Source: a virus. From it: a DNA stretch of 64,000 nucleotides. The translations under genes were made by a program, and so were the position numbers. Positions 1 through 64,000 of this stretch are shown piece after piece (position 1 is the first letter of the stretch; the number at the start of each line of letters is the position of its first letter). The stretch lies in the IMG/VR virus record IMGVR_UViG_3300047554_000471, positions 1-64,000 of that record, one strand, 5' to 3'. The notes under the pieces were generated by a model. The model was given only the letters and a program-made list of their open reading frames with translations, made no database searches and was not told the DNA's origin.

Positions 1-2
1 AT

Positions 3-2300
3 GCATCTTATTTTACGAGAACACGATATAAGTTTTTAAAACGTGGAGGATCATTTTTAGTTAGAGCTTATCAGGATATTGATCTATCCGACATAGTATG
101 GTTGACTAAAGGTGGTGTTTTTGGTGTTGAAGGTGTCAGAGCTATTTTTAGCTGTTACATTGGAAACGCATTAACAACCTTTATGCCAGTACAAGAGTTA
201 GTGGATCCAAAAAATAGAAGACTATCTCAGAACTATGTCATGAGTAAACCTAGAATCAGTAAAGAAAATTTTTTACTAGCTGGTCCATCACATGGTGTTC
301 AAGAGCATGTTTATGTTTCCTTAGAGGAATATGATAATGAGACTAGACTAGCTAGTCACATATTACAAGAAGACGGTACGGTAAAAAAGCAAGAAAATAG
401 AATAACCTTAGCTGATCCGTGGACAAGTAGATTGTGGAAGTACTGGGGTCAAAGATATTATGATAAGGATGTGCTCGGACTTGGTGAGTTGTCTAGTGGA
501 GATGGTAGAGATGCTGTTTTATTTGTTGCAGATGAGTTGTATCCAGATGAGAGTACTAGATACACCTTTGGTCAGTACGCTGAGTTTAATAAGGTTATAT
601 TAGATAGATTGAATCCAAACACAACTAAAGTCAGAGTAACTATTAATTTTCAAACTTCTGATTGGCGAATATTTGAGCAATGGAAGGAAGGTTTTGAGAA
701 TAGTGAGGAAGTTTATGAGTTTGTAAGTTGGGAAAGTCCTTATGAAAGACATCGATGGACAAAACCGCAATTAGATTGGGGTAAAACAATTTCAACACAA
801 ATAACAAAATTGCCTGGAAATGAGGAAAAGGGTGTAAGAGCTCTACCCACTTCACCAGATCCTCGAGGTTTTGTTTCTGCAATTAACGTCACACTTTTAC
901 CAGTGCTAACCCAACAAAAAACGAGTACAGATTATTATACAAATACAGCGCTAGTTAAAAACAATACACCGGAATCCTTAGTAGAATCTGGTTTAGTAAA
1001 GGGTAGGCCTTACGATCCATATGGAATTACTACTAAAAAATTACTAGTCACATTTGATACAATATCGGATGGAAAACTTACTGTCAATAATTTAGGTGTG
1101 ATTGAAACTAAGGATAGATTGAAAATAGGTTTGAAAATACAAGAAAAGGATAATCAAACAAATGAACAAATTGTTAAAAATCTAGGAATTGATCCATTGC
1201 GTATTTTACCAATAGCGCCAAATACAGCTATTAGTGTGGAAAATGTAGCTGACTTTGTTCGAGATGATTCGGCTTTGAATATCACTTTCAATGATTATGT
1301 CAGATATCGCTTTGTTGATAGTTATGCATCGTCAAGAGAAAAGGGTGTTATTGTTAGTGGAGTCCCATCAGCAAATTATGAGACTATAGCTCAAGAGATG
1401 AAAGATGCCGGGTTTATTGTCTCTAACATTACAGATAGGATACCAGAACAAGGTAATGACTTACCATCGTTGTGGAATAACAAAATAAGATTACAATTAT
1501 TCTTTGGGTTAAAAGGATCACAAATAACACAAACCAAACTATCACCATCAAAGATTGATAAAGCTGATGAAGGTCGTGTTGAAAGATTACAGAGTTACTA
1601 TCTCGATATTGACTTTTCTGGTCCAGAGTCAAAGGTAACATTATCTCGACCTGCTGATAAAAATTTATATCCGGGATTTGGATCTGGTACATATGAATTA
1701 GAACATACCATTGATCCATATGGATACTTACTCTGCGACATCCCAACACAAATGAAGTTTGCAATGGCACCTGGTTTAGGTTTTTCTAGATTGAAAGGTG
1801 AGCCTATTGAAATACAAGATACACCAATAAATTGTTTGAGAGCTCTCCACAGTAATGTTGGTAGTTATGTTCGAGGTTCCTATAAAACAAACTCGTATTT
1901 CAAAAGCCTAGCCGCTAGTATTTTGGAGGTTGTGCAAAATGATGTGAGTGTAACTTCTCTCATTGAAGGAAGACAAGCAAAAGAGCAATATTACAACGTA
2001 TTAAAGAGTTATGCTGAGGATGCCAACGCAATACCACCATCTAAATACAACGCTCAGGATGCAACATACTCAACAACTTTATCAATTGATCTTAGCGATG
2101 AAGCGTTTACTGGATTATTACCTACAATAGATAAACCAGCTCATTTAGAATCTCTTAAAAAACCAGGTTCATTATTGGAGCTGTTAGCTGTATATAATCC
2201 ACCAACTACAGTAAACGGTACACTAATAGGGATGCCAGTTTACTTTGAGGATGAGACTGGTTTCAACTATACTATAGGATACACAGCTCTTCCTGAGTAA
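3..2300 (+). CDS. Large virion structural protein, 5' truncated
   Basis: The frame is open from the first bases of the window, so the gene begins upstream; a TTG at 102 is only an internal codon, because sensible protein (for example SYFTRTRYKFLKRGG) is encoded before it. About 766 residues are visible, ending in TAA at 2298-2300. I recognise no catalytic motif, signal peptide or membrane segment. The sequence is mixed alpha/beta with many aromatic residues and sits at the head of a run of very large structural genes. A baseplate or tail-associated role is inferred only from that context. The downstream gene has its own TATTTATT box. Confidence 0.75.
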   Translation, partial: ASYFTRTRYKFLKRGGSFLVRAYQDIDLSDIVWLTKGGVFGVEGVRAIFSCYIGNALTTFMPVQELVDPKNRRLSQNYVMSKPRISKENFLLAGPSHGVQEHVYVSLEEYDNETRLASHILQEDGTVKKQENRITLADPWTSRLWKYWGQRYYDKDVLGLGELSSGDGRDAVLFVADELYPDESTRYTFGQYAEFNKVILDRLNPNTTKVRVTINFQTSDWRIFEQWKEGFENSEEVYEFVSWESPYERHRWTKPQLDWGKTISTQITKLPGNEEKGVRALPTSPDPRGFVSAINVTLLPVLTQQKTSTDYYTNTALVKNNTPESLVESGLVKGRPYDPYGITTKKLLVTFDTISDGKLTVNNLGVIETKDRLKIGLKIQEKDNQTNEQIVKNLGIDPLRILPIAPNTAISVENVADFVRDDSALNITFNDYVRYRFVDSYASSREKGVIVSGVPSANYETIAQEMKDAGFIVSNITDRIPEQGNDLPSLWNNKIRLQLFFGLKGSQITQTKLSPSKIDKADEGRVERLQSYYLDIDFSGPESKVTLSRPADKNLYPGFGSGTYELEHTIDPYGYLLCDIPTQMKFAMAPGLGFSRLKGEPIEIQDTPINCLRALHSNVGSYVRGSYKTNSYFKSLAASILEVVQNDVSVTSLIEGRQAKEQYYNVLKSYAEDANAIPPSKYNAQDATYSTTLSIDLSDEAFTGLLPTIDKPAHLESLKKPGSLLELLAVYNPPTTVNGTLIGMPVYFEDETGFNYTIGYTALPE

Positions 2301-2313
2301 TTTATACTTCTAA

Positions 2314-2321
2314 TATTTATT
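2314..2321 (+). promoter_or_regulatory. TATTTATT box (probable late promoter)
   Basis: TATTTATT preceded by AA, 11 bases before the ATG at 2333. It is one of twenty such boxes in the window. Confidence 0.5.
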
Positions 2322-2332
2322 AGAAATAAGCT

Positions 2333-4729
2333 ATGAAAAAAACCATAAGATTATCATCCTTTGCAGAAGAACAAGCAATACGTGCTGGGGATTTCAGTCT
2401 TATGCCAAGAAACCCATCACCACCCTACATATTATCTCAACCAATAAAAAACTTTCAACAATTTACTTGGATTGAGGGTTTAATTGATGGTGATGTGAGA
2501 TACCAAAATATTAGTCCAACCTTTGACACAATCACAATGTTGAAGGGTACTTCTTTTAGTTTTGAAATTCGTGTAGCAGATCCGTCAAACGTAAATAATC
2601 CAAACGACGTTACAAACCTATCATTTAAGTGGAAACGTAACGAAGCACCTATATACGACCTAAATCGTCTCAATGGTGGAGTGGGTACTCCAGCTGCTTT
2701 AGTTGAGGAGCAATCATCAACACCTAATTTATCAGGAAGGTACATCTGTGAGGTATCTAATCAATTTGGCTCCATAGAATCAGCTCCATTTGATGTCAAT
2801 ATTGTTGATCCACTAAAACACCCACTGTTGTACAAAAATTTGTTACGTAATGGTGACGGTGATGGAGGTTTAGATGGTTGGGTAGCCAGCAATGATATAA
2901 AAACACAACCGTTTGTAAACGATACATCTTTAATTAAGGGTTTTGGTAGTTGCAGGTTTGCTAACTTAGCACTCATCGATTACAATAAAGAAACTACCGG
3001 AGCAGTAGCTATGGAGTTTTTCTTTTCAAACGCATCTCATTGGGGTTTATTTTTCAACTGGTATAATAAGCGTTTAAAAAATGATCCAACAATGGCCAAC
3101 ATCAACCTTACCTCAACATCGCTGGGTATTTTAGATGATGGTGAGCGTTGGATATCGGAAGGTGTAATTCCACAAATTGTACCTAACGAAGATTACTCAA
3201 GATCAGAGTTTGCTGCATTTTTTCCAGGAATTGCCTGGATGGATCAATATAATAAGAATGGAAACACTATAGGTTTGTATTCTGAAATGAAGGATTTTAC
3301 ACCTACATATTTTACCAGAGATAAATTAAAGTTTTTAAAGTTTGGCGGTAATGATATATCAACCCTATCACAAACTATAGATGTATCAGATTTGTCAGAT
3401 TTTGTTGATGGTAATGTATATGGAGTGAAATATTCAACAGCGCAGTTTTTTGCATACGTAGGAGCTGGTATCACAGACTATAAAATAAAAGTTCAGACTA
3501 CTGAGGGAGAAAAAATATTTAACTACAATATCTTAGATTCTGAGCAGATGTACGACCATATCGTACAAGATAAAAATGCGGCATTTCCTGTAGTATTTGA
3601 TGAGGCTCAAGGTCGTGTTAAATTTACACTCATTCCAGGAACTCCTATTGAGATTATACCACAATGCTACGATAGAACCTCTATAACCCTATCGTTCCTA
3701 GATGATAGAGGTTTTGTTAAAAAAGAAGAGTTTATCGATGGCCCTAGTGAGTTAGATTTGTGGGCAATTAAAGAGAAAGCGTTTTTTCCATTAACTCTTT
3801 TTGGATTATATCAATTCATAAAACCGAATAATAACGATATAATTGTATTTGGTCAAAAGTATACAAACACCGATGCTATTGCTTTATTATTTGATACGGA
3901 AAAATCGGGTATCTTCAGTAAGGGTGTTGATCATGAACCCTACACAGAAAGTACATTAAGAGATGTGGCAGCTAGGTTTTTTGTCAACAAGTATGATTTT
4001 GTAAGACATGGAACGGCATATCCTGGAGATGTGTGGTATGGTAAAAAATACTCACAGGATAATAAATTCTATTATCGTGCATTACCAGATCATGGTGCAG
4101 CTGCAATGTTTGGGGTTGGTAGAGATGTCATCATTCCAACAAAAACCAGATCAATTAGGGTATCTGTAACATTTAAACATACATCAGATATTTTACTAGA
4201 TGTAGACCCTAACTTAAAAGGTTGGTCAGATCAAGAAATATACACTAATGAGTATGGTCAAAGTACTGGTGTAAGTCGTCGCTTAATTGAATATGGTAAT
4301 CCACGTTGTGGAATTACTAAAATGAAACTACTAATAGCTCCTAACGATATTGGTGTATCTGAGGAATTTGCTAGTTACAAAATACCACCACAAGAGAGTA
4401 CAGTTCTAGGATTACAAAAACGCAGATATCAAAACCCTGCAGCATTCAATACAGCTGACGCCTCTACATTTACATACACACTAATACAACCAGACGGCAT
4501 GCCGACAGTACCGGCTGTCAACGATCCATTTATTTTAGCTAAAAATTTACAAAGCTATATTAATCGCATACAAGAGGATAATGATAAGGCAGCACAACTT
4601 GCATTAGATATCCCAGATGCTGAAATGGATGAGGCAGATATATTAGCTGCAGAAGATCAAGATCGCGCTGCAGGAGATTATAGTTTGGGATTATATCTAC
4701 CAGAGAATCTAGATGAAAGTAACTTGTAA
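2333..4729 (+). CDS. Virion protein with Ig-like domain
   Basis: 798 residues. Residues about 60-160 look like an immunoglobulin-like beta-sandwich: a VRYQNISPTFDTIT strand, a central FKWKRN strand with the core Trp, and the closing pattern SGRYICEVSNQFGS, which matches the Y-x-C-x-V-x-N strand F of Ig folds. The rest is beta-rich with no known catalytic motif. Ig-like domains on phage virion proteins usually bind surfaces or decorate fibres; this assignment is inferred. The C-terminus is acidic and helical (DIPDAEMDEADILAAEDQDR). It lies 33 bases after the preceding gene and is followed 34 bases later by another giant virion gene. Confidence 0.75.
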   Translation: MKKTIRLSSFAEEQAIRAGDFSLMPRNPSPPYILSQPIKNFQQFTWIEGLIDGDVRYQNISPTFDTITMLKGTSFSFEIRVADPSNVNNPNDVTNLSFKWKRNEAPIYDLNRLNGGVGTPAALVEEQSSTPNLSGRYICEVSNQFGSIESAPFDVNIVDPLKHPLLYKNLLRNGDGDGGLDGWVASNDIKTQPFVNDTSLIKGFGSCRFANLALIDYNKETTGAVAMEFFFSNASHWGLFFNWYNKRLKNDPTMANINLTSTSLGILDDGERWISEGVIPQIVPNEDYSRSEFAAFFPGIAWMDQYNKNGNTIGLYSEMKDFTPTYFTRDKLKFLKFGGNDISTLSQTIDVSDLSDFVDGNVYGVKYSTAQFFAYVGAGITDYKIKVQTTEGEKIFNYNILDSEQMYDHIVQDKNAAFPVVFDEAQGRVKFTLIPGTPIEIIPQCYDRTSITLSFLDDRGFVKKEEFIDGPSELDLWAIKEKAFFPLTLFGLYQFIKPNNNDIIVFGQKYTNTDAIALLFDTEKSGIFSKGVDHEPYTESTLRDVAARFFVNKYDFVRHGTAYPGDVWYGKKYSQDNKFYYRALPDHGAAAMFGVGRDVIIPTKTRSIRVSVTFKHTSDILLDVDPNLKGWSDQEIYTNEYGQSTGVSRRLIEYGNPRCGITKMKLLIAPNDIGVSEEFASYKIPPQESTVLGLQKRRYQNPAAFNTADASTFTYTLIQPDGMPTVPAVNDPFILAKNLQSYINRIQEDNDKAAQLALDIPDAEMDEADILAAEDQDRAAGDYSLGLYLPENLDESNL

Positions 4730-4746
4730 GAAGTTTACATTCATCA

Positions 4747-4754
4747 TATTTATA
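4747..4754 (+). promoter_or_regulatory. TATTTATA box (probable late promoter)
   Basis: TATTTATA preceded by CA, 9 bases before the GTG start at 4764. Confidence 0.5.
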
Positions 4755-4763
4755 TAAAAACAC

Positions 4764-7700
4764 GTGGCTAAAAACTTAATCAACATTCCGGCTAAAAACT
4801 TAGAAGCTTCTCAAGTAGAGACTTCATTAGGGAGTGCTATCAAAACAAAATTAGTCAAGAGTTTAGAGGATCTAGTATCACAAGAGGCTTATGTTACGCT
4901 TAGTGAAAAGGAGAAACAACAAAAACCACAATCACCAGTCGTTAAGTCTTTTGGTTTCTATAGCAATGGAGTGACTAGCTATCCAAATGATGTTATTCGT
5001 TTGGATATTGAAAATGCTAATAATCAGTATTTAGAGTCGAACTATCGGGTCGATGGATTTATTCAATCCAACAACGAGATAACACTTGACCCAGAGAAAA
5101 ACCTTAGCGACTTAAATTACATCTCAGGTAAGTATAAAGTTACTTACGCCTTTCATCGCAACTTATTGGGCTCTGGTGATGGTCATAAATTGCAAATTCA
5201 GGAGATTAGTGCTGATGGTTTGGAGATACGAGTTGTACCTGCAATATCAAATAACATATCCAATGTTGACTTTCTGGATTTTTTTGCTGATAGTTTCTTT
5301 AAACTACCTAAGAGTCAAACATTAACAAACTTATTCCTTTTTAAAGATGCAAATACTCCAATGCGTGTATTTGATTATGTACAAGATAAGTTTACATTTT
5401 CAACTACACCATATAGTATAATCTTTAAACTAAATACTCCAGCTCCTGATGGTGTTAATATTGGAGATTTAATTTGGTTATCACAGCAAGTTAGTGATAG
5501 TTTGGTTGATACGATTACAATTGTACCACCAAAGATAAAGACTAGAAAAACTCTTATCGCAGGTCCAAACTGGGATGCTATAAATAAGGACCAAACAGCT
5601 GTTGGTACTCAGTATAAGGATTGGGACGATTTATTATCATCCACATCTCAGACCTCAGAAGATATCATAAAGACTCTTCTTAGTAGTTCTTTCTTAGAGG
5701 GCATCAACCTTAACATTGATTTTAGGCACTTTAATAATCATATCCAATTTGGATCAGCTACCGAGCGCTTATTAAACTTTAAATATAAAATGCAGTTGAT
5801 AGAGTCTTATGACTCTAGAATTGCTGCACTAACTACGGATCTTACGGGTTTACCTAGTAGTAGTGTTTCAAGTAGTACTTACTTTCAAACAAATATTACA
5901 GATACAAAAACAAAGAAAGCGGCTTTGTTGGGGTCTATGGACTCGTATGAAAAATACTTGTTCTATCAATCTAGTAGTTATGTGACAAACAGCTTTGGAG
6001 AGTTTTACCCATCTACATGGCCAAAATCAAATAGCACAAAACCATACACAAACTATGCAGTAACATCTTCACAAGTTGAGGAGTGGTTTGATGGAATTTA
6101 TTCTAGTGCTAGCTTATACGATCAAAATAACCAATCTGCTTTATACAAGCTTATTCCTGCCCACGTACTAGAAGATAGTGTTAATGAGGAGTATGTATTG
6201 TTTACGCATATGATTGGTCATTACTATGACCTCATGTTTGCTTACATCAAGCACATGACTAAGTTACACACTCGTGAGGAATCTATATTAGAGGGCTTCA
6301 GCAAAGACTTGATTTATCACGTTGGTAAGAACCTGGGTATAGATTTTGAAAATGGTAACAGCTTAAAGGAATTGTGGGATTATGCTTTAGGTACTAGTGT
6401 ATCCGGATCGTTAGCATCGACTTATAGTATAACCAGCGAGGATAAGACAAAAGAGACTTGGAAGCGTATTATCAATAACCTCCCATACCTCTTGAAAACA
6501 AAAGGTACGGAGCGTGGTATTAGAGCATTAATTAACTGCTTTGGTATTCCGCAGACGATTCTGAGAATCCGTGAATATGGAGGTGCTGAACCAGAGTTTG
6601 ATACAAAAACTGACTGGGTTCATGAGCGCTTTAATTATTCAACTACAATTGGGTATAATGGTCAAACATCAGGTAACCCAATACAAGCAGTTAAAGCTGA
6701 TTGGGATGCTATAGGATCACAATCGTTATATCCAAACACAATCGAAGTACGAGCTAAGATGGCTGTCAGCCAATCTAAAGTACAACGATTGATGGAGAAA
6801 TCCGGATCGTGGTATTTGGAAGCTTCAATGTCTGGAGCATCTCAATACTTAAAATTGTATGTGGGTAATAATGGTGGTTCTACATCTACATGGGGAGCTT
6901 CTACAGCATGGGCAACTGCAAGTGTTAGTTGTTCTGTGTACGATGGTGAGTGGTATCATATTGCGGTTAAAAGATCACAACCGACTAATACGGATACTGT
7001 TTCACAAACCTACACCTTAGTTGTTAAAAAAGCAAAATACGAGAAAGTTGTATTTTCACAAAGTGCGTCGATTAGTGTTAATGGATCAACAAGCCAATCA
7101 TACAATAATGGATGGACAACTTCTCACATCTCGAGTAGCAACTTATGGTTACCTGGAACTGGATCTTATACGATAGCACAGAGTCATTCTGCTAATCTTT
7201 GGACTGGTTCAATACAAGAGTTGAGATACTGGAGTGAGCCACTTCAAGACAGTATTCTTGACAATCACACACTAGCTCCGACTAGCTATCAGGGTAACTT
7301 AGCAGACACCTATACGGGTAGCACTTCTAGTTTTTACACACTATTAATGCGTCATCCGTTAGGAGCTGACAACAAAAAATTAACGCTTACTGGTAGTAAT
7401 GGTTTGGTAGTATCATCATCACATCCAAATCAACAATATAAAACAAGTACTAACCTATACGCTTACAATTTTAGTGGATCAATACACAAATCAAACGTTG
7501 AGATTCACTCAATGGAGTGGCCTGATTTAGGAACAAATAGGCAAGTTGGTAACAAGATAAGAATTGACGAAACCTTCTTAGCAGGAGATACTCAACTTTA
7601 TAGAGATAACAAGGCTGAGAGATCGTTAACAGACAACTATCCCGCTGATACACCGCGATTAGGAGTTTACCTTTCTCCAGTAAACGAAGTCAATCAAGAT

Positions 7701-9395
7701 ATTGCGGAACAGTTTGGTGGTCTTAGTATTGATGATTTTATAGGTACTCCTGGAGACTTGAACAAAGATCATTATCCAGACTTAGAGAATCTGCAATATG
7801 AGTATTTGAAAAAATACACAATAGGCAGATACAGACCACAAAATTATATAAGACTTATACAACACTTTGATTCAGCTTTATTTCAGTTGATTAAGAAGTT
7901 TGTACCACATCGTGCTAATACACAAGTTGGTTTTGTAATAGAACCAAACATATTAACTAGAAGTAAGATTGCAACAAAGCTGCCGACTTTCGAAGAAAAC
8001 CACTACAGTTCTTCTTTGGATGTTGGACCAGAAACATATATTACACCAGGTGGTTTTGTTCAAGATGGTGATGGTGAACCATTCCGTGATGGATCGGGTT
8101 ATGTACAAGAGGGTACTATTGGTGGTGATGAATCAGATTATATTACGTTAGGTGGTGATCAACAAAGTATATCGGAGTTCAATGATGTTATATCATATCC
8201 AACTTACGAGTATGAGTCACCTCGCAGAGATATAGAGAGTTTACCAGCCTTTGAGGATACAGAAATTGACTTTGTAGTCTTGGATGGTACCAATTTAGAA
8301 ACTACACCAGATTTTGCTTCAAGCTACGCAAATGAATTTACTAGAGTAGGAGTCGATGATAATCCATCTACTAGTGGAAGTATGGCTGGTGAAGCTAAAA
8401 CAAGAACTACTGCATATGGTAGAGATTTAATTGCTGATGGATCTCAATATGTATTCACAAGCTATTATCAAAGTGGAAGTGGAGCAGGATTAGCATGGAT
8501 ACCATTTACTAGTAGTCGATATGACTACCATGAACCATATAGTCCAGTTATCATGGATAACACTCCAAGTAACATTTCAAATGTTAGTGGTGATATATAC
8601 GACATCGACATATATGGTGGAAAAGCTTTTAGCAATCATACTGCATATTCTAGTATAGCAACTAGTGCGACAAATACAAAAATAACATCAAGCGCTGCGT
8701 GGGATGAAAACGCATGGTTATCACAATATGGACTACAGATCAGATCCTTATACTCAACTACAACAGCACTTGATCCAGTGTCCGGATCTGTTGCGGTAGG
8801 TTATTGGAGTTTAGCTGGCACAACCTATGATCCTAATGTTAGAGGATTGCATTTTTATCAAGCAGCTTCAACAGGAACACCAATAACAGCATCTTTAAGA
8901 TTACCAGCATTCTTTTACAATGAGGATGATCCAAAAACAAAAAATTATATTTACGAAATTACCATAAGCACAGATGAGACTGGCACTGGTGTAACGAACT
9001 ATTTAGAGTTGCATTTTGGCGATCTAGATTGTGGCTTAACTGGATCAGTAACCCCAACCTCAACCCAGACAGATGTTGTGTTTACAACTTCAGCACTCGG
9101 TAATTGGTTAGGCTTAAGGTTGTATATTGGTGGTAGTCTAAGTGGTACATCGACGTGGATACCAAAATTAAAAGTAAGATGCTTAAACTATCGAGCAGAT
9201 GTACAAGATTTTCACTTACGTGATAGTTATGGTATGAGGAATGCTCGCTACGACGGTTGTAAAATGTCATCAACAGATTGGAATATTAATAGTCCCGATA
9301 CCTCTGATGGAGGTCCAGTAGTACAAGTAACAGTTGGTGGTGGTAAGCAATTAGGTGTAAAACCAAACGTCAAGGGAACTTTCGAAATAAAGTAA
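4764..9395 (+). CDS. Giant virion protein with LamG-like domain, probable baseplate component
   Basis: 1543 residues, starting at GTG just after a TATTTATA box. Residues about 470-595 contain helical sequence (HMIGHYYDLMFAYIKHMTKL, then YLLKTKGTERGIRALINCFG) of a type I associate with baseplate-like proteins of large marine phages. Residues about 640-860 resemble a LamG/concanavalin-A sandwich (NTIEVRAKM, GEWYHIAVKRS, ELRYWSEPL). The C-terminal third is Gly/Ser/Thr-rich and beta-like. The role, baseplate or receptor-contacting protein, is inferred from size, the LamG domain and the neighbours. Confidence 0.75.
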   Translation: MAKNLINIPAKNLEASQVETSLGSAIKTKLVKSLEDLVSQEAYVTLSEKEKQQKPQSPVVKSFGFYSNGVTSYPNDVIRLDIENANNQYLESNYRVDGFIQSNNEITLDPEKNLSDLNYISGKYKVTYAFHRNLLGSGDGHKLQIQEISADGLEIRVVPAISNNISNVDFLDFFADSFFKLPKSQTLTNLFLFKDANTPMRVFDYVQDKFTFSTTPYSIIFKLNTPAPDGVNIGDLIWLSQQVSDSLVDTITIVPPKIKTRKTLIAGPNWDAINKDQTAVGTQYKDWDDLLSSTSQTSEDIIKTLLSSSFLEGINLNIDFRHFNNHIQFGSATERLLNFKYKMQLIESYDSRIAALTTDLTGLPSSSVSSSTYFQTNITDTKTKKAALLGSMDSYEKYLFYQSSSYVTNSFGEFYPSTWPKSNSTKPYTNYAVTSSQVEEWFDGIYSSASLYDQNNQSALYKLIPAHVLEDSVNEEYVLFTHMIGHYYDLMFAYIKHMTKLHTREESILEGFSKDLIYHVGKNLGIDFENGNSLKELWDYALGTSVSGSLASTYSITSEDKTKETWKRIINNLPYLLKTKGTERGIRALINCFGIPQTILRIREYGGAEPEFDTKTDWVHERFNYSTTIGYNGQTSGNPIQAVKADWDAIGSQSLYPNTIEVRAKMAVSQSKVQRLMEKSGSWYLEASMSGASQYLKLYVGNNGGSTSTWGASTAWATASVSCSVYDGEWYHIAVKRSQPTNTDTVSQTYTLVVKKAKYEKVVFSQSASISVNGSTSQSYNNGWTTSHISSSNLWLPGTGSYTIAQSHSANLWTGSIQELRYWSEPLQDSILDNHTLAPTSYQGNLADTYTGSTSSFYTLLMRHPLGADNKKLTLTGSNGLVVSSSHPNQQYKTSTNLYAYNFSGSIHKSNVEIHSMEWPDLGTNRQVGNKIRIDETFLAGDTQLYRDNKAERSLTDNYPADTPRLGVYLSPVNEVNQDIAEQFGGLSIDDFIGTPGDLNKDHYPDLENLQYEYLKKYTIGRYRPQNYIRLIQHFDSALFQLIKKFVPHRANTQVGFVIEPNILTRSKIATKLPTFEENHYSSSLDVGPETYITPGGFVQDGDGEPFRDGSGYVQEGTIGGDESDYITLGGDQQSISEFNDVISYPTYEYESPRRDIESLPAFEDTEIDFVVLDGTNLETTPDFASSYANEFTRVGVDDNPSTSGSMAGEAKTRTTAYGRDLIADGSQYVFTSYYQSGSGAGLAWIPFTSSRYDYHEPYSPVIMDNTPSNISNVSGDIYDIDIYGGKAFSNHTAYSSIATSATNTKITSSAAWDENAWLSQYGLQIRSLYSTTTALDPVSGSVAVGYWSLAGTTYDPNVRGLHFYQAASTGTPITASLRLPAFFYNEDDPKTKNYIYEITISTDETGTGVTNYLELHFGDLDCGLTGSVTPTSTQTDVVFTTSALGNWLGLRLYIGGSLSGTSTWIPKLKVRCLNYRADVQDFHLRDSYGMRNARYDGCKMSSTDWNINSPDTSDGGPVVQVTVGGGKQLGVKPNVKGTFEIK

Positions 9396-9413
9396 GATTT
9401 ACAAAACAAGACA

Positions 9414-9421
9414 TATTTATA
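9414..9421 (+). promoter_or_regulatory. TATTTATA box (probable late promoter)
   Basis: TATTTATA preceded by CA, 15 bases before the ATG at 9437. The upstream context (TTTACAAA...ACA) resembles that of the box at 55670. Confidence 0.55.
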
Positions 9422-9436
9422 TAAAAACAAATAGCA

Positions 9437-10192
9437 ATGGGATACTTAGATAATTCAACCGTCACAGTAGATGCTATTCTTACGAATAAGGGTCGTGAGA
9501 TTTTAGCAGGTGGTGGTAAATTAAACATCACAAAATTCGCGTTATCTGACGACGAAGTCGACTACGACTTATGGAATCCGGCTCACACTCTGGGTACAAA
9601 CTACTATGGAGCTGTGATTGAAAACATGCCGGTATTAGAAGCGTTGCCTGATGAAACTCAAATGTTACGTTACAAGCTTGTAACTCTTCCAAAAGATGTT
9701 ATAGGTATTCCAGTAATTAGCGTTTCACCAACGGCAGTAAGCTTCACATCACTCAAACAAGAGATTGTAGTTAGTCCAGCTACCCTTAACTTGGCAGGAG
9801 GAAACGACTCACTAGGTTATACAGCGATCTTAGCAGACGACACTGTTGCGACACTAGAGGTTGCTGCAGATGGAGGTGTTTCAAAAGCACCATCTAACAC
9901 TTCACCAGTAGGACTTAACCCAGAAGTATTAGCTGCAAATGCAAATGCATCCGGTGTATCAAGTTTCTTAGATGATGAGGTTACTAGTGTAACAACTGCA
10001 GGTAAGACAATCGTTAGAGTTGGTAAGAAGTTTGTATTGAAACCTAAAGCTCAAGCAAACTTAACAACAATCAAGCGTACATTATTAACAATCATTGGTA
10101 ACGAAACCGGTGGATTCAAGACTGTATCAGTATCAGTTGATCCTACAAACTTCGCTGCTCTTGATATTCAAGTAGGATTAGCAAATAAGTAA
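9437..10192 (+). CDS. Conserved phage structural protein
   Basis: 251 residues. The N-terminus (MGYLDNSTVTVDAILTNKGR, then GGGKLNITKFALSDDEVDY) is of a type I associate with large phages, in which the LTxKGRExLA and KFALSDDExDY patterns recur; the family has no established enzymatic role that I can name. The C-terminal half is beta-rich and could be an Ig-like or decoration domain. It is co-directional and 6 bases ahead of the next gene, so the two probably share an mRNA. A tail or baseplate structural role is inferred. Confidence 0.7.
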   Translation: MGYLDNSTVTVDAILTNKGREILAGGGKLNITKFALSDDEVDYDLWNPAHTLGTNYYGAVIENMPVLEALPDETQMLRYKLVTLPKDVIGIPVISVSPTAVSFTSLKQEIVVSPATLNLAGGNDSLGYTAILADDTVATLEVAADGGVSKAPSNTSPVGLNPEVLAANANASGVSSFLDDEVTSVTTAGKTIVRVGKKFVLKPKAQANLTTIKRTLLTIIGNETGGFKTVSVSVDPTNFAALDIQVGLANK

Positions 10193-10198
10193 TAGACA

Positions 10199-11281
10199 AT
10201 GGCAGAAATATATAAAATCTTCACGCAAGACGATATCGTACCAGGAGACGTTCAAACGATCTCTCAGCCAGTTTGGTCTGAAAACATCAACCCATTATCA
10301 GCTTCAGCTGCATATTCAGGAGTAGGATTCTTTACATCCTCTACGCAGATGTCTCAATCAGGAGACTACTACATGAATGTGTATCACAGAAACCCACAAT
10401 CAGCAACCAATGCAGCTGTACAATTTGCAATTGCATATGGTCACAGACAGGGTAGCGGTTCTTATGGTGATTCAAACACTGTAGGAAACAACTCAAACGA
10501 TACACCAACAAGAGCTATCTACTCGCAATATCGTAATATGCTTCTTCCTCCTACGGATAATGTGTTTACAATCAATAGCTCTTCAGCAAACGAGATTATT
10601 GTAATTAATGTAGCTCGTTCAAGATTCCGTCAAAAGATCGATCCAGGAAACTGGGAATTAAGAATCGGATCTGGTTCAAATGCTACATATACGGGTAACA
10701 ACTTTACATCTAGTTACCTAAGCTTTGTTGATGCAAGTGGTCAAGGTGATTCACCAACAATCAACGAAGCAGGCCGTGTATTTGGAATCTACTCAGGTTC
10801 TGGTGGCGTAACAGCCTCTAATACTCAGTATGGATTATTCTATCCAGACCAGGGTGTATTTGTATTCCATGCAGGTTTATTAAGAGCTACTGGAGCGACA
10901 GGATGTGGTATTCCATTCAACAGTGCATCTGCAACAACATTAGCAGCAGCTGCAACACAACCAAGAAACCACGTAACGATGTCGTTGAGAATCTCAGGTT
11001 CTAGCTACTTTGCAGCTAGAAGCGAAGAGAAGGTAACATCAACACATTACTTTGTTCGTGTAACCAACAAACAATTTAACTTCTCAAACAATCCAACATT
11101 TGTAACTGGAAGCACAGGAACATTCCTACATGCTAGCATGTTAAGAAATCCAAGCGTTTACATTACAACAATTGGAATGTATGACGATAGAAACCGTTTA
11201 GTAGCAGTAGCCAAGTTGAGTAAGCCATTGTTGAAGTCATTCAACCGAGAAGCTCTTATTAAGGTTAAATTAGACTACTAA
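10199..11281 (+). CDS. Virion protein with shared C-terminal YDD module
   Basis: 360 residues, mostly beta-strand, Ser/Asn/Gly-rich, without catalytic motifs. Its last about 40 residues (ITTIGMYDDRNRLVAVAKLS, then P-x12-IKVKLDY) match the end of the protein encoded at 12888-14543 (SIGLYDDYGRMVAIAKLNTP, then VIRLDR). The repeated C-terminal module suggests a common docking or assembly unit of tail-surface proteins. It follows the 9437 gene by 6 bases and ends just before a strong terminator, so it closes that operon. Confidence 0.7.
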   Translation: MAEIYKIFTQDDIVPGDVQTISQPVWSENINPLSASAAYSGVGFFTSSTQMSQSGDYYMNVYHRNPQSATNAAVQFAIAYGHRQGSGSYGDSNTVGNNSNDTPTRAIYSQYRNMLLPPTDNVFTINSSSANEIIVINVARSRFRQKIDPGNWELRIGSGSNATYTGNNFTSSYLSFVDASGQGDSPTINEAGRVFGIYSGSGGVTASNTQYGLFYPDQGVFVFHAGLLRATGATGCGIPFNSASATTLAAAATQPRNHVTMSLRISGSSYFAARSEEKVTSTHYFVRVTNKQFNFSNNPTFVTGSTGTFLHASMLRNPSVYITTIGMYDDRNRLVAVAKLSKPLLKSFNREALIKVKLDY

Positions 11282-11299
11282 TTTTTAAATTCAAAACGG

Positions 11300-11330
11300 A
11301 ACCCTCTACCTAAAGTGGAGGGTTTCTTTT
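11300..11330 (+). terminator. Rho-independent terminator
   Basis: A 7-bp stem (AACCCTC at 11300-11306 with GAGGGTT at 11318-11324) is followed by a T-rich tract. It ends the 9437-11281 operon. Confidence 0.85.
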
Positions 11331-11337
11331 TTGGCCA

Positions 11338-11345
11338 TATTTATA
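11338..11345 (+). promoter_or_regulatory. TATTTATA box (probable late promoter)
   Basis: TATTTATA preceded by CA, only 4 bases before the ATG at 11350 and directly after a terminator. A start point about 6-7 bases after the box would give a leaderless mRNA. Confidence 0.6.
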
Positions 11346-11349
11346 TACA

Positions 11350-12891
11350 ATGGCAGGAATCTTTAAAAGTCTAGACAAATCAGATGTACGAATTACACCA
11401 TTTCGCACACACAAATTGTGGGCGGAAAATGTAAGCTACACTAAGCTAGAGATAACTGGCTCGATGTCTAATTCATCTAGTTACACGAATCTTCAAGCAC
11501 CGTATGCAACAACAATATACCCAGTAGATCCAGTAAACATATTATATTATGTTGTAAGTGGTAGCAATGAGATAGTTGGGTGTGTTGAGGTTGATGTGGA
11601 TACTTTTGAACCTACATACAAATCATCTGACATTTTGGATTTGAGTGGAACGACACTTGTAGGAAATAAGTATCTTGCTGGAGTGCTAGATGATACTGAT
11701 CAGGAGGGTCCTAGCAGGGTTATAGCAGTATCAACTGATGGCGTTGATACAACAATACATCAGATGCAATACGACTTTGGGTCTATTTTTGGAACGCCTT
11801 ATGTAATTCCTGGTGGACTAGATGGTAATTATATTAATCGAATAGATTATTACCCATTTGCAAATTCAGCACCAGTTAGTAAGGCGATGCTACTAGTATC
11901 ACACAATCAGGTTGGTACTTTTACTGGTTTGATAGCGTTTGAATTAGATGGTGGTCATAATATCCAAAATTCTTACAATATTCCATATCAAGAACCATCT
12001 AACCCAGTACTCCCACCTTATTGGGGTGCTGATAGTGATTACCGAGGAGATTACTACGCAGCAATTCCCGCTGCAGATCCTAATATCTCACAAGGTAGAA
12101 TTCATGCTATATATAAAGGTGCTGACTTACGTTTAACAGCAGCTAATATAGAGCTACAAGGTTTTGGTGCTGCATACTCATCCTCATATACAACAGTTGC
12201 AAAACTTGGCATAAATGAACACACAACGACTGGTGTAGTAGATATTGAAGGATCTGCAGGATTCGCTTACTTTACATTACAAGGCCAAAATAACATATAT
12301 GCTTCAAGTTTCGATATTAGTCTCATTAACTACTTAGCTACCGGAACTCCCATAGCACGACTATTATGCGATCGTGATATGGTTCGATACGATACTGCTT
12401 ATAGCATGATTACACAACAAGCTAATAGCAATAACACAATAAATAATATCATCGCCGTACTTGAGGATGGTACAATTTTAACAAATATAAAAGCTGGTCA
12501 GTTCGATGCGCAGTTCAGCTATGAGGTAGTGGATGCAAGACAGTATGTTGGTGCTGGTAGTAAAATTACAAACGCTACAATCAATAAGAATGTTGATTTA
12601 GTTAGTTCTGGTAGTGCTTCTTTATTGCATGTTTGGGTTGAATCAACAACAAAAGGAAAATCTTCTATGTTTGTTGTCAACCTCGACACCAATGAAATAC
12701 AAGACCCAATTCATGTAGGGTTTTTAAGCAACGCATCGCAACCATTATTTGGAAGTCAGCAAAGTGGTAGTAGTATGTTTACGGCAGATAATAGAACAAC
12801 ATCGGTATTAGGATTGACACAAAATCTTTACGAAATAAACCCAACTACGGGAGTACAATCACGATATCTATATAAGTTTGACGTACAATGA
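11350..12891 (+). CDS. Beta-rich virion protein, function unknown
   Basis: 513 residues. It consists of successive short beta strands separated by turns (for example LLVSHNQVGTFTGLIAFELD and NNIIAVLEDGTILTNIKAGQ), a pattern that could form a beta-propeller, though I see no diagnostic repeat motif. There is no signal peptide or membrane segment. The stop overlaps the next start (ATGA at 12888-12891), so the two genes are translationally coupled. A surface or fibre role is inferred from its position among structural genes. Confidence 0.65.
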   Translation: MAGIFKSLDKSDVRITPFRTHKLWAENVSYTKLEITGSMSNSSSYTNLQAPYATTIYPVDPVNILYYVVSGSNEIVGCVEVDVDTFEPTYKSSDILDLSGTTLVGNKYLAGVLDDTDQEGPSRVIAVSTDGVDTTIHQMQYDFGSIFGTPYVIPGGLDGNYINRIDYYPFANSAPVSKAMLLVSHNQVGTFTGLIAFELDGGHNIQNSYNIPYQEPSNPVLPPYWGADSDYRGDYYAAIPAADPNISQGRIHAIYKGADLRLTAANIELQGFGAAYSSSYTTVAKLGINEHTTTGVVDIEGSAGFAYFTLQGQNNIYASSFDISLINYLATGTPIARLLCDRDMVRYDTAYSMITQQANSNNTINNIIAVLEDGTILTNIKAGQFDAQFSYEVVDARQYVGAGSKITNATINKNVDLVSSGSASLLHVWVESTTKGKSSMFVVNLDTNEIQDPIHVGFLSNASQPLFGSQQSGSSMFTADNRTTSVLGLTQNLYEINPTTGVQSRYLYKFDVQ

Positions 12892-14543
12892 TTAACGACA
12901 TCTACACAATATACAGAGCAGATTACAATCCTATAGCAGCCTATAAGGAACAAAACCCGCTTGATGTCAACTTTGATCAGGGAAACATCCAACTACACAA
13001 CGACGAACCAATTACATCAAACGGAAAGTATCAGCGTATAGTTCATAGATCGATTGATCACCTCTATTATAGAGACTTTTATGGTAATACTAAAGCCTCA
13101 TTTGGTAGTGGTAATATTAATAAGCAATTTCGCTTACTAGAGGATCAAGCTTATGTGATAAGCATACCTCAGTCAAAATTTGGCGAAGCTATAATGACCG
13201 ATTCGGTTGTAGTAGATGCAGACTGCTATATGATTCCGGTGAGTGGTGCTTACTCAGGAAGTATGATAAACACAAGCTGGACTCTTAAAGATGACAGCTT
13301 AGGTAACTTATATATCTCTGGTAGTAGCTTTTATTCTCCATATGGAAAGTTTATCGGAGGTGCTGCTACAAACTACACAACTTCCATTGATAGAGCATTA
13401 GTTGGGGAATGGCCATCGGAGTTAGTATATAGATACGTTAATGCAGGAAGAGTGTCATTTACTAGCAGTTTTAATCCAGGCTTATGGTCAATGGAATCTA
13501 ACTACCAAAATGTAGAGAGTGCATATCAATCTGGATCAACACCACAATTATCGGAAAAAGACTTTTTAGGTGCGGCATGGCATTTTACGGCTAGCTTATC
13601 TTCAAGCATATTGATTAAACCAAACGCTGTTTCAGAATATAATCATGCATACAATTTTGAGAATAGTCCATTTGCTATCAGTATGGTTATTATTCCAAGT
13701 AAGATGCCACAACACGTTTCAGGTTCAATGTTGATATCAAAGCAAGGTCCAGTAGAAGACTTACGCATTGATGAGAATGGTAATGTGTTTACACAGCCAA
13801 TTCCAAATAGATCACCATACAGATTGTACGTTACATCGGGAAGTAATAAAATAGCTTTTGAGAAGGATACAGGATCTGAGTTATTTTACTTAACTAGCTC
13901 AGCAACTATTGAACAAGATAAGATGTATCATGTTGCTGTGAGTAAAACTGGCTCACTTGTAACACTACACGTTAATAGTGCTTATAGCTGTTCAATCAAC
14001 TCAGGGTCTTACACATTCTTAGAAAAGGAAGCATCAAACCTATCAAATATCTATGTTGGTAACTCTTATCAAATGGATAGAGGTTTCAATGGAATTATTG
14101 ATAATGTAAAATTATACAGAGAAGCTTTAAATAACACGGAGGTAGATGTTTTATTTCATACAGCTGGTGTAGGTAACCTATTAATGGGTAATGTTTTTTA
14201 CAATCATGGAATGATGGTGCTAGGAGCTATCCCAAGCAAATTCTGCTCAATAACCAATGTCGACTGTAGAGGTACTCATACCATATGGGAAACCGAAATA
14301 TCATGCACAGTTGGACCGGGTGAATTTGGTATGAGCTGCAACCCAACATTACAATATTACAACGCAGCACACAACCAATATGAATACAAACCTTTCGTAA
14401 CTGGATCAAGTTTCAAGCCGTTTGTTACCTCTATAGGATTGTATGATGACTACGGAAGAATGGTTGCAATAGCCAAACTTAATACACCAATACAAACACC
14501 AGATAATGTTGACACAACCTTTGTTATTAGGTTAGATCGATAA
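12888..14543 (+). CDS. Virion protein with LamG-like domain and YDD C-terminus
   Basis: 551 residues. Residues about 255-430 look like a LamG/concanavalin-A-type sandwich: FAISMVIIPS, MYHVAVSKTGSLVTLHVN, and NIYVGNSYQMDRGFNGIIDN followed by VKLYREAL, which is the usual closing strand pattern of such domains. The last about 40 residues (SIGLYDDYGRMVAIAKLNTP onward) match those of the protein at 10199-11281. LamG folds commonly bind glycans, so a receptor-contacting role is plausible. It overlaps the preceding gene by 4 bases and is followed 10 bases later by the resolvase gene. Confidence 0.7.
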   Translation: MINDIYTIYRADYNPIAAYKEQNPLDVNFDQGNIQLHNDEPITSNGKYQRIVHRSIDHLYYRDFYGNTKASFGSGNINKQFRLLEDQAYVISIPQSKFGEAIMTDSVVVDADCYMIPVSGAYSGSMINTSWTLKDDSLGNLYISGSSFYSPYGKFIGGAATNYTTSIDRALVGEWPSELVYRYVNAGRVSFTSSFNPGLWSMESNYQNVESAYQSGSTPQLSEKDFLGAAWHFTASLSSSILIKPNAVSEYNHAYNFENSPFAISMVIIPSKMPQHVSGSMLISKQGPVEDLRIDENGNVFTQPIPNRSPYRLYVTSGSNKIAFEKDTGSELFYLTSSATIEQDKMYHVAVSKTGSLVTLHVNSAYSCSINSGSYTFLEKEASNLSNIYVGNSYQMDRGFNGIIDNVKLYREALNNTEVDVLFHTAGVGNLLMGNVFYNHGMMVLGAIPSKFCSITNVDCRGTHTIWETEISCTVGPGEFGMSCNPTLQYYNAAHNQYEYKPFVTGSSFKPFVTSIGLYDDYGRMVAIAKLNTPIQTPDNVDTTFVIRLDR

Positions 14544-14552
14544 ATAATAGTT

Positions 14553-14954
14553 ATGGCAAGAAAGCGTTACACAAAGACACAAGCCGCAAAGGTTAAAGGA
14601 TACCGTAGTGGTCTTGAAGTAGATTTAGATGAATCTCTCAAACAGAGAGGAATCGATGGCGAGTACGAACAGCATAAAATTAAGTACATCAAGCCAGCAA
14701 CCAATCACACCTACACACCTGACTTTAGATTACCAAACGGAATCTTTATAGAAACTAAGGGTAGATTTGTTGCAGAGGACAGAAAAAAGCATATATTAAT
14801 AAAGGATCAGTGTCCTGAGTTAGATATTCGCTTTGTATTCCAAAATTCAAAAAACAAACTTCGTAAAGGATCAAAAACGACATACGCCGATTGGTGTGTT
14901 AAGTACGGGTTCAAATACGCTGATAAAGAAATTCCAACAGACTGGTTCAATTAA
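14553..14954 (+). CDS. T7-type endonuclease I (Holliday-junction resolvase)
   Basis: 133 residues, close to T7 gp3 (149). The core matches the T7 endonuclease I pattern: SGLE near residue 22, NHTYTPDF with D57, and GIFIETKG with E67 and K69, followed by DRKKHILIKDQCPELDIRFV. E22/D57/E67/K69 keep the spacing of the T7 catalytic set E20/D55/E65/K67. The family cuts four-way junctions and branched DNA before packaging and during recombination. It opens a short DNA-metabolism island inside late structural genes. T4 itself uses the unrelated gp49 for this job. Confidence 0.93.
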   Translation: MARKRYTKTQAAKVKGYRSGLEVDLDESLKQRGIDGEYEQHKIKYIKPATNHTYTPDFRLPNGIFIETKGRFVAEDRKKHILIKDQCPELDIRFVFQNSKNKLRKGSKTTYADWCVKYGFKYADKEIPTDWFN

Positions 14955-14955
14955 T

Positions 14956-14986
14956 TTTGCTGATTGAAATAAAAGTCGTATAGTTG
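14956..14986 (+). promoter_or_regulatory. Bacteroidota-type promoter candidate
   Basis: TTTG at 14956-14959, a 19-base spacer, then TATAGTTG at 14979-14986. This is one mismatch from the Bacteroidota consensus TTTG-N19-21-TAnnTTTG. The primase start codon follows 4 bases later and no TATTTAT box is present here. Confidence 0.4.
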
Positions 14987-14990
14987 GAAT

Positions 14991-15914
14991 ATGAGTGTAA
15001 ACCTATTACAAGCAAAACACTTACTGGATGATCATTTAGGATCGAGCGTACAGCATCGAAAGGATGGCGAAATGAGTTATCATTGTCCATTCTGCAATCA
15101 CTATAAACCAAAATTACAAGTTAACTTAGTCACACAAAAGTGGCACTGTTGGGTTTGTGATAGTAAAGGCCAAACCTTACTATCACTACTCAAGAAGAGC
15201 AATGCTCCATCTCAGACCTTTAAGAAGGTTCGAGAACTATATGGTGATTCAAGACCAAATGCTAAGACAGACTTTGCTAGAGAGATAGTAGGCTTACCAG
15301 AACATTACAAACCACTCTACATTACACAAAACACTCCTGACTATAAGAATGCTCTCCACTACGCTATGAATGTGAGAAAGCTAACTCCGATGGACATTCT
15401 AAGATATCAAGTAGGTTACTGTGAGGAAGGACCTTATGCAGGTATGTTAATAGTTCCAAGCTATAATGAAGCAGGTTTGTTAAACTACTATGTTGGTCGT
15501 AGTTTTTATGATACAACCATATCACACAAGAATCCTCCAGTGTCAAAGGACGTTATTGGGCTTGAGAATCAGATCAACTGGAAAGAGCCTATAATCATTG
15601 TGGAGGGTGTTTATGATGCGATTGCAACTAAGAGAAACGCCATTCCGTTGTTTGGTAAGAAGATATTAAGTAACTTGCGTACAAAGATATTAACAGAGAA
15701 AGTTCAAAGGATTTACCTAGCACTAGATAAAGACGCCTTTAAGGATTCCATTAAAGAGGTTGAGTATTTTCTCAACAACGGAGTAGAGGTATACATCATT
15801 CAAGTCCCAGGAAAAGATCCAGGTGATGTTGGTTATGAAGTGATGGTGGATTCAATAAATAAAGCGAAGAAAGTAGATTTCTTTGATTTGATAACGTATA
15901 AGATGATGTTATGA
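14991..15914 (+). CDS. DNA primase, zinc ribbon plus TOPRIM
   Basis: 307 residues. The N-terminal zinc ribbon uses C32, C35, C53 and C56 (HCPFCNH and WHCWVCDS). A TOPRIM domain follows: IIIVEGVYDA holds the catalytic glutamate E205 and D209, and LALDKDA holds D246 and D248. This is the plan of T4 gp61-like and DnaG-like primases, which make RNA primers for lagging-strand synthesis. There is no helicase domain. The stop overlaps the start of the recombination nuclease gene (ATGA at 15911-15914). A host-type promoter may lie just upstream, separating it from late virion genes. Confidence 0.9.
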   Translation: MSVNLLQAKHLLDDHLGSSVQHRKDGEMSYHCPFCNHYKPKLQVNLVTQKWHCWVCDSKGQTLLSLLKKSNAPSQTFKKVRELYGDSRPNAKTDFAREIVGLPEHYKPLYITQNTPDYKNALHYAMNVRKLTPMDILRYQVGYCEEGPYAGMLIVPSYNEAGLLNYYVGRSFYDTTISHKNPPVSKDVIGLENQINWKEPIIIVEGVYDAIATKRNAIPLFGKKILSNLRTKILTEKVQRIYLALDKDAFKDSIKEVEYFLNNGVEVYIIQVPGKDPGDVGYEVMVDSINKAKKVDFFDLITYKMML

Positions 15915-18900
15915 TAAATAAGATTAAATGTAAGATGGATAGTGTAGAAAAGATTCTACACATTGCAGATATACATCTACGCAACTGGAAACGTCATAAG
16001 GAGTTCAAAGAGGTTTTTAAGAAGCTTTTTGCTGCTGTTGATGCATTGCCTGCCAACTCTATTATCACAGTGGGAGGAGACATTGTGCATGCTAAGACTG
16101 ACATGAGTCCGGAGCTCATCAACATGGTATCCTACTTATTTAATGAGTTAGCTGATCGTCGAACAACAATCGTGATAACCGGAAATCACGACACAAACTT
16201 GAATAATAACAATCGATTGGATGCTCTTACCCCAATCATTGAAGCAAATAATCACCCTAACCTATTCTACTTACGCAACTCTGGTCTGTACGAGATTGGA
16301 GATGTTGCTATTAGTGTAATGTCGTTGCTAGACGAAAAGGAAGATTACGTAACTTTTGATAAGATTCCAGACAATAAAACCTACAAACATACAATCGCAA
16401 TGTACCACGGTACCATTGCTAACAGTAGTGTTGATAGTGGTCTAGTTTTATCTCATGGATTGGATTGGGACACCTTTGCTGGCTACGACCTAGTTTTGCT
16501 AGGAGACATTCATAAGCGCCAAATACTATCAAAATCAGAGCCAATCATATTCTATCCAGGATCACTAGTGCAACAAAACTTTGGAGAGTCCTTTGAGGGG
16601 CATGGTTATGCTTTAGTCGATCTAACAACTAAAGGAGCTATTGGGTATGAGTTCTTCGATATACCAAACGATTACGGTTATTACACGCTAGATGTAGAGG
16701 ATGGCATCTTACCAGACAATCTACCAATCACATCAAAGACAAACGTAAGACTACGTACGAGAAATACATCAGCAGCTGAGCTTAAACGAATACTTGCAAC
16801 AATCAGAAAAGAGTATCGTAATAGTGATGTGATGGTCCAGAAGCTGGATAAAGCTAGCTCAACAGATGATGGGCAGTTGTTTGGAGAGTCGTTGCATCAA
16901 GGTGATGTTAGAAATTTACAATATCAAAACCAACTCATAACAGACTATCTACAGCATCAAGGTATTGATGATGAGTTATTAGAATCTGTACTCAAGATAA
17001 ATGCAACTTTCAACCAGACAATATCTCAGGGTGAGACAGCTCGTAATGTTGTATGGAAACCAAAGCGTTTTGAGTTTTCAAATATGTTTAGCTACGGAGA
17101 GGACAACGTTGTCAGCTTCGATAAGTTAGATGGTACTTGTGGTATATTTGCTCCAAACCACGCTGGTAAGTCAGCTGTATTAGATGCACTATGTTTCTGT
17201 TTGTTTGATCACTCCTTTAGAGCGAGTAAGGCAGAGCAAGTGTTGAATAGAAAAAAGGATGACTTTTGGTGTAAGTTTAACTTTGAGCTTGGAGGTGTAG
17301 ATTATTTCATTGAAAAGAAGGCTTACAAGTATAAAAGTGGACCACTTAAAGGAAAGCTGCGAGTTGATATTAACTTCTGGAGTGTCGGTGCAGATGGTGA
17401 GATTACATCACTCAACGGTGAACAGAGACGTGATACAAATTATATTATTCAATCGTATGTAGGTACGTTTGACGACTTTATTTTGACAGCATTGTCATTA
17501 CAACAGAACAATTCTAATTTTATTGATAAAACCCAGGGTGAGAGAAAAGACTTGTTAGCAAACTTTCTCGATCTCAAAATATTTGATGCACTATATGAAC
17601 TGGCCAACAAAGAAAATAGAACAGCTACAATCGTACTTGAAGAGTACCAAAAGCAAGACTTTGAAACAAGACTCGGAGACGCAGAGCGCTCCAAGGACAT
17701 CAATGAGACCAAGCATACAAAGGCTCAAGAAGATGTTGACAAGGCTGAAGAAGAACTCCAAGATTTAACGGATGAGCTGTTAGAACTCAATAAACAGCTA
17801 CAACCGTGTAATGCTGATGGATTGTCCATTGACAAACTTGAATCGCAGTTAGCATCAGCTAGTCAGAAGTTATTAGACTTAGGTGAGGTGGCAAGCACTT
17901 ATCACCTCAAACTAGAGGATGAGCAGGTAATTTTATCGGAATCCGAAGCTGAGCTTGATCAACATAAAGCATCGTTTGATACAGAGCTATATAAAGAGTA
18001 TACAGCAAAGGTTCAGCAAAAGGTTGAATTAGATGGTACATTAGCGACACTAAAGGTTACTATCAAAAATAAGCTAGAAAAGCTTGAAAAACTACAACAG
18101 CATGAGTACGATCCAAATTGTAAGTATTGTTGTGACAATGTGTTCGTTAAGGATGCGATAGATACAAAGAGTCAGTTAGAGAGTGATAAAGAAACTGTAC
18201 ATGAGTTCTTGCAAAAGTTGAGAGATGTGTCGGATTTTATTGATGCAAATAATAGCATAGCTCATCAAGCTGAGGAGATACAAAAATTAGTGAAGCGATA
18301 TAATGAAGCGAAGGCATCAGTAGATAGATACCAAAGTGCTTACGATAAGGTTACACATGAAATAGCTACAGTTAAGCATAACATATCAAACCTACAGCGT
18401 GACATACAAACATACAATGCCAACATACAAACGCTAGAGAATAATAAGAAAATTCAAGCGGACATCAAGATTATACAGACAAAGGTATCCACTAAGAAAA
18501 TCGAGTTGTCTAAGCTAAATAACGTAGTGAAAGATTACCACGGAAAGATTCGAATCGCAGAGACAACAATTGCTGAGTGTAATAAGTCAATCCAACATAT
18601 GCAAGAGTTGGTCGATAAGCAGGTGGCTTATGATTTATATTGTAAGGCGATGTGTAAGGATGGTATTCCTTATGTACTGATTAGCAAAGCTGTACCATAC
18701 ATTCAACACTACGTTAATAACATACTTAACCAGGTTATTGACTTTACTGTCGAAATGGAAACGGATGGTAAAAACATCAACGTGTTCATTGTTTACGATG
18801 ATAATAAGTGGCCATTAGAACTTAGTTCAGGAATGGAACGCTTCATGTCATCGTTGGCTATTCGTATCGCTTTAATTAAAATTACAAACTTACCTAAACC

Positions 18901-19096
18901 AGACTTCATTGCAATTGATGAGGGACTTGGTGTGTTAGATAGTAGTAATCTTAACTCGATGCATACACTATTCACCTACATGAAAGATATCTTCCGCTTT
19001 AGCTTAGTGATCAGTCACATTGATGTTGTTCGAGATATGGTTGACAACATAATTACCATCGAGCGCAAGGATGATTTGAGTCACATAAATTGTTAG
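15911..19096 (+). CDS. Fused gp47/gp46 (SbcD-SbcC, Mre11-Rad50-like) recombination nuclease
   Basis: 1061 residues in one uninterrupted frame. The N-terminal third is a calcineurin-type phosphoesterase like T4 gp47/SbcD: IADIHL (D20, H22), GGDIVH (D57, H60), GNHD (92-94) and a later GDIHKRQ. The rest is a Rad50/SbcC-type ATPase like gp46: Walker A APNHAGKS near residues 414-421, a long coiled coil, a zinc-hook CKYC (C737, C740), the ABC signature LSSGM at 971-975, and Walker B AIDEG near 1001-1005. T4 encodes the two as separate genes (339 and 560 residues). The complex resects DNA ends for recombination-dependent replication. An in-frame ATG at 15935 is an alternative start. Confidence 0.95.
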   Translation: MINKIKCKMDSVEKILHIADIHLRNWKRHKEFKEVFKKLFAAVDALPANSIITVGGDIVHAKTDMSPELINMVSYLFNELADRRTTIVITGNHDTNLNNNNRLDALTPIIEANNHPNLFYLRNSGLYEIGDVAISVMSLLDEKEDYVTFDKIPDNKTYKHTIAMYHGTIANSSVDSGLVLSHGLDWDTFAGYDLVLLGDIHKRQILSKSEPIIFYPGSLVQQNFGESFEGHGYALVDLTTKGAIGYEFFDIPNDYGYYTLDVEDGILPDNLPITSKTNVRLRTRNTSAAELKRILATIRKEYRNSDVMVQKLDKASSTDDGQLFGESLHQGDVRNLQYQNQLITDYLQHQGIDDELLESVLKINATFNQTISQGETARNVVWKPKRFEFSNMFSYGEDNVVSFDKLDGTCGIFAPNHAGKSAVLDALCFCLFDHSFRASKAEQVLNRKKDDFWCKFNFELGGVDYFIEKKAYKYKSGPLKGKLRVDINFWSVGADGEITSLNGEQRRDTNYIIQSYVGTFDDFILTALSLQQNNSNFIDKTQGERKDLLANFLDLKIFDALYELANKENRTATIVLEEYQKQDFETRLGDAERSKDINETKHTKAQEDVDKAEEELQDLTDELLELNKQLQPCNADGLSIDKLESQLASASQKLLDLGEVASTYHLKLEDEQVILSESEAELDQHKASFDTELYKEYTAKVQQKVELDGTLATLKVTIKNKLEKLEKLQQHEYDPNCKYCCDNVFVKDAIDTKSQLESDKETVHEFLQKLRDVSDFIDANNSIAHQAEEIQKLVKRYNEAKASVDRYQSAYDKVTHEIATVKHNISNLQRDIQTYNANIQTLENNKKIQADIKIIQTKVSTKKIELSKLNNVVKDYHGKIRIAETTIAECNKSIQHMQELVDKQVAYDLYCKAMCKDGIPYVLISKAVPYIQHYVNNILNQVIDFTVEMETDGKNINVFIVYDDNKWPLELSSGMERFMSSLAIRIALIKITNLPKPDFIAIDEGLGVLDSSNLNSMHTLFTYMKDIFRFSLVISHIDVVRDMVDNIITIERKDDLSHINC

Positions 19097-19100
19097 GAGA

Positions 19101-19108
19101 TATTTATA
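19101..19108 (+). promoter_or_regulatory. TATTTATA box (probable late promoter)
   Basis: TATTTATA preceded by GA, 4 bases before the ATG at 19113 and right after the TAG stop of the recombination gene. It restarts late-type transcription after the DNA-metabolism island. Confidence 0.55.
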
Positions 19109-19112
19109 GTAA

Positions 19113-21230
19113 ATGTCTTTACTTTCAACATACAAGATACCACAACCGCGTGGTTACTCAAATACATCGTACTATGTAGAGGATCGCTCAGCTACCTCTC
19201 CAGAGTACTTTGATGTAGAGTACTTTCCTACTGTAGTAGGAGGAGGTCGCCATGTAATTAAGCTGAAAGGTAATGGTGCAAACATGAAACTCAACAGCAC
19301 AATAGACGTTGAGATAGTGGATGCAGAAGGTCAGAGAATCTTTGCTGAGGTTGTAGATTTTGTTGATCGATTCAATAACTACTACATATCGTTTGACATA
19401 TACGATATAACAGCTCAAGGACTTGCAACAGTATACCTAGTTGGTGAGGCTATCATCGATAACCAGGGTAATCTAATACCACAAGAGTATCGCGGAGAGT
19501 ATAATGTAAGATGGGCTCGACAAATATCTATATTACCGTTTGAGAGAAACAACGCAGATTTGTTATTTGATGAACCACCATCAGTATCCGTAGCTCAAGT
19601 TGTAACGCCAGCACGAATAACGACAAACCAACAATCTGGTAGTACTGCCATATACACAACAACGACCAGTAGCATAGACCAATTAACGATAATCACATCA
19701 AACTTTCAGGGTTATGATAGGGATTTTGCATCTAGTGTCAATATCTTAGACGGTTATCTAAAAGCAATTACTGTCGATCCAACCAACAAACCACTAACAG
19801 CAAATAGTGTACCAACAGTCATTCGTAAGACAGAGGATGATATCCAAAATGGCTTTTCTGTAACCAACACATCACGATTTGGTACACTAGTAAAGGCAAC
19901 GTCGTCTTTCTTCTCAAAAGAGATGTTAGGAGGGTACTTTGAGTTTTTTGATTCAGAGTCGTTACCCAGATACCTAAGACCAAGTGCGTCAGGACATATC
20001 CAAGTCTCAGGATCCATCTCAGATCAACTACAATCATACAACGCTACTATTGTAGAGGTTGTGAATAGTACGCAGGCTGTTATCAGCAAAGCTCCATCCG
20101 TACTTGTATATAATACAAGAAGTTTGAGTTCTAATGCTGTGGAAGTTTTCACCTACAAGTCAGCAAGCTTGTTTACTGGAAGTGTTACATTTGTACCGAG
20201 TGTAAACACCTATGCTACGAGCTCAACTGTTAGTCAGTCGTATGTTGAATTTACATTTGGTGATTTGAGCCCAATAAGCGGTCAGGTGTATAGAATTAAG
20301 ACATCGGCTAAACTTGGATCTATCGTTGGTGATTACAAACTACTAAACGATCAGATTGTATCTCCAGTCGAATACTTAACCGATTCAGAATTTTCAAATG
20401 GATTAAACTTTGCTCGACATGATTCGGAGTATAGATTGATAGGTCATTTTAATACTGGATCTATTCTAAGTACTTATTGGAATCTGTATCAAGAGACACC
20501 AAACGGCTTTGACTTGGTGACTGGATCATTAAACACATCAGTATTAGCAGATTCTGTGAAATGTAATGCATCATACACTCAATCATTAGTATTGACGACA
20601 GCCTACAACCAAAACTACAACACAAACCAGACATACACACTAGGTTTTCAGTTGGTGTTAGATCCTTATACGGAGTTGGAGGTTTATATGAATAGTGATC
20701 CATTAAACACATACCTAATAACACCAACAATATATGCGAGAGCTTTCAATAAGACGTCTAACAACGAGAGAGCAAGATATGCAGGTGATACAAACCGCTT
20801 TGGGAAGTATATTGGAAAGATTGTAAACGATAGAAGTACTCGTAAGTATTACGGAAAACTTTTATTTGATTATACTACCGATGCTAATGGTTTTGGTAGA
20901 CCGCTAATGAGAACGAGAGTTATTGATGAGATGAATCAAACCGGTAGTGCTTACCTCAGTGAAGTGAGTGTAAAACCATACACACTCAACGGATTCACAC
21001 CAAACATTGTACAATATGCTGTACCATTACCGCAAGAGTTTATTAGTGCAGCTTCACTTTCACAATCAATCGACTTTAAAATAGATTACTTTGACTACAC
21101 AGGTCGACAATCAGAGTATACAACATTCTTGGATGATGTTACTTTGAACTTAAAAACAACAATCACCTCAAACACTTGTCAGGATGATAAGCTGTATTTT
21201 ACATACGACTTTGTGGAGTCTATTTATTAA
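19113..21230 (+). CDS. Virion protein, probable tail-surface or fibre component
   Basis: 705 residues. The first about 120 residues form a compact beta domain (VEYFPTVVGGGRHVIKLKGN, IDVEIVDAEGQRIFAEVVDF) that looks like an Ig/fibronectin-type attachment module. The remainder is Ser/Thr-rich and beta-like with no enzymatic motif. It is 2 bases from the next gene and shares its promoter. I do not recognise a named family; a fibre or baseplate-periphery role is inferred from composition and position. Confidence 0.65.
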   Translation: MSLLSTYKIPQPRGYSNTSYYVEDRSATSPEYFDVEYFPTVVGGGRHVIKLKGNGANMKLNSTIDVEIVDAEGQRIFAEVVDFVDRFNNYYISFDIYDITAQGLATVYLVGEAIIDNQGNLIPQEYRGEYNVRWARQISILPFERNNADLLFDEPPSVSVAQVVTPARITTNQQSGSTAIYTTTTSSIDQLTIITSNFQGYDRDFASSVNILDGYLKAITVDPTNKPLTANSVPTVIRKTEDDIQNGFSVTNTSRFGTLVKATSSFFSKEMLGGYFEFFDSESLPRYLRPSASGHIQVSGSISDQLQSYNATIVEVVNSTQAVISKAPSVLVYNTRSLSSNAVEVFTYKSASLFTGSVTFVPSVNTYATSSTVSQSYVEFTFGDLSPISGQVYRIKTSAKLGSIVGDYKLLNDQIVSPVEYLTDSEFSNGLNFARHDSEYRLIGHFNTGSILSTYWNLYQETPNGFDLVTGSLNTSVLADSVKCNASYTQSLVLTTAYNQNYNTNQTYTLGFQLVLDPYTELEVYMNSDPLNTYLITPTIYARAFNKTSNNERARYAGDTNRFGKYIGKIVNDRSTRKYYGKLLFDYTTDANGFGRPLMRTRVIDEMNQTGSAYLSEVSVKPYTLNGFTPNIVQYAVPLPQEFISAASLSQSIDFKIDYFDYTGRQSEYTTFLDDVTLNLKTTITSNTCQDDKLYFTYDFVESIY

Positions 21231-21232
21231 TT

Positions 21233-22603
21233 ATGGGTACATTATCAATTAAATCTTTTGACTTGGTATATAAGAGGTTAGGTCCAACTGGAAGTAACTC
21301 TTCACCAAGCCCATATTACGATGGTTATTTGCCTGAGTGGTGGTGGACAGCATCTTTAAATTATCCGGTATCAACAGCAACACCATCAGTATCTGGTGGA
21401 TGGTTGAACTTTCCACCAACAACAGTAGACACGTTTGTATCTACAAGACAATCCTCAAGTAATGCAACATACAAGGCTTTGCCATGGGGATCTTGTGCAA
21501 CAGACTTTTTGTGGAATATTGCAACGCCATCATGGTCTTTTTCAGATAGTAGTCAGGTTTATAGTGGGGCAACTTATGTTGTAAGGCAGTGGGGTGTTTC
21601 AACTAACTTTACGGGAAGCTTTCTTAAAAGGAATTGGAGTGGTTATAGTTCAGTTGGTGTTACGGCATACCCAGTAACCACTAGTTGGTATATCACAGAT
21701 CCAAAATTTGGTGCAGGAACAAATATGTACTACATCCATAGTAGGAATGGTTTATCAACCTATCCAACCTACGTAGGTAGTTGGTATGCGTATGCTGGAG
21801 TTGAGTATAGCGGGCTTGTTGCTTACGATGTAACGTGGCCAAACGTAACAAGCTCAAACGCTACATCATCGATTGACGGTCAGTATTTCGATCTGGGAGG
21901 AGGTGCAGCAATAACAAGAGCGGCAATAAGCAAGTCTTTTGTGACACAATCAATATCAGGCTCAGGAACTGGTACAGTTAATATTAGACACTACACTGAA
22001 GCTTTAAAATCTCGTAGACTATTCTTTCCAATTCCGGTTAGTGGTAGTGGAACTACTGGTGGAACGGATTACTTCTTTAAACTATTCTCAGGTTATGGAG
22101 CAAGTGAGATTTTTTCTGACAACGGAGGTATATATAACGTACAACTTTCCCTAAAAAGAAAAGTCTCAACTGATAACTATCCAGACACTGGATCATTCCT
22201 CAGCGTATTTATACACAACGTACAGTCTCAAGCTCCAACACCAACTGGTAGAATAGCCGGTGCTAGTGGTTGGTATCCACCTGATAATAATATTGTAAAG
22301 ATTGGACATGGCTACCAAGGAGGTCCTCAAATGTCGTTTTACGATGTGCAGACAGGTTATCAGATTGAAAGATTTAACTTTAACGTAATTCAATACGGTT
22401 ATCCAGCACAATTGTGCTTAGAGGCTTCAGGATCATTGACGGATAGTTCATTCTTTGGCATCATTATCGATGATTTGCAGATTTGCAAAATTGGTGTAAC
22501 AACAGATCCACGATTTATTAAACCAACGACTATTGCTCAAAATACATTCAACTTAGGTGCAATGGAAGCGCAGCAGTATGAACCACCATTAGAAGGATCG
22601 TGA
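21233..22603 (+). CDS. Virion protein, function unknown
   Basis: 456 residues, rich in Ser, Gly, Tyr and Trp, as in fibre or adhesin proteins (for example LPEWWWTASLNYPVS and SGYSSVGVTAYPVTTSWY). A later part (ITRAAISKSFVTQSISGS, then LSLKRKV) could be a jelly-roll or carbohydrate-binding fold, but no diagnostic motif is visible. It overlaps the next start by 4 bases (GTGA at 22600-22603). An accessory surface protein is the best guess. Confidence 0.6.
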   Translation: MGTLSIKSFDLVYKRLGPTGSNSSPSPYYDGYLPEWWWTASLNYPVSTATPSVSGGWLNFPPTTVDTFVSTRQSSSNATYKALPWGSCATDFLWNIATPSWSFSDSSQVYSGATYVVRQWGVSTNFTGSFLKRNWSGYSSVGVTAYPVTTSWYITDPKFGAGTNMYYIHSRNGLSTYPTYVGSWYAYAGVEYSGLVAYDVTWPNVTSSNATSSIDGQYFDLGGGAAITRAAISKSFVTQSISGSGTGTVNIRHYTEALKSRRLFFPIPVSGSGTTGGTDYFFKLFSGYGASEIFSDNGGIYNVQLSLKRKVSTDNYPDTGSFLSVFIHNVQSQAPTPTGRIAGASGWYPPDNNIVKIGHGYQGGPQMSFYDVQTGYQIERFNFNVIQYGYPAQLCLEASGSLTDSSFFGIIIDDLQICKIGVTTDPRFIKPTTIAQNTFNLGAMEAQQYEPPLEGS

Positions 22604-23148
22604 TAAGTAATAGCACCATAAGAAACTGTACAAGACCCTTTCCAGCAATACAAGGGCTGCTCAACGAGCATACACTTGGTAAGATTCTTATCAAAAACGT
22701 GTATCAGCCTTGGAATGGTGAAAGTGTAGTTGATATAAAACAGCGACATACAGATAATCCATACACCCTAAGAATAGGAACACCGTCTACAGACAAGCAG
22801 TTGAAGGAAGATGCTGTATATTTTATACTACATTATTTGGCATACAATCCAATAACAAAGGATATTGAGCGTCGTGAGATTGTACCACTACGCAACATGG
22901 AGAAGGTTTACATTGGTCAGTCATTAGATGAGGGTGTATATAAAGACTACCGATTGTTTGTTGATGGTAATGCAGTTGTAGATGATGTGTTTTTGAAAAA
23001 TCACGAACAGCTAAAAGATACATCTCTAGGACGTCTAATAATCAACTTAATGGATAGAACAGAGAAAATGCAGTTGGAGATTGCTAAATTAAAGCGTGAA
23101 CTCGATTCCAAACATATTTATATTCAAGACACCTTAAAGAATGAATAA
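22600..23148 (+). CDS. Conserved phage protein with C-terminal coiled coil
   Basis: 182 residues from a GTG start overlapping the previous stop; its end overlaps the next start by 8 bases. A compact N-terminal domain is followed by LFVDGNAVVDDVFLKNH and a charged helix (LINLMDRTEKMQLEIAKLKR) likely to be a coiled coil that oligomerises it. I do not recognise an enzymatic function. Its place between fibre genes and the internal-protein operon leaves either a tail-assembly or a structural role open. Confidence 0.6.
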   Translation: MISNSTIRNCTRPFPAIQGLLNEHTLGKILIKNVYQPWNGESVVDIKQRHTDNPYTLRIGTPSTDKQLKEDAVYFILHYLAYNPITKDIERREIVPLRNMEKVYIGQSLDEGVYKDYRLFVDGNAVVDDVFLKNHEQLKDTSLGRLIINLMDRTEKMQLEIAKLKRELDSKHIYIQDTLKNE

Positions 23149-25711
23149 ACTTACTAAATTCCTTGTAGAGGGAGTATTAAAGGAGGCGGAAGCCGGAATA
23201 ATTGTAATGTTACCAGGCGGTTTCAAACCTCCTCATGGTGGTCACTTGGAATTAGCAAAGCGTTACGCAGCATTACCTAATGTAGCAGAAGTGCGAATCT
23301 TGATTGGTCCTAAAGAGCGTGATGGAATCACTATGAAGCAGTCTATGGATGTGTGGAAAATCTTGTTAGGAGGTACTACTAATATAAAAGTGGAACAAGC
23401 TCCAAACGACAATCCAATGCGAGCAGCTTATGAGTTTGTAGAAAAAGCTCCAGCTGGAACATATGCTCTAGGAGCTAGCTCAAAAGGGAGTGATTATGCT
23501 CGTGTTAAGGGGTTTGTAGATGGACATGCGTTAGGAGCAAAGTATCACAGACCGGGTGTGAATGTTGTTGAGTTATCTCTAAACACATCACCAATCTTAT
23601 ACAAAGGTCGTACTGATGAATTAAACGGACAAGGTTTGAGTGCATCAACTCTAAGAGCTGATTTAGCAGCAAAAAACTTTGACAACTTCAAAACAAACTA
23701 TCCAGGTATACCAGAATCAACTGTAAAATCTGTATTTAAAATTCTAGCACCAGGACAACCATTACAAGAGGTTGATCTTTCTGCTATAGTAAAGAAGATC
23801 AGTTCAAGATTCCAAGCTTTTTTGAGATCGATAGCTGCTGAGAGTAGAGAGACTAAAGAAGCTTTTGTTATGTTGGCTCAAGCTGCTCAAGGTAAAAAAA
23901 CATTAACCGATGCTGAAAAGGAAGAGATCGGTAATCAGATGAAGGACGTATTGAAGACAGCTGGTATTATCGCAGCTAGTGTTCTTCCAGGTGGAACAAT
24001 TTATTTCATTTTGATTCGCTTATTGCGTTTAGAAAAATACACAATTCCTCAAAATTTCTTAAACAAAGTGGCAACAACAGCTCCACTACTGGAAGAGGAG
24101 ACTTTAAACGAGAATGCTGCAGTAATGGCTGCGATGGCAGCATCAACAGCTGCGTTATTAAGTTCGCAAGGAAAGTATAACAATGGTGGTGATTGGAGCT
24201 TTAATCCAATTGGCTGGTTTAAAGATTTCTTACAAGATAGAAAACTTCAAAAAATAGCTGACAGATTGGTTCAAGACCCAGAAATCCAAAAGCTAGTAAG
24301 GGATCACACATTCTTAGATAAGAATAAAAAAGTAATCGCTACTCAAAACATAAAAGGGATTCAATCGATCCTAAAAAACAAACTCAAACCAGAAGAGATG
24401 CAATATCTTAAATATGGTTGGGGTCCGAGATTAAGAAAAGCTATGAGTTTAACAGAAGGTAGACAGCTTCTTAAAGAGGGTGGCGCAGCAGGTCACATGA
24501 CACATCCTTATGAGGATTATGATTTAACATTCAAAGACGCTAACAATATGATTGATGCAGCTTTGAGTGGTAAGGTTGAATATGCTCAGGAAAAGTTAGA
24601 TGGTCAAAACCTTATGGCCACATACAAGGATGGTCAAGTTCGTGCAGCTAGAAACAAAGGGCATCTAAAAGATGCAGGTGCAACATCATTAACTGTTAAG
24701 CAGGTTGAGGATATGTTTGCAGGACGTGGAGCTATACAATCAGCTTTTGGAGAAGCGATGAAAGATTTAGAAGCTGCAATCAATAAATTAACACCAGAAC
24801 AAAAAGCTGAGTTTTTTGACAACGGTAAGAAGTTTGTCAACTTTGAAGTTCTCTATCCACCAACAAGTAATGTAATCCCTTACGGCGCTACGCAGTTAAG
24901 ATTACACAACATCACAGAATACGATCCAGCAGGTAATGTTGTAAATACAGACACCGATGCTGTTCATAAGCTAGATGGTGCACTACAACAAGTACAAGCT
25001 CAAAATCAAAAAACATACGAAATCCGTGTTACGGATCCAATCACAATTAATAAGTCAGCTGACTATGAAAAGCAGCGTGACGAATTACACCAGAGTCTTA
25101 GAAAACTTAGAGAGCAGTATAAGCTGAAAGAGGATGATAAGGTTAGTGTGTATATTCAAGCTTGGTGGACAAACTACATTAAGAACACTGCAAAACAATA
25201 TAGCTATGATGTTCCAGCAAACACCTTACAACAATTAATCAATCGTTGGGCTTATTCAAATAAAGAGGTTAACATTAAGGTTATTCGTGATGGTATCACA
25301 AACGAAGACTTCAAAAACTGGGTTGTAAATTTCGACAAAAAGGACTATGTTACCCAGAAGAAAATATGCATAAAACCTTTAGAGACAGTATTCCTTAAAC
25401 TTGGTGTTTATACATTGAAAAATGTATCGCAGTTGGTATCTCTAAACCCTAACGATACGGTTAGACAAATCAATAAGGATCTTGATGATGCAATTGCAAA
25501 AATCAAAGCTGCAGCACAAACTCCTGAGATGTCAGACGATGATACATCACTACTTTTCTTAAAAAGAGAGTTAACAAGACTTAAAGATATTGGAGGTTTT
25601 AAAGCAATTGTACCACTAGAGGGTATTGTATTCAAATATAACGGAAAACTCTACAAACTGACTGGAGCATTTGCACCAATCAATCAAATTCTAGGGTACT
25701 TAAAATTCTAA
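23141..25711 (+). CDS. Cytidylyltransferase-like / nucleic-acid-ligase-like nucleotidyltransferase fusion
   Basis: 856 residues. Residues 20-200 form a HIGH-type nucleotidyltransferase domain (as in NMN adenylyl- or cytidylyltransferases): GGFKPPHGGH at 26-35 and a late LSASTLR standing for ISSTxxR. The middle (about 210-440) includes a LETM1-like helical stretch (TDAEKEEIGNQMKDVLK, then VLPGGTIYFIL). From about 450 the protein has covalent nucleotidyltransferase motifs of DNA/RNA ligases: KLDG at 485-488 (probable AMP-accepting Lys485), ARNKGHL, FEV near 568-570, EGIVFK at 827-832 and KLT at 839-841. The N-terminus MNKLTKFLVEG resembles the T4 capsid-targeting peptide. Substrate and biological role are unknown; DNA/RNA repair or NAD-related activity are both possible. 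Confidence 0.8.
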   Translation: MNKLTKFLVEGVLKEAEAGIIVMLPGGFKPPHGGHLELAKRYAALPNVAEVRILIGPKERDGITMKQSMDVWKILLGGTTNIKVEQAPNDNPMRAAYEFVEKAPAGTYALGASSKGSDYARVKGFVDGHALGAKYHRPGVNVVELSLNTSPILYKGRTDELNGQGLSASTLRADLAAKNFDNFKTNYPGIPESTVKSVFKILAPGQPLQEVDLSAIVKKISSRFQAFLRSIAAESRETKEAFVMLAQAAQGKKTLTDAEKEEIGNQMKDVLKTAGIIAASVLPGGTIYFILIRLLRLEKYTIPQNFLNKVATTAPLLEEETLNENAAVMAAMAASTAALLSSQGKYNNGGDWSFNPIGWFKDFLQDRKLQKIADRLVQDPEIQKLVRDHTFLDKNKKVIATQNIKGIQSILKNKLKPEEMQYLKYGWGPRLRKAMSLTEGRQLLKEGGAAGHMTHPYEDYDLTFKDANNMIDAALSGKVEYAQEKLDGQNLMATYKDGQVRAARNKGHLKDAGATSLTVKQVEDMFAGRGAIQSAFGEAMKDLEAAINKLTPEQKAEFFDNGKKFVNFEVLYPPTSNVIPYGATQLRLHNITEYDPAGNVVNTDTDAVHKLDGALQQVQAQNQKTYEIRVTDPITINKSADYEKQRDELHQSLRKLREQYKLKEDDKVSVYIQAWWTNYIKNTAKQYSYDVPANTLQQLINRWAYSNKEVNIKVIRDGITNEDFKNWVVNFDKKDYVTQKKICIKPLETVFLKLGVYTLKNVSQLVSLNPNDTVRQINKDLDDAIAKIKAAAQTPEMSDDDTSLLFLKRELTRLKDIGGFKAIVPLEGIVFKYNGKLYKLTGAFAPINQILGYLKF

Positions 25712-25714
25712 AAA

Positions 25715-26029
25715 ATGAAACTAAAAAAATTACTCGAAAATCAAAGACTAGAAGAAAAGAAGGAAGCGATTGCTTCCTCTCCTAGTACAAACATGACCCT
25801 ACACTACGATGCTGATTTCAAAAACGTGGGAGAAGAGGGAAGTCCTGAGTTTAGCTTTACCATCAGTATATCATCAGTTGGAGGAAAGGAGTTCTTTCGT
25901 TCAGTGGGTGATAGCAATGAGAGCGCTAAGCTTGCCGAAGGTGTACGATTAGAGCTTCGTAGAGCTTTACGTAAGTTTGATAAAAACGTACAATTCGTAA
26001 TCGAAAAATACAAGTTACAAGCACGATGA
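25715..26029 (+). CDS. Small conserved phage protein
   Basis: 104 residues. An N-terminal amphipathic segment (MKLKKLLENQRLEEKK) with an LLE site precedes a small alpha/beta domain (FSFTISISSVGGKEFFRSVG, then a basic helix LRRALRKFD). There is no signal peptide or membrane segment. It sits 3 bases after the nucleotidyltransferase fusion and overlaps the next gene by 4 bases, so all are co-translated. The short N-terminus resembles the leaders of other small proteins here and could be a capsid-targeting peptide; this is inference. Function unknown. Confidence 0.6.
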   Translation: MKLKKLLENQRLEEKKEAIASSPSTNMTLHYDADFKNVGEEGSPEFSFTISISSVGGKEFFRSVGDSNESAKLAEGVRLELRRALRKFDKNVQFVIEKYKLQAR

Positions 26030-26529
26030 GAGATTTATTTGTTACGACAGACTCCAAGTATACAAAGCGTATTGAAGGCGATGTGTGGGAGGAGCAAGGA
26101 AAGTTATGGACCATTAAGAATGGTATAAAAAGAACGGTATCTAAAATGGAAGCAGCTAGAAAGGAGTTGCTGACACCTTTAGCATGTCCGAATTGTGGAA
26201 GAGCCATGAAGCATCATTTGGATGAAAAAGCTTGGGCTACTCACAAAACCTGTTTTGAGTGTGTTATCGATGCAGATCATAAAATGATGAAAAACGGTGA
26301 GTGGTCTGAGTATGAGAAGCAACTTATGCTTAATAACGCACAAGCGTTTTTAAAAGAGTTTGAATCCTACATGAAGGATTATATGGATGAGAGTGTTTCA
26401 AGTTCTAATGTTACCGAGGATGGTATGGTTGAGCGTTGGAAGGACGTAAGTCAAGACCACCTAGAAGAAATTAAAAATCAGGTAGTAGAAAAACTTGAAC
26501 AAAATATTAAAGAGATAAGAGAAAAGTAA
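26026..26529 (+). CDS. Conserved zinc-ribbon phage protein
   Basis: 167 residues. C54, C57, C76 and C79 (CPNC and CFEC) form a likely structural zinc site. The preceding WEEQGKLWTIKNGIKRTVSK is a pattern I associate with large myophages. A helical, acidic C-terminus follows. The family has no established function that I can name; zinc ribbons of this kind often mediate protein or nucleic-acid contacts. It overlaps both neighbours (ATGA upstream, shared A at 26529 downstream). Confidence 0.65.
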   Translation: MRDLFVTTDSKYTKRIEGDVWEEQGKLWTIKNGIKRTVSKMEAARKELLTPLACPNCGRAMKHHLDEKAWATHKTCFECVIDADHKMMKNGEWSEYEKQLMLNNAQAFLKEFESYMKDYMDESVSSSNVTEDGMVERWKDVSQDHLEEIKNQVVEKLEQNIKEIREK

Positions 26530-27137
26530 TGGATTCAGCAATTGTAGCAGCATTTTTGACTGGGGTACTAGGACCAATTGTAGTTCTAGTAACTCGATAT
26601 ACAATCGAACGACGCAAGAAGAAAACCGATATGGTTCAGGAGGCGTTAGAAACTAGTGAAAAAGTGCTCGCAAAGATGGAGCATATTCGAGATGAGTTCC
26701 ATGCAGATCGAGTATGGGTATCTCAGTTTCACAATGGAGGTCACTTTTATCCAACCGGAAAGAGTATCGCTAAGTTTAGCGTTGTGTATGAAGTTGTGTC
26801 TGCAGGTGCTACATCAATCCAAACAAACTTTCAAAACATTCCCGTTAGTCTGTTCTCAAGATTTATCAATCAACTACTAGAAAATGATATTATTGAGGTT
26901 CCAGATTTCAAAGATGAAACAATCGCAACGTGGGGATTGAAGTATATAGCTGAGGAGTCTGGAACAAGATCCGAGTATATTTTTGCTGTTAAGAATATTG
27001 AAGGAAAGTTTATAGCCATTATGGGTATTGACTACACAAAGAGAAAAACTAAACTAGGTATGGAAGATATTAACCACCTAGCAAACCACGCAACTGCAAT
27101 TGGTGGTGTATTAGACACACACTTAAACAAAAAGTAA
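26529..27137 (+). CDS. Membrane-anchored GAF-like protein
   Basis: 202 residues. One N-terminal membrane segment (residues about 4-24, AIVAAFLTGVLGPIVVLVTR) is followed by a basic stop-transfer cluster (ERRKKK) and a short helix. The rest resembles a GAF-type sensor fold, with VWVSQFHNGGHFYPTGKS in the middle and FIAIMGIDYTKRK near the end. I see no output domain. An inner-membrane protein facing the cytoplasm is most likely. The ligand and role are unknown; lysis timing or superinfection control are guesses. Confidence 0.6.
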   Translation: MDSAIVAAFLTGVLGPIVVLVTRYTIERRKKKTDMVQEALETSEKVLAKMEHIRDEFHADRVWVSQFHNGGHFYPTGKSIAKFSVVYEVVSAGATSIQTNFQNIPVSLFSRFINQLLENDIIEVPDFKDETIATWGLKYIAEESGTRSEYIFAVKNIEGKFIAIMGIDYTKRKTKLGMEDINHLANHATAIGGVLDTHLNKK

Positions 27138-27592
27138 TGACAAACGAAGAGTCTCAAGGATTGTGGGCAAACATAAGAGCTAAGCGTGCTCGAGGTGAAG
27201 CACCTGCACGTAAAGGCTCTGAAGCATACAAAAAAGCAGTAGCTGCCGCTAAAAAGATTAACGCACAAGAGGGTGTATATGAAGTAACAATCTGCGATGC
27301 GTGTGCATTATCTTTGATGGAGGATATCAAGGCTGGAAACATACAAATCACTGAGGCTGAATATCAAGGACGTAATGTCCAACTTGGTAAGCCAATGCGA
27401 GGTGATGTTAAGAAATTCAAAGTATACGTTAAAAACCCAGAAGGGAATGTCGTTAAGGTGAACTTTGGGCAGAAGGGTATGAGCATCAAAAAGAACAATC
27501 CAGAGAGACGTAGATCGTTCAGAGCAAGACACAATTGTGATAATCCAGGACCAAGACATAAAGCTCGTTATTGGTCTTGCAGAAAATGGTAA
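27137..27592 (+). CDS. Conserved basic phage protein
   Basis: 151 residues, start overlapping the previous stop by one base. The N-terminus GLWANIRAKRARGEAPARKG is a short basic helix of a type I associate with phages (DUF5872-like). The C-terminus has a Cys/Arg-rich patch (RRRSFRARHNCDNPGPRHKA then RYWSCRKW) that could bind metal or nucleic acid. A helical middle with CDAC links them. The next gene starts 11 bases later. The domain combination is familiar, but its function is not known to me; head-associated or DNA-binding roles are possible. Confidence 0.6.
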   Translation: MTNEESQGLWANIRAKRARGEAPARKGSEAYKKAVAAAKKINAQEGVYEVTICDACALSLMEDIKAGNIQITEAEYQGRNVQLGKPMRGDVKKFKVYVKNPEGNVVKVNFGQKGMSIKKNNPERRRSFRARHNCDNPGPRHKARYWSCRKW

Positions 27593-27602
27593 AATCAAAT
27601 AT

Positions 27603-28010
27603 ATGCCTTATACAGCTAGAAAAGTAGGAGATCAATACTGCGTCTATAAAAAAGATGGTGGTGAAAAAGTAGGTTGCACTGATGGCAACAAGGAAGCTTT
27701 GCGTAAGTACTTAGCTGCACTTCATTTGAATGCAAACGAGAGTGTTAATGAGTTAACCATCACATCAGTCGGTGTGAGGGATTTACTTCGTAAGATATTT
27801 CGTGATCCTAAGTTGATGGATCAATTAAATTTTAAAAATTTCCGAAGCGCTGTTGAGTTTGTACGTACAGCTGATATAGAAGATTTCCATGAGTTAGAAC
27901 GAGAGGTGGAGGCTTACGAACAAGGTAAGCTACACGAACAAGTGCGTCAGCTTGTGAGAGAGAAAATGCAGAAATACGTTTCTGTAAAGTCGAACCAAAA
28001 TAAAAAATAA
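27603..28010 (+). CDS. Conserved phage protein, function unknown
   Basis: 135 residues from the ATG at 27603. The frame stays open to an ATT/ATG further upstream at 27537, but that would overlap the previous gene by 56 bases. The 27603 start gives MPYTARKVGDQYCVYKKDGG and a tidy 10-base gap. The N-terminal domain (to KVGCTDGNKEALRKYLAALH) is a small module I associate with large-phage proteins. A helical charged C-terminus follows. No enzymatic motif is visible. Confidence 0.6.
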   Translation: MPYTARKVGDQYCVYKKDGGEKVGCTDGNKEALRKYLAALHLNANESVNELTITSVGVRDLLRKIFRDPKLMDQLNFKNFRSAVEFVRTADIEDFHELEREVEAYEQGKLHEQVRQLVREKMQKYVSVKSNQNKK

Positions 28011-28016
28011 TGGAAG

Positions 28017-28238
28017 GTGAGAGTAAGAGGAAAGGTAAAAAGACAGGACCTAGCAACCTGGAGCATGATGATAGCTCTATTCTTCAACCCTCTAGGTTTC
28101 GACGTGGTTCAGTATTGGTTGATTCTAGCAACTGGAAGTTTGTGGAGAGCGAATTTCGCTTTGTACTGTATAGCGGGGCTATTCTTTGGATTATCCATTT
28201 TATTTCGATGGCAGTATAGAAAGAGCCTTAAAGTATAA
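28017..28238 (+). CDS. Small two-pass membrane protein
   Basis: 73 residues from a GTG. The protein has a basic N-terminus, then two hydrophobic segments (WSMMIALFFNPLGFDVVQYW and FALYCIAGLFFGLSILF) and a basic tail. An overlapping frame starting with ATG at 28010 (69 residues) lacks this clear membrane pattern and is less likely. The FFNPLGFD motif is one I associate with small phage membrane proteins. Size, topology and position before the coiled-coil membrane pair would suit a holin-like role, but this is inference. Confidence 0.6.
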   Translation: MRVRGKVKRQDLATWSMMIALFFNPLGFDVVQYWLILATGSLWRANFALYCIAGLFFGLSILFRWQYRKSLKV

Positions 28239-28245
28239 CACATAC

Positions 28246-28253
28246 TATTTATA
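28246..28253 (+). promoter_or_regulatory. TATTTATA box (probable late promoter)
   Basis: TATTTATA preceded by AC, 17 bases before the ATG at 28271. Confidence 0.5.
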
Positions 28254-28270
28254 TATAAACGCGTTAAAAA

Positions 28271-28693
28271 ATGAAAAATAACAAAACGAAAGCGAAATTA
28301 GCTGAGAGCTTATTACGTCGTTATATTCAAAAAGAGATTCGTAAGATCATGGAAGCAGATGAGGAGAACACAGAAGAAACTCCTACAGATACTCCGGCTG
28401 AAGAACCCAAACAAGATCCTACAACAGCACCTACTCCAGAACCAAAGAAGAAGGAAGAGCCTAAACCTGAACCTACTCCTGAACCTACTCCTGAACCAGA
28501 ACCGGAAGTTGGTTTAAACCAAGACTTTCAAGATGCAATAGATCAATTCGTACAAAAGCTAAAAACTAGTACAGAACCGGTTGAACAAGAGGATCTAGTT
28601 ACTATGGTAGGTGATCTTATTGATATGTTTGTACAATCTAGTGAGGGTAAATTAAAATTATTACAAGCAGTAAAATCAAACATCGTACAATAA
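28271..28693 (+). CDS. Acidic Pro/Glu-rich protein, candidate internal protein
   Basis: 140 residues. A basic amphipathic N-terminus (MKNNKTKAKLAESLLRRYIQ, then KEIRKIMEADE) carries LAE and IME sites that fit the T4 prohead-protease rule [LI]xE. A low-complexity linker of Pro-Glu-Pro-Thr repeats follows (about residues 35-78), then a small helical domain. The linker is likely unfolded. The layout, basic cleavable-looking leader plus acidic body, resembles T4-like internal or core proteins, but homology is not shown. The stop overlaps the next start by one base. Confidence 0.6.
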   Translation: MKNNKTKAKLAESLLRRYIQKEIRKIMEADEENTEETPTDTPAEEPKQDPTTAPTPEPKKKEEPKPEPTPEPTPEPEPEVGLNQDFQDAIDQFVQKLKTSTEPVEQEDLVTMVGDLIDMFVQSSEGKLKLLQAVKSNIVQ

Positions 28694-28878
28694 TGAAAAC
28701 AGCACACATCATCAAACGACTAAAGGAAGACACAGCTTATCAAGAGTTTTTCAAAAAAGCGATGGTTAAGTTTGACATCAAATCTCCAGCTGATTTAGAA
28801 GATCCTGAGAGAAAGAAAAACTTCTTCAATTACGTTGATAAAAACTACTCAGCTAAGACTGAAGGTAAACTAAGATAA
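28693..28878 (+). CDS. Small conserved phage protein
   Basis: 61 residues, highly charged and helical (EFFKKAMVKFDIKSPADLED, then KKNFFNYVDKNY). Its ATG shares the last base of the previous stop, so it is translationally coupled. I associate this compact pattern with small proteins of large phages, without a known function. No membrane segment or metal site. Confidence 0.6.
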   Translation: MKTAHIIKRLKEDTAYQEFFKKAMVKFDIKSPADLEDPERKKNFFNYVDKNYSAKTEGKLR

Positions 28879-28879
28879 T

Positions 28880-29233
28880 ATGCAAGCAAAAGTTACAAAA
28901 ACAAACCTAATGTTGATAGTAGTTATCGCAGCATTGCTGATTTACTATTTTATGTACAAAGCACCAAAGATTGGTGACGCAGACCGTTACGAAAAACAGA
29001 AACAAGAGATCGATAGTTTGACTCGAGTTATTGGTGGTTTGGAGCGTGAGCAACTGGTTCGCGATAGCATCATCAAAGACTTTGAAATAAAGGTGTCTGT
29101 GTTAGATGATGAAATCGATAACCAAAAGGGTAAAATTTCTAATCTAAAAAAACAATATGGCACTAAAATTCAAAATGTTGGTAGGTACACTCCTACTGAG
29201 CTTGACAGCTTTTTCACAGACCGTTACAATTAA
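28880..29233 (+). CDS. Membrane-anchored coiled-coil protein (inner-spanin-like)
   Basis: 117 residues. One N-terminal membrane helix (residues about 10-27, LMLIVVIAALLIYYFMY) is followed by a long charged coiled coil (EKQKQEIDSLTRVIGGLERE onward). This is the architecture of an inner-membrane spanin (Rz-like). Its last 77 bases overlap the next gene in another frame, recalling the nested Rz/Rz1 pairs. However, the partner has no obvious lipobox, so the spanin assignment is tentative. Confidence 0.55.
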   Translation: MQAKVTKTNLMLIVVIAALLIYYFMYKAPKIGDADRYEKQKQEIDSLTRVIGGLEREQLVRDSIIKDFEIKVSVLDDEIDNQKGKISNLKKQYGTKIQNVGRYTPTELDSFFTDRYN

Positions 29234-29576
29234 GGATACTTGCAAGGTTATGATTCCTTGCACTACTGCTAAAAAAATTGCAGTTGACTTGGTGAAAGGG
29301 GATTCAGCAAAAGCCGAATTAACACAGACTACACAACTATTACAACTTACCGAGCAAAAGGTTGAGTTGAAAGATAGCATTATTCAAACCTACATCCAAA
29401 AAGAAGTTAATTACACTCAGCAGATTTCTCTATACAAAGAGAAGGAGTCTAAGTATGTTATACTTGTTTCCGATCTAGAAAAGGATAATGTTAGATTAAG
29501 AAAAAAGACAAGAGTGTTGGGAGGTGTAGCGGGTACATTAGTCTTAACAACATTGGTTGGCTTCTTGCTACCATAA
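29157..29576 (+). CDS. Exported coiled-coil protein with C-terminal membrane helix
   Basis: 139 residues. A signal peptide (MALKFKMLVGTLLLSLTAFS) would be cut before Gln, a style common in Bacteroidota. Two cysteines follow (DTC and IPC), then a coiled coil and a C-terminal membrane helix (about 119-138). The start lies inside the preceding gene; an in-frame ATG at 29175 is an alternative. I recall similar KIAVDLVKGDSA proteins from Bacteroidota phages. The paired arrangement suggests a lysis or envelope role, but no lipobox is seen. Confidence 0.6.
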   Translation: MALKFKMLVGTLLLSLTAFSQTVTIKDTCKVMIPCTTAKKIAVDLVKGDSAKAELTQTTQLLQLTEQKVELKDSIIQTYIQKEVNYTQQISLYKEKESKYVILVSDLEKDNVRLRKKTRVLGGVAGTLVLTTLVGFLLP

Positions 29577-29591
29577 CAACATCGGTTACAT

Positions 29592-31163
29592 ATGTCGGAA
29601 AAGACTTTAAAAGATATAATCAAGGAGGAGTATGTAAAGTGTGCAAAGTCTGCAACCTACTTCATGAAGAAGTATTGTATGATTCAGCACCCGACTAAAG
29701 GAAAAATTCCATTTCATCTATATCCATACCAGGAAGATTCGTTACAAGACTTTCAAGAAAACGACCGTGTAATTATTTTGAAATCTAGGCAGCTAGGTAT
29801 CTCAACATTGATTGCGGGTTACGCTTTATGGATGATCTTGTTTCAAAACGACAAGAACTGTCTGGTAGTTGCGATTGACCAAAACACATCAAAGAACCTT
29901 GTAACAAAGGTGAAGGTAATGTTTGATAACTTACCTAGTTGGCTTAAATTGAAAGCTGTTGAAAGTAATAAACTTTCGATCAGATTATCAAACGGATCTC
30001 AAATCAAAGCCGTATCAAGTACAGGAACATCAGGACGTTCAGAAGCATTATCGTTAGTTATTATCGATGAGGCGGCTTTCGTTGATGGAGCTGAGGAGTT
30101 ATGGGCATCACTACAACAGACGTTGAGTACGGGTGGTCAGGGTATCTTACTATCAACACCAAACGGTACCGGTAACTTCTTTCACAAGATGTGGACAAAA
30201 GCAGAAGCTGGAGAGAACAAGTTTAAGACATTACGACTTCCATGGCAAGTGCATCCTGAAAGGGATCAAACTTGGAGAGATCGACAAGATGCGGAGCTTG
30301 GTTTACGACTAGCGGCTCAGGAGTGTGACTGTGACTTTAGTACATCAGGTAACACAGTCGTATCACCAGAACTCATATCCTACTACATGCAAACCTACGC
30401 TCAAGAGCCAATCGAGAAGCGAGGTTTTGATGGAAACTATTGGGTATGGGAGTTTCCAGATTACACAAAGAACTACATTCTAACTGCCGACGTTGCTCGT
30501 GGAGATGGTAGTGACTACTCTGCATTCCATGTCATAGAGGTAGAATCTTGTAGACAAGTTGCTGAGTATAAAGGTCAGGTAGGAACGAAGGAATTTGGTA
30601 ATCTACTAGTTGCAGCAGCTACTGAGTGGAATAACGCACTCCTTGTGATTGAAAACGCAAACGTAGGATGGGCATCAATTCAGCAGGTAATCGATAGAAA
30701 CTATTCAAACCTATATTACACCTACAAGCAAGATGCATTAGACTCTGACAAATTCTTAACAAAAGGATATGACTTGGCTTCTAAGACGGATATGGTTGCA
30801 GGATTCACAATGAGTCATAAAACAAGACCTTTAGTGATTTCTAAGTTGGAGTTGTTTATCCGCGAAAATAGTTGTATAATACGTAGTAAGCGCTTGCTTG
30901 ATGAGCTTTTTGTATTCATATGGAAAAGCGGTAGAGCAGAAGCAGCTCAGGGCTATAACGATGACTTGGTTATGAGTTTTGGTCAAGGGTTGTGGGTTAG
31001 AGATACAGCATTGAAGCTCAGACAAGCCGGTATAGAAATTAACAGAGTGGCAATGAACAATATCAAGACAACCGTACCCGTTTATACACGACCTCAGTCT
31101 AGTAATCCATGGAATATGGTAGACAATAAGGGGAACAATGAGGACATGGGATGGCTTCTTTAA
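29592..31163 (+). CDS. Terminase large subunit (T4 gp17-like)
   Basis: 523 residues. The ATPase half shows a Walker-A-like KSRQLGIST at 64-72 and Walker B LVIIDEAAF near 155-163. The RNase-H-type nuclease half shows TADVARGDGSDYSAF near 297-311, VIENAN, and a final DDLVMSFGQGLW. This is the packaging motor that translocates DNA into the prohead through the portal and cuts the concatemer. It is somewhat shorter than T4 gp17 (610). The gene stands 15 bases after the coiled-coil gene and 31 before the portal gene. No small terminase subunit is recognisable nearby. Confidence 0.95.
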   Translation: MSEKTLKDIIKEEYVKCAKSATYFMKKYCMIQHPTKGKIPFHLYPYQEDSLQDFQENDRVIILKSRQLGISTLIAGYALWMILFQNDKNCLVVAIDQNTSKNLVTKVKVMFDNLPSWLKLKAVESNKLSIRLSNGSQIKAVSSTGTSGRSEALSLVIIDEAAFVDGAEELWASLQQTLSTGGQGILLSTPNGTGNFFHKMWTKAEAGENKFKTLRLPWQVHPERDQTWRDRQDAELGLRLAAQECDCDFSTSGNTVVSPELISYYMQTYAQEPIEKRGFDGNYWVWEFPDYTKNYILTADVARGDGSDYSAFHVIEVESCRQVAEYKGQVGTKEFGNLLVAAATEWNNALLVIENANVGWASIQQVIDRNYSNLYYTYKQDALDSDKFLTKGYDLASKTDMVAGFTMSHKTRPLVISKLELFIRENSCIIRSKRLLDELFVFIWKSGRAEAAQGYNDDLVMSFGQGLWVRDTALKLRQAGIEINRVAMNNIKTTVPVYTRPQSSNPWNMVDNKGNNEDMGWLL

Positions 31164-31172
31164 TGCCGCGAC

Positions 31173-31180
31173 TATTTATT
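31173..31180 (+). promoter_or_regulatory. TATTTATT box (probable late promoter)
   Basis: TATTTATT preceded by AC, 14 bases before the portal ATG at 31195. Confidence 0.55.
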
Positions 31181-31194
31181 AAAAATAAACACTA

Positions 31195-33045
31195 ATGGCT
31201 GAAAATAAGACACTCTTTAGCAGGCTACAAAAGCTCTTTAGTACGGATGTAATCATCCGTAACGTGGGTGGAAACCAACTAAAGGTAATCGATACAGCTC
31301 GCATTCAATCTGACGGAAACATTAACACAAACCGTCGAATTGATCGATTCTCAAGACTTTTCTCAACAGTACCTGGCATGTCTCAACATGCTGGTCAATT
31401 GCAATTATACACTCGTTTAGAGTTATTCCGTGACTATGAAGCAATGGATACGGATAGTATTATCTCATCAGCGCTAGACATTTATGCAGATGAGTGTACT
31501 GCAAAGAATGAGTATGGTGATATGTTAACTATCACAACTGGAAACGATAAGGTACAAAAGGTACTGCATAACCTATTCTACGACGTATTGAATATTGAGT
31601 TCAATTTATGGCCATGGATTAGAAACACAGTCAAGTATGGTGACTTTTTCTTACACCTCAACGTTGCAGAGAAGTTTGGTGTAATTAATGTAGAACCTAT
31701 TTCAGCTTATGAGATGATCAGAGAAGAAAACTTTGATCCAGAAAACCCTACAAAGGTACAATTCCGTAGAGATACAACAGCTGTATCTGGAGTGACTCAT
31801 GTAGCTAGTGTGCGTAGAGAGGGTGAGGTATACGACAATTATGAAATAGCTCACTTCCGTCTACTAACAGATACAAACTTCCTACCATACGGCCGTGCTA
31901 TTATCGAGCCATCTAGAAAGGTTTGGAAGCAAATCACATTAATGGAAGATGCGATGTTAATTCATCGTATCATGAGAGCACCAGATAAGCGTATTTTCAA
32001 AATCGATATCGGTAATATTCCACCTGCAGAAGTTGATGCTTTCATGGAGGGTATGATTAATCGTATGAAGAAAGTGCCATACGTTGATCCAGAGACTGGT
32101 CAGTACAACTTAAAATACAACATGCAAAACCTACTTGAAGATTTTTATCTTCCAGTACGTGGATCAGAAAGTGGTACAAATATCGAGCCATTAGCTGGAT
32201 TAAACTACGATGGTATTACGGATATCGAGTACTTAAAAAATCGTTTATTAGGATCTCTAAAGATTCCAAAAGCTTACTTGGGTTATGAAGAAGACACCAC
32301 AGGTAAAGCGACTTTGGCATCACAAGATTTCCGTTTTGCTAGAACGGTAGAGCGTGTACAGAAAATCATCACATCTGAGTTGTATAAGATTGCAATCGTT
32401 CATCTATACTCACAAGGGTTTACAGATGAGGATTTGGTAGACTTCAGTCTCAGTTTAACAGCACCATCTTCCGTATACGAAAAAGAGAAGATTGAGTTGT
32501 GGACTAGTAAAGTTACTTTAGCTGGTGATATGATTGAGAAGAAGTTATTCAGTCGCAATTGGGTTTATGAGCAATTATTTGGCTTAACTGAGAATGAATA
32601 CTTGATGGAACAAAATCGAATTGTGGAAGATACAAAAGCACAATTTAGATTAGAGCAGATTAAGACAGAGGGTAATGACCCTATCAAAACCGGACAATCG
32701 TTCGGAACACCACACGACCTAGCAGCTCTATATAAAGGTGGTGGTGAAGTGCCAAAAGGTTATGATGAGAGACAGGCACAGATGCCTAAAGGAGGTTGGC
32801 CAGGAGCAGGACGTCCAGAGGAGCCAGGAACACATGGAACACATGAGCATCCGCTTGGGTGGGATCCATTGGGTAACAAGGCTATCCGTAAGGTTTATGA
32901 GAGTTCTAAGAGAAGAGCGTTATACGAGGGATTGATTACAGAATTGGATAAGAAGAAAAATGCAATACAGGATACGTTTGAATCTGAGCGTTTTGAAGAA
33001 AATTCAAATTTGTTGAACGAGGATAATATCTTACAAGAAGAATAA
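31195..33045 (+). CDS. Portal protein (T4 gp20-like)
   Basis: 616 residues. The body follows T4-like portal proteins: SRLFSTVPGMSQHAGQL, YEAMDTDSIISSALDIYADE, RAPDKRIFKIDIGNIP, and IEYLKNRLLGSLKIPKAYLG before the helical C-terminus. The dodecameric portal is the DNA channel at the unique capsid vertex, docking the terminase and later the neck. The C-terminal about 110 residues are low-complexity, with Gly/Pro and a His-rich patch (GTHGTHEHPLGWDPLG), unlike T4. It has its own TATTTATT box and begins the head-assembly cluster. Confidence 0.93.
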   Translation: MAENKTLFSRLQKLFSTDVIIRNVGGNQLKVIDTARIQSDGNINTNRRIDRFSRLFSTVPGMSQHAGQLQLYTRLELFRDYEAMDTDSIISSALDIYADECTAKNEYGDMLTITTGNDKVQKVLHNLFYDVLNIEFNLWPWIRNTVKYGDFFLHLNVAEKFGVINVEPISAYEMIREENFDPENPTKVQFRRDTTAVSGVTHVASVRREGEVYDNYEIAHFRLLTDTNFLPYGRAIIEPSRKVWKQITLMEDAMLIHRIMRAPDKRIFKIDIGNIPPAEVDAFMEGMINRMKKVPYVDPETGQYNLKYNMQNLLEDFYLPVRGSESGTNIEPLAGLNYDGITDIEYLKNRLLGSLKIPKAYLGYEEDTTGKATLASQDFRFARTVERVQKIITSELYKIAIVHLYSQGFTDEDLVDFSLSLTAPSSVYEKEKIELWTSKVTLAGDMIEKKLFSRNWVYEQLFGLTENEYLMEQNRIVEDTKAQFRLEQIKTEGNDPIKTGQSFGTPHDLAALYKGGGEVPKGYDERQAQMPKGGWPGAGRPEEPGTHGTHEHPLGWDPLGNKAIRKVYESSKRRALYEGLITELDKKKNAIQDTFESERFEENSNLLNEDNILQEE

Positions 33046-33057
33046 CATAAACCGACA

Positions 33058-33065
33058 TATTTATT
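33058..33065 (+). promoter_or_regulatory. TATTTATT box (probable late promoter)
   Basis: TATTTATT preceded by CA, 5 bases before the ATG at 33071. Confidence 0.5.
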
Positions 33066-33070
33066 ATTAG

Positions 33071-33928
33071 ATGAAAAAATCAACACACTCCAAAATCAGG
33101 AACACGGCAATTCTATTTGAATTGTTGACGCGTCAGGTTGCGGCTGATACTATTAAGGGTGTCGAGAAATCTCCAGCTCTAACTATTATTAGAGAGTTTT
33201 TTAAGGCTGATTCAATTCTCGCAAAAGAGTTGGTATTGTACCAAACTCTGATGAATGAAAAGTACACAGACGGCGGAAAGGCTAACTACTTATTAAACAC
33301 AGTAGTAAAATTGCGTAATAAAATGAACGCAGTGAAGCTAAGCGAAACAAAATACAACCTAATCAAAGAGGTTAAAAACCACTACGATCTTAAAGACTTT
33401 TTTAAGACTAACTTAGCTGAGTATAGAATATACGCATCTATTTATCGTATTTTTGAGGGAGTTAGTGTTGCTAAGGTAGCTGATGTGGTAAAGAGTCGTT
33501 ACACAATTCTCGAACACATCACTAGAAAAAACCAAATCAAACTTGCAGAGTCAGCAGAAGTTGCTGTAGAGGACTACCTTAAGCAAGATGAGGAGGTTCG
33601 TTTGTTAGCGTACAAGTTGATGATTAATAAATTCAATGAGAAGTATGCTAATCTATCAGCAAAGCAAAAAGGTATTCTTAGAGAATACATTAATAATGTA
33701 TCGAATACAGCTGGCTTAAAGCAGTTTATCATTAAAGAGGGTAAGATTGTAGCCACAGCAATACAGAAAATGTTACCGACTGTTAAGGATCAAGTGACTG
33801 CTATCAAATTAAATGAGGTAGTTAGTATGACTGGTAAGTTGGAAAAAATCAAGTCTGTAAAAGAAGATCACGTTCTATCTCTACTTTTGTATCACGAGCT
33901 GTTAAAAGAATTGAAAAATGTCAAGTAA
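33071..33928 (+). CDS. Helical head-cluster protein, function unknown
   Basis: 285 residues, almost entirely alpha-helical and Lys/Glu-rich (for example VAVEDYLKQDEEVRLLAYKL). There are no catalytic, membrane or signal motifs. It lies between portal and prohead protease, where T4 has the small core genes 67 and 68, so a core or head-assembly role is plausible. Its end overlaps the next start by 11 bases. I recognise no named family. Confidence 0.65.
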   Translation: MKKSTHSKIRNTAILFELLTRQVAADTIKGVEKSPALTIIREFFKADSILAKELVLYQTLMNEKYTDGGKANYLLNTVVKLRNKMNAVKLSETKYNLIKEVKNHYDLKDFFKTNLAEYRIYASIYRIFEGVSVAKVADVVKSRYTILEHITRKNQIKLAESAEVAVEDYLKQDEEVRLLAYKLMINKFNEKYANLSAKQKGILREYINNVSNTAGLKQFIIKEGKIVATAIQKMLPTVKDQVTAIKLNEVVSMTGKLEKIKSVKEDHVLSLLLYHELLKELKNVK

Positions 33929-34658
33929 GAAATTAACACTAAAAGAGGTAGAAGAGGTACGTAGGTATATTAAGAAACTGCGCAAAGAAGGTAGTACTTC
34001 AGATGGTGCAGGTGCATTTCATACACCAGGAGCTTTTACCGGAGATCCAAAAGATGATGGAACTCAGGCGGTTGATCTAGAAGACGAGCAATTTGCTTAT
34101 AGCAAAAAAGCTTCTGAAGATCATCCACACACAATCAAGCTACATGAAGTTAGCTATAAAGCTTTCAAGACAGATCCAACTGCTAATGAAGTTCAAAAGG
34201 TAAATAGAAAAATTCTCGAAGTGAATAAGATGCTTAGAGAGATTTCTAGAGCTTTAGACCATAGCATGAAGTTAAAGACCGAATCGTCATTAGATAACAG
34301 TCGCTATTGGAAGCGTACAAATGAAGCTATCTTAAAGATTAGCAACAGATTATCTGAGATAAATAAAAAAGCACGTAATTTAGCAAACCTAAAAGAACTT
34401 GCAGCTACTGCTGTTAAGGATAAACTAGTACAGCTATTTGCAAAAGCTGGATTGACCGTCAAACCTCAAGATATCGATTACAATCAGTTGGGTACTGAGT
34501 GGTATGAATTTGATGTTATGCTCGATGGAGAGCCATATGCTATCGACTATCGTAATGGTGAATTAATGTATCAAGCTTACGATGAGGAGATTAGACTAGG
34601 AAACTTCAACCAAGAACAACAATTAGTACAGAACATAACTAAAGAATTTAAAGCATGA
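33918..34658 (+). CDS. Head-cluster protein, function unknown
   Basis: 246 residues. A basic helix (LKEVEEVRRYIKKLRKEG) is followed by a Gly/Pro linker with GAGAFHTPGAF, a helical region (IKISNRLSEIN-type) and a small C-terminal alpha/beta domain (DIDYNQLGTEWYEFDVMLDG). The linker with TPGAF is a pattern I associate with T4-like phage proteins. The gene overlaps the previous one by 11 bases and the protease gene by 4. A prohead core role is inferred from position. Confidence 0.6.
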   Translation: MSSKKLTLKEVEEVRRYIKKLRKEGSTSDGAGAFHTPGAFTGDPKDDGTQAVDLEDEQFAYSKKASEDHPHTIKLHEVSYKAFKTDPTANEVQKVNRKILEVNKMLREISRALDHSMKLKTESSLDNSRYWKRTNEAILKISNRLSEINKKARNLANLKELAATAVKDKLVQLFAKAGLTVKPQDIDYNQLGTEWYEFDVMLDGEPYAIDYRNGELMYQAYDEEIRLGNFNQEQQLVQNITKEFKA

Positions 34659-35272
34659 GCAAGCAAGTAATAGTTGACTTCATAGGCTCTCTACAATTTA
34701 CTCCAGAGCAGATTAACGAATCAATTAGCCAAAATAGTGGTAAGTTGATTGTTAGTGGTGTAATGCAAAGAGGTAGTTCAAACATGGATCAAAACTTCAA
34801 CCAAAATGGTAGAAGTTATCCTATGCCTATTCTAAAGCGTGAGTGTGAAAAATACAAAAAAGTATTTGTAGCCGAGCGTAGAGCGTTGGGAGAATTAGAT
34901 CACCCAGAATCTTCTGTAGTAAACTTAGCTAACGTATCCCATAATATTTTGGACTTGTGGTGGGAAGGTAATGACTTGATGGGTAAGATTGAAATACTAT
35001 CTACACCATCAGGAAACATTGCTAAGGAGTTATTGAAAGCGGGTATCCGTTTGGGTATCAGCTCTAGAGGTATGGGCTCGGTTAAAAACCTAGGAGAGGG
35101 TAAGGTAGAAGTTCAAGACGACTTTGAAATCGTTTGCTGGGATTTAGTATCTAACCCATCAACACAAGGTGCTTTCATGAATAACCTAAATGAGGGTGTA
35201 TCTCATAGCACAAATAACAACAAATACAACAAAGTGAACTCACTGATCAGTGATATAATCTCAATAATGTAA
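34655..35272 (+). CDS. Prohead maturation protease (T4 gp21-like)
   Basis: 205 residues, close to T4 gp21 (212). The assemblin/U9 serine protease motifs are visible: GELDHP with the catalytic His83, GISSRGMG with the nucleophilic Ser at 136-137, and a later VCWDLVSNPS. In T4 this enzyme is packaged in the prohead, cleaves scaffold, capsid and internal proteins after [LI]xE, and destroys itself. Candidate targets of the same rule occur in the capsid protein and several small proteins here. The start overlaps the previous gene by 4 bases; the next gene begins one base after its stop. Confidence 0.93.
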   Translation: MSKQVIVDFIGSLQFTPEQINESISQNSGKLIVSGVMQRGSSNMDQNFNQNGRSYPMPILKRECEKYKKVFVAERRALGELDHPESSVVNLANVSHNILDLWWEGNDLMGKIEILSTPSGNIAKELLKAGIRLGISSRGMGSVKNLGEGKVEVQDDFEIVCWDLVSNPSTQGAFMNNLNEGVSHSTNNNKYNKVNSLISDIISIM

Positions 35273-35273
35273 T

Positions 35274-35633
35274 ATGAAACTCAAAAAGATAAAAGAGAGT
35301 ATCGACCAGAAGGTTGAACTAAACGAAAAAGCTCAGTTTTTAGAAGAGGTTTCTAGATTCAACGAGTATGGCGCGAGAATATATCGCACAGATGACTTGC
35401 GTGAAGCAGCAGCTGCAATTAGCAAGATTGTTGAAAACGCAGAAAGAATTGCTCTTCAAGAGACTGATGAGTGGTTTGATGAGATCACTGTGAAGCGTAA
35501 TATGAAGGGTCTACGATCAAACAATGAGCAGTTCATGAAGACTGTAAAAGAGGTTGCTAAATTACAGCAACGTCTAGAATCGTTGTATGAAGAAATGGGT
35601 CACACACTATCACGCTACTATGAAGTTAAATAA
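35274..35633 (+). CDS. Small coiled-coil head-cluster protein
   Basis: 119 residues. Nearly all helical with heptad-like charged sequence (EQFMKTVKEVAKLQQRLESL near the C-terminus). The basic N-terminus MKLKKIKESIDQKVELNEKA resembles those of neighbouring small proteins. No enzymatic motif. Placed between protease and scaffold, it may be a prohead core component. The next gene starts within its last 14 bases. Confidence 0.6.
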   Translation: MKLKKIKESIDQKVELNEKAQFLEEVSRFNEYGARIYRTDDLREAAAAISKIVENAERIALQETDEWFDEITVKRNMKGLRSNNEQFMKTVKEVAKLQQRLESLYEEMGHTLSRYYEVK

Positions 35634-35985
35634 ACAAGTCGAAGAGCTAATCGAAAGAGTTGTAAAATCCTACATTCTGGAAGCAGAAGAGGAGGCTGAT
35701 CCATTTGCTGCAGCTGCAGAAGGTGGGCCAGAAGCAGCCGAGAAAGCGGGAGAAGAAGACACGGAGAAGAAAGCTGAGCCAGAAAAGCCAGCAGGAGTAC
35801 CTGTAAAATTTAACGTAAGTGCTGTAAAAAAATATAACAATGCCAACTTTGTTAGCGATAGTGGTGTTGTTAAGAGTATTGATAAAAAGGGTGTAGTAGT
35901 AACAACACAACCGGATGGTGTCGATGTTCTAGTAAACTTTGATGATATTTCAGAAAACGTAAAAAAATTTTTTAAAAAGAAATAA
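35620..35985 (+). CDS. Small acidic protein, candidate internal/core protein
   Basis: 121 residues from the ATG at 35620. The frame is open from 35587, but the 35620 start gives the N-terminus MKLNKQVEELIERVVKSYIL, which resembles other basic leaders here. LIE and ILE sites (ILE followed by Ala) fit the prohead-protease rule. An Ala/Glu/Lys-rich linker follows, then a small beta domain (KYNNANFVSDSGVVKSIDKK) with an SH3-like look. Possible cleaved and packaged protein; inference only. Confidence 0.6.
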   Translation: MKLNKQVEELIERVVKSYILEAEEEADPFAAAAEGGPEAAEKAGEEDTEKKAEPEKPAGVPVKFNVSAVKKYNNANFVSDSGVVKSIDKKGVVVTTQPDGVDVLVNFDDISENVKKFFKKK

Positions 35986-36635
35986 TGGCAAAGCTTGGAT
36001 TAATTGTTGAACAGATCCTCAGAGAGGAAGAGGATAAAAAAGTGATAGCAGCAATGGATGCTGCAATGAAAGATTCATTCACAGCATTGGGGAATGAGTT
36101 TAAAAGCAACCAAGGTGAGATTGAACAAGAGGTTGAGTCTTCTCAGGAAGAGTTGAATGAATCTCTTGGAGCATTCGCAATTATTGGATTTATCTTGGCA
36201 CTACCTAAAGTAGTTGAACTTTTTGTTAAGGGTATTGGTAAGTTGGTAGCTGTATGGAAGAAGCTAGTTAAGCCAGGACAGGCAAAGGGTCAAGAGGAGG
36301 AGTTTGCTCACAACATTATTGAGTTCACACACAAGTGGCACAAAGCGTATGTCAAAGGTTTGAAGTTTATTCTCAAGCTTAGCGGTATTTTCAAGAAAGC
36401 TGGTATCGAAGGAGATGCTGCACAAGATAAAGCAGCAGAGATGTTGTATTACACTATTATTGCAGGACTTGCAGTCTACTCAGGAATTGGAGCGATTGGA
36501 GCCTTCAAAGGAGCAATGACTGGAGCAGCTCATGGTGGTAGCTTCTCAATTGCAGCATTTGAAGCCGCAATGGCATCTATCAAAACCTCAGAGGTTTCGG
36601 CATTCCTAGGTAAGCTTGGTCTAAAAAGCGCTTAA
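35985..36635 (+). CDS. Hydrophobic head-cluster protein, candidate internal protein
   Basis: 216 residues. The N-terminus MAKLGLIVEQILREEEDKKV contains IVE and LRE sites matching the prohead-protease rule. After an acidic linker come two hydrophobic stretches (LGAFAIIGFILALPKVVELF and YYTIIAGLAVYSGIGAIGAF), so it could insert in a membrane after ejection, or be a holin-like protein. Its ATG shares one base with the previous stop, and a terminator follows. The location within the head cluster favours a virion component. Confidence 0.6.
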   Translation: MAKLGLIVEQILREEEDKKVIAAMDAAMKDSFTALGNEFKSNQGEIEQEVESSQEELNESLGAFAIIGFILALPKVVELFVKGIGKLVAVWKKLVKPGQAKGQEEEFAHNIIEFTHKWHKAYVKGLKFILKLSGIFKKAGIEGDAAQDKAAEMLYYTIIAGLAVYSGIGAIGAFKGAMTGAAHGGSFSIAAFEAAMASIKTSEVSAFLGKLGLKSA

Positions 36636-36656
36636 TATATAAAAATTTTTTTAAAG

Positions 36657-36690
36657 AACCCACCCCAAAAGGTGGGTTTTGCTTTTTGCG
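36657..36690 (+). terminator. Rho-independent terminator
   Basis: An 8-bp stem (AACCCACC at 36657-36664 with GGTGGGTT at 36671-36678) with a 6-base loop and a T-rich tail. It ends the portal-protease operon before the scaffold gene. Confidence 0.85.
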
Positions 36691-36694
36691 TGAC

Positions 36695-36702
36695 TATTTA
36701 TG
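36695..36702 (+). promoter_or_regulatory. TATTTATG box (probable late promoter)
   Basis: TATTTATG preceded by AC, right after a terminator and 100 bases before the scaffold start at 36803. The long leader between is highly structured. Confidence 0.5.
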
Positions 36703-36710
36703 GTCATAAT

Positions 36711-36778
36711 ACGCTATCCCTATTATAGCGTCCTAGTAATTGTATCTAATTGTAGCTCTCTAATAGCTATAGGACGTT
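36711..36778 (+). promoter_or_regulatory. Structured 5' leader of the scaffold-capsid operon
   Basis: Hairpin A pairs CGCTAT (36712-36717) with ATAGCG (36725-36730) around a 7-base loop. Hairpin B pairs CGTCCTA (36729-36735) with TAGGACG (36770-36776) and encloses hairpin C, TAGCT (36753-36757) with AGCTA (36765-36769), also with a 7-base loop and stacked directly on B. A and B share bases 36729-36730, so they partly compete. The region between B and C holds AATTG twice. A regulatory RNA or stabilising leader is inferred. Confidence 0.55.
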
Positions 36779-36802
36779 AAGTCAAAACCACATTAATTAA
36801 AA

Positions 36803-37825
36803 ATGAACAAGCTTTTAAAAGATGCTATCGCTGACGCTAAGGCCGTACGCGAAACTGCACTTGCAAACGCTAAAGCAGCTCTTGAAGAAGCATTTGCTCC
36901 TAAACTTCAATCGATGCTATCTCACAAAATCAAAGAAGAGATGGAAGACGAAGAAGAAGTAGAAGCACCTGCAGATCAAGAAACTACTGAGATTGCAAGA
37001 ATGCGAAAAATGGCTGGAATCGTTTCAGAAGAAGGTGAAGAAATGGAGGATGAAATGCCTGCTGAAGAACCTGCTGAAGAAATGCCTACAGAGGAAGAAG
37101 AAATGCCTGCTGAGGATGAAATGCCTACAGAGGAAGAAGAAATGCCTGCTGACGATTCAGAAGAAATCTCTGATGAAGACTTAGAGGAAATCTTACGCGA
37201 ACTTGAAGGAGAAGAAGAAGGTTCGGACGAAGAAGAATCACTTGAGGAAGGTGAGGACGAAGAGTACGAAGAAGCTCCTAAAACTGAAGCTAAGAAAAAG
37301 AAAAAGATGATGGAAGAAGAGGGAGACGAAGAAGAAGCTGAGCCTAAGACCGAAGGTGCTGAAGGTGAAGACGACGAAGAAGTTGACCTAGAAGAAATCA
37401 TCCGTGCATTGCGCGAAGAAGATGAAGAAGCTGGTGAAGAAGAAGCTGAGAAAGTTGAAGAAATCAAAACTGAACTCAACGAAGCTTACGGTGTAATCAA
37501 ATTCTTACGCAGCAAGTTGAACGAAGTAAACTTACTTAACGCTAAATTGTTATTCGTTAACAAATTATTCCGTAAAGGTGAGTTGACTGAGTCACAAAAA
37601 GTTAAAATCATTGAAACATTCGACCGTGCTAAGAACGTACGCGAAGCTAAATTGATCTACGCTACATTAGCTGAATCAGTTGGTAAAGCAAAAGCTACTT
37701 CAGCTGCACCTAAGAAAAGAATGACTGAAGGTCTTGCATCTGCTCCACAGAAAAAGACTAACATCATCACTGAAAGCAATGATGTCGTAAACCGTTTCAA
37801 ATCATTGGTTAACTACAACAAATAA
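36803..37825 (+). CDS. Prohead scaffold/core protein (T4 gp22-like)
   Basis: 340 residues. The helical N-terminus (MNKLLKDAIADAKAVRETAL) leads into a very acidic central region (about 50-230, Glu/Asp-rich with MPAEEE and MPTEEE units) and a helical C-terminal domain (VIKFLRSKLNEVNLLNAKLL, then LTESQKVKIIETFDRAKNVR) that fits the gp22 pattern. Scaffold proteins fill the prohead and are cut by the gp21-type protease. It lies just before the capsid gene, as in T4, and follows a structured leader. A 39-base tandem repeat lies within it. Confidence 0.85.
   Translation: MNKLLKDAIADAKAVRETALANAKAALEEAFAPKLQSMLSHKIKEEMEDEEEVEAPADQETTEIARMRKMAGIVSEEGEEMEDEMPAEEPAEEMPTEEEEMPAEDEMPTEEEEMPADDSEEISDEDLEEILRELEGEEEGSDEEESLEEGEDEEYEEAPKTEAKKKKKMMEEEGDEEEAEPKTEGAEGEDDEEVDLEEIIRALREEDEEAGEEEAEKVEEIKTELNEAYGVIKFLRSKLNEVNLLNAKLLFVNKLFRKGELTESQKVKIIETFDRAKNVREAKLIYATLAESVGKAKATSAAPKKRMTEGLASAPQKKTNIITESNDVVNRFKSLVNYNK
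37082..37159 (+). repeat. 39-base tandem repeat in the scaffold gene
   Basis: Two nearly identical 39-base units (37082-37120 and 37121-37159) encode MPTEEEEMPAEDE and MPTEEEEMPADDS. The frame is preserved. Confidence 0.85.
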
Positions 37826-37845
37826 CCCCCTTAACAAATAAAAAA

Positions 37846-39456
37846 ATGAACTTATTCGAAAACCTAGGAAATGTCAACCGCGCCGAAGAGGTTAAGCCGT
37901 TGATTTCTAAATGGTCAAAAACTGGCCTTTTGGAAGGTTTGAAAGGGAACAACGAAAAATCAACCGTTGCTGTCCTTTTGGAAAACCAAGCAAAACAATT
38001 AATTAAAGAAGGATCTGTATCAACAGCTGGTCAAGGTACAAGCGGATACGAGCAATACCACGGTGTAGCTCTTCCATTAGTACGTCGTATCTTTGCTGAG
38101 ATCGCAGCTAAAGAATTCGTTAGCGTACAGCCAATGAATTTACCTTCTGGTCTAGTATTCTACTTAGACTTCAAATATGGTAACAACAAAGCTCCTTTTG
38201 GATACGATCCAACTGGTCAAAACCAAACTGGTACACTTCAAGGTGTTACTAATGGTACTGGTGCTCCTAAAGATGGTCTTTATGGTGCAGGTCGTTTTGG
38301 GTACTCTCAAAATGGTGTAGTATCTGCTAACCCTGGTGCAGCTTATGTAACTACTGGTTCAGCAACTGCTGCTTCTGTTAACTACGATGGTGACTTCACT
38401 GCTTCACTTTCTAGCTACCGTACTGTAACTTTCACTGGATTCTTCGCTACTGAATCTAAAGCTGACCAATACGCAGTTCGTTCATTCCAACCATTCTCTG
38501 GTTCAACTGCATTTGTTGCTGGTACAACTTTCTTCCCTGCGTTTACTAAGAAATCAGGTAACGACTTGATCTTCGTAGTAGCAAACTCAGGTCTTACAAC
38601 TGGTTCTTGGGGAACAGCAGCTGTTAGCTACTCTATCCAACCTACTAATGACGCACGTAGCGACTTCGAAACTGCTAACGGCCGTACATTAGACACTAAC
38701 CTTAACATCCCTGAAATCGAATTGCAAATGCGTTCAATTCCAGTGACTGCTAAGACTCGTAAGTTGAAAGCAAGCTGGACTCCAGAATTTGCGCAAGACC
38801 TTAACGCATACCACTCTGTAGATGCTGAAGCTGAATTAACAGCTATGTTATCTGAGTACGTTTCTATGGAAATTGACTTAGAGATCCTAGATATGTTGAT
38901 TTCTGCTGCTGACACTACTGAGTACTGGTCTGCTCGCACAAACGAAATTTGGAACGGTTCTGCATTCGTTTCTGATACCAACGTAAGCGGTAACGCATAT
39001 GTACAAGGTACTTGGTTCTCTACTTTAGGAACTAAATTGCAAAAAGTTTCTAACCAAATTCACGCAAAAACATTACGTGGTGGTGCAAACTTCCTAGTAT
39101 GTTCTCCAAACGTGTCTACTATTCTTGAGTCTATCCCTGGATACGCTGCAGATGGTGATGGTGAGAAAATGAAGTATGCAATGGGTGTTCAAAAAGTAGG
39201 TGCTTTAACTAGCCGCTACCAAGTTTACAAAAACCCTTACATGCAAGAGAACACTGTATTGATGGGCTTCAGAGGTAACCAATTCTTGGAAACTGGTGCT
39301 GTATATGCTCCTTACGTTCCATTGATGCTTACTCCTCTAGTGTACGATCCTAACAACTTCATCCCACGTCGTGGTGTGATGACTCGCTACGCGAAAGTTG
39401 TTACTCGTCCTGAGTTCTATGGTAAAGTGTATGTTGGTGCAATCAACAACATCTAA
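37846..39456 (+). CDS. Major capsid protein (T4 gp23-like)
   Basis: 536 residues, near T4 gp23 (521). The family signature is clear: TRKLKASWTPEFAQDLNAYH followed by SVDAEAELTAMLSEYVSMEI, then GGANFLVCSPNVSTILESIP, and the ending NFIPRRGVMTRYAKVVTRPE. A candidate maturation cleavage lies at QLIKE-GS (after Glu55), compared with Glu65 in T4. An insert of beta-rich Gly/Ser/Thr sequence (residues about 115-270) probably decorates the capsid surface. It follows the scaffold by 20 bases without its own TATTTAT box, so they are co-transcribed. A strong terminator follows. Codons often end in T (GGT, ACT, GCT), consistent with high expression. Confidence 0.96.
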   Translation: MNLFENLGNVNRAEEVKPLISKWSKTGLLEGLKGNNEKSTVAVLLENQAKQLIKEGSVSTAGQGTSGYEQYHGVALPLVRRIFAEIAAKEFVSVQPMNLPSGLVFYLDFKYGNNKAPFGYDPTGQNQTGTLQGVTNGTGAPKDGLYGAGRFGYSQNGVVSANPGAAYVTTGSATAASVNYDGDFTASLSSYRTVTFTGFFATESKADQYAVRSFQPFSGSTAFVAGTTFFPAFTKKSGNDLIFVVANSGLTTGSWGTAAVSYSIQPTNDARSDFETANGRTLDTNLNIPEIELQMRSIPVTAKTRKLKASWTPEFAQDLNAYHSVDAEAELTAMLSEYVSMEIDLEILDMLISAADTTEYWSARTNEIWNGSAFVSDTNVSGNAYVQGTWFSTLGTKLQKVSNQIHAKTLRGGANFLVCSPNVSTILESIPGYAADGDGEKMKYAMGVQKVGALTSRYQVYKNPYMQENTVLMGFRGNQFLETGAVYAPYVPLMLTPLVYDPNNFIPRRGVMTRYAKVVTRPEFYGKVYVGAINNI

Positions 39457-39479
39457 TCTAATCACGAATAGATAAAAAG

Positions 39480-39505
39480 AGCCCCTCCAAAAGAGGGGCT
39501 TTTTT
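39480..39505 (+). terminator. Rho-independent terminator
   Basis: An 8-bp stem (AGCCCCTC at 39480-39487 with GAGGGGCT at 39493-39500), 5-base loop and T-run. It ends the scaffold-capsid operon. Confidence 0.92.
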
Positions 39506-39517
39506 ATTGCCTGAAAC

Positions 39518-39525
39518 TATTTATA
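39518..39525 (+). promoter_or_regulatory. TATTTATA box (probable late promoter)
   Basis: TATTTATA preceded by AC, 35 bases before the chosen PhoH start. A GGAGA follows directly (39526-39530), one of the few Shine-Dalgarno-like strings. Confidence 0.5.
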
Positions 39526-39560
39526 GGAGACAAAGTTATTCACTAGTTATACCATATGAA

Positions 39561-40253
39561 ATGGAACAACCACAACCGGCTAAAAAGTTAAGCAACTTGG
39601 AAAAAAGAAAGCCGAAAAACCCCGTAAAATTTAAGATAGATTTAAACGAAGAGCAGAAAGCTGCCAAGTCTATAATCTTTGAAAATCCAATCACCCTTCT
39701 GAAAGGGATGGCAGGTAGTGGTAAAACACTAGTAGCATGTCAGACTGCTTTAGATATGTTCTTTAAGCGAGAGATTGAGAAAATAGTAATAACAAGACCT
39801 ACAGTAGCAAAGGAAGATATTGGATTCCTACCAGGTGATCTAAAAGAGAAAATGGATCCGTGGTTAGCACCAATATACGCCAACTTGTATATGCTCTACA
39901 ATAAGGAGGGTATTGATAAGATGGTTCAAGAAGGTCATATCGAGATTGTTCCTTTTGCATTCATGAGAGGTCGCACTTTTCCAAACACGTTTGTATTAGT
40001 AGATGAGTGTCAGAATATAACACACGGTCAGACAGAAATGATGCTTGGTCGCTTAGGTCGTGGTGGTAAGATGGTATTCTGTGGAGACTTAGCTCAGATT
40101 GATTTAAAACAAAAGAAGGATTCTGGTATTGGTTTTTTTGTTCGATTAGAGGAGAATATTAAGGGTGTTAGAATCGTATCTTTGAAGACTAATCATAGAC
40201 ATGAGATAGTCGAAGAGGTACTAAAAATCTACTCAGATTATCGAGACATCTAA
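39561..40253 (+). CDS. PhoH-like ATPase
   Basis: 230 residues from the ATG at 39561. A TTG at 39507 would extend it, but that start lies in the terminator tail and ahead of the TATTTATA box, so it is rejected. Walker A is GMAGSGKT (residues 49-56), Walker B LVDECQN near 148-154, and a late KTNHRHEI fits the family. PhoH proteins are P-loop NTPases related to the ATPase half of superfamily I helicases and are common in marine phages; their phage role is unproven (RNA metabolism has been suggested). The gene forms a single-gene unit with its own box and terminator between capsid and neck genes. Confidence 0.92.
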   Translation: MEQPQPAKKLSNLEKRKPKNPVKFKIDLNEEQKAAKSIIFENPITLLKGMAGSGKTLVACQTALDMFFKREIEKIVITRPTVAKEDIGFLPGDLKEKMDPWLAPIYANLYMLYNKEGIDKMVQEGHIEIVPFAFMRGRTFPNTFVLVDECQNITHGQTEMMLGRLGRGGKMVFCGDLAQIDLKQKKDSGIGFFVRLEENIKGVRIVSLKTNHRHEIVEEVLKIYSDYRDI

Positions 40254-40274
40254 TCATCCAGGATTTAAAATATA

Positions 40275-40306
40275 AAAGCTGGCCCAATACGGTCAGCTTT
40301 TCTTTT
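40275..40306 (+). terminator. Rho-independent terminator
   Basis: A 10-bp stem (40275-40284 with 40291-40300, one G-T pair) with a 6-base loop and a TTTTCTTTT tail. It ends the phoH unit. Confidence 0.88.
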
Positions 40307-40322
40307 AATTACAAATCACAAC

Positions 40323-40330
40323 TATTTATT
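40323..40330 (+). promoter_or_regulatory. TATTTATT box (probable late promoter)
   Basis: TATTTATT preceded by AC, 15 bases before the ATG at 40346, directly after a terminator. Confidence 0.6.
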
Positions 40331-40345
40331 ACAAAGTAGCTATAC

Positions 40346-41524
40346 ATGAACATTCCAATTTGGCCAGGATCTAGCTCGTTTGCAACACTGTCCGCTTCCT
40401 TTTACAACACCCCATCCACAGGATCTAGACCAACATCGTTTGGGTACTACGACAATGATAGTGTATTTAAAGTTGAAGCTGATAAAGTTGCAGACTGGTG
40501 TGCACGCAGATTAGGCTATCCGATAATGGAAGTCGAGTTGCAAGACATAAACCTATTTGCTGCATTTGAAGAAGCAGTGACCGAGTTTAGCACACAAGTT
40601 AATATGTTCAATGCAAAGGATTATATGTTAACTTTGCAAGGGACTTCAACATCAAATGAACTATCTCAAAGAACAGTATCTCCAAACATGGGACGTACTA
40701 TTGAGTTGGCTAAGAATTATGGTAATGAAACGGGTACTGGTGGTAATGTGGATTGGAAAAAGGGATATGTAGACCTCGTTCCAGGATCGCAAAGCTACAA
40801 TCTAGATGCATTATGGGCTAATGTTAGTGAGTCAGGAAACTCAATTGAAATCAAGCGAGTGTATCACGACTTTACTCCAGCAATTGTTAGATACTTTGAC
40901 CCTTATGTAGGAACTGGAGCAGGTTCACAACAGCTACTTGATAGCTTTGGTTGGGGATCTTATTCACCAGCGGTTTCGTTTATGGTAATGCCTTTGTATG
41001 CTGATTTGCTTAGAATGCAAGCTATCGAGTTGAACGATACAATCCGTAAATCAAACTACACATTTGAATTACGAAACAACAAATTAAACATATACCCAAT
41101 TCCAACAGATAACTATAAACTTTGGTTTGAGTATGTTGTAACAAACGATAGAAATAACCCACTACAAACACCAACGGGTTCTGTAAGTGACTTGAGTAAC
41201 GTACCTTATGGTCGAATCGAGTTCAATAAAATTAAAGATGTTGGAGTGCAGTGGATATACAAATACACTCTAGCAACCGCTAAAGAGATGTTAGGTTTAA
41301 TTCGTGGAAAGTACACGACAGTTCCAATTCCAGGAGCTGAAACAACTCTGAATGGAACCGACTTGATTGCTCAGGGTCGTGAAGATAAGACCACATTACT
41401 AACAGATCTAAAAGAGTTGCTACAGAGTATGACTAGACAAGGTCAGACAGAGCAAGAAGCAGCAATAGCAACAGCTATGCAAACACAATTATCAAAGGTA
41501 CCACTCTTTATATACGTTAAGTAA
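40346..41524 (+). CDS. Neck protein (T4 gp13-like)
   Basis: 392 residues. The segment VADWCARRLGYPIMEVELQD followed by FAAFEEAVTEFS fits the RLGxPxxxVEL...AAFExAV pattern of T4 gp13-like neck proteins, which seal the portal vertex and join the tail. The rest is alpha/beta with no catalytic motif. It overlaps the next gene by one base and opens an operon that runs to about 46901. The family call rests on this pattern and on gene order after the capsid gene; alternatives are other head-completion proteins. Confidence 0.6.
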   Translation: MNIPIWPGSSSFATLSASFYNTPSTGSRPTSFGYYDNDSVFKVEADKVADWCARRLGYPIMEVELQDINLFAAFEEAVTEFSTQVNMFNAKDYMLTLQGTSTSNELSQRTVSPNMGRTIELAKNYGNETGTGGNVDWKKGYVDLVPGSQSYNLDALWANVSESGNSIEIKRVYHDFTPAIVRYFDPYVGTGAGSQQLLDSFGWGSYSPAVSFMVMPLYADLLRMQAIELNDTIRKSNYTFELRNNKLNIYPIPTDNYKLWFEYVVTNDRNNPLQTPTGSVSDLSNVPYGRIEFNKIKDVGVQWIYKYTLATAKEMLGLIRGKYTTVPIPGAETTLNGTDLIAQGREDKTTLLTDLKELLQSMTRQGQTEQEAAIATAMQTQLSKVPLFIYVK

Positions 41525-42033
41525 TGGCATTATTTGGAAGTAGTCGAGATATAAGCTTTATTAAAAAGGTCAATGGTGAGTTGCTAGATAACGTAATTCA
41601 GCAAGAGGTAGATTATTACAAATACTTTTTGCCAGAAACAAAGGCTAAGGACACCAGTACAAACCTTTATGGAGAAGCTTCTGGTCAAAAGACATATTAT
41701 CCTGCAGTTAGGGTGACGTGTTTAATGGAAGCTCAGGATCAGATGTATGTAGCCGATGATCAATTTGGAGTAGATGTTACACAAGCAATCACTTTCAGGT
41801 TTTTTAAACCTAAGCTGAGAGATATAGGACTTGTTCCAGTGGGTGGTGATATTATCGAGATTCATGGTAACTACTATGAGATTGATCAAATTATTGAAAA
41901 CCAATACGTAGTTGGAAAGGATAATGATTATGGAAAGAGTGTTGGGTCTAATTTTGGAGAGAGTCTTAGTATGTTATGCGTAACGCATATGACAAGAGTT
42001 TCTAGACTGCAGCTTGTAAAGACTAGAGTATAA
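41524..42033 (+). CDS. Neck/head-completion protein (possibly gp14-like)
   Basis: 169 residues. VNGELLDNVIQQEVDYYKYF and a later VPVGGDIIEIHGNYYEIDQI suggest a small beta-barrel head-tail connector fold, similar in style to neck proteins. It overlaps both neighbours by one base. A neck or head-completion role is inferred from order (after the gp13-like gene, before a tail-completion candidate). No stronger family evidence is visible. Confidence 0.5.
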   Translation: MALFGSSRDISFIKKVNGELLDNVIQQEVDYYKYFLPETKAKDTSTNLYGEASGQKTYYPAVRVTCLMEAQDQMYVADDQFGVDVTQAITFRFFKPKLRDIGLVPVGGDIIEIHGNYYEIDQIIENQYVVGKDNDYGKSVGSNFGESLSMLCVTHMTRVSRLQLVKTRV

Positions 42034-43235
42034 TGTATACGAGAAAGCAACTACCTAAATCACAGTATGAGCTAAGCAAGGGTTCAGAAAACAGTGAGTT
42101 CAAACGTCATAACGATATTAGACGTGACGACGATACGCTGAAGGGGCTTTCTATTGGTCTATTTGATATAGATTACACTATACAGTATTATTTTGAAAAT
42201 GTGATCAGACCTGAGATTATTGAGAACGGCACTAAAGTTAAAGTTCCAGTGATCTATGGTTCACCAGAAAAATGGAAAAATTTTCAAGCAGATGGTTACT
42301 TTCGTGATAAACAGGGAAGAATACAATCACCACTTATAGCATACAAAAGAACGGCGATCACAAAAAATCGTATGTTAGCTAATAAGGTAGATGCAAACTA
42401 TCCACAACTCTACCAAACACAAGAGGTGAAGTATACGCAAACTAATAAGTACGATCAGTTTAGTATCTTGACAAATAGTAAACCAATCAAGACGTATATA
42501 AACACCGTCGTACCTGATTATGTTGATATCACCTATGATGTAGTTGTTTGGACAGATTATATTGAAGGGATGAACTCGATTGTAGAATCGATCATATATT
42601 CAGAGGGTACTTACTGGGGAGATATGGAGCGCTTTAAGTTTAGAACAAAAATCGATAGCTTTACAAATACAACAGACGCTCTACAAGAAACAGACCGAAT
42701 TGTCAGAACAACCTTTCAAATAACGTTATTTGGACATATTGTTCCTGATGTACTGGCTAAGGAGTTGAGTAGTAAGCAATCGGAAAAAGCATTTGATACT
42801 CGCCAATTCACAATAGAAACAACACCAGATGCAGATCCGGCAATCTATCAAGAAACCGAGACATCAACTATTAGTGGTGGAGCTGGTGCTCTATCATTTA
42901 CAGAGCCAACAGTGAGAACAGCAATCAATCCATTATCATTGACAGACGCTACCACAGTAGCTTACCTAGCGGCAAACAAGGCGTTAGTAGGAAGCTCAGT
43001 AGTTGTACCGGATACGGTATACTTTACAGCAGCATTTTTAGGAGCCCCTTCAGGGTTACCTGCTACTGGAGTTAACAACTTCCAGTTTTTAATAAATGGT
43101 ATCTACGTAGAACCAGCAGCAATAGTAAGCTTCACAGAGTCATCGGGAGTTTGCACTTTGGTTGTAGATACGGCACAATTAGGATTTACATTAGCACCAA
43201 CTGATGAGGTTGTTGCAGTAGGAAAATTTGTATAA
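42033..43235 (+). CDS. Tail-completion protein candidate (possibly gp15-like)
   Basis: 400 residues. The first about 250 residues (IQYYFENVIRPEIIENGTKV, IYGSPEKWKNFQADGYFRDK, YVDITYDVVVWTDYIEGMNS) form a conserved domain I associate with large marine myophages. It lies where T4-like genomes carry tail-terminator or sheath-stabiliser genes. The C-terminal about 80 residues are a separate beta-rich module (VYFTAAFLGAPSGLPATGVN onward) of a kind found on surface proteins. It shares one base with both neighbours. Confidence 0.5.
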   Translation: MYTRKQLPKSQYELSKGSENSEFKRHNDIRRDDDTLKGLSIGLFDIDYTIQYYFENVIRPEIIENGTKVKVPVIYGSPEKWKNFQADGYFRDKQGRIQSPLIAYKRTAITKNRMLANKVDANYPQLYQTQEVKYTQTNKYDQFSILTNSKPIKTYINTVVPDYVDITYDVVVWTDYIEGMNSIVESIIYSEGTYWGDMERFKFRTKIDSFTNTTDALQETDRIVRTTFQITLFGHIVPDVLAKELSSKQSEKAFDTRQFTIETTPDADPAIYQETETSTISGGAGALSFTEPTVRTAINPLSLTDATTVAYLAANKALVGSSVVVPDTVYFTAAFLGAPSGLPATGVNNFQFLINGIYVEPAAIVSFTESSGVCTLVVDTAQLGFTLAPTDEVVAVGKFV

Positions 43236-46200
43236 TGGCTTTAATAAGAGGACAGCAAATATCGGGAAGTGTTTCGTCAGCAAGCTTTGCTACGACGGCT
43301 TCGTACGTTGATCCAATCTTTATATCAGCCTCAATGGTTGATCTTGGGTTTGCTGGTCAAGACGTTGCTCTATCACAATCAACAAACCCACTAACATCGT
43401 TTGATGGTAATAGGATCGTATCTAACACTAACTTACCTTCAGGTGTTTACAACGTGAATTACGGCACTAGCGGATCATTGAGCAACTTTATTGAAAAGGT
43501 GTTTTTTCCAAATAGTGTTCCTAATATAACAACCACAGGATTCACTATTCAGGAGTATGAGGTTAGCGGTTCTGTTGTTGGTACTGTATCAGCAGTAGAT
43601 GCTGAGGGTCAGGCAATAACTTTTAGAACTGCTAGTGCATACACTGCAGGTTTTTTCAAAATATCTACTGGAGGAGAAATCACACTAAACACAAAATCAA
43701 CTTCATCGATGAATACGGATATTACTCCAGGATCTGGATCACATCCGTTTTTAATAGAAGCTGTGGATACGTTTAGTGGAGTGGGTTCTCAGACAGTGTA
43801 CATTAGAGTTAATCCAAATACAGCACCATCATGGAGACAAACGTCTATTGGTGGAGCTATCATTACAAGCTACACTGCATCACTAAACGAAAATTCAACT
43901 AGTGGTGAGAAGTTTAGAGTTTATTTTACAGATGCTGAATCAGACACGATGACGGTGAACACAGGAAGTATGCCAACTGGCTTTTCTGCATCATTAGCAG
44001 CTACCTATGTAGCTGTCCATCAAACAACTGCATCACTAGATTACGAAACTACAAGCTCGTATAACATATCATTCACAGTTCAAGATCAACACTACACTAG
44101 CGGAGATAGTACAACATCGATTACAACATTGCCGATTGTGGTTCAAGTTGTAGATAACATAGCTCCGGTAGTAAATAATCAAACACTAAGCTCAATTAAC
44201 GAAAATTCATCAGATGGAACTACTGTAGGTGTTATATCAGCAACAGACACAGAGAGTGATACAATAACATTTTCAGATTTCACTTTAGTGTCAGCATACC
44301 TTAATTCTGTTGGTACTAATATCACATCATCGTTAGGTGGTACATCTTTATATGATCCACACGCAAATCCATTCCAATGTAACTCAAGTGGAACAGTGAC
44401 TCGTAAGACGGGGGTGTATTTAAACTCAGATGTAGCAGATAGATATGTTTATCAAGTGTCAGTAAGAGATTCCTATAACAATACTACAGATACTGGATTA
44501 GTAACTATTCCAATTGACGCAGATGCTGCTAGCGCGGTAACAAATAACTGGACAAATGCGTATGTGATTGAGTCAGCAGTTGCGGGTGCATCTATATATA
44601 CAAACTCAACCGGAAGAACTGGAACTATAGCTCAGTGGTCATCTGCAGCATCACAGAGATGGAGTGTAACTTCAGACGGCGATTTAGTGGAGGTAACTTC
44701 ATTAACCGGTTCTGCAACAAACCTAAGATTAAAAAATAATGTTAGTGGATCTGCTTGGTCTTACAATGGTGATAATACAATCGGTGTATACCTGACAGCT
44801 TCTGAACATGGTTTTGAAACCACTAAGCAGTATGTAAACCTAACAGTAAACGTTGCTATAAACAACGCTCCAGATATTGTGTTTACAAACAACTCTACAA
44901 AACAAAATACAAATTTAGCCACATCAGGTAGCACAATGGTTACTCTATCATTCTCAGATACGGAGGGTGATGCTATAAACACTAGCTCATTTAGCCTTAC
45001 AGATCCTAGTGGTCAACTAAACGCAGTTTATAGTGGTGGTGTGTATTACCTTCAAGCAAGAAATAGTCTGAGCGGTTCGACTACATATGGGTACACCGCT
45101 AGTATTAAGGATGTTCATGGATTCAGAACAAACACCGAAAGTAGTTCATTCAGCATTGCTCAAGCTAGTATTGGAACTTTAACTACAAACGGTACATTCT
45201 ATGTTATTGAGACGGCACGAAGTGGTGCATTAGTGTATACTAACTCAAATGGTAGAAGTGGTACTCAAGGAGACTTGGGTGTAACATACTCACCAGATTA
45301 TGGATCTCAGGTGGTTCAATCTTTCACATCGTCAAATGCGCTTGTAAATGTAACAACTGCAGGAGCGTTAAGTATTGCTCAAAACGTGAGTGGATCATAC
45401 ACAAGCGGTCAGACAATAACTTCAAACATAACATTCCGAGATCAGTATAATAATATTGGTAGCGGTAGTTTGACTATATATGTTGCACAAAACTACGCAC
45501 CAACTGCAACCTTTACAGATGTAGCAGCCAACCTAACAGCATCAATAAGTGCTAATACTGGATTGGTAAGTATGTCAATATCGGATACAGAATCTGATGC
45601 ACCATACTCTGCTTCATTGAGTGGTGGTACAGCTGGTAGTTTGAAACTTATTCCACAAAACGCAAACTCCTCATCATATGTTTTACAAAACACATCGACA
45701 TTTGTTACAGCAAGTACTGTAGCTTATACAGCTAGTGTGTATGATGTGCATGGAAAGACTACAACATACACCAGAACATTAACAATAGCTCAACCAGTCG
45801 GAAAGACTTATGTGTATGGTTGGACTGGAGGATCAGGAACAAATGAAACCAACACTCTAGCTAGCATGGGTGATACTGGTGGTGTTATTACTAGTGGCTC
45901 ATTAATTGCTATGTTCCAAAGTGGATCAATTGGCTCCTCATCATTTACTCCAGGTTATGTTGGAGGAACAGCTACACTATTTAAAACAGCATCTCTATCA
46001 GTATTATCTGACTCAAACAGCTCAGGAGTATCAACCTTAGGTTATATTAACTTTAGCGCAACGGCAAATAGATTGCTAATCATATTCCCATCAGCATCGA
46101 ATCTAGGTAGTAAACCGGTAAGCATGTATGATGGTGTTCCACCTGACGTTACAGGAACACCAGGTGAATACTATTTATATGCAAAGGATTCGGCTATCCC

Positions 46201-46345
46201 TGGAACAGTTGGTACTGGTATTTACTATTTTGATTTAGAAACACCAATCAACAGCTACTCTAGATGGGGTGTAATATTTGCAGAAGGGAAAAATACAAAC
46301 AACACAAGATATTTTTTAATGCCGGATTCAGCATCCGCACCATAA
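43235..46345 (+). CDS. Giant cadherin-like repeat virion protein
   Basis: 1036 residues. At least five Ig/cadherin-like repeats can be seen, marked by NENS or related starts and acidic DTESD/DAESD/DTEGD turns (for example LNENSTSG, SINENSSDG, FSDTEGDAI, ISDTESDAP). Those acidic turns could bind calcium, as in cadherin and bacterial adhesin repeats. The N-terminus MALIRGQQISGSVSSASFAT is typical of fibre-type attachment. It overlaps the putative tail-completion gene by one base. A head-tail whisker, capsid decoration or fibre is plausible. Confidence 0.7.
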   Translation: MALIRGQQISGSVSSASFATTASYVDPIFISASMVDLGFAGQDVALSQSTNPLTSFDGNRIVSNTNLPSGVYNVNYGTSGSLSNFIEKVFFPNSVPNITTTGFTIQEYEVSGSVVGTVSAVDAEGQAITFRTASAYTAGFFKISTGGEITLNTKSTSSMNTDITPGSGSHPFLIEAVDTFSGVGSQTVYIRVNPNTAPSWRQTSIGGAIITSYTASLNENSTSGEKFRVYFTDAESDTMTVNTGSMPTGFSASLAATYVAVHQTTASLDYETTSSYNISFTVQDQHYTSGDSTTSITTLPIVVQVVDNIAPVVNNQTLSSINENSSDGTTVGVISATDTESDTITFSDFTLVSAYLNSVGTNITSSLGGTSLYDPHANPFQCNSSGTVTRKTGVYLNSDVADRYVYQVSVRDSYNNTTDTGLVTIPIDADAASAVTNNWTNAYVIESAVAGASIYTNSTGRTGTIAQWSSAASQRWSVTSDGDLVEVTSLTGSATNLRLKNNVSGSAWSYNGDNTIGVYLTASEHGFETTKQYVNLTVNVAINNAPDIVFTNNSTKQNTNLATSGSTMVTLSFSDTEGDAINTSSFSLTDPSGQLNAVYSGGVYYLQARNSLSGSTTYGYTASIKDVHGFRTNTESSSFSIAQASIGTLTTNGTFYVIETARSGALVYTNSNGRSGTQGDLGVTYSPDYGSQVVQSFTSSNALVNVTTAGALSIAQNVSGSYTSGQTITSNITFRDQYNNIGSGSLTIYVAQNYAPTATFTDVAANLTASISANTGLVSMSISDTESDAPYSASLSGGTAGSLKLIPQNANSSSYVLQNTSTFVTASTVAYTASVYDVHGKTTTYTRTLTIAQPVGKTYVYGWTGGSGTNETNTLASMGDTGGVITSGSLIAMFQSGSIGSSSFTPGYVGGTATLFKTASLSVLSDSNSSGVSTLGYINFSATANRLLIIFPSASNLGSKPVSMYDGVPPDVTGTPGEYYLYAKDSAIPGTVGTGIYYFDLETPINSYSRWGVIFAEGKNTNNTRYFLMPDSASAP

Positions 46346-46361
46346 AGATTAGAATAGATTA

Positions 46362-46901
46362 ATGGCAACTACTGCAAGTGATATATACGTAAGGAGTGGA
46401 GCGTCGGGCTCATTCACCGCTGTTCAGTTTGTTCAGGGAGGATGGATTACCGTACCTTCTGCATCCAATATGTATTCAATTTATGAAGATAGGTTAGCGG
46501 ATGGTCAGATTATATATGTACAGAGCCAGAATCAACTATATAGCGTTTCAAAGTTTGTTGCATTTGAGACGCCTGGATATGCTGGTTTGGAGAACTCAGC
46601 ATCTTTTAATGTCTTTGCTTTTAATGCGACTAATACCGGATCATTTGCAATAACTGGTTCAAACCAATTTAAGGCAAGCCAATCGATTACTGGTAGTTTA
46701 TTCATAACTTCAGGATCTTTAGATATTACCGGAGTTACTGCAAATATTGCAATATTGAGAAACTCAAGCTCTGCTGCTGTATTAACCGTATCACAAAGTG
46801 GTGTAGTTGTATTGGCAACGCAATCGGTAGAGTTATCAGGAGTAGCTCCTAATGGAGGTATATATTTTACATCAGGGAATTTCTTTGTGGGATTAGATTG
46901 A
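46362..46901 (+). CDS. Virion protein, fibre-associated
   Basis: 179 residues. A small beta domain (SGSFTAVQFVQGGWITVPSA, then YVQSQNQLYSVSKFVA) leads into a Gly/Ser/Thr beta-helix-like tail (FAITGSNQFKASQSITGSLF). It is 16 bases after the cadherin-like gene and shares its operon. The composition resembles the shafts of the next fibre genes, so a fibre or fibre-connector role is inferred. No enzymatic motif. Confidence 0.6.
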   Translation: MATTASDIYVRSGASGSFTAVQFVQGGWITVPSASNMYSIYEDRLADGQIIYVQSQNQLYSVSKFVAFETPGYAGLENSASFNVFAFNATNTGSFAITGSNQFKASQSITGSLFITSGSLDITGVTANIAILRNSSSAAVLTVSQSGVVVLATQSVELSGVAPNGGIYFTSGNFFVGLD

Positions 46902-46917
46902 TTCTAAAAACATAACA

Positions 46918-46925
46918 TATTTATA
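46918..46925 (+). promoter_or_regulatory. TATTTATA box (probable late promoter)
   Basis: TATTTATA preceded by CA, 29 bases before the ATG at 46955. Confidence 0.5.
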
Positions 46926-46954
46926 TACAACGGATAAAAAACACATTTTAGAAA

Positions 46955-48379
46955 ATGGCAACTTGGAAAAAAGTCATAGTATCGGGATCGCAGGCTGAAT
47001 TAGCAGGGGTTACCGGTTCATTTACTGGATCGTTCTTTGGTAACGGTGCAGGATTAACTGGGGTAACAGCAACAGCTATATTCCCAACATCAGCAGTAAC
47101 AAACATTGCTAGTACTGATAAGATCTTTATTAGTCAGAGTGCCAATGAGTATATCACTTATGGTAACTTTTTAACAGACTTAGCGGGTACTAACTTAGCA
47201 GTTGAGGGTTCTGATAGTCTAACACTAGCATCTCAGATATCCGTAACTGGTGTAACTGCGTCATTTACTGGATCGCATATAGGTACATTAACTGGTACAG
47301 CTTCTTATGCTACCTTTGCCAACAACTCTGATTTATTAGATAACCAACATGGTTCGTATTACACCAACGCATCTAATATTAACGCTGGTACAATTGGCAA
47401 CACATACTTACCAAGTGCAATCAATGTAACATCCGTTTCTGCTTCATTCACTGGTTCTTTAACTGGTGCTCTGATTGGTACAGCTTCTTGGGCAACAGCA
47501 GCAGCAACAGCATACACCACATTAGCAGCCTTAACGGCAGGTTCAGGTTTAAATAATGGTGGTGGTACATTTAATGGAGCTACAGCGAGAACATTCTCAG
47601 TAGACTCTGGTTCAATGCTACCATACTACTCTGGTTCTATCTTCAGTACATTATCAGGTGGTGCCACTGTATCTTCAGCAGGTGTTGTAACTCTTAAAAC
47701 TGGATTAGTATCTGGTTCATCGATTGCATCAGGTGCTCAAGGTGAGGTAACACTTACAACGAATGGTGTAGCAGCTTCTGCAGTTGATTTAGGATTACAA
47801 ACTTCAGATTCTCCTCAATTCGTTGGATTAACGTTGACGGGTGACGCAGCAGTAAATGGTGGAGACATTACAACCTCTGCAACAACCTTCAACTTAGTTA
47901 ACACAACTGCAACTACTTTAAACATTGGTGGTGCAGCAACTACAGTAAACATTGGAGCTTCTACTGGAACAACAACAGTCAATAATAGCTTGAGCGTTAA
48001 AGGTACGCTATACGTAGAGGGTTCTGTGACAGCGATTAGCTCATCTAACTTGTATGTAGCTGACCAATTCATCCTAGTAGCTTCTGGCTCTGCAACAGCA
48101 GGTGATGGTGGTATTGTGATCGATCGTGGTTCTGATGCCGCTGGCAACATTGCTTACGGATACGACTCTACAACAGACCGTTGGGGTTATCAATCAGGTC
48201 TTGTAGATACTACAAATGCATTAGACCCAACATCAGCGGGTGGTGTGAGTGGTTCATTTGCTCCATATTTATTTGTCGAAGCTAGTCATGGCGCTACTAA
48301 ACCGATCACTGGAGAATTTGCAGTAGTAGGTTCAATGTATATGTCAACTGCAGGAGACTTCTGGATTTACACAGCATAA
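46955..48379 (+). CDS. Tail fibre protein
   Basis: 474 residues, Gly/Ser/Thr/Ala-rich. The N-terminus MATWKKVIVSGSQAELAGVT closely resembles that of the fibre at 48964 (MPNWKKVIVSGSSAVLTTVT), suggesting a shared attachment domain. Shaft repeats follow: SFTGSxxGxLTGTASYAT and a TTLNIGGAATTVNIGAST stretch typical of phage triple-beta-helix fibres. The C-terminal part (SSNLYVADQFILVASGSATA, then GGIVIDRGSDAAGNIAYGYD) is a compact globular tip domain. Trimeric long fibre or baseplate fibre; receptor unknown. Confidence 0.8.
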   Translation: MATWKKVIVSGSQAELAGVTGSFTGSFFGNGAGLTGVTATAIFPTSAVTNIASTDKIFISQSANEYITYGNFLTDLAGTNLAVEGSDSLTLASQISVTGVTASFTGSHIGTLTGTASYATFANNSDLLDNQHGSYYTNASNINAGTIGNTYLPSAINVTSVSASFTGSLTGALIGTASWATAAATAYTTLAALTAGSGLNNGGGTFNGATARTFSVDSGSMLPYYSGSIFSTLSGGATVSSAGVVTLKTGLVSGSSIASGAQGEVTLTTNGVAASAVDLGLQTSDSPQFVGLTLTGDAAVNGGDITTSATTFNLVNTTATTLNIGGAATTVNIGASTGTTTVNNSLSVKGTLYVEGSVTAISSSNLYVADQFILVASGSATAGDGGIVIDRGSDAAGNIAYGYDSTTDRWGYQSGLVDTTNALDPTSAGGVSGSFAPYLFVEASHGATKPITGEFAVVGSMYMSTAGDFWIYTA

Positions 48380-48387
48380 TATTTATT
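48380..48387 (+). promoter_or_regulatory. TATTTATT box (probable late promoter)
   Basis: TATTTATT preceded by AA, 6 bases before the ATG at 48394. Confidence 0.5.
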
Positions 48388-48393
48388 AAGGTT

Positions 48394-48588
48394 ATGAGCA
48401 TTATCAATAAACTATTACCAAATCAAACAATATCAACTCCTGAAGACCTAAATAAACTGAGTCTTCAGGAGCTTGAGTTTTTACTTAAAACCCTAAAAAC
48501 AACGCAATTAGTTGGAGAACAGGTAGAAATGTTCTATATTCTAGTTACGAAGCTGCAGAATCAATATCTACAGCAGGAAGCTAAGTAA
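48394..48588 (+). CDS. Small helical protein between fibre genes
   Basis: 64 residues, mostly helical (DLNKLSLQELEFLLKTLKTT, then QVEMFYILVTKLQNQYLQQE). No motif. It shares a TATTTATT box with the next small gene. Small proteins next to fibres are often fibre-assembly chaperones or connectors; that is the most I can infer. Confidence 0.55.
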   Translation: MSIINKLLPNQTISTPEDLNKLSLQELEFLLKTLKTTQLVGEQVEMFYILVTKLQNQYLQQEAK

Positions 48589-48599
48589 AACACTCAGTT

Positions 48600-48857
48600 A
48601 TGGATATTTTCTCAATCGATCTCTCAATACAAGAGATTACACTACTACGCCAATCATTAGATGTAATCAACATCACTGGTAAAGATGCCAGATTTGTAGG
48701 TAACTTGCAATACAAACTAGAAACAGAATTGCAAACCATTCGCACAATGTTAGCCGAACGTGAAGCTCAAGAGCAAAATGAAAAGGCTGCTGAACTCCAG
48801 CGTGCAATTGCAGCAGAAGCTCGCAAACAAAAAAAAGCTGAGCAGGCAACATCTTAA
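48600..48857 (+). CDS. Small coiled-coil protein between fibre genes
   Basis: 85 residues. A helical N-terminal domain (LSIQEITLLRQSLDVINITG) is followed by a long charged helix rich in Ala, Glu, Gln and Lys (REAQEQNEKAAELQRAIAAE). Possibly a coiled-coil chaperone for the neighbouring fibres. It follows the 48394 gene by 11 bases. Function unknown. Confidence 0.55.
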   Translation: MDIFSIDLSIQEITLLRQSLDVINITGKDARFVGNLQYKLETELQTIRTMLAEREAQEQNEKAAELQRAIAAEARKQKKAEQATS

Positions 48858-48870
48858 TTACAACTCTTAA

Positions 48871-48878
48871 TATTTATT
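48871..48878 (+). promoter_or_regulatory. TATTTATT box (probable late promoter)
   Basis: TATTTATT preceded by AA, 85 bases before the fibre start at 48964; the leader between is structured. Confidence 0.5.
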
Positions 48879-48885
48879 AGAAATA

Positions 48886-48949
48886 AAGCTGTAGGCCGAA
48901 AGGAAGTAGGCATATACACGGCATAAGTGTATGTATCTAACCACAGCTT
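48886..48949 (+). promoter_or_regulatory. Structured 5' leader of a tail fibre gene
   Basis: A closing 7-bp stem pairs AAGCTGT (48886-48892) with ACAGCTT (48943-48949). Inside, ATACAC (48914-48919) pairs with GTGTAT (48927-48932) around a 7-base loop, extendable by one G-T and one A-T pair. CC-GAAA-GG at 48896-48903 could form a GNRA-capped mini-hairpin. Together this resembles a three-way junction. Its place between the TATTTATT box and the start codon suggests a regulatory leader. Confidence 0.5.
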
Positions 48950-48963
48950 AAGAATTTTGTAAT

Positions 48964-51900
48964 ATGCCAAACTGGAAAAAAGTCATAGTCTCCGGCTCAA
49001 GTGCCGTATTAACCACAGTAACCGCAACACAGGGTTTTACTGGGTCCCTCTCAGGAAGCGCATCATCAGCCACTTCAGCATCATATGCATTATCAGCATC
49101 TACTGCCGATACAGTCAAAACGGGCTTAGTTGTTACTAACGCCACCCACTATATTCCATTTGTAGATGGTAACAATAACCCAGCAGTTCCTGAAGTTCTA
49201 GGTACTGTCGGTACATTAACATACAATCCAAATGCGGGAGTATTCAATGCAAACATAGTATCTGGATCTGCTGCTGTCTACTCAGGTGGAGATGTAATAG
49301 CAAACTCTTATCTGAGATCACTAAACTCGACAGGAGACGAAGGCGGTGAAATATTTCTTAATAAAGCTGTTACAAACACAACTCTTACGGGAGGGGTTAC
49401 CGTTGACGTTTATCAAAATAAATTAAGATTTTTTGAGCAGGGTGGTTCTGCTCGAGGGTTTTATTTAGATATCAGCACAGGTGGCAGCGCCGCATCAACA
49501 AACCTAGCGTCAGGCGGAGGTACTGTGACTTCGGTATCAGCATCGGGTACGGTATCAGGAATTACTTTAGGTGGTGGTCCAATTACTGGCGCAGGAACCT
49601 TAACACTAAGTGGTACTATTTCTGGTTTGACAAACTCAAACTTGTCAGGAACGGCAGGTATTACAAACGCTAATCTAGCAAACAGTAGCATTACCATTGG
49701 TACAACGGCTATATCGTTAGGAGCTTCTTCAACGACGTTGGCAGGATTATCTAGTGTTACTTCAACATCCTTTACCGGATCCCTATCAGGAACAGCTACA
49801 GGCAATCTAACTTCAGCATCAACATTAACAGCTGGTAATCTATCAGGAACCATTCCATCAGCAGTTTTAGGTAACTCTACGCATTATATTGGAACGACAG
49901 CCGTAACACTAAACAGAGCTTCAGCAAACTTAGCATTGACGGGAATTTCTAGTATAGCATTTCCAGGATCAACTTCAGGAACTGCAACACTTCAAGCAAC
50001 TGCAACGGCAGGTACTCCAACATTATCGCTACCAACAGCAACTGGTACATTGGTGGGGACGGGAGATTCTGGAACTGTGACTAATACGATGTTAGCAGGT
50101 TCAATCGCTAATGCCAAGTTAGCAAACTCTTCAATCACAATAGGAAGTACTACTATTTCACTAGGAGCAACTTCAACCACACTAGCAGGACTTACTAGCG
50201 TAACTGCAACAAACTTTACTGGTACAGCTTCCTACGCAACTGTAGCTCAGTCGGTGCTAGGAACAGTCACTTCTGCTTCTTATGCAGTAACAGCTTCTTA
50301 CGCGGTTAACGCAGCAAACACATACATAGGATCAACCAACACTGGTACGTGGAGTATCATAGGTGTGCAAGCATCTGGATACACACAACCATCCAACTTT
50401 ACCGGATTCACACTCAATGCTGCGACTAACACCCTAAGCACAACAGCTTCTTGGGCAACAACTGCAGCAAGTGCGACATCAGCAACAAGTGCAGGTTCAG
50501 TAACGAATGCAGTAACATTCAACAATGGTGGTGCAGGTGATGCATCCGGTACATCGTTTAATGGATCTGCAGCAAGAACTATATCATACAATACAATTGG
50601 AGCTCCAAAAACAGATGGTACAAATGCCACTGGTACTTGGGGTATCTCTATATCAGGTAACGCAGCGACAGCAACAAGTGCTACTTCAGCAACTAATGCA
50701 ACCAATAGCACAAACGTAGGAATAACAGATACTACAACTGGTGCAGGTCCATACTACCTAACCTTTGTATCTAGTACATCAGGTAACCAAGCCCAAAGAG
50801 TAGATAGTACCGGATTAACGTATAATGCTACAACGAATGCAATTACAGCATCGATCTTCAAAGGAGATCTTGTTGGTACTGCTTCATATGCAGGAATAGC
50901 TCTTACTGCTACAAATGCAGTAAGCGCAGATAAGGTGCTTACAGAAACCACATCTACTGCTGCGTCGTATTATGTAACATTTGTCGATTCAGATAATGGT
51001 ACTGCAGCCTCTGAGAAGTTAAATACAAACACCGGAGCACAATACAACCCAGGTACAGGCACGCTTCGCGTTGTCAACTTACTAGCAACAAACTCAATAA
51101 CTGGTAGCCACTTAGGTAATACAACTGGTACAGCTTCTTGGGCTACAAATGCAGTAACAGCTACCTCAGCTACTTCAGCTACAACTGCCACAAGTGCTAC
51201 CTCAGCTACTACATCAACTTATGTATTATCAGCAGATACAAGAGCTGTAGCATCAACACCAGAAACAAACAACGCATCTCAGGGTGTTAGATTTGATTTC
51301 AAGCAAAACTCAACAAACGGTTTGAGTGATGGCGGTACATACAATGGTGTAATGTACTTCAGAAAGTATGGTTCAGGAACTGACTGGTCTGGTGGTGGTG
51401 CTCATGAGATTGGATTTACCGATAACGGAAATTTACACCACAGATATGGTACAAGTACGACATGGGGTTCTTGGTATAAAGTACTAGATTCAAATAACTA
51501 CAATTCATACGCACCAACATTAACTGGTACTGGTGCAACTGGTACTTGGAATATTACATCAAGTTGGGCTACAAGAGCGGTAACAGCTAGTTACGCTTTA
51601 ACAGCGAGTTATCTGCTAGGAAGTATCACATCGGCATCTTACGCAGCAACCTCCAGTTGGGCTGTAAACGCCACGAGTGCAGGCTCGGCAGATGCAGTAG
51701 CTATAAACACATCAGCTGCGGATCTAGATCTTTTAGGGGTTAGTGGTGGAGCTGGTTACTCTGCGTTAGAGATTGATCAAAACAATTCGGTAAAGTGGGT
51801 ACTATCAAACCCAACATTTGCTGCTATCCAGGTAAGAGAGAATACCTCTGGTCAGAGAACGTACTTTGGTGCATTAACGAATGCTGGTGAAGGTTTCTTA

Positions 51901-52377
51901 GAAGCTCAGTATGGTCGAATGTATTATTACAGTGATAGACACATCTTTGGTACTAATGCATATGGGTACTCTGCACAGATAGACGTAGCAGGAAACTTTG
52001 ATGCTGCAAATGATATTACGTGTGGTGGTACAAAGTTCTTTGATATTCCACACCAAGGAAAGCAAGGTTGGGGATTAAAGCACGCAGCAATAGAAGGACC
52101 AGAATCTGCAGTATACTTCCGTGGTAAGTTGAACGGAGATTCTACAATAGATTTGCCGGAGTACTGGGATTGGTTAGTTGATCACGATACGATCACAGTA
52201 TCGCTTACTCCAGTTGGACAATACCAGGCTCTATATGTAAAAGAGATTACTGGACAACAAATTGAGATTGGATCCGATGGCGATCATATTAACTGTCATT
52301 ATGTGGTTTATGGAGAACGTAAGGATGTTGATCGATGGGATGTAGAATATCCAGAATATTCAAGAACAGACAAATAA
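48964..52377 (+). CDS. Long tail fibre protein
   Basis: 1137 residues. The N-terminus MPNWKKVIVSGSSAVLTTVT matches that of the 46955 fibre. A long shaft of Gly/Ser/Thr/Ala repeats contains internal duplications (LANSSITIGTTAISLGASST and LANSSITIGSTTISLGATST) and many ASYAVTASYA units. The last about 125 residues form a different, charged domain (FDIPHQGKQGWGLKHAAIEG, then GPESAVYFRGKL and YVVYGERKDVDRWD), which I associate with marine-phage fibres and take to be a tip or maturation domain. No Ser/His protease signature of the S74 type is evident. A structured leader precedes it. Confidence 0.82.
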   Translation: MPNWKKVIVSGSSAVLTTVTATQGFTGSLSGSASSATSASYALSASTADTVKTGLVVTNATHYIPFVDGNNNPAVPEVLGTVGTLTYNPNAGVFNANIVSGSAAVYSGGDVIANSYLRSLNSTGDEGGEIFLNKAVTNTTLTGGVTVDVYQNKLRFFEQGGSARGFYLDISTGGSAASTNLASGGGTVTSVSASGTVSGITLGGGPITGAGTLTLSGTISGLTNSNLSGTAGITNANLANSSITIGTTAISLGASSTTLAGLSSVTSTSFTGSLSGTATGNLTSASTLTAGNLSGTIPSAVLGNSTHYIGTTAVTLNRASANLALTGISSIAFPGSTSGTATLQATATAGTPTLSLPTATGTLVGTGDSGTVTNTMLAGSIANAKLANSSITIGSTTISLGATSTTLAGLTSVTATNFTGTASYATVAQSVLGTVTSASYAVTASYAVNAANTYIGSTNTGTWSIIGVQASGYTQPSNFTGFTLNAATNTLSTTASWATTAASATSATSAGSVTNAVTFNNGGAGDASGTSFNGSAARTISYNTIGAPKTDGTNATGTWGISISGNAATATSATSATNATNSTNVGITDTTTGAGPYYLTFVSSTSGNQAQRVDSTGLTYNATTNAITASIFKGDLVGTASYAGIALTATNAVSADKVLTETTSTAASYYVTFVDSDNGTAASEKLNTNTGAQYNPGTGTLRVVNLLATNSITGSHLGNTTGTASWATNAVTATSATSATTATSATSATTSTYVLSADTRAVASTPETNNASQGVRFDFKQNSTNGLSDGGTYNGVMYFRKYGSGTDWSGGGAHEIGFTDNGNLHHRYGTSTTWGSWYKVLDSNNYNSYAPTLTGTGATGTWNITSSWATRAVTASYALTASYLLGSITSASYAATSSWAVNATSAGSADAVAINTSAADLDLLGVSGGAGYSALEIDQNNSVKWVLSNPTFAAIQVRENTSGQRTYFGALTNAGEGFLEAQYGRMYYYSDRHIFGTNAYGYSAQIDVAGNFDAANDITCGGTKFFDIPHQGKQGWGLKHAAIEGPESAVYFRGKLNGDSTIDLPEYWDWLVDHDTITVSLTPVGQYQALYVKEITGQQIEIGSDGDHINCHYVVYGERKDVDRWDVEYPEYSRTDK

Positions 52378-52380
52378 TGC

Positions 52381-52388
52381 TATTTATA
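52381..52388 (+). promoter_or_regulatory. TATTTATA box (probable late promoter)
   Basis: TATTTATA preceded by GC, 9 bases before the ATG of the collagen-like fibre at 52398. Confidence 0.5.
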
Positions 52389-52397
52389 TAAAAAGCT

Positions 52398-55013
52398 ATG
52401 GCAAGAGGTGAAACAAGTTTACCAAATTTAAACACAAGAAATAGAACGGTTGCAATCACATCGACAGGCATTGTTGTATCTGGTTCGGCAGCTAAAATTG
52501 CTATATCAGGATCATCCAATACATCAATTGGAACGGCAACTAACGATGAACTATTTGCTTCAAGAACCTACGTAGCGGATCAGGTTGCTAATTTAGTAGC
52601 TTCTGCACCAACAGCGTTAAACACACTGGATGAATTAGCAGCTGCGTTAGGAGATGATGCTAACTTTGCAACAACTACATCAACTGCATTAGGTAACCGA
52701 CTTCGTGTTGACATTAGCAATCAGGGTTTAACATCTACACAACAAGCTAATGCTAGAACAAACCTGGGATTAGGTACAGCAGCAACAACTGCAGCAACTG
52801 ATTATGCAGCTGCTTCACATACACACTCATATCTACCATTAGCGGGTGGATCATTGACAGGAAAGCTTACCTTTTACACATCCGATACGAATAACGGATT
52901 TGCATGGATAGTAAATAGTGATGAAGCCGGTATCACTTTTAAGAATACCGGAGATGGTGATAGCAACTCGTACCTTAACATCTTCACAAAAGATAATGGA
53001 AACGAGTATATCAAGTTTTCACACACACACTATAGTACCGGTGCCAAAGATTGGGTTGATATTAAGGATGGTGTCGTAAGATTTAACGGAGATTTATACG
53101 TTAATGCATCACAATCGGGTACCGCTGCGGCTGGATCAAATGCATTATCGGGAGGTAGTAGAGTTTGGCATTTGGGTGATTTCTCTTCAACAAACGTATC
53201 CAACTGGAATACAGCATATGGATGGGGTAATCACGCTTCAGCAGGATACCTAACATCTGTAACTACTATCACTGGAAACGCAGGAACAGCAACTAAATTA
53301 CAAACAGCTAGAAGCATTGCAGGTGTTTCTTTTGATGGATCTGGAAATATTAGCATACCAATCACTGGATTATCCGATGTAGCAATTACAACACCATCAA
53401 ACAACCAACTACTGGTATATAATAGCTCAACCAGCAAGTGGACTAATACATCAGGAATTACTGGACCTACTGGCCCAACCGGACCTCCAGGCCCAACTGG
53501 ACCTAGTGGAACTAACGGATCAACTGGTCCTACTGGCCCAATCGGTCCTAGTGGACCTACTGGACCTACCGGAGCAGCTGGTCCAACTGGAAGCGTAGGA
53601 CCCACTGGACCTACTGGCCCCACTGGACCTACTGGCCCAACTGGAGTTGGCATTTCAACAGCAGGAGTAACGGGTGGAGCATTGACAATAAGACTTACAG
53701 ATGGATCAACTCCAATCAGCTCAGTCAATGTTGTTGGCCCTACTGGACCCACTGGTCCGACAGGGCCCACTGGCAGTCCAGGACCCACTGGACCTACTGG
53801 CCCCACTGGACCTCAAGGGCTAAGAGGGGATACTGGAGCCACTGGACCTACTGGCCCAACTGGCCCAGGTTCAACAGTAGCAGGACCTACTGGCCCTCCA
53901 GGACCCACTGGACCTACTGGCCCCACTGGACCTACTGGACCTAGTGGTGGACCTGGTCCAACTGGACCTACTGGCCCTCCGGGATCAACTTCGTATAGTG
54001 CAACATCACTATCATCAACTGGATTTGGAAGCAGTACACAGACTTGGTATCAATCACCAACTGGAATTGCAGGATATAATGGTAGCTGGGCAAGTTATTT
54101 AATCTCAAATCACGGAGATGGTGCAACTTACTATAACCAATCTCTAATCATGCCATTCTGGGGACCACCTCAGTATTCAAGATTAGAGGGAGGTACTCAA
54201 AGAGGTCCTTACACATTTATTACTACAGAAAACCTAAGTACCTATGCTTTGTCAGGACCTACTGGTCCTACTGGACCCACTGGCCCTACTGGATCACCTG
54301 GTCCCACTGGCCCTACCGGACCTAGCGGTCTGAAAGGGGATACTGGTGCTACCGGTCCAAGTGGAGCTACTGGACCAACTGGACCTAGTGGTCCAACTGG
54401 ATCTCCAGGACCTACCGGACCTACTGGAGTAGGAATCTCTTCAGCAGCAGTGTCAGCAGGAAGATTGACAATATCTCTAACAAACGGAACAACGCCAATA
54501 AACTCAGTTAACGTAGTAGGACCAACTGGACCTACTGGTCCCACCGGGTCGCCAGGACCTACTGGAGCTACTGGACCTGCGGGTGCTGCATCGACAGTAG
54601 CAGGACCTCCAGGACCTACTGGTCCTCAGGGGCCTAGTGGCGCAACTGGACCTACTGGTGGACCTGGCCCAACTGGACCTACGGGCTCCACTGGTCGTTC
54701 AGCTTACGAGTCTTGGTTAGCTGCAGGGAATAGTGGAACAGAGGCTGCCTTCTTAGCAGCATTGAGAGGATCAACTGGACCTACTGGACCTACTGGATCA
54801 CCAGGACCTACCGGACCAACCGGTCCTACCGGACCTTCAGGAACTGGATCTCCAGGACCTACTGGGGCACCTGGTCCAACTGGACCTACTGGCCCTCCGG
54901 GACCTCCAGGATCAGGTGGAGGTGGTGGTTATACTGGTGATGTACCAGTTACAGATGGTCGAGGTATGTTTATATTGCAGTTTGTTGATGGTTTACTTGT
55001 AAATGTGATGTAA
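52398..55013 (+). CDS. Collagen-like tail fibre
   Basis: 871 residues. Residues 1-350 are standard phage fibre sequence ([54 protein letters not shown]). Five collagen-like blocks of Gly-X-Y triplets follow at about 353-416, 447-529, 620-677, 708-766 and 791-838, mostly Gly-Pro-Thr with some Gly-Pro-Pro and Gly-Pro-Ser. They are separated by short beta modules (GVGIS...SSVNVV, twice) and a [20 protein letters not shown] insert that resembles inserts in other phage collagen-like fibres. The C-terminus is Gly-rich then [20 protein letters not shown] trimeric triple-helical fibre is likely. The next gene encodes a 2-oxoglutarate oxygenase. Confidence 0.93.
53454..53645 (+). repeat. Collagen-like Gly-Pro-Thr block 1
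   Basis: 64 residues of Gly-X-Y triplets (residues 353-416). Confidence 0.9.
53736..53984 (+). repeat. Collagen-like Gly-Pro-Thr block 2
   Basis: Residues 447-529, the longest block, with short breaks ([19 protein letters not shown]). Confidence 0.9.
54255..54428 (+). repeat. Collagen-like Gly-Pro-Thr block 3
   Basis: Residues 620-677, after an about 90-residue globular insert. Confidence 0.9.
54519..54695 (+). repeat. Collagen-like Gly-X-Y block 4
   Basis: Residues 708-766, preceded by the second copy of the GVGIS...SVNVV module. Confidence 0.9.
54768..54911 (+). repeat. Collagen-like Gly-X-Y block 5
   Basis: Residues 791-838, after the SAYESWL insert; it ends in Gly-Pro-Pro triplets. 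Confidence 0.9.
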
Positions 55014-55020
55014 CAGCTAG

Positions 55021-55051
55021 TTGCATAGTTTTAATTTTTTACGTATATTTT
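55021..55051 (+). promoter_or_regulatory. Bacteroidota-type promoter candidate
   Basis: TTG at 55021-55023, a 20-base spacer, then TATATTTT at 55044-55051, resembling TTTG-N19-21-TAnnTTTG. It replaces the TATTTAT box expected before the oxygenase gene at 55056. Confidence 0.35.
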
Positions 55052-55055
55052 AGTT

Positions 55056-55649
55056 ATGAATAATAGACCCACATTCCAACCTACTCAAAATGTAGACCAG
55101 ACTCAGTACTATTGGTTTGAGAATGGTTTTACGGAAGAAGAGGTGAACCATATACAACTCACAGCAGAAAAGTATCAAGAACATGATGCCACAATAATCG
55201 GTAATCAGGAAGAGGTGGAGGAAGCCATCAGAAAGTCTAAAATCAGATGGCTTCCAAACAACTCACAATGGTTGTGGATGTATAGTAGGATTGCAGATAT
55301 GGTAACAGAAGCAAACAATGCTCTGTGGCATTTCGATATTAACTCTATTATGGACGACATTCAGTTCACAGAATATGAAGCTGGAGGTGGTCATTATGAT
55401 TGGCACTTAGATATAGGACCTTCTACAATATCACATAGAAAAATATCTATTGTAGTTCAGCTTTCAAATCCTGATGAGTATGTGGGTGGTGATTTGGAAT
55501 TAATGCCAGGTAATTATTCATTTGCTGTACCTCGTAAAAAGGGAGCTGTTGCAATCTTTCCATCATTCATGTTACACAGAGTAACACCAGTGACTGAGGG
55601 ATTAAGACGAAGTGCCGTTTTGTGGGTTGGTGGAAGCCACTACAAATAA
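55056..55649 (+). CDS. 2-oxoglutarate/Fe(II) oxygenase, prolyl-hydroxylase-like (PKHD/PiuC type)
   Basis: 197 residues. The double-stranded beta-helix iron site is intact: HYDWHLD supplies H117 and D119, MLHRVTPVTEG the distal H174, and R184 ten residues later would hold 2-oxoglutarate. The segment VQLSNPDEYVGGDLELMPGN, the cupin core and the LHRVTPVTxGxR ending match PKHD-type hydroxylases, related to prolyl 4-hydroxylases. It starts 42 bases after the collagen-like fibre and is not a fibre itself. Hydroxylation of collagen Pro or Thr is an attractive guess; DNA or other proteins are alternatives, since such enzymes are common in T4-like phages. Confidence 0.88.
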   Translation: MNNRPTFQPTQNVDQTQYYWFENGFTEEEVNHIQLTAEKYQEHDATIIGNQEEVEEAIRKSKIRWLPNNSQWLWMYSRIADMVTEANNALWHFDINSIMDDIQFTEYEAGGGHYDWHLDIGPSTISHRKISIVVQLSNPDEYVGGDLELMPGNYSFAVPRKKGAVAIFPSFMLHRVTPVTEGLRRSAVLWVGGSHYK

Positions 55650-55669
55650 GGTTTACAAACAAAACAACA

Positions 55670-55677
55670 TATTTATA
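55670..55677 (+). promoter_or_regulatory. TATTTATA box (probable late promoter)
   Basis: TATTTATA preceded by CA, 24 bases before the ATG at 55702. Confidence 0.5.
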
Positions 55678-55701
55678 TAAAGAACAACATAAAACAAAGT
55701 T

Positions 55702-55974
55702 ATGGAAAACAAGCAATTTAGCGCAGAAGAACTTGAGCAAATCAAAGTCTTACAAGAGAAGTACAATGTATTAGGTATTCAACTAGTACAATTAAAGTTA
55801 GCAAAAAAGAATGCTGAAACCTATCTTAATGGCTTGATCGAGCAAGAGGGATTACTAGAAAATCAGATTGTAGAGACGAACGAGGAAGAAAAGAAGCTAG
55901 CTCAAGAATTAGACACAAAATATGGAGCTGGTTCTTTGGATCTTGAGACCGGACAATTTACGCCAAATAGCTAA
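55702..55974 (+). CDS. Small coiled-coil protein
   Basis: 90 residues. A long helix with heptad character (EELEQIKVLQEKYNVLGIQL, then KKNAETYLNGLIEQEGLLEN) is followed by a short Gly/Ser C-terminus (YGAGSLDLETGQFTPNS). No enzymatic motif. Having its own TATTTATA box, it may be a small structural or chaperone protein between the fibre and sheath units. The C-terminal pattern GSLDxETGxFTP is one I associate with large phages. Confidence 0.6.
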   Translation: MENKQFSAEELEQIKVLQEKYNVLGIQLVQLKLAKKNAETYLNGLIEQEGLLENQIVETNEEEKKLAQELDTKYGAGSLDLETGQFTPNS

Positions 55975-56004
55975 GGTATTTTAAGGTTTCGCTGTATGTT
56001 GTGA

Positions 56005-56012
56005 TATTTATA
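56005..56012 (+). promoter_or_regulatory. TATTTATA box (probable late promoter)
   Basis: TATTTATA preceded by GA, 28 bases before the tail sheath start at 56041. Confidence 0.55.
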
Positions 56013-56040
56013 TTCAAACTGATAAAACTACATTACAACA

Positions 56041-58425
56041 ATGGCTGAAAGAATAGTATCACCAGGTGTATTTACAAACGAGAAAGACCTCTCGTTTTTA
56101 CCTGCAGGTATTGCAGCAATCGGAGCTGCAATCATTGGTCCAACAACTAAAGGACCTGCTTTTGTACCGACAGTTGTCACTTCATTTGACGACTTTATTG
56201 CTAAGTTCGGTGGCTTAAGCGAAGAAACATACGTACCATATGCAGTTAAGAGCTACTTGAATAGCGCTTCAACTGTTACTGTGGTTCGTGTATTGTCTGA
56301 AGGAGGCTACAACGCTGACGCAGTTCAAATCGTTCACACCAATGGAGCTACTAGCAGATTGGTTGGTGTAATCATGCCAACTACTACTGTAGGTTCTTCT
56401 ACTGGTAACGGATTTACTAAGTCGGATTTTGCCGCTTTCCAAGCAGGTAGCGTAACTGGATCTTTCGGATTCCAATTATCTGGTTCAAGTGTAACAGCAC
56501 AAGCATTAACAGCTTCTGCTAATCCATCAAATGTTAACTCATTTGCTAACGTACTTGGTACTTCTGTAAAGGGTAGCAAGAAAGGATATATGTACACTTG
56601 GTTTAGTGATTACTTAGCAACCAGTACTGGTCTATCAGGATCTGTAAGCTTTGTATCACAATCAGCTAATACTAAAGTTGACCTATCAGGTTCAGCAGGT
56701 GTATACTCAAATGCTGAAACTCCATGGATCCAATCACAAATTATTGGTGCTGAAAAATTAAACTTATTCAAGATTCACACTCTTGCAGACGGTACTGACA
56801 CAAACACATCTTTCAAAGTTGCTGTAATCAATACAACACTTCCTGGAGATGATGCAGGTTCAGATTATGGATCATTCACGGTAGTAGTTCGTGATTACAA
56901 CGATACAGACCAACGTCCAGTTATCTTAGAATCTTTCACTGGTCTTAACTTAGACCCAGATTCATCTAACTACATTGCTCGCCGAATCGGTGACAAAGCT
57001 TACTCTGTAAGTTCAGCGGGTGTAGTATCTGTAACCGGAGATTACAACAACATCTCTAAGTACATCCGTGTAGAAGTTGACTCAGCTGTATCAGCTAAAG
57101 CAATCACTGCAAATGTTAAGCCTTTCGGTTTTGCTGCAGTAGTTCAGCCAGTATCTTCTAGCTATGCAATGCCAACAGCATCTATGGTAACTCAGAACAC
57201 TGAGATCAATAGTGCATACAATAAAAAGGCATACTACGGATGGAACTGGTCTTCAACAGATAACAGCAACTACTTGAAACCATTAGCTCTTGGTGCATCT
57301 GCAATGAATAACGCAGCATTCAACCTTGATGCTTGTTTCATCCACGCAAGTGCTTCTAAATTAAACGATAGCTCAACATTCGTAGGTGGATCTTCAGTAT
57401 CAGCATCAGTGTTTGCTGGACTAGATGTAAGCACCTTCTTGAAATTTACAGTACCATTCCAAGGTGGATTTGATGGTATGGACCCAGCAATCACTAAGAA
57501 AGTAGGTTCAGCAATCACAGCTACTAACTTATTTGGTATGGATTGTTCAACTGCAACTGCAAAAGGTTCAGTAGGATATGTAAAAGCTCTTAACGTAATC
57601 AGCAACTCTGACGAGTACGATGTTAACTTAATCGTTACTCCAGGTGCTACAATCAAAGATCACTCAACTATCGTTAACAAAGCTATCGAAGTAGCAGAAG
57701 ATCGTGGAGATGCATTCGTAATCGCAGATCCAGTTATCCAAGGTCAATCAGCTGCAGCAGCAATCGCAGCAGTAACTGACTCAGGAATCGATTCTAACTA
57801 CGTAGGTACTTACTGGCCATGGGTTAAAATCCTAGACACAGATAAAAACAAACCAGTGTGGGTTCCACCTAGTGTTGTTGTTCCACGTGTAATGGCTTAC
57901 AATGATTCAGTAGCATACGAGTGGTTTGCACCAGCTGGTCTAAATCGTGGTGGTATTTCTGAAGCAGTTGATGTTGAATTGAAACTTAACCAAGCTGACA
58001 GAAACGACTTATACGAAAATAAGATCAACGCAATTGCAACTTTCCCTAACCAAGGAATTTGTATCTGGGGTCAAAAAACTTTACAAGCTAAACCATCTGC
58101 ATTGGATCGTATCAACGTACGTCGCTTAATGATCACAATGAAGAAATACATTGCAAGTGCTAGCCGCTACTTGGTATTCGAAAACAATACTACAGCTACA
58201 CGTCAACGTTTCTTGAACATCGTAACTCCTTACTTAGAAACAGTTAAAGCACGTCAAGGTCTTTATGCTTTCAAAGTGGTAATGGATGAGACTAACAACA
58301 CACCTGATGTAATCGACAGAAACATCATGTACGGTCAAATCTACCTACAACCAGCTAAAGCAGCAGAATTTATCGTTCTTGACTTTAACATTCTTCCTAC
58401 TGGAGCAACTTTTGACAACGCTTAA
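56041..58425 (+). CDS. Tail sheath protein (T4 gp18-like)
   Basis: 794 residues (T4 gp18: 659). The N-terminus ERIVSPGVFTNEKDLSFLPA and AAIIGPTTKGPAFVPTVVTS, with SSTVTVVRVL nearby, and the C-terminal domain (YDSVAYEWFAPAGLNRGGIS-like, then INAIATFPNQGICIWGQKTL, and INVRRLMITMKKYI) are sheath hallmarks. The extra length is a beta-rich surface insert in the middle. Contraction of the sheath drives the tube through the host envelope. It is followed 25 bases later by the tube gene, as in T4. Confidence 0.95.
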   Translation: MAERIVSPGVFTNEKDLSFLPAGIAAIGAAIIGPTTKGPAFVPTVVTSFDDFIAKFGGLSEETYVPYAVKSYLNSASTVTVVRVLSEGGYNADAVQIVHTNGATSRLVGVIMPTTTVGSSTGNGFTKSDFAAFQAGSVTGSFGFQLSGSSVTAQALTASANPSNVNSFANVLGTSVKGSKKGYMYTWFSDYLATSTGLSGSVSFVSQSANTKVDLSGSAGVYSNAETPWIQSQIIGAEKLNLFKIHTLADGTDTNTSFKVAVINTTLPGDDAGSDYGSFTVVVRDYNDTDQRPVILESFTGLNLDPDSSNYIARRIGDKAYSVSSAGVVSVTGDYNNISKYIRVEVDSAVSAKAITANVKPFGFAAVVQPVSSSYAMPTASMVTQNTEINSAYNKKAYYGWNWSSTDNSNYLKPLALGASAMNNAAFNLDACFIHASASKLNDSSTFVGGSSVSASVFAGLDVSTFLKFTVPFQGGFDGMDPAITKKVGSAITATNLFGMDCSTATAKGSVGYVKALNVISNSDEYDVNLIVTPGATIKDHSTIVNKAIEVAEDRGDAFVIADPVIQGQSAAAAIAAVTDSGIDSNYVGTYWPWVKILDTDKNKPVWVPPSVVVPRVMAYNDSVAYEWFAPAGLNRGGISEAVDVELKLNQADRNDLYENKINAIATFPNQGICIWGQKTLQAKPSALDRINVRRLMITMKKYIASASRYLVFENNTTATRQRFLNIVTPYLETVKARQGLYAFKVVMDETNNTPDVIDRNIMYGQIYLQPAKAAEFIVLDFNILPTGATFDNA

Positions 58426-58433
58426 TATTTATA
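58426..58433 (+). promoter_or_regulatory. TATTTATA box (probable late promoter)
   Basis: TATTTATA preceded by AA, overlapping the sheath stop region, 17 bases before the tube start at 58451. Confidence 0.5.
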
Positions 58434-58450
58434 CAAAAGAGTAACGCAAC

Positions 58451-58939
58451 ATGGCAAACTTAATAGAAAACAACGAAATCTTCTACACACCTTACGAACC
58501 AAAGGTACAGAATAGATTTATATTACAAGTAGATGGTATTCCATCATTCTTGTGTAAAAAAGTTTCTCGTCCACAATTGGAATGTGGTGAGGTGGTTCTA
58601 GATCACATCAACATTATCCGCAAGATGAAGGGTAAGTGTAAGTGGGGAGATATCACAATCTCTATGTATGACGCCATCGTTCCATCAGGTGCGCAAGCAG
58701 TAATGGAGTGGGTACGTACAGCTCACGAATCAGTAACTGGTCGTGATGGATATGCAGACTTCTACAAAAAGAATTTTGATATCTTCGTACTAGGTCCAGT
58801 TGGTGATAAAATTGAGAACTGGAAAATTTGGGGAGCTTACATCAAAACTGCACAGTTTGGTGATATGGACTGGTCTACTGAGACTCCAGTTGAAATCTCT
58901 CTAACACTTGGTATCGACTACGCAGTACTTGAATACTAA
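58451..58939 (+). CDS. Tail tube protein (T4 gp19-like)
   Basis: 162 residues, nearly identical in length to T4 gp19 (163). FYTPYEPKVQNRFILQVDGI, KKVSRPQLECGEVVLDHINI and the final EISLTLGIDYAVLEY fit the gp19/phage tube fold. It forms the rigid inner tube inside the sheath. It has its own TATTTATA box and a strong terminator follows. Confidence 0.95.
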   Translation: MANLIENNEIFYTPYEPKVQNRFILQVDGIPSFLCKKVSRPQLECGEVVLDHINIIRKMKGKCKWGDITISMYDAIVPSGAQAVMEWVRTAHESVTGRDGYADFYKKNFDIFVLGPVGDKIENWKIWGAYIKTAQFGDMDWSTETPVEISLTLGIDYAVLEY

Positions 58940-58960
58940 TTAAGACTGAAAATTAATTCG

Positions 58961-58997
58961 AAGAAAGCCGACTTAACTGTTGGCTTTCTTTTTTTAT
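58961..58997 (+). terminator. Rho-independent terminator
   Basis: A 12-bp stem (58961-58972 with 58979-58990, one G-T pair) and 6-base loop with a long T tract. It ends the sheath/tube unit. Confidence 0.9.
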
Positions 58998-59004
58998 TTG
59001 CGTA

Positions 59005-59012
59005 TATTTATA
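59005..59012 (+). promoter_or_regulatory. TATTTATA box (probable late promoter)
   Basis: TATTTATA preceded by TA, 34 bases before the ATG at 59047 and directly after a terminator. Confidence 0.55.
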
Positions 59013-59046
59013 GAAGAACCATAGTTACTAAAATAGTTTTACCAAT

Positions 59047-59922
59047 ATGACAAAAGTTGTAAACGACGATTATCCAACAAATAACCGTCAACTAACAGAC
59101 GAAGAGATCAAAGCCAAATTCTTGGCAGACTCAATCAACACAGGAGCTGTTGAATCTTTCACTAAATCAGACGTACCAACAGAGATAATTCCACTTCCGA
59201 GTAAGGGATACTTCTATCCAGAAGGACATCCATTAGCTAGTGGTACTATCGAAATGAAATACATGACTGCTAAGGAGGAGGATATCCTAGCATCACAAAA
59301 CTTAATTAAGCAGGGAGTTGTATTAGATAAGTTATTACAATCGCTTATCGTTACTAAGATTAATTACAACGACCTACTGACAGTCGACAAGAATGCAATC
59401 TTTATTGCAGCTCGTATTCTTGCCTATGGTAAGGATTATGAGGTAGAAATCACTTGTCCAAGCTGTGGTGAAAAATCAACACAAGTGGTTGATCTTCAGC
59501 AATTTGAGGATAAAGATATTGATTGGGATCGCTTTACTAAAGGTCAAACAACACACAACTTCACATTGCCAATCTCTAAAAAAGAAGTGAGCTTAAAATT
59601 CTTAACTCATGGTGACGAGAAAAAGATTGAAGAAGCTATCAAAAATACTAAAAAACTAAGCCGATTGACTGGAGTTGATCCAGAGCTATCTACCAGACTA
59701 AAACATATGATTGTAGCTGTAGATGGAGAATCTGATCGTGCAGTCGTTAATAAGTTTGTGGATAGTATGCTATCTCGTGATTCGTTAGAGTTGCGTAAGT
59801 ATCTAAAAGAGGTCACACCAGATATCGATACGACGTTCTCGTATGAGTGTCCAAGTTGTGGCTATGAGCAAGAAAAGATGGCATTGCCCATCGGAGTAGG
59901 GTTTTTTTGGCCTGGGGTCTGA
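59047..59922 (+). CDS. Tail-assembly/baseplate-hub protein (T4_baseplate-like), zero-frame product
   Basis: 291 residues. The front part (EIIPLPSKGYFYPEGHPLAS, then IEMKYMTAKEEDILASQNLI) is the conserved start of T4-like hub-assembly proteins. Two CPSC zinc knuckles (C137/C140 and C268/C271) form a likely metal site. The zero frame ends at VGFFWPGV then TGA, but the family's usual C-terminal helices continue in the +1 frame (next entry). The gene lies between tube and tape measure, where tail-assembly chaperones with programmed frameshifts normally sit. Confidence 0.85.
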   Translation: MTKVVNDDYPTNNRQLTDEEIKAKFLADSINTGAVESFTKSDVPTEIIPLPSKGYFYPEGHPLASGTIEMKYMTAKEEDILASQNLIKQGVVLDKLLQSLIVTKINYNDLLTVDKNAIFIAARILAYGKDYEVEITCPSCGEKSTQVVDLQQFEDKDIDWDRFTKGQTTHNFTLPISKKEVSLKFLTHGDEKKIEEAIKNTKKLSRLTGVDPELSTRLKHMIVAVDGESDRAVVNKFVDSMLSRDSLELRKYLKEVTPDIDTTFSYECPSCGYEQEKMALPIGVGFFWPGV

Positions 59923-60115
59923 TTACAGGCCCATTCTGCAAGATCAGATTTTTGATCTTATGTATTATGGAAAAATGGGATGGACGTACTCCGACCTATA
60001 CAACTTGCCAGTCTACCTTAGACGATACTTCTATCTCAAACTCGCAGATACCAAGAAGAAAGAGCAAGAAGCCGAAAAGGCTGCTTACGAAAAAGCAAAA
60101 TCAGGAAAAAGATAA
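59914..60115 (+). other. +1-frame extension of the tail-assembly protein, probable programmed frameshift
   Basis: At GGGG (59914-59917) a +1 slip of the GGG codon gives FFWPGSDYRPILQDQIFDLM, continuing YYGKMGWTYSDLYNLPVYLR and RYFYLKLADTKKKEQEAEKA to TAA at 60113-60115. This is the C-terminal part expected of this family. The full product would be 355 residues, versus 291 without the slip. The zero-frame UGA lies one codon after the GGGG. The T7 run at 59902-59908 is a second possible slip site but would lose the conserved Trp-Pro. A base error in the sequence (one G too many) is an alternative. Confidence 0.75.
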
Positions 60116-60121
60116 ACAGAG

Positions 60122-60148
60122 AGCCAACTTCGGTTGGCTTTCCTTTTT
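60122..60148 (+). terminator. Rho-independent terminator with UUCG loop
   Basis: A 7-bp stem (AGCCAAC at 60122-60128 with GTTGGCT at 60133-60139) closed by a TTCG tetraloop, then a T-rich tail. Confidence 0.92.
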
Positions 60149-60154
60149 ATGCAA

Positions 60155-60162
60155 TATTTATA
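60155..60162 (+). promoter_or_regulatory. TATTTATA box (probable late promoter)
   Basis: TATTTATA preceded by AA, 13 bases before the ATG at 60176, directly after a terminator. Confidence 0.6.
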
Positions 60163-60175
60163 TGAAAACAATACA

Positions 60176-60496
60176 ATGGCTAAGAAGAATGTAAGAGAAA
60201 TGATTCAGACTATAATTCGTGAGGAGTTGTTGAATCATAGAATTGAAGAAGGCATTGTAAATTGGATGCTAGATAAGACATCGAGTTTTGTAAAATCTCA
60301 TTTCAATCACGTAGCCGATTATCAATACGCAAGACTAATGTCCTCACCAGACTTCAAGGCTTTACATAAAAAGTTTAACATGGGTGAGAGGGAGTTTATG
60401 GATAGAGCCACTAAACTAATAAAACAAAACCCAAAAAAGTTTGCAGACATATTAGCTTATGATGCAAGCAAATCAAAGTATAAAAAATTCTTTTAA
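60176..60496 (+). CDS. Small basic protein ahead of the tape measure gene
   Basis: 106 residues. The chosen ATG at 60176 lies after the TATTTATA box; an in-frame ATG at 60134 would include the box and the terminator tail, so it is rejected. The N-terminus VREMIQTIIREELLNHRIEE is an amphipathic helix like those of several small proteins in the head cluster. The rest is helical and lysine-rich (FNMGEREFMDRATKLIKQNP). The next gene, the tape measure, starts 8 bases later. Function unknown; a tail-initiator or virion-internal protein is possible. Confidence 0.65.
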   Translation: MAKKNVREMIQTIIREELLNHRIEEGIVNWMLDKTSSFVKSHFNHVADYQYARLMSSPDFKALHKKFNMGEREFMDRATKLIKQNPKKFADILAYDASKSKYKKFF

Positions 60497-60504
60497 GTTA
60501 ATTA

Positions 60505-63096
60505 ATGGCTAATCAACTCAACATTGGACCGGACGAGTTCAAAAACCTTGCACAAAGTATCTCAGATGCAGTTGCTCAAGGTTTTTCTCAGGGAACCAAG
60601 AAGTCAAAGGATCTTCTTGGGGCTGGTTTGTTGGGGCAAATGAAAAAAGACTTAGCTGATATAGCTCAGAAAAATAAAGAGGATAACTTTGCAGCCGAAG
60701 TTCGAAACAAAGCGCTGAAGGATGGTGTATCGACGAGAGTTGCTGAGATACAGGTTTTAGCAAAGCAGCAGATACAGCAAAATAAACTATTACTCCTAGG
60801 AACTCAGCGTAACATGGTTGAGTTGGGTTTACTAAAGCTTCAAGCGCAACAAGCTGGTGATGATAGTTTAGTAAAACAGTATGACCAAAAGATTCAAAGG
60901 TCTAGATCATTTGCTCAGAGTATAGAGCAAGAAAATCAAAAGATAGAATCGACTAGTAAGCATCTAGCAAAAAAGCTTATCCAACAAGATAAGGAAGAAG
61001 CGTTCAATGCAAAGCAGCATGAGGTCAAGGAGAAGATTGAAGAGATAAACAAAAGCCTTAGAGAGCGAGTTGGCATTACTGATGAACTTCTAGATCAATT
61101 ACGCACACCAGAATTAGCTAAAGCTGTTTTTGCAGAACAAACTGCTGAAAAGCTACACGAAGCCTACGAAGGTTTTGAGGCATTTAAGAAGCAAGGTTTA
61201 TCAGCAGGACAAGCTATTGAAGCTCAATTTAAGGGACTCTCGATTGAGAGTATGATGGGCCTTTCAGATACTAAGGGTGTCATGAATGGTGTTATTGAGC
61301 AGTATGGTAATGTTAACGCATTAAGTAAAGAGACTGTAAATGAGCTTGGTAAAATGGCTCACCACTTTGGTATCACGGGAGAAGCAGCAGCTCAATTAAA
61401 TGCTAGCTTATCACAAATGCCAGGTGAGACAGCAGAAACTGCTGCACATGCAATGGAGCATGTAGGCCATATGGCTGAATTGCAGGGGATTGCGCCAGGT
61501 AAGATTATGGGCGATATGGCCAAGAATACTGGAGCAATGGCTTTGTATAGTAAAGGTGGCGCAGAGGCTTTTGGTAAGTCGGCAGTTCAACTACATAAGA
61601 TGGGAGTTGAGATAGGCACAGCTGCTAAGATGGCAGATGGTTTATTAGACTTTGAGAGTAGTATCAATAAGCAGATGGAAGCATCTGTATTATTAGGTAG
61701 AGAAATAAATTTAGATAAGGCTCGTGAATTAGCTCTAAACGGTGATCTCGAAGGATCGACTAGAGAAGTTCTTGCAAATATTGGAGGAGCTGCGGAGTTT
61801 GAGAAAATGAACGTAATGCAGAAAAAGGCTTTAGCAGAAGCTACTGGAATGTCGGTAGAGGAATTACAAAAGTCAATTGATGCGCAAGAAGAGTCAAATA
61901 AGTACTTTGGTGAACAATCCAGCTTACTAGACAACATCATGGGTAAAACTATGGAAGTTGGTGGAGGTGTGATTGGTTTCATGAAGGAGAATGCTATGTG
62001 GATGGCCTCAGGCGTCCAAATGCTTGGTCAAGTGAATCTAGGCAAGATCAAGCAGTATGCAATGGACACAGCTCACTGGATAAAAGAAAAAGCGCACTTA
62101 CTGTGGAAGGCTTCTATAGGTAAGCTTTTGGGTAAAGGTGGTGGTGGAGCAACAGATGCAGCAAGTTCAGCAGCGTCTAGTGCACCAGCAGATGGAGGTA
62201 AGTCCACTGGTGGATTAACCAAAGCAATTGAAAAAATTAACCCAGCAAAACTATTAGCCGGAGCAGCAGCATTGGTATTAGTGGCAGCAGCGGTATTCAT
62301 ATTTGCAAAAGCAGCTCAAGAATTTGCAGACGTATCTTGGGGATCGATAGCAAAAGCAATCGTCGGTATGCTGGCATTGGTTGGAGCATTAGCTCTAGTT
62401 GGTGCTATCATGATGAGTGGTGTAGGAGCATTGGCAATATTGGCAGGTGCTGGAGCAATGCTCATTATGGCAGCAGCCTTATTTGTATTAGGAAAAGCGA
62501 TTCAAGAAATGGCCAAAGGCTTTGATATGTTTGTTCCTTCCTTACTGCAATTAGCGCCAATGGCATTCCAAATAATAGCACTCGGAGCTGGTATGACTTT
62601 GCTTGGAGCAGGTATGTTAGCTTTAGGATACGCATCACTAATAGCATTCCCAGGTCTAATGTTAGCTAGCTTAGGTCTAGGTTTAATGGTACCAAGTCTC
62701 TTAGTCTTAACTAAGATTGCCGAAATGGGTGGCTTCTCCGTACTATCAGAAGGTCTGTTAATGATGTCAGCAGCTGGTCCTGGATTAGGATTAGTGGCTA
62801 TGTCGATGTTGGGAATTGGAGCAGGTTTAGGTGTCATAGCAATGGCAGGATTTGCGGCATTGCCTATCATAGGAGCGTTGATCGGATTAGCAGCAGTAGC
62901 ACCAGCGTTAGCAGGTTTAGGAGGAGCGCTTGGTGGAATGTTTGGTGGAGGAGATGAAGGTGATAAGATGGATACGCTTATTGCAAAAATTGATCAATTG
63001 ATCGCAGTAGCTTCATCAGGCGGTGAAGTTAAGATGGATGGTAAGAAGGTTGGTGAAGTAGTACGTTTAGGATTAAACTCATCAGGAATTAGATAA
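60505..63096 (+). CDS. Tape measure protein
   Basis: 863 residues. An Ala/Gln/Lys-rich helical N-terminal half (for example ELGLLKLQAQQAGDDSLVKQ) ends in a hydrophobic segment (residues about 585-810) of several membrane-spanning-like stretches (AAALVLVAAAVFIFAKAA, ALALVGAIMMSGVGALAI, and Gly/Ala/Leu-rich runs). This is the typical composition of a tape measure, which sets tail length and is ejected into the host envelope. It sits directly after the tail-assembly gene, as expected. Its stop overlaps the next start by one base. Confidence 0.88.
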   Translation: MANQLNIGPDEFKNLAQSISDAVAQGFSQGTKKSKDLLGAGLLGQMKKDLADIAQKNKEDNFAAEVRNKALKDGVSTRVAEIQVLAKQQIQQNKLLLLGTQRNMVELGLLKLQAQQAGDDSLVKQYDQKIQRSRSFAQSIEQENQKIESTSKHLAKKLIQQDKEEAFNAKQHEVKEKIEEINKSLRERVGITDELLDQLRTPELAKAVFAEQTAEKLHEAYEGFEAFKKQGLSAGQAIEAQFKGLSIESMMGLSDTKGVMNGVIEQYGNVNALSKETVNELGKMAHHFGITGEAAAQLNASLSQMPGETAETAAHAMEHVGHMAELQGIAPGKIMGDMAKNTGAMALYSKGGAEAFGKSAVQLHKMGVEIGTAAKMADGLLDFESSINKQMEASVLLGREINLDKARELALNGDLEGSTREVLANIGGAAEFEKMNVMQKKALAEATGMSVEELQKSIDAQEESNKYFGEQSSLLDNIMGKTMEVGGGVIGFMKENAMWMASGVQMLGQVNLGKIKQYAMDTAHWIKEKAHLLWKASIGKLLGKGGGGATDAASSAASSAPADGGKSTGGLTKAIEKINPAKLLAGAAALVLVAAAVFIFAKAAQEFADVSWGSIAKAIVGMLALVGALALVGAIMMSGVGALAILAGAGAMLIMAAALFVLGKAIQEMAKGFDMFVPSLLQLAPMAFQIIALGAGMTLLGAGMLALGYASLIAFPGLMLASLGLGLMVPSLLVLTKIAEMGGFSVLSEGLLMMSAAGPGLGLVAMSMLGIGAGLGVIAMAGFAALPIIGALIGLAAVAPALAGLGGALGGMFGGGDEGDKMDTLIAKIDQLIAVASSGGEVKMDGKKVGEVVRLGLNSSGIR

Positions 63097-64000
63097 TGGC
63101 ACAACTATTTAAAACGATAAGTCTTGAAGAGAGGTTGAAGGCAAGTCCTTACAACACGGCTCCTAGTTTACCAAAACCAACTAAGGAGGTAGAAGGTGCT
63201 AGTCTAAAACTAACACCAGAAGCTGCAAAAGTAAACAGCCAAATATTAAAAGCTTCAGCATCAAAGCAACAAAAGTTTAGTTTTCCGGCTATAGGAAGCT
63301 TTACGACTGACCCTATTTCAAAACTAGCAAGACCGTTTGTTAATACAAAATTCAGATCATCAATCAACTTGGCTGATAGATTAAAGCAACCAAAGTTAGG
63401 ATCTACAACACACTTATCACAATTCTTCTTAGCGGACTTATATACAGATTATATTAAGATAACTCCGTTTGGAATATTCACACACACCAGTAATACAGTG
63501 ATATCAACACCACCAGCTTCATTAGCGCAAGGAGGTGTTAACCCAACAATCCCAACTTTTGTGAGTGAGGTAGCTCAGGGATTGATTTATAGTAACGGAA
63601 CTTATTACTCATTCGTAAACCCGGCAACTCCAGATTACGATAGTCTCTTATTACAGGGTACATATTATACCAACGGAACGTACAAGTCATTTACTACAAC
63701 AACGGTAAGTATAGGTTCTCAGTATCTGGTGCAAGGTGGAACTAATCCGACAGCTCCTATAGGACAAGCTACGATTGCACTATTGCAAGGACTTGTTGCA
63801 GACCAGGCTAATAATTTAACTAGCCCAATCGTACCACCAACACCACCTGCAAACCTTTTGGAGTTTCCTAATATTGTAATTGCGAATCCAATCCCAACAC
63901 CAAATCAAGGTGGTGAAGATCCAGTAGCAATCACTTTCCAACCAGAGAGAACATCACCAATACTAAACGTACTAAAGTATGCAGCCGATCGAGCTTTGGC
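63096..64000 (+). CDS. Large tail protein, 3' truncated
   Basis: The ATG overlaps the tape measure stop (TAATG). About 301 codons run open to the window edge without a stop. The N-terminus MAQLFKTISLEERLKASPYN is charged; the remainder is beta-rich with Gly/Tyr/Thr turns (LLLQGTYYTNGTYKSFTTTT) and Pro-rich linkers (PIVPPTPPANLLEFPNIVIA). A baseplate or hub protein is plausible by position after the tape measure. No catalytic motif in the visible part. Confidence 0.75.
   Translation, partial: MAQLFKTISLEERLKASPYNTAPSLPKPTKEVEGASLKLTPEAAKVNSQILKASASKQQKFSFPAIGSFTTDPISKLARPFVNTKFRSSINLADRLKQPKLGSTTHLSQFFLADLYTDYIKITPFGIFTHTSNTVISTPPASLAQGGVNPTIPTFVSEVAQGLIYSNGTYYSFVNPATPDYDSLLLQGTYYTNGTYKSFTTTTVSIGSQYLVQGGTNPTAPIGQATIALLQGLVADQANNLTSPIVPPTPPANLLEFPNIVIANPIPTPNQGGEDPVAITFQPERTSPILNVLKYAADRAL

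What the first reader, a model, noticed from the sequence alone, without database searches (positions are those of the whole stretch)
23141..25711. Cytidylyltransferase-like plus ligase-like nucleotidyltransferase in one protein
GGFKPPHGGH and LSASTLR mark a HIGH-type nucleotidyltransferase; KLDG, EGIVFK and KLT mark a separate covalent AMP/GMP-transferring (ligase-like) domain, with a LETM1-like helical stretch between. I know no established role for this combination. Possible roles: repair of nicked RNA or DNA cut by host defences, or NAD-linked counter-defence, both inferred.
Basis: partly seen in the sequence, partly recalled or inferred. Interest (0 to 1): 0.75.

Follow-up and report, generated by a model that had tools for sequence, protein, structure and literature searches.

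The report
Capsid-packaged NMNAT-like plus RNA-ligase-like polyprotein
A phage gene encodes a chain of enzymes, one that resembles an NAD-making enzyme and one that resembles an RNA-joining enzyme, apparently loaded into the virus head, cut apart there and probably injected with the DNA; hundreds of aquatic phage fragments carry the same unannotated module.

Summary
Window 23141-25711 (+) encodes an 856-aa protein of a T4-like phage related to Bacteroidota phages. Residues 20-203 fold confidently as a HIGH-superfamily adenylyltransferase (NadM/NadD/PPAT-like). Residues ~452-856 fold as a covalent nucleotidyltransferase whose best structural matches are RNA ligases. Lys485, Asp487, Gly488, Glu569, Glu827 and Lys839 are invariant in 49 non-redundant relatives. 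The ligase-like domain passes no Pfam or PHROG threshold, yet at least 583 IMG/VR contigs encode it, nearly always just upstream of TerL-portal. It has a capsid-targeting-like N-terminus, and its T4-type prohead-protease sites (L/I-x-E) fall between domains, including immediately before the ligase domain. The same motif occurs in the capsid protein. In relatives, other enzyme cassettes (kinase, HAD phosphatase, Nudix, Pol-beta, ParB) sit beside the two domains. Cyanophages pair a diverged ligase-like domain (DUF6267, unknown function) with the same HIGH enzyme, fused in reverse order or as neighbouring genes, and published proteomics finds the HIGH enzyme in cyanophage virions. Most likely role: an injected kit for NAD restoration and RNA-end repair. 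Packaging is strongly suggested; the catalytic roles are inferred.

The parts
23141..25711 (+). Complete ORF, 856 aa: targeting tag, HIGH adenylyltransferase, helical cassettes, RNA-ligase-like domain
   Evidence: homologues; dN/dS about 0.04
23141..23185 (+). Residues 1-15 MNKLTKFLVE|GVLKE|: amphipathic helix, capsid-targeting-like tag with two L-x-E sites
   Evidence: L-x-E in residues 8-22 in 26/27 relatives against 3.6 expected from shuffles; within the window such tags occur only in head-cluster genes; helix 3-18
23198..23749 (+). HIGH-superfamily nucleotidyltransferase (NMNAT/NaMNAT/PPAT fold), residues 20-203
   Evidence: AF2 pLDDT about 92; Foldseek best NadM 2qjo E 1.7e-4; VIA Z 14.6 PPAT, 13.1 NadM
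23234..23245 (+). HxGH motif HGGH, residues 32-35
23636..23656 (+). ISSTxxR-type motif LSASTLR, residues 166-172
   Evidence: R172 invariant in A3
23762..23770 (+). Putative prohead-protease site LQE|V, residues 208-210, after the HIGH domain
   Evidence: pLDDT <50 at 207-211
23771..24076 (+). Optional helical cassette with a hydrophobic segment ('LETM1-like'), residues 211-312
   Evidence: absent in L009, L010, L014
24086..24112 (+). Putative protease sites LLE|E, LEE|E, LNE|N, residues 316-324
   Evidence: pLDDT <50 at 304-322
24113..24448 (+). Second optional cassette, residues 325-436, shared with L012, absent in L005
24449..24478 (+). Putative protease sites LTE|G and LKE|GG just before the ligase domain, residues 437-446
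   Evidence: [LIVF]xE|GG in 34/48 non-redundant relatives; segment unstructured in both models
24479..25708 (+). RNA-ligase-like covalent nucleotidyltransferase domain, residues 447-856
   Evidence: AF2 pLDDT 91.7; T4 Rnl1 9do4 E 8.7e-4; Naegleria RNA ligase Z 9.0; weak PF09414 in 20/33 members
24494..24517 (+). Family signature HxxHPxED, residues 452-459 (also HLEHxED in DUF6267)
   Evidence: H452, H455, P456 invariant 49/49; H7, H10, E12 invariant 23/23 in DUF6267
24590..24604 (+). Motif I EKLDG; predicted AMP-accepting Lys485 at 24593-24595
   Evidence: invariant 49/49
24836..24859 (+). Motif III VNFEVLYP, Glu569
   Evidence: invariant Glu; placed on T4 Rnl1 E159 by hhalign, not significant
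24896..24922 (+). Motif IIIa LRLHNITEY, His589
   Evidence: 48/49; FHTxY in DUF6267
25064..25606 (+). Family-specific helical insertion between motifs IIIa and IV, residues 642-822
25619..25633 (+). Motif IV EGIVF, Glu827
   Evidence: invariant 49/49
25655..25663 (+). Motif V K839-L-T841 (KxT, not the canonical KxK)
29592..31163 (+). Terminase large subunit; syntenic downstream neighbour
   Evidence: PF03237 2.9e-13; synteny
31195..33045 (+). T4-like portal protein (gp20)
   Evidence: PF07230 1.8e-66
34655..35272 (+). Prohead protease (gp21-like), presumed processing enzyme
   Evidence: matches the annotated prohead protease of Mel-JY01 (51%) and of immuto (55%)
38002..38010 (+). Likely capsid-protein maturation site IKE|GS (residues 53-55 of the ORF at 37846)
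   Evidence: sits where immuto has VSE|AN; T4 gp21 motif L/I-x-E from PMC9026906

Best explanation
This is a head-packaged polyprotein ('polyvalent' protein) of a T4-like phage. Its N-terminal tag takes it into the prohead core. The phage's gp21-type protease then cuts at L/I-x-E sites, removing the tag and releasing the HIGH adenylyltransferase, the helical cassette(s) and the ligase-like domain. The pieces stay in the head and enter the cell with the DNA. There the HIGH enzyme most likely makes NAD from NMN or NaMN, and the ligase-like domain takes AMP onto Lys485 and seals or adenylylates broken RNA ends (for example nicked tRNA), protecting infection before any phage gene is expressed. SHOWN computationally: both folds, invariant catalytic residues, clustering of L-x-E sites at the tag and domain borders, head-gene locus, exchangeable cassettes, and the equivalent pair in cyanophages. 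REPORTED by others: NMNAT-like proteins in cyanophage virions. INFERRED: cleavage, ejection, substrates and RNA repair.
For: Folds. Invariant K485/E569/E827/K839. Weak but recurrent PF09414 RNA_ligase at motif I in 20/33 members. L/I-x-E sites are about 10-fold denser in tag and linkers (middle cassettes included) than in the two domains (65 against 20 sites, Fisher p 4e-25, not corrected for phylogeny), and an N-terminal site occurs in 26/27 relatives against 3.6 in shuffles. Border sites coincide with low-confidence breaks of the models. Tags of this kind occur only in the head cluster of the window, 0 of about 31 other genes. Capsid protein has the same motif. T4 gp21 cuts after L/I-x-E, and T4 internal proteins carry 10-19-residue targeting propeptides: PMC9026906. 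Synteny with TerL-portal in about 70 loci. Cassettes (kinase/zeta, Nudix, HAD, ParB, Pol-beta). Cyanophage pairing DUF6267 + HIGH, fused or adjacent. NMNAT-like or cytidylyltransferase proteins in virions of S-SM1, S-CREM2, S-SCSM1.
Against: No virion proteomics was found for this phage or a close relative. In 13 of 48 non-redundant relatives the pre-ligase site has Met or Cys instead of Glu (LLLM|GG, LLLC|GG), and several of these have no nearby alternative. Cyanophage DUF6267 proteins lack the tag, and their presence in virions was not established. The second Lys of motif V is replaced by Thr. Profile comparison with T4 Rnl1 is not significant (E about 0.14). Structural matches cover only about 180 of 412 residues at 12-17% identity. 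In the marine clade the HIGH motif is mostly GPHH (first His lost; 12 of 30 readable motifs), so that enzyme may have changed function. The Flavobacterium phage immuto has the HIGH domain at this locus without the ligase.
Confidence: 0.6

Rival explanations
1. The two enzymes form one NAD-coupled cycle. The ligase-like domain uses NAD as AMP donor, releasing NMN, and the HIGH domain regenerates NAD from NMN and ATP. The conserved HxxHPxED signature before motif I would take the place of the Ia NAD-binding domain of bacterial DNA ligases.
For: The two domains are paired in Bacteroidota-type phages (HIGH then ligase) and in cyanophages (ligase then HIGH, or adjacent genes), which suggests a shared pathway. 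A HxxH..ED signature is conserved in both families and precedes motif I.
Against: Best structural matches are ATP-dependent RNA ligases; no Ia-like domain was recognised; some genomes separate the pair (S-SCSM1) or keep one partner (immuto HIGH only; L003 ligase alone).
Confidence: 0.15
2. The partners are co-packaged only because head loading favours fusion: independent counter-defence effectors (NAD restoration; tRNA repair) without a shared pathway, as proposed for polyvalent proteins in general.
For: Highly variable cassettes beside the two domains; the polyvalent-protein precedent PMC5512222.
Against: The HIGH-ligase pairing is far more constant than the other cassettes and recurs in cyanophages in the opposite order.
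Confidence: 0.3
3. The ligase-like domain does not join nucleic acid but adenylylates or caps another target (protein, RNA 5' end, small molecule), or is a structural or tail-assembly factor, recalling T4 Rnl1's second role in tail-fibre attachment.
For: Motif V lacks the second Lys; large family-specific helical insertion; no OB domain; the neighbouring upstream genes (19113-22603) are not identified and could be tail or fibre genes; T4 Rnl1 is annotated as tail fibre attachment factor and RNA ligase.
Against: The catalytic residues needed for AMP transfer are invariant, and kinase and phosphatase-like cassettes occur beside the domain in relatives.
Confidence: 0.25
4. Ordinary intracellular enzyme expressed from a late operon, not packaged; the L-x-E motifs are coincidental.
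For: No direct virion data for this phage; some relatives lack the Glu before the ligase domain.
Against: 26/27 N-terminal sites, head-cluster-specific tags, sites in unstructured borders, and virion detection of cyanophage NMNAT-like proteins.
Confidence: 0.15

Closest known systems
Polyvalent proteins of phages and conjugative elements (Iyer et al. 2017, PMC5512222)
   Same: Large phage protein with several disparate enzymatic domains and exchangeable cassettes (ParB, zincin, Pol-beta, P-loop in relatives), predicted to enter the cell with DNA
   Different: In the passages read, RNA ligases are mentioned only as phage enzymes that the 2H domains of these proteins do not associate with; a HIGH + ligase pair was not found described there; processing here is predicted by the separate gp21-type prohead protease rather than a built-in zincin
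Cyanophage DUF6267 (PF19782) + cytidylyltransferase/NMNAT-like (PHROG 395) pair, e.g. S-PM2d138, Syn9 gp183-gp184
   Same: Same two activities, fused or adjacent; collinear HxxH..ED, KxDG, FH, EGxV, K motifs; the HIGH partner reported in virions of other cyanophages
   Different: Reverse domain order; no N-terminal tag on the ligase part; about 9% identity in the Foldseek match; DUF6267 has no assigned function
T4 RNA ligase 1 / Rnl2 / Naegleria and archaeal RNA ligases
   Same: Nucleotidyltransferase fold, motif I Lys, motif III and IV Glu, motif V Lys
   Different: KxT instead of KxK in motif V, about 180-residue helical insertion, no OB or known C-terminal ligase domain, fused in a head polyprotein
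NadM / NadR / NadD / CoaD adenylyltransferases
   Same: HIGH fold, HxGH and ISSTxxR-type motifs; relatives also carry Nudix (as NadM) or P-loop kinase (as NadR) cassettes
   Different: No family cut-off reached; different order and partners; substrate untested
Flavobacterium phage immuto gp183 (annotated NMNAT, NadR)
   Same: Same locus upstream of TerL-portal, same GGFKPPH...SATxxR HIGH domain
   Different: Pol-beta-like NTase in front and two zincin-like motifs behind; no ligase domain
T4 internal head proteins (IPI-III, Alt)
   Same: Short targeting propeptide cut after L/I-x-E; injected with DNA
   Different: Single proteins, not enzyme chains; no sequence relationship seen

Membership tests
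RNA ligase / covalent nucleotidyltransferase superfamily | Nucleotidyltransferase fold | tested here: met
   AF2 pLDDT 91.7; Foldseek T4 Rnl1 E 8.7e-4, VIA Z up to 9.0 to RNA ligases
RNA ligase / covalent nucleotidyltransferase superfamily | Motif I KxDG, acidic residue of motif III, Glu of motif IV | tested here: met
   K485, D487, G488, E569, E827 invariant in 49 relatives
RNA ligase / covalent nucleotidyltransferase superfamily | Motif V KxK | tested here: not met
   K839-[LF]-T841; Thr invariant
RNA ligase / covalent nucleotidyltransferase superfamily | Lysyl-AMP formation and strand sealing | not testable with these tools
   needs a bench assay
Pfam RNA_ligase PF09414 | Gathering score 27 | tested here: not met
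   best 18.1 bits, E 0.003, weak match in 20/33 members
DUF6267 PF19782 | Pfam model match | tested here: not met
   no match by the window protein; fold similarity to S-PM2d138 E 2.7e-4; hhalign E 0.075-0.21
HIGH superfamily (CTP_transf_like PF01467) | Fold, HxGH and ISSTxxR motifs | tested here: met
HIGH superfamily (CTP_transf_like PF01467) | Pfam gathering score 21 | tested here: inconclusive
   no match by the window protein; met by relatives L001, L002, L021, L023, L031, L032, L050
NMN adenylyltransferase (NadM/NadR/archaeal NMNAT) | NCBIfam equivalog cut-off | tested here: not met
   all scores far below the cut-offs
Polyvalent proteins | Several domains with disparate activities in one phage polypeptide | tested here: met
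   HIGH + ligase; cassettes in relatives
Polyvalent proteins | Transfer into the host with the DNA | not testable with these tools
   only indirect: tag and protease sites; cyanophage virion proteomics in papers
gp21-processed T4-type head proteins | L/I-x-E site behind a 10-20-residue N-terminal tag | tested here: met
   LVE|G at 10, LKE|A at 15; 26/27 relatives
gp21-processed T4-type head proteins | Processed product in virions | not testable with these tools
   no proteomic data for this phage

The most novel reading that the evidence does not exclude
T4-like phages of Bacteroidota and cyanobacteria share an ancient, head-delivered two-enzyme system in which a new class of ligase-like nucleotidyltransferase (including DUF6267) works together with an NMNAT-like enzyme, possibly using NAD as AMP donor with NMN recycling, to repair host or phage nucleic acid at the moment of entry.
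Probability: 0.2. Interest if true: 0.88.

Novelty: new variant of a known kind. Interest (0 to 1): 0.72.

Why it matters
The finding proposes a biochemical activity for both, explains why an NMNAT-like protein keeps appearing in cyanophage virions, and suggests that common aquatic phages inject a pre-made, protease-released enzyme kit. It makes specific tests possible: virion N-terminomics, lysyl-AMP assays, and NAD and RNA-repair assays in the first minutes of infection.

Tried and rejected
Sequence-only routes to a ligase family: Pfam, PHROGs, NCBIfam and PDB hmmsearch gave nothing above thresholds; the PDB hits to eS6 and S-layer proteins were judged chance. hhalign against T4 Rnl1 and DUF6267 put motif I in register but was not significant, and one of five column-shuffled controls scored as high. 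DNA ligase and mRNA-capping readings were set lower: no OB domain after motif V, and RNA ligases rank above DNA ligases and guanylyltransferases. A true cytidylyltransferase reading was set lower because nearly all the listed fold matches are adenylyltransferases. A cellular origin was set aside: only 6 MAG contigs matched in the genome collection, taken as likely phage contamination. LETM1 identity of the middle stretch was not confirmed.
Full report
OBSERVATION. The ORF 23141-25711 (+) is real, 856 aa, and carries the stated motifs at the stated places. It lies in a 69.6-kb virus record, upstream of a T4-type terminase (29592), portal (31195), gp21-like prohead protease (34655), scaffold-like protein (36803) and major capsid protein (37846). 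The portal is about 51% identical to Microcystis phage Mel-JY01 and Flavobacterium phage immuto, so a Bacteroidota host is likely (inference). Between the window and L005 the gene is under strong purifying selection: dN 0.02-0.04, dS 0.6-0.9.

N-TERMINAL ENZYME. Residues 20-203 are predicted with high confidence. The top Foldseek match is NadM, followed by NadD and PPAT; the VIA Z-scores are 13-14.6. HxGH and SASTLR are present. The domain is therefore most likely a HIGH-superfamily adenylyltransferase, and 'cytidylyltransferase' is only the superfamily label. NCBIfam NMNAT cut-offs are not reached, so the substrate is open. In the marine clade many members read GPHH instead of HxGH.

C-TERMINAL ENZYME. 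The 412-residue model (33 sequences) has pLDDT 91.7 and pTM 0.88. Its matches are T4 Rnl1 (E 8.7e-4), archaeal RNA ligases, Rnl2 and, by VIA, Naegleria RNA ligase (Z 9.0), Rnl1, Trl1 and Rnl2, with DNA ligases and capping enzymes lower. Motif residues are invariant in 49 non-redundant relatives. Sequence support is weak but recurrent: PF09414 RNA_ligase at motif I in 20 of 33 members, best E 0.003, and two members with sub-threshold PHROG hits to T4 Rnl1. Unusual features are KxT in motif V, a helical insertion of about 180 residues between motifs IIIa and IV, no OB domain, and a signature HxxHPxED before motif I. hhalign against T4 Rnl1 is not significant, so membership of a named RNA-ligase family is not claimed.

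HEAD POLYPROTEIN. T4 gp21 cuts after L/I-x-E, and T4 internal proteins carry 10-19-residue targeting propeptides (PMC9026906). Here the protein begins MNKLTKFLVE|GVLKE|A; further sites follow the HIGH domain (LQE|V 210), the first cassette (LLE, LEE, LNE; 318-324) and precede the ligase (LTE|G 439, LKE|GG 446). In 13 relatives such sites are about ten times denser in tag and linkers (middle cassettes included) than in the two domains; 26 of 27 relatives have one in residues 8-22 against 3.6 expected; 34 of 48 have [LIVF]xE|GG immediately before the ligase domain. These counts are not corrected for phylogeny, and LLLM|GG or LLLC|GG variants exist. The border sites fall in the low-confidence breaks of the models. 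The capsid protein of the same phage has IKE|GS where immuto has VSE|AN. Across the window, N-terminal tags with [LIV]xE|small occur in seven head-cluster genes and in none of about 31 tail or other genes.

CASSETTES AND SYNTENY. In about 70 loci the gene sits just upstream of TerL and portal. Complete ORFs run from 421 aa (ligase alone, L003) to 1701 aa. Other modules beside the HIGH and ligase domains include P-loop/zeta kinase (L030, L050, L055), Nudix (L064, L068, L071), a HAD-type motif (L018, L019), ParB (L002, L032), a Pol-beta-like motif (L043, L083) and the helical cassette of the window. Kinase, phosphatase and ligase together recall RNA end-healing and sealing; Nudix or kinase with NMNAT recalls NadM and NadR. 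Immuto has a Pol-beta-like + HIGH + zincin-like protein at the same locus. The family is almost absent from cellular genomes (6 MAG contigs).

CYANOPHAGE COUNTERPART. The viral structure library returned, besides close relatives, S-PM2 and other 'cytidyltransferase-like' proteins. S-PM2d138 has DUF6267 (PF19782, E 1.6e-111) followed by the HIGH domain; in Syn9 the two are adjacent genes (gp183, gp184), and gp184 begins MKKFSAFLSE|A. DUF6267 conserves HLEH.E, KWDG, QGD, FHT.Y, EG.V and K in 23 of 23 non-redundant sequences, in the same order as here. In nearly all loci read with enough downstream sequence the HIGH domain is fused behind DUF6267 or lies just downstream, though S-SCSM1 separates them. 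DUF6267 occurs in 467 deposited phage records; no paper in the library mentions it. Published proteomics: a 'putative citidylyltransferase' in S-SM1 virions (PMC3037559), a cytidylyltransferase in S-CREM2 (PMC10665884), and NMNAT in S-SCSM1 with an earlier report for S-CBWM1 (PMC9602691). Those authors already suggested that the NMNAT may act after injection, and caution that carry-over in CsCl purification is possible; the ligase-like partner and the processing are the new parts here. Homology between DUF6267 and the window's ligase domain rests on fold similarity (E 2.7e-4, TM 0.41 by query) and motif order; profile comparison is not significant.

MECHANISM. Step 1, tag-driven loading into the prohead: strongly suggested. 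Step 2, release by the gp21-like protease: strongly suggested. Step 3, ejection with DNA: inferred from T4 internal proteins and polyvalent proteins (PMC5512222). Step 4, NAD synthesis by the HIGH enzyme: plausible, substrate untested. Step 5, AMP transfer through Lys485: likely. Step 6, RNA sealing as against other targets or an NAD-coupled cycle: open.

VERDICT. A real, widespread and unannotated module. It works like a polyvalent, T4-type packaged effector, with a new ligase-like family as constant part. Interest 0.72; new variant of a known kind.

Noticed in passing
window 26026-26529 and the same position in most loci: A zinc-ribbon-like protein (CPNC...CFEC) follows the polyprotein in nearly all relatives; it may be a functional partner.
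   Followed up: no
window 25715-26029, 28271-28693, 34655-35272, 35274-35633, 35620-35985, 35985-36635: Six further head-cluster proteins carry N-terminal L/I/V-x-E tags, candidates for packaged or processed proteins.
   Followed up: partly
L088 7132-9855 (Flavobacterium phage immuto): The protein annotated 'NadR NMN adenylyltransferase' is Pol-beta-like NTase + HIGH + two zincin-like motifs, a polyvalent protein at the syntenic locus.
   Followed up: partly
L004 946-1569 (Prevotella phage Lak-A2): Lak megaphages carry a stand-alone 207-aa HIGH nucleotidyltransferase close to the window's N-terminal domain.
   Followed up: no
L030, L031, L043, L050 and other marine relatives: The HIGH motif is mostly GPHH, with the first catalytic His lost and a His gained at the Gly position; the activity may have changed.
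   Followed up: no
L032 1278-4826: Relative with HIGH, ParB-like, Ros/MucR zinc-finger and possibly HNH-type segments before the ligase domain.
   Followed up: no
window 26529-27137: Short protein with weak matches to PHROGs 14038 and 38864 and a possible N-terminal membrane segment; function unclear.
   Followed up: no
L135 record (PA5oct, 212789-213304) and BFVD A0A4Y5JUK8: Pseudomonas phage PA5oct also has a PHROG 395 HIGH domain and a 446-aa protein with weak similarity to the ligase-like fold.
   Followed up: no

Follow-up and report, generated by a model that had tools for sequence, protein, structure and literature searches.

A collagen-like tail fibre and the 2-oxoglutarate (2OG)/Fe(II) oxygenase encoded just behind it in this viral DNA are best read as a substrate–enzyme pair, in which the oxygenase would serve as a dedicated collagen hydroxylase, probably one acting on proline. 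Judged from sequence, predicted structure and gene linkage, this reading is given a probability of about three in four.

The fibre and oxygenase genes of the window

The window, the whole stretch of 64 kb that was analysed, comes from a linear virus record of 69,591 bp; its structural genes (terminase, portal, major head, sheath and tube) are T4-like. Judged by sheath and portal, the cultured phages most closely related to it are Microcystis phage Mel-JY01 and Flavobacterium phage immuto, and a host within the Bacteroidota is plausible. A Shine-Dalgarno-like site was found in only 6 of 40 long plus-strand ORFs. The fibre and oxygenase region comprises the following features.

52381–52392, plus strand: TATTTATATAAA motif, putative late-promoter-like element just 5ʹ of the fibre gene
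52398–55013, plus strand: collagen-like tail fibre, 871 aa (ORF; Pfam and PHROG profile matches)
53454–53651, plus strand: Gly-X-Y run 1, 22 triplets
53736–53870, plus strand: Gly-X-Y run 2, 15 triplets
53883–53990, plus strand: Gly-X-Y run 3, 12 triplets
54255–54434, plus strand: Gly-X-Y run 4, 20 triplets
54519–54590, plus strand: Gly-X-Y run 5, 8 triplets
54603–54701, plus strand: Gly-X-Y run 6, 11 triplets
54768–54848, plus strand: Gly-X-Y run 7, 9 triplets
54855–54944, plus strand: Gly-X-Y run 8, 10 triplets, terminal Gly-rich stretch
55056–55649, plus strand: 2OG/Fe(II) oxygenase, 197 aa, proposed fibre (collagen) hydroxylase (PF13640, phrog_61, AlphaFold2 model)
55404–55412, plus strand: HxD iron ligands H117 and D119
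55575–55577, plus strand: distal iron ligand H174
55605–55607, plus strand: 2OG-binding R184 (Arg type)

The fibre matches the Pfam Collagen profile (PF01391) with an E value of 2e-34 and 117 bits. Residues 1–352 are non-collagenous, and the N-terminal 345 aa share 65% identity with the collagen fibre of another locus, L003. Its extended Gly-X-Y runs mark the protein as collagen-like: it holds 107 triplets in eight runs of at least six triplets each, against a maximum of 9 triplets in 2000 shuffles of the same composition. A preliminary description of this DNA had counted five blocks, mostly Gly-Pro-Thr; the blocks are real and Gly-Pro-Thr makes up 54 of the 107 triplets (with 8 GPS and 6 GPP), but the runs number eight. 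Pro occupies the X position in 73 triplets and the Y position in 14, Thr is the commonest Y residue (67/107), and Lys occurs once.

The oxygenase ORF lies 42 bases past the fibre stop and encodes an intact HxD...H...R motif (H117, D119, H174 and R184), both as first described, and all four residues are invariant in a 38-row family alignment drawn from the window and IMG/VR loci only. The protein belongs to the superfamily represented by PF13640 (E 2e-14; 54.6 bits, cut-off 27) and also matches phrog_61 (E 1e-37). The AlphaFold2 model has a mean pLDDT of 90.6 and predicts a double-stranded beta-helix fold, with Foldseek probabilities of 1.00 to PHD2 and prolyl 4-hydroxylase (P4H). Searched against the PDB, the model matched best the P. 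putida P4H with EF-Tu (4iw3; E 1e-10, TM 0.72), followed by human PHD2 and then PiuC/3dkq. The earlier assignment to the PKHD/PiuC type holds insofar as PKHD-type hydroxylases are the nearest solved proteins by sequence, but the curated PKHD equivalog models of NCBIfam score far under their cut-offs (64.1 bits against 143, 40.3 against 180, 33.9 against 336 and 31.3 against 399). The C5-carboxylate of 2OG is bound by Arg in PHD2 and PiuC and by Lys in classical collagen P4H; the window oxygenase has R184 in place of the Lys characteristic of the classical enzymes (C-P4H/BaP4H). The family profile matches B. anthracis P4H weakly, if over the full length (E 0.002). Given the P4H/PHD2-like fold, the low PKHD scores and this weak match, the protein is best described as a 2OG oxygenase that resembles prolyl hydroxylases but falls outside the named families. 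No enzyme at least 60% identical to it was found in 50,697 phage records.

The TATTTATATAAA motif has 14 matches in the window, allowing up to one mismatch, against 1.45 expected. Copies precede the fibre gene (52381) and the gene after the oxygenase (55670), and the window motif scan found none between fibre and oxygenase, an arrangement that suggests a single transcription unit for the two genes. A scan for promoter and terminator consensus sequences gave no signal above chance. The 90-aa gene at 55702–55974 was considered as a further member of the cassette and rejected, as it is a conserved neighbour of the sheath gene that also occurs in relatives without the pair. This gene and the sheath are constant among relatives, with the fibre and oxygenase present or absent jointly.

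Linkage between oxygenase and collagen genes

Relatives were drawn from IMG/VR with the oxygenase as the only bait. A collagen ORF was defined as one with 8 or more triplets in runs of 7 or more, with Ser/Thr/Asn-dominated and Gly-rich runs excluded, and linkage was counted at dereplicated loci with at least 3 kb of upstream sequence as a same-strand collagen ORF within 10 kb. By this measure, collagen accompanies the enzyme at 32 of 38 loci in clade 1 and at all 15 in clade 2, and in a census of all neighbouring families the runner-up reached 18/38 (sheath) and 8/15, respectively. The distance between the genes ranges from 26 bp to about 7 kb, and collagen is nearly always upstream, rarely downstream. 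The proposal of a phage-encoded fibre-modifying pair thereby gains support from its subfamily, and the finding that would have told against it, an oxygenase equally common where collagen fibres are lacking, was not made there. As in mimivirus, both genes lie in one viral genome and are conserved together.

Linkage is not universal. In six clade-1 representatives, no collagen lies within 10 kb of the enzyme; one 92-kb record (G016) has the enzyme and no collagen anywhere in the record, and another of at least 60 kb (G019) likewise lacks collagen, though its relative G020 has it. Conversely, four IMG/VR records (G006, G008, G009 and G020) and the 735-kb phage LR756501 carry an unlinked enzyme with collagen elsewhere. 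Recent shared ancestry was rejected as the source of the linkage, which persists at 45–60% enzyme identity, in the sheath-bearing contexts of many clade-1 loci and the other contexts of clade 2, and in bacteria.

Control sets gave the opposite picture. Among sheath relatives without the enzyme, collagen was found in 0 of 43 records (sheath identity 47–81%, mostly fragments), and relatives without the pair still carry fibre-type genes upstream of the sheath. The cyanophage sister enzyme has collagen at 0 of 33 loci, and none was found in the complete genomes of Pelagibacter phage HTVC008M and cyanophage S-SSM5. On a 126-tip maximum-likelihood tree of the oxygenase, the collagen label changes 7 times, compared with 41.8 when shuffled. 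Most relatives of the enzyme in GTDB genomes are unlinked to collagen. The bacterial homologues that do adjoin collagen, in a Chromatiales bacterium (L311) and an Acidimicrobiales MAG (L316), are among the closest GTDB relatives and group as sisters in the tree. In their collagens, 31–40% of triplets have Pro at Y. Since L311 adjoins trpB/trpA-like ORFs, the pairing needs no phage context.

In the reverse direction, a scan for Gly-Pro-Thr repeats only yielded 80 loci, with an enzyme relative in 9 (7 of them strong), and a full search of 48 collagen records added 4 further strong enzymes. These strong matches define clade 2, in which the enzyme directly adjoins collagen. When clade-2 relatives were gathered irrespective of collagen, all 18 dereplicated loci offering 1.5 kb or more of upstream sequence had it upstream, and in several loci it overlaps the enzyme gene. 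The phage contexts differ: clade 1 often occurs with the sheath and clade 2 with other head and connector genes. The oxygenase is not a general companion of collagen, as most phages with Gly-Pro-Thr collagens lack it, including Microcystis phage Mel-JY01, in which collagen is present without such an oxygenase. The implication thus runs one way, from enzyme to collagen but not from collagen to enzyme, and hydroxylation would be unnecessary for phage collagens in general.

A second enzyme in some of these loci follows collagen composition. Directly 3ʹ of the oxygenase, many clade-2 loci encode an LH3-like protein of about 590 aa with GT25, PLOD-glycosyltransferase and 2OG domains, which matches human LH3 (E 4e-33), mimivirus R699 and the L230-type lysyl hydroxylase domain. 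Lys at Y makes up 15–33% of triplets in 39 of 39 clade-2 loci with this gene and at most 1% in 26 of 26 without it; after dereplication, Y-Lys collagen is found in 25/25 with the gene versus 0/18 without. This matching amounts to only two changes on the tree, and one locus that lacks the gene while nested among carriers (L496) likewise lacks Y-Lys. The trend is the same in clade 1 (Mann-Whitney p 3e-4), with L174, L011, L157 and L175 as exceptions. The match between LH3-like gene and Y-Lys indicates that, in such loci, phage 2OG enzymes vary with the composition of the collagen beside them. No LH3-like gene was found among the window ORFs scanned, as predicted from the one Lys in its triplets. 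The same single Lys in 107 triplets led to the rejection of lysyl hydroxylation by the window oxygenase.

Candidate substrates and target residues

In the proposed mechanism, a single late transcription unit probably gives rise to both fibre and oxygenase, and the oxygenase would meet unfolded fibre chains in the cytoplasm of the infected cell. Using O2, Fe(II) and 2OG, it would hydroxylate the Gly-X-Y chains, most likely at prolines, before they trimerise, and the hydroxylated Gly-Pro-Thr-rich rods would then fold to more stable triple helices on the virion. In animal collagen, such modifications must precede trimer formation (PMC8968730).

The target residue was approached through a survey of 22 collagens lying no more than 500 bp from an enzyme (give or take a short gap for L311). 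The residues that reach at least 2% of triplets in every one of the 22 are Ala, Pro, Ser and Thr alone; Lys falls below 2% in 13 of them, Asp in 5, Asn in 6 and Gln in 6. X-Pro is at least 0.067 throughout, Y-Pro is zero in several and scarce in the phage partner collagens, and Y-Thr has a minimum of 0.01. Although these gene-level data fit Pro, Thr, Ser and Ala alike as the target, prolyl hydroxylation is preferred because Pro is the only always-present residue that known collagen-type 2OG enzymes use. By composition, X appears to be the best-kept proline position, bearing in mind that X-Pro is common in bacterial collagens anyway. The main modified site may tentatively be placed at the X proline of Gly-Pro-Thr, unlike the Y site of animal collagen, with chances a little short of even. 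Animal-like 4-hydroxyproline at Y fits poorly, since so few of the window triplets (14/107) have Pro there. 4-Hydroxyproline at X is reported to stabilise the helix when Thr is at Y, which would fit Gly-Pro-Thr. On (PPG)n model peptides, B. anthracis P4H acts at X as well as Y, with Y preferred (PMC8968730).

The best-surviving alternative, itself unlikely, is that the oxygenase modifies the fibre at Thr, Ser or Ala instead of proline, for example to provide a sugar attachment point. Thr is the commonest Y residue in most partner collagens as in the window, and Ala and Ser share its presence in all 22 adjacent collagens; however, Y-Thr is only 0.01–0.07 in L316, L174, L311 and L005, and the predicted fold is closest to prolyl hydroxylases. 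No 2OG enzyme is known to hydroxylate collagen Thr. Glycosylation of Thr as in BclA, raised in the preliminary description, found no support, as none of the window ORFs scanned was recognised as a glycosyltransferase.

DNA or host proteins had also been named as possible substrates, and the collagen linkage of the subfamily makes both much less likely. An action on EF-Tu, a ribosomal protein or some other host protein, like that of related bacterial hydroxylases, with the gene merely travelling alongside the fibre genes, ranks somewhat lower again than a non-proline target. It is favoured by the EF-Tu-bound P. putida P4H as best solved-fold match and by cyanophage sister enzymes that occur without collagen, but collagen adjacency is kept in two distant clades of unrelated phages, enzyme and collagen co-occur even when unlinked, and the same pairing is seen in two bacteria. 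A small molecule or nucleotide sugar used to decorate the fibre or the virion is an improbable substrate of the oxygenase. Some relatives do have sugar-transferase, FkbM methyltransferase and Trp-halogenase-like genes nearby, and cyanophage 2OG enzymes have been assigned to predicted sugar or secondary-metabolite clusters (PMC7824862), which favours such a substrate; yet none of the window ORFs scanned was recognised as such a gene, and these genes occur at no more than about 7 of 38 loci, bar an unannotated cluster at 14 of 38, versus the 32 with collagen. Simple hitch-hiking of both genes in tail-fibre regions, which recombine as blocks, is highly improbable given sheath relatives that have fibre-type genes upstream of the sheath and neither gene of the pair, sister oxygenases without collagen, and bacterial chromosomal pairs outside a phage context (L311 beside trpB/trpA-like ORFs).

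Comparison with known collagen-modifying systems

Modification of collagen by viruses is already known from mimivirus (PMC9546862), and the tailed-phage case is new within the open-access literature searched, which held no prior report of a phage collagen–hydroxylase pairing; related claims may exist in subscription papers. According to work on the collagens of E. coli prophages, bacteria and viruses lack collagen prolyl hydroxylases (PMC3368898), and a survey of marine viruses found P4HA genes abundant, their use one that "remains cryptic" (PMC9301287). The pairing with collagen points to a concrete substrate for such phage genes, and the question can now be tested on a single two-gene cassette. 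Collagen hydroxylation, thought to be largely animal, is probably common among phages, as far as gene content indicates, and the pairing suggests that it is ancient or was repeatedly acquired outside animals. The odds are about balanced that tailed phages possess a widespread system of collagen maturation, consisting of an X-proline hydroxylase (Gly-Pro-Thr to Gly-Hyp-Thr) and an LH3/GLT25-like enzyme for Y-lysine fibres; if true, this would amount to animal-style collagen chemistry in the bacterial world. The enzyme–substrate pairs may also be of use for making hydroxylated recombinant collagen in bacteria, glycosylated as well when combined with the LH3-like partner.

Several known enzymes resemble the window oxygenase in part. 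The PKHD enzymes PiuC/YbiX (3dkq, 9ghl) are its nearest solved sequences and share the HxD...H...R core, but the equivalog scores of 31–64 bits against cut-offs of 143–399 set it apart from them. P. putida P4H (the EF-Tu hydroxylase) and human PHD2 are the best structural matches, with TM of about 0.72, yet they are only 16–21% identical and have non-collagen substrates. The cyanophage oxygenases of T4-GC 412/phrog_61 belong to the same PHROG family and are about 34% identical, but differ in having no collagen nearby. B. anthracis P4H (3itq/5hv0) is likewise a prokaryotic single-domain prolyl hydroxylase with a full-length profile match; its sequence is distant, its 2OG ligand is Lys whereas that of the window oxygenase is Arg, and its own action on BclA in vivo is inferred. 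The closest parallel to the pair as a whole is mimivirus, whose collagen-modifying set comprises the L230 lysyl hydroxylase/glucosyltransferase, the R699 glucosyltransferase, a prolyl hydroxylase and collagens such as L71 (PMC9546862). In both cases one virus encodes collagens together with enzymes that modify or would modify them, and the clade-2 LH3-like protein extends the likeness through its matches to R699 and the L230-type lysyl hydroxylase domain. Mimivirus, however, is a giant virus of eukaryotes, whereas the genes described here belong to tailed phages and combine a tail-fibre-linked collagen with a PHD/PiuC-like, single-domain putative hydroxylase.

Glycosyltransferases and a downstream family

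In clade 2 of the phage oxygenases, some loci carry an LH3-like gene that combines GT25, PLOD-glycosyltransferase and 2OG domains. It is found at the three loci listed here and at others of the clade, and its presence corresponds exactly to that of lysine at the Y position of Gly-X-Y in the neighbouring collagen.

L442:10543-12327, LH3-like gene
L239:1-1757 (-), LH3-like gene
L443:10534-12285, LH3-like gene

Within clade 1, the window's own, glycosyltransferase proteins are located near collagen and oxygenase at L144, L151, L162, L168, L174, L176, L185, L005 and L011. They are of type GT25 or GT1, and an OGFOD2-like 2OG domain is present in several of them. Immediately 3' of the oxygenase, 14 of 38 dereplicated clade-1 loci encode a protein family (e.g., L157:10569-12302) with no match in Pfam or PHROG.

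Variation among collagen-like fibres

The near relative L003 has two collagen fibres (4821-6500 and 8138-9964); the window fibre matches one of them at its N-terminus and the other in its middle domain, a split that points to fibre recombination. Elsewhere, collagen fibres adjoin long repeat ORFs:

L113:1-6660, Gly-Ser-Ser/Gly-Thr-Ser repeats, >2200 aa
L120:1-6702, Gly-Ser-Ser/Gly-Thr-Ser repeats, >2200 aa

In the 735-kb phage LR756501.1, in-frame TGA breaks up collagen-like stretches (394651-394959), reflecting either decay or recoding. Bacterial chromosomes also carry pairs, in which an oxygenase of the window's kind accompanies a collagen gene rich in Y-position proline:

L311:9860-12132, Chromatiales bacterium
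L316:1-1688, Acidimicrobiales MAG

A recurrent motif

The motif TATTTATATAAA has 14 matches in the window (expected, 1.45), including those at 4747, 9414, 11338, 28246, 46918, 52381, 55670, 58426 and 60155. Most sites lie immediately 5' of genes, and the motif is possibly a late promoter.

Cyanophage relatives and halogenase-like neighbours

Because the window's enzyme matches phrog_3531 (E 5e-11), the "ferrochelatase" label of that family is probably wrong; the cyanophage proteins bearing it (phrog_3531; SSSM5_043 of S-SSM5 and similar) are likely misnamed 2OG oxygenases. A tryptophan-halogenase-like gene lies near oxygenase and fibre at L146:2903-4522 and in six further clade-1 loci, and one is likewise found near a 2OG enzyme of Pelagibacter phage HTVC008M.
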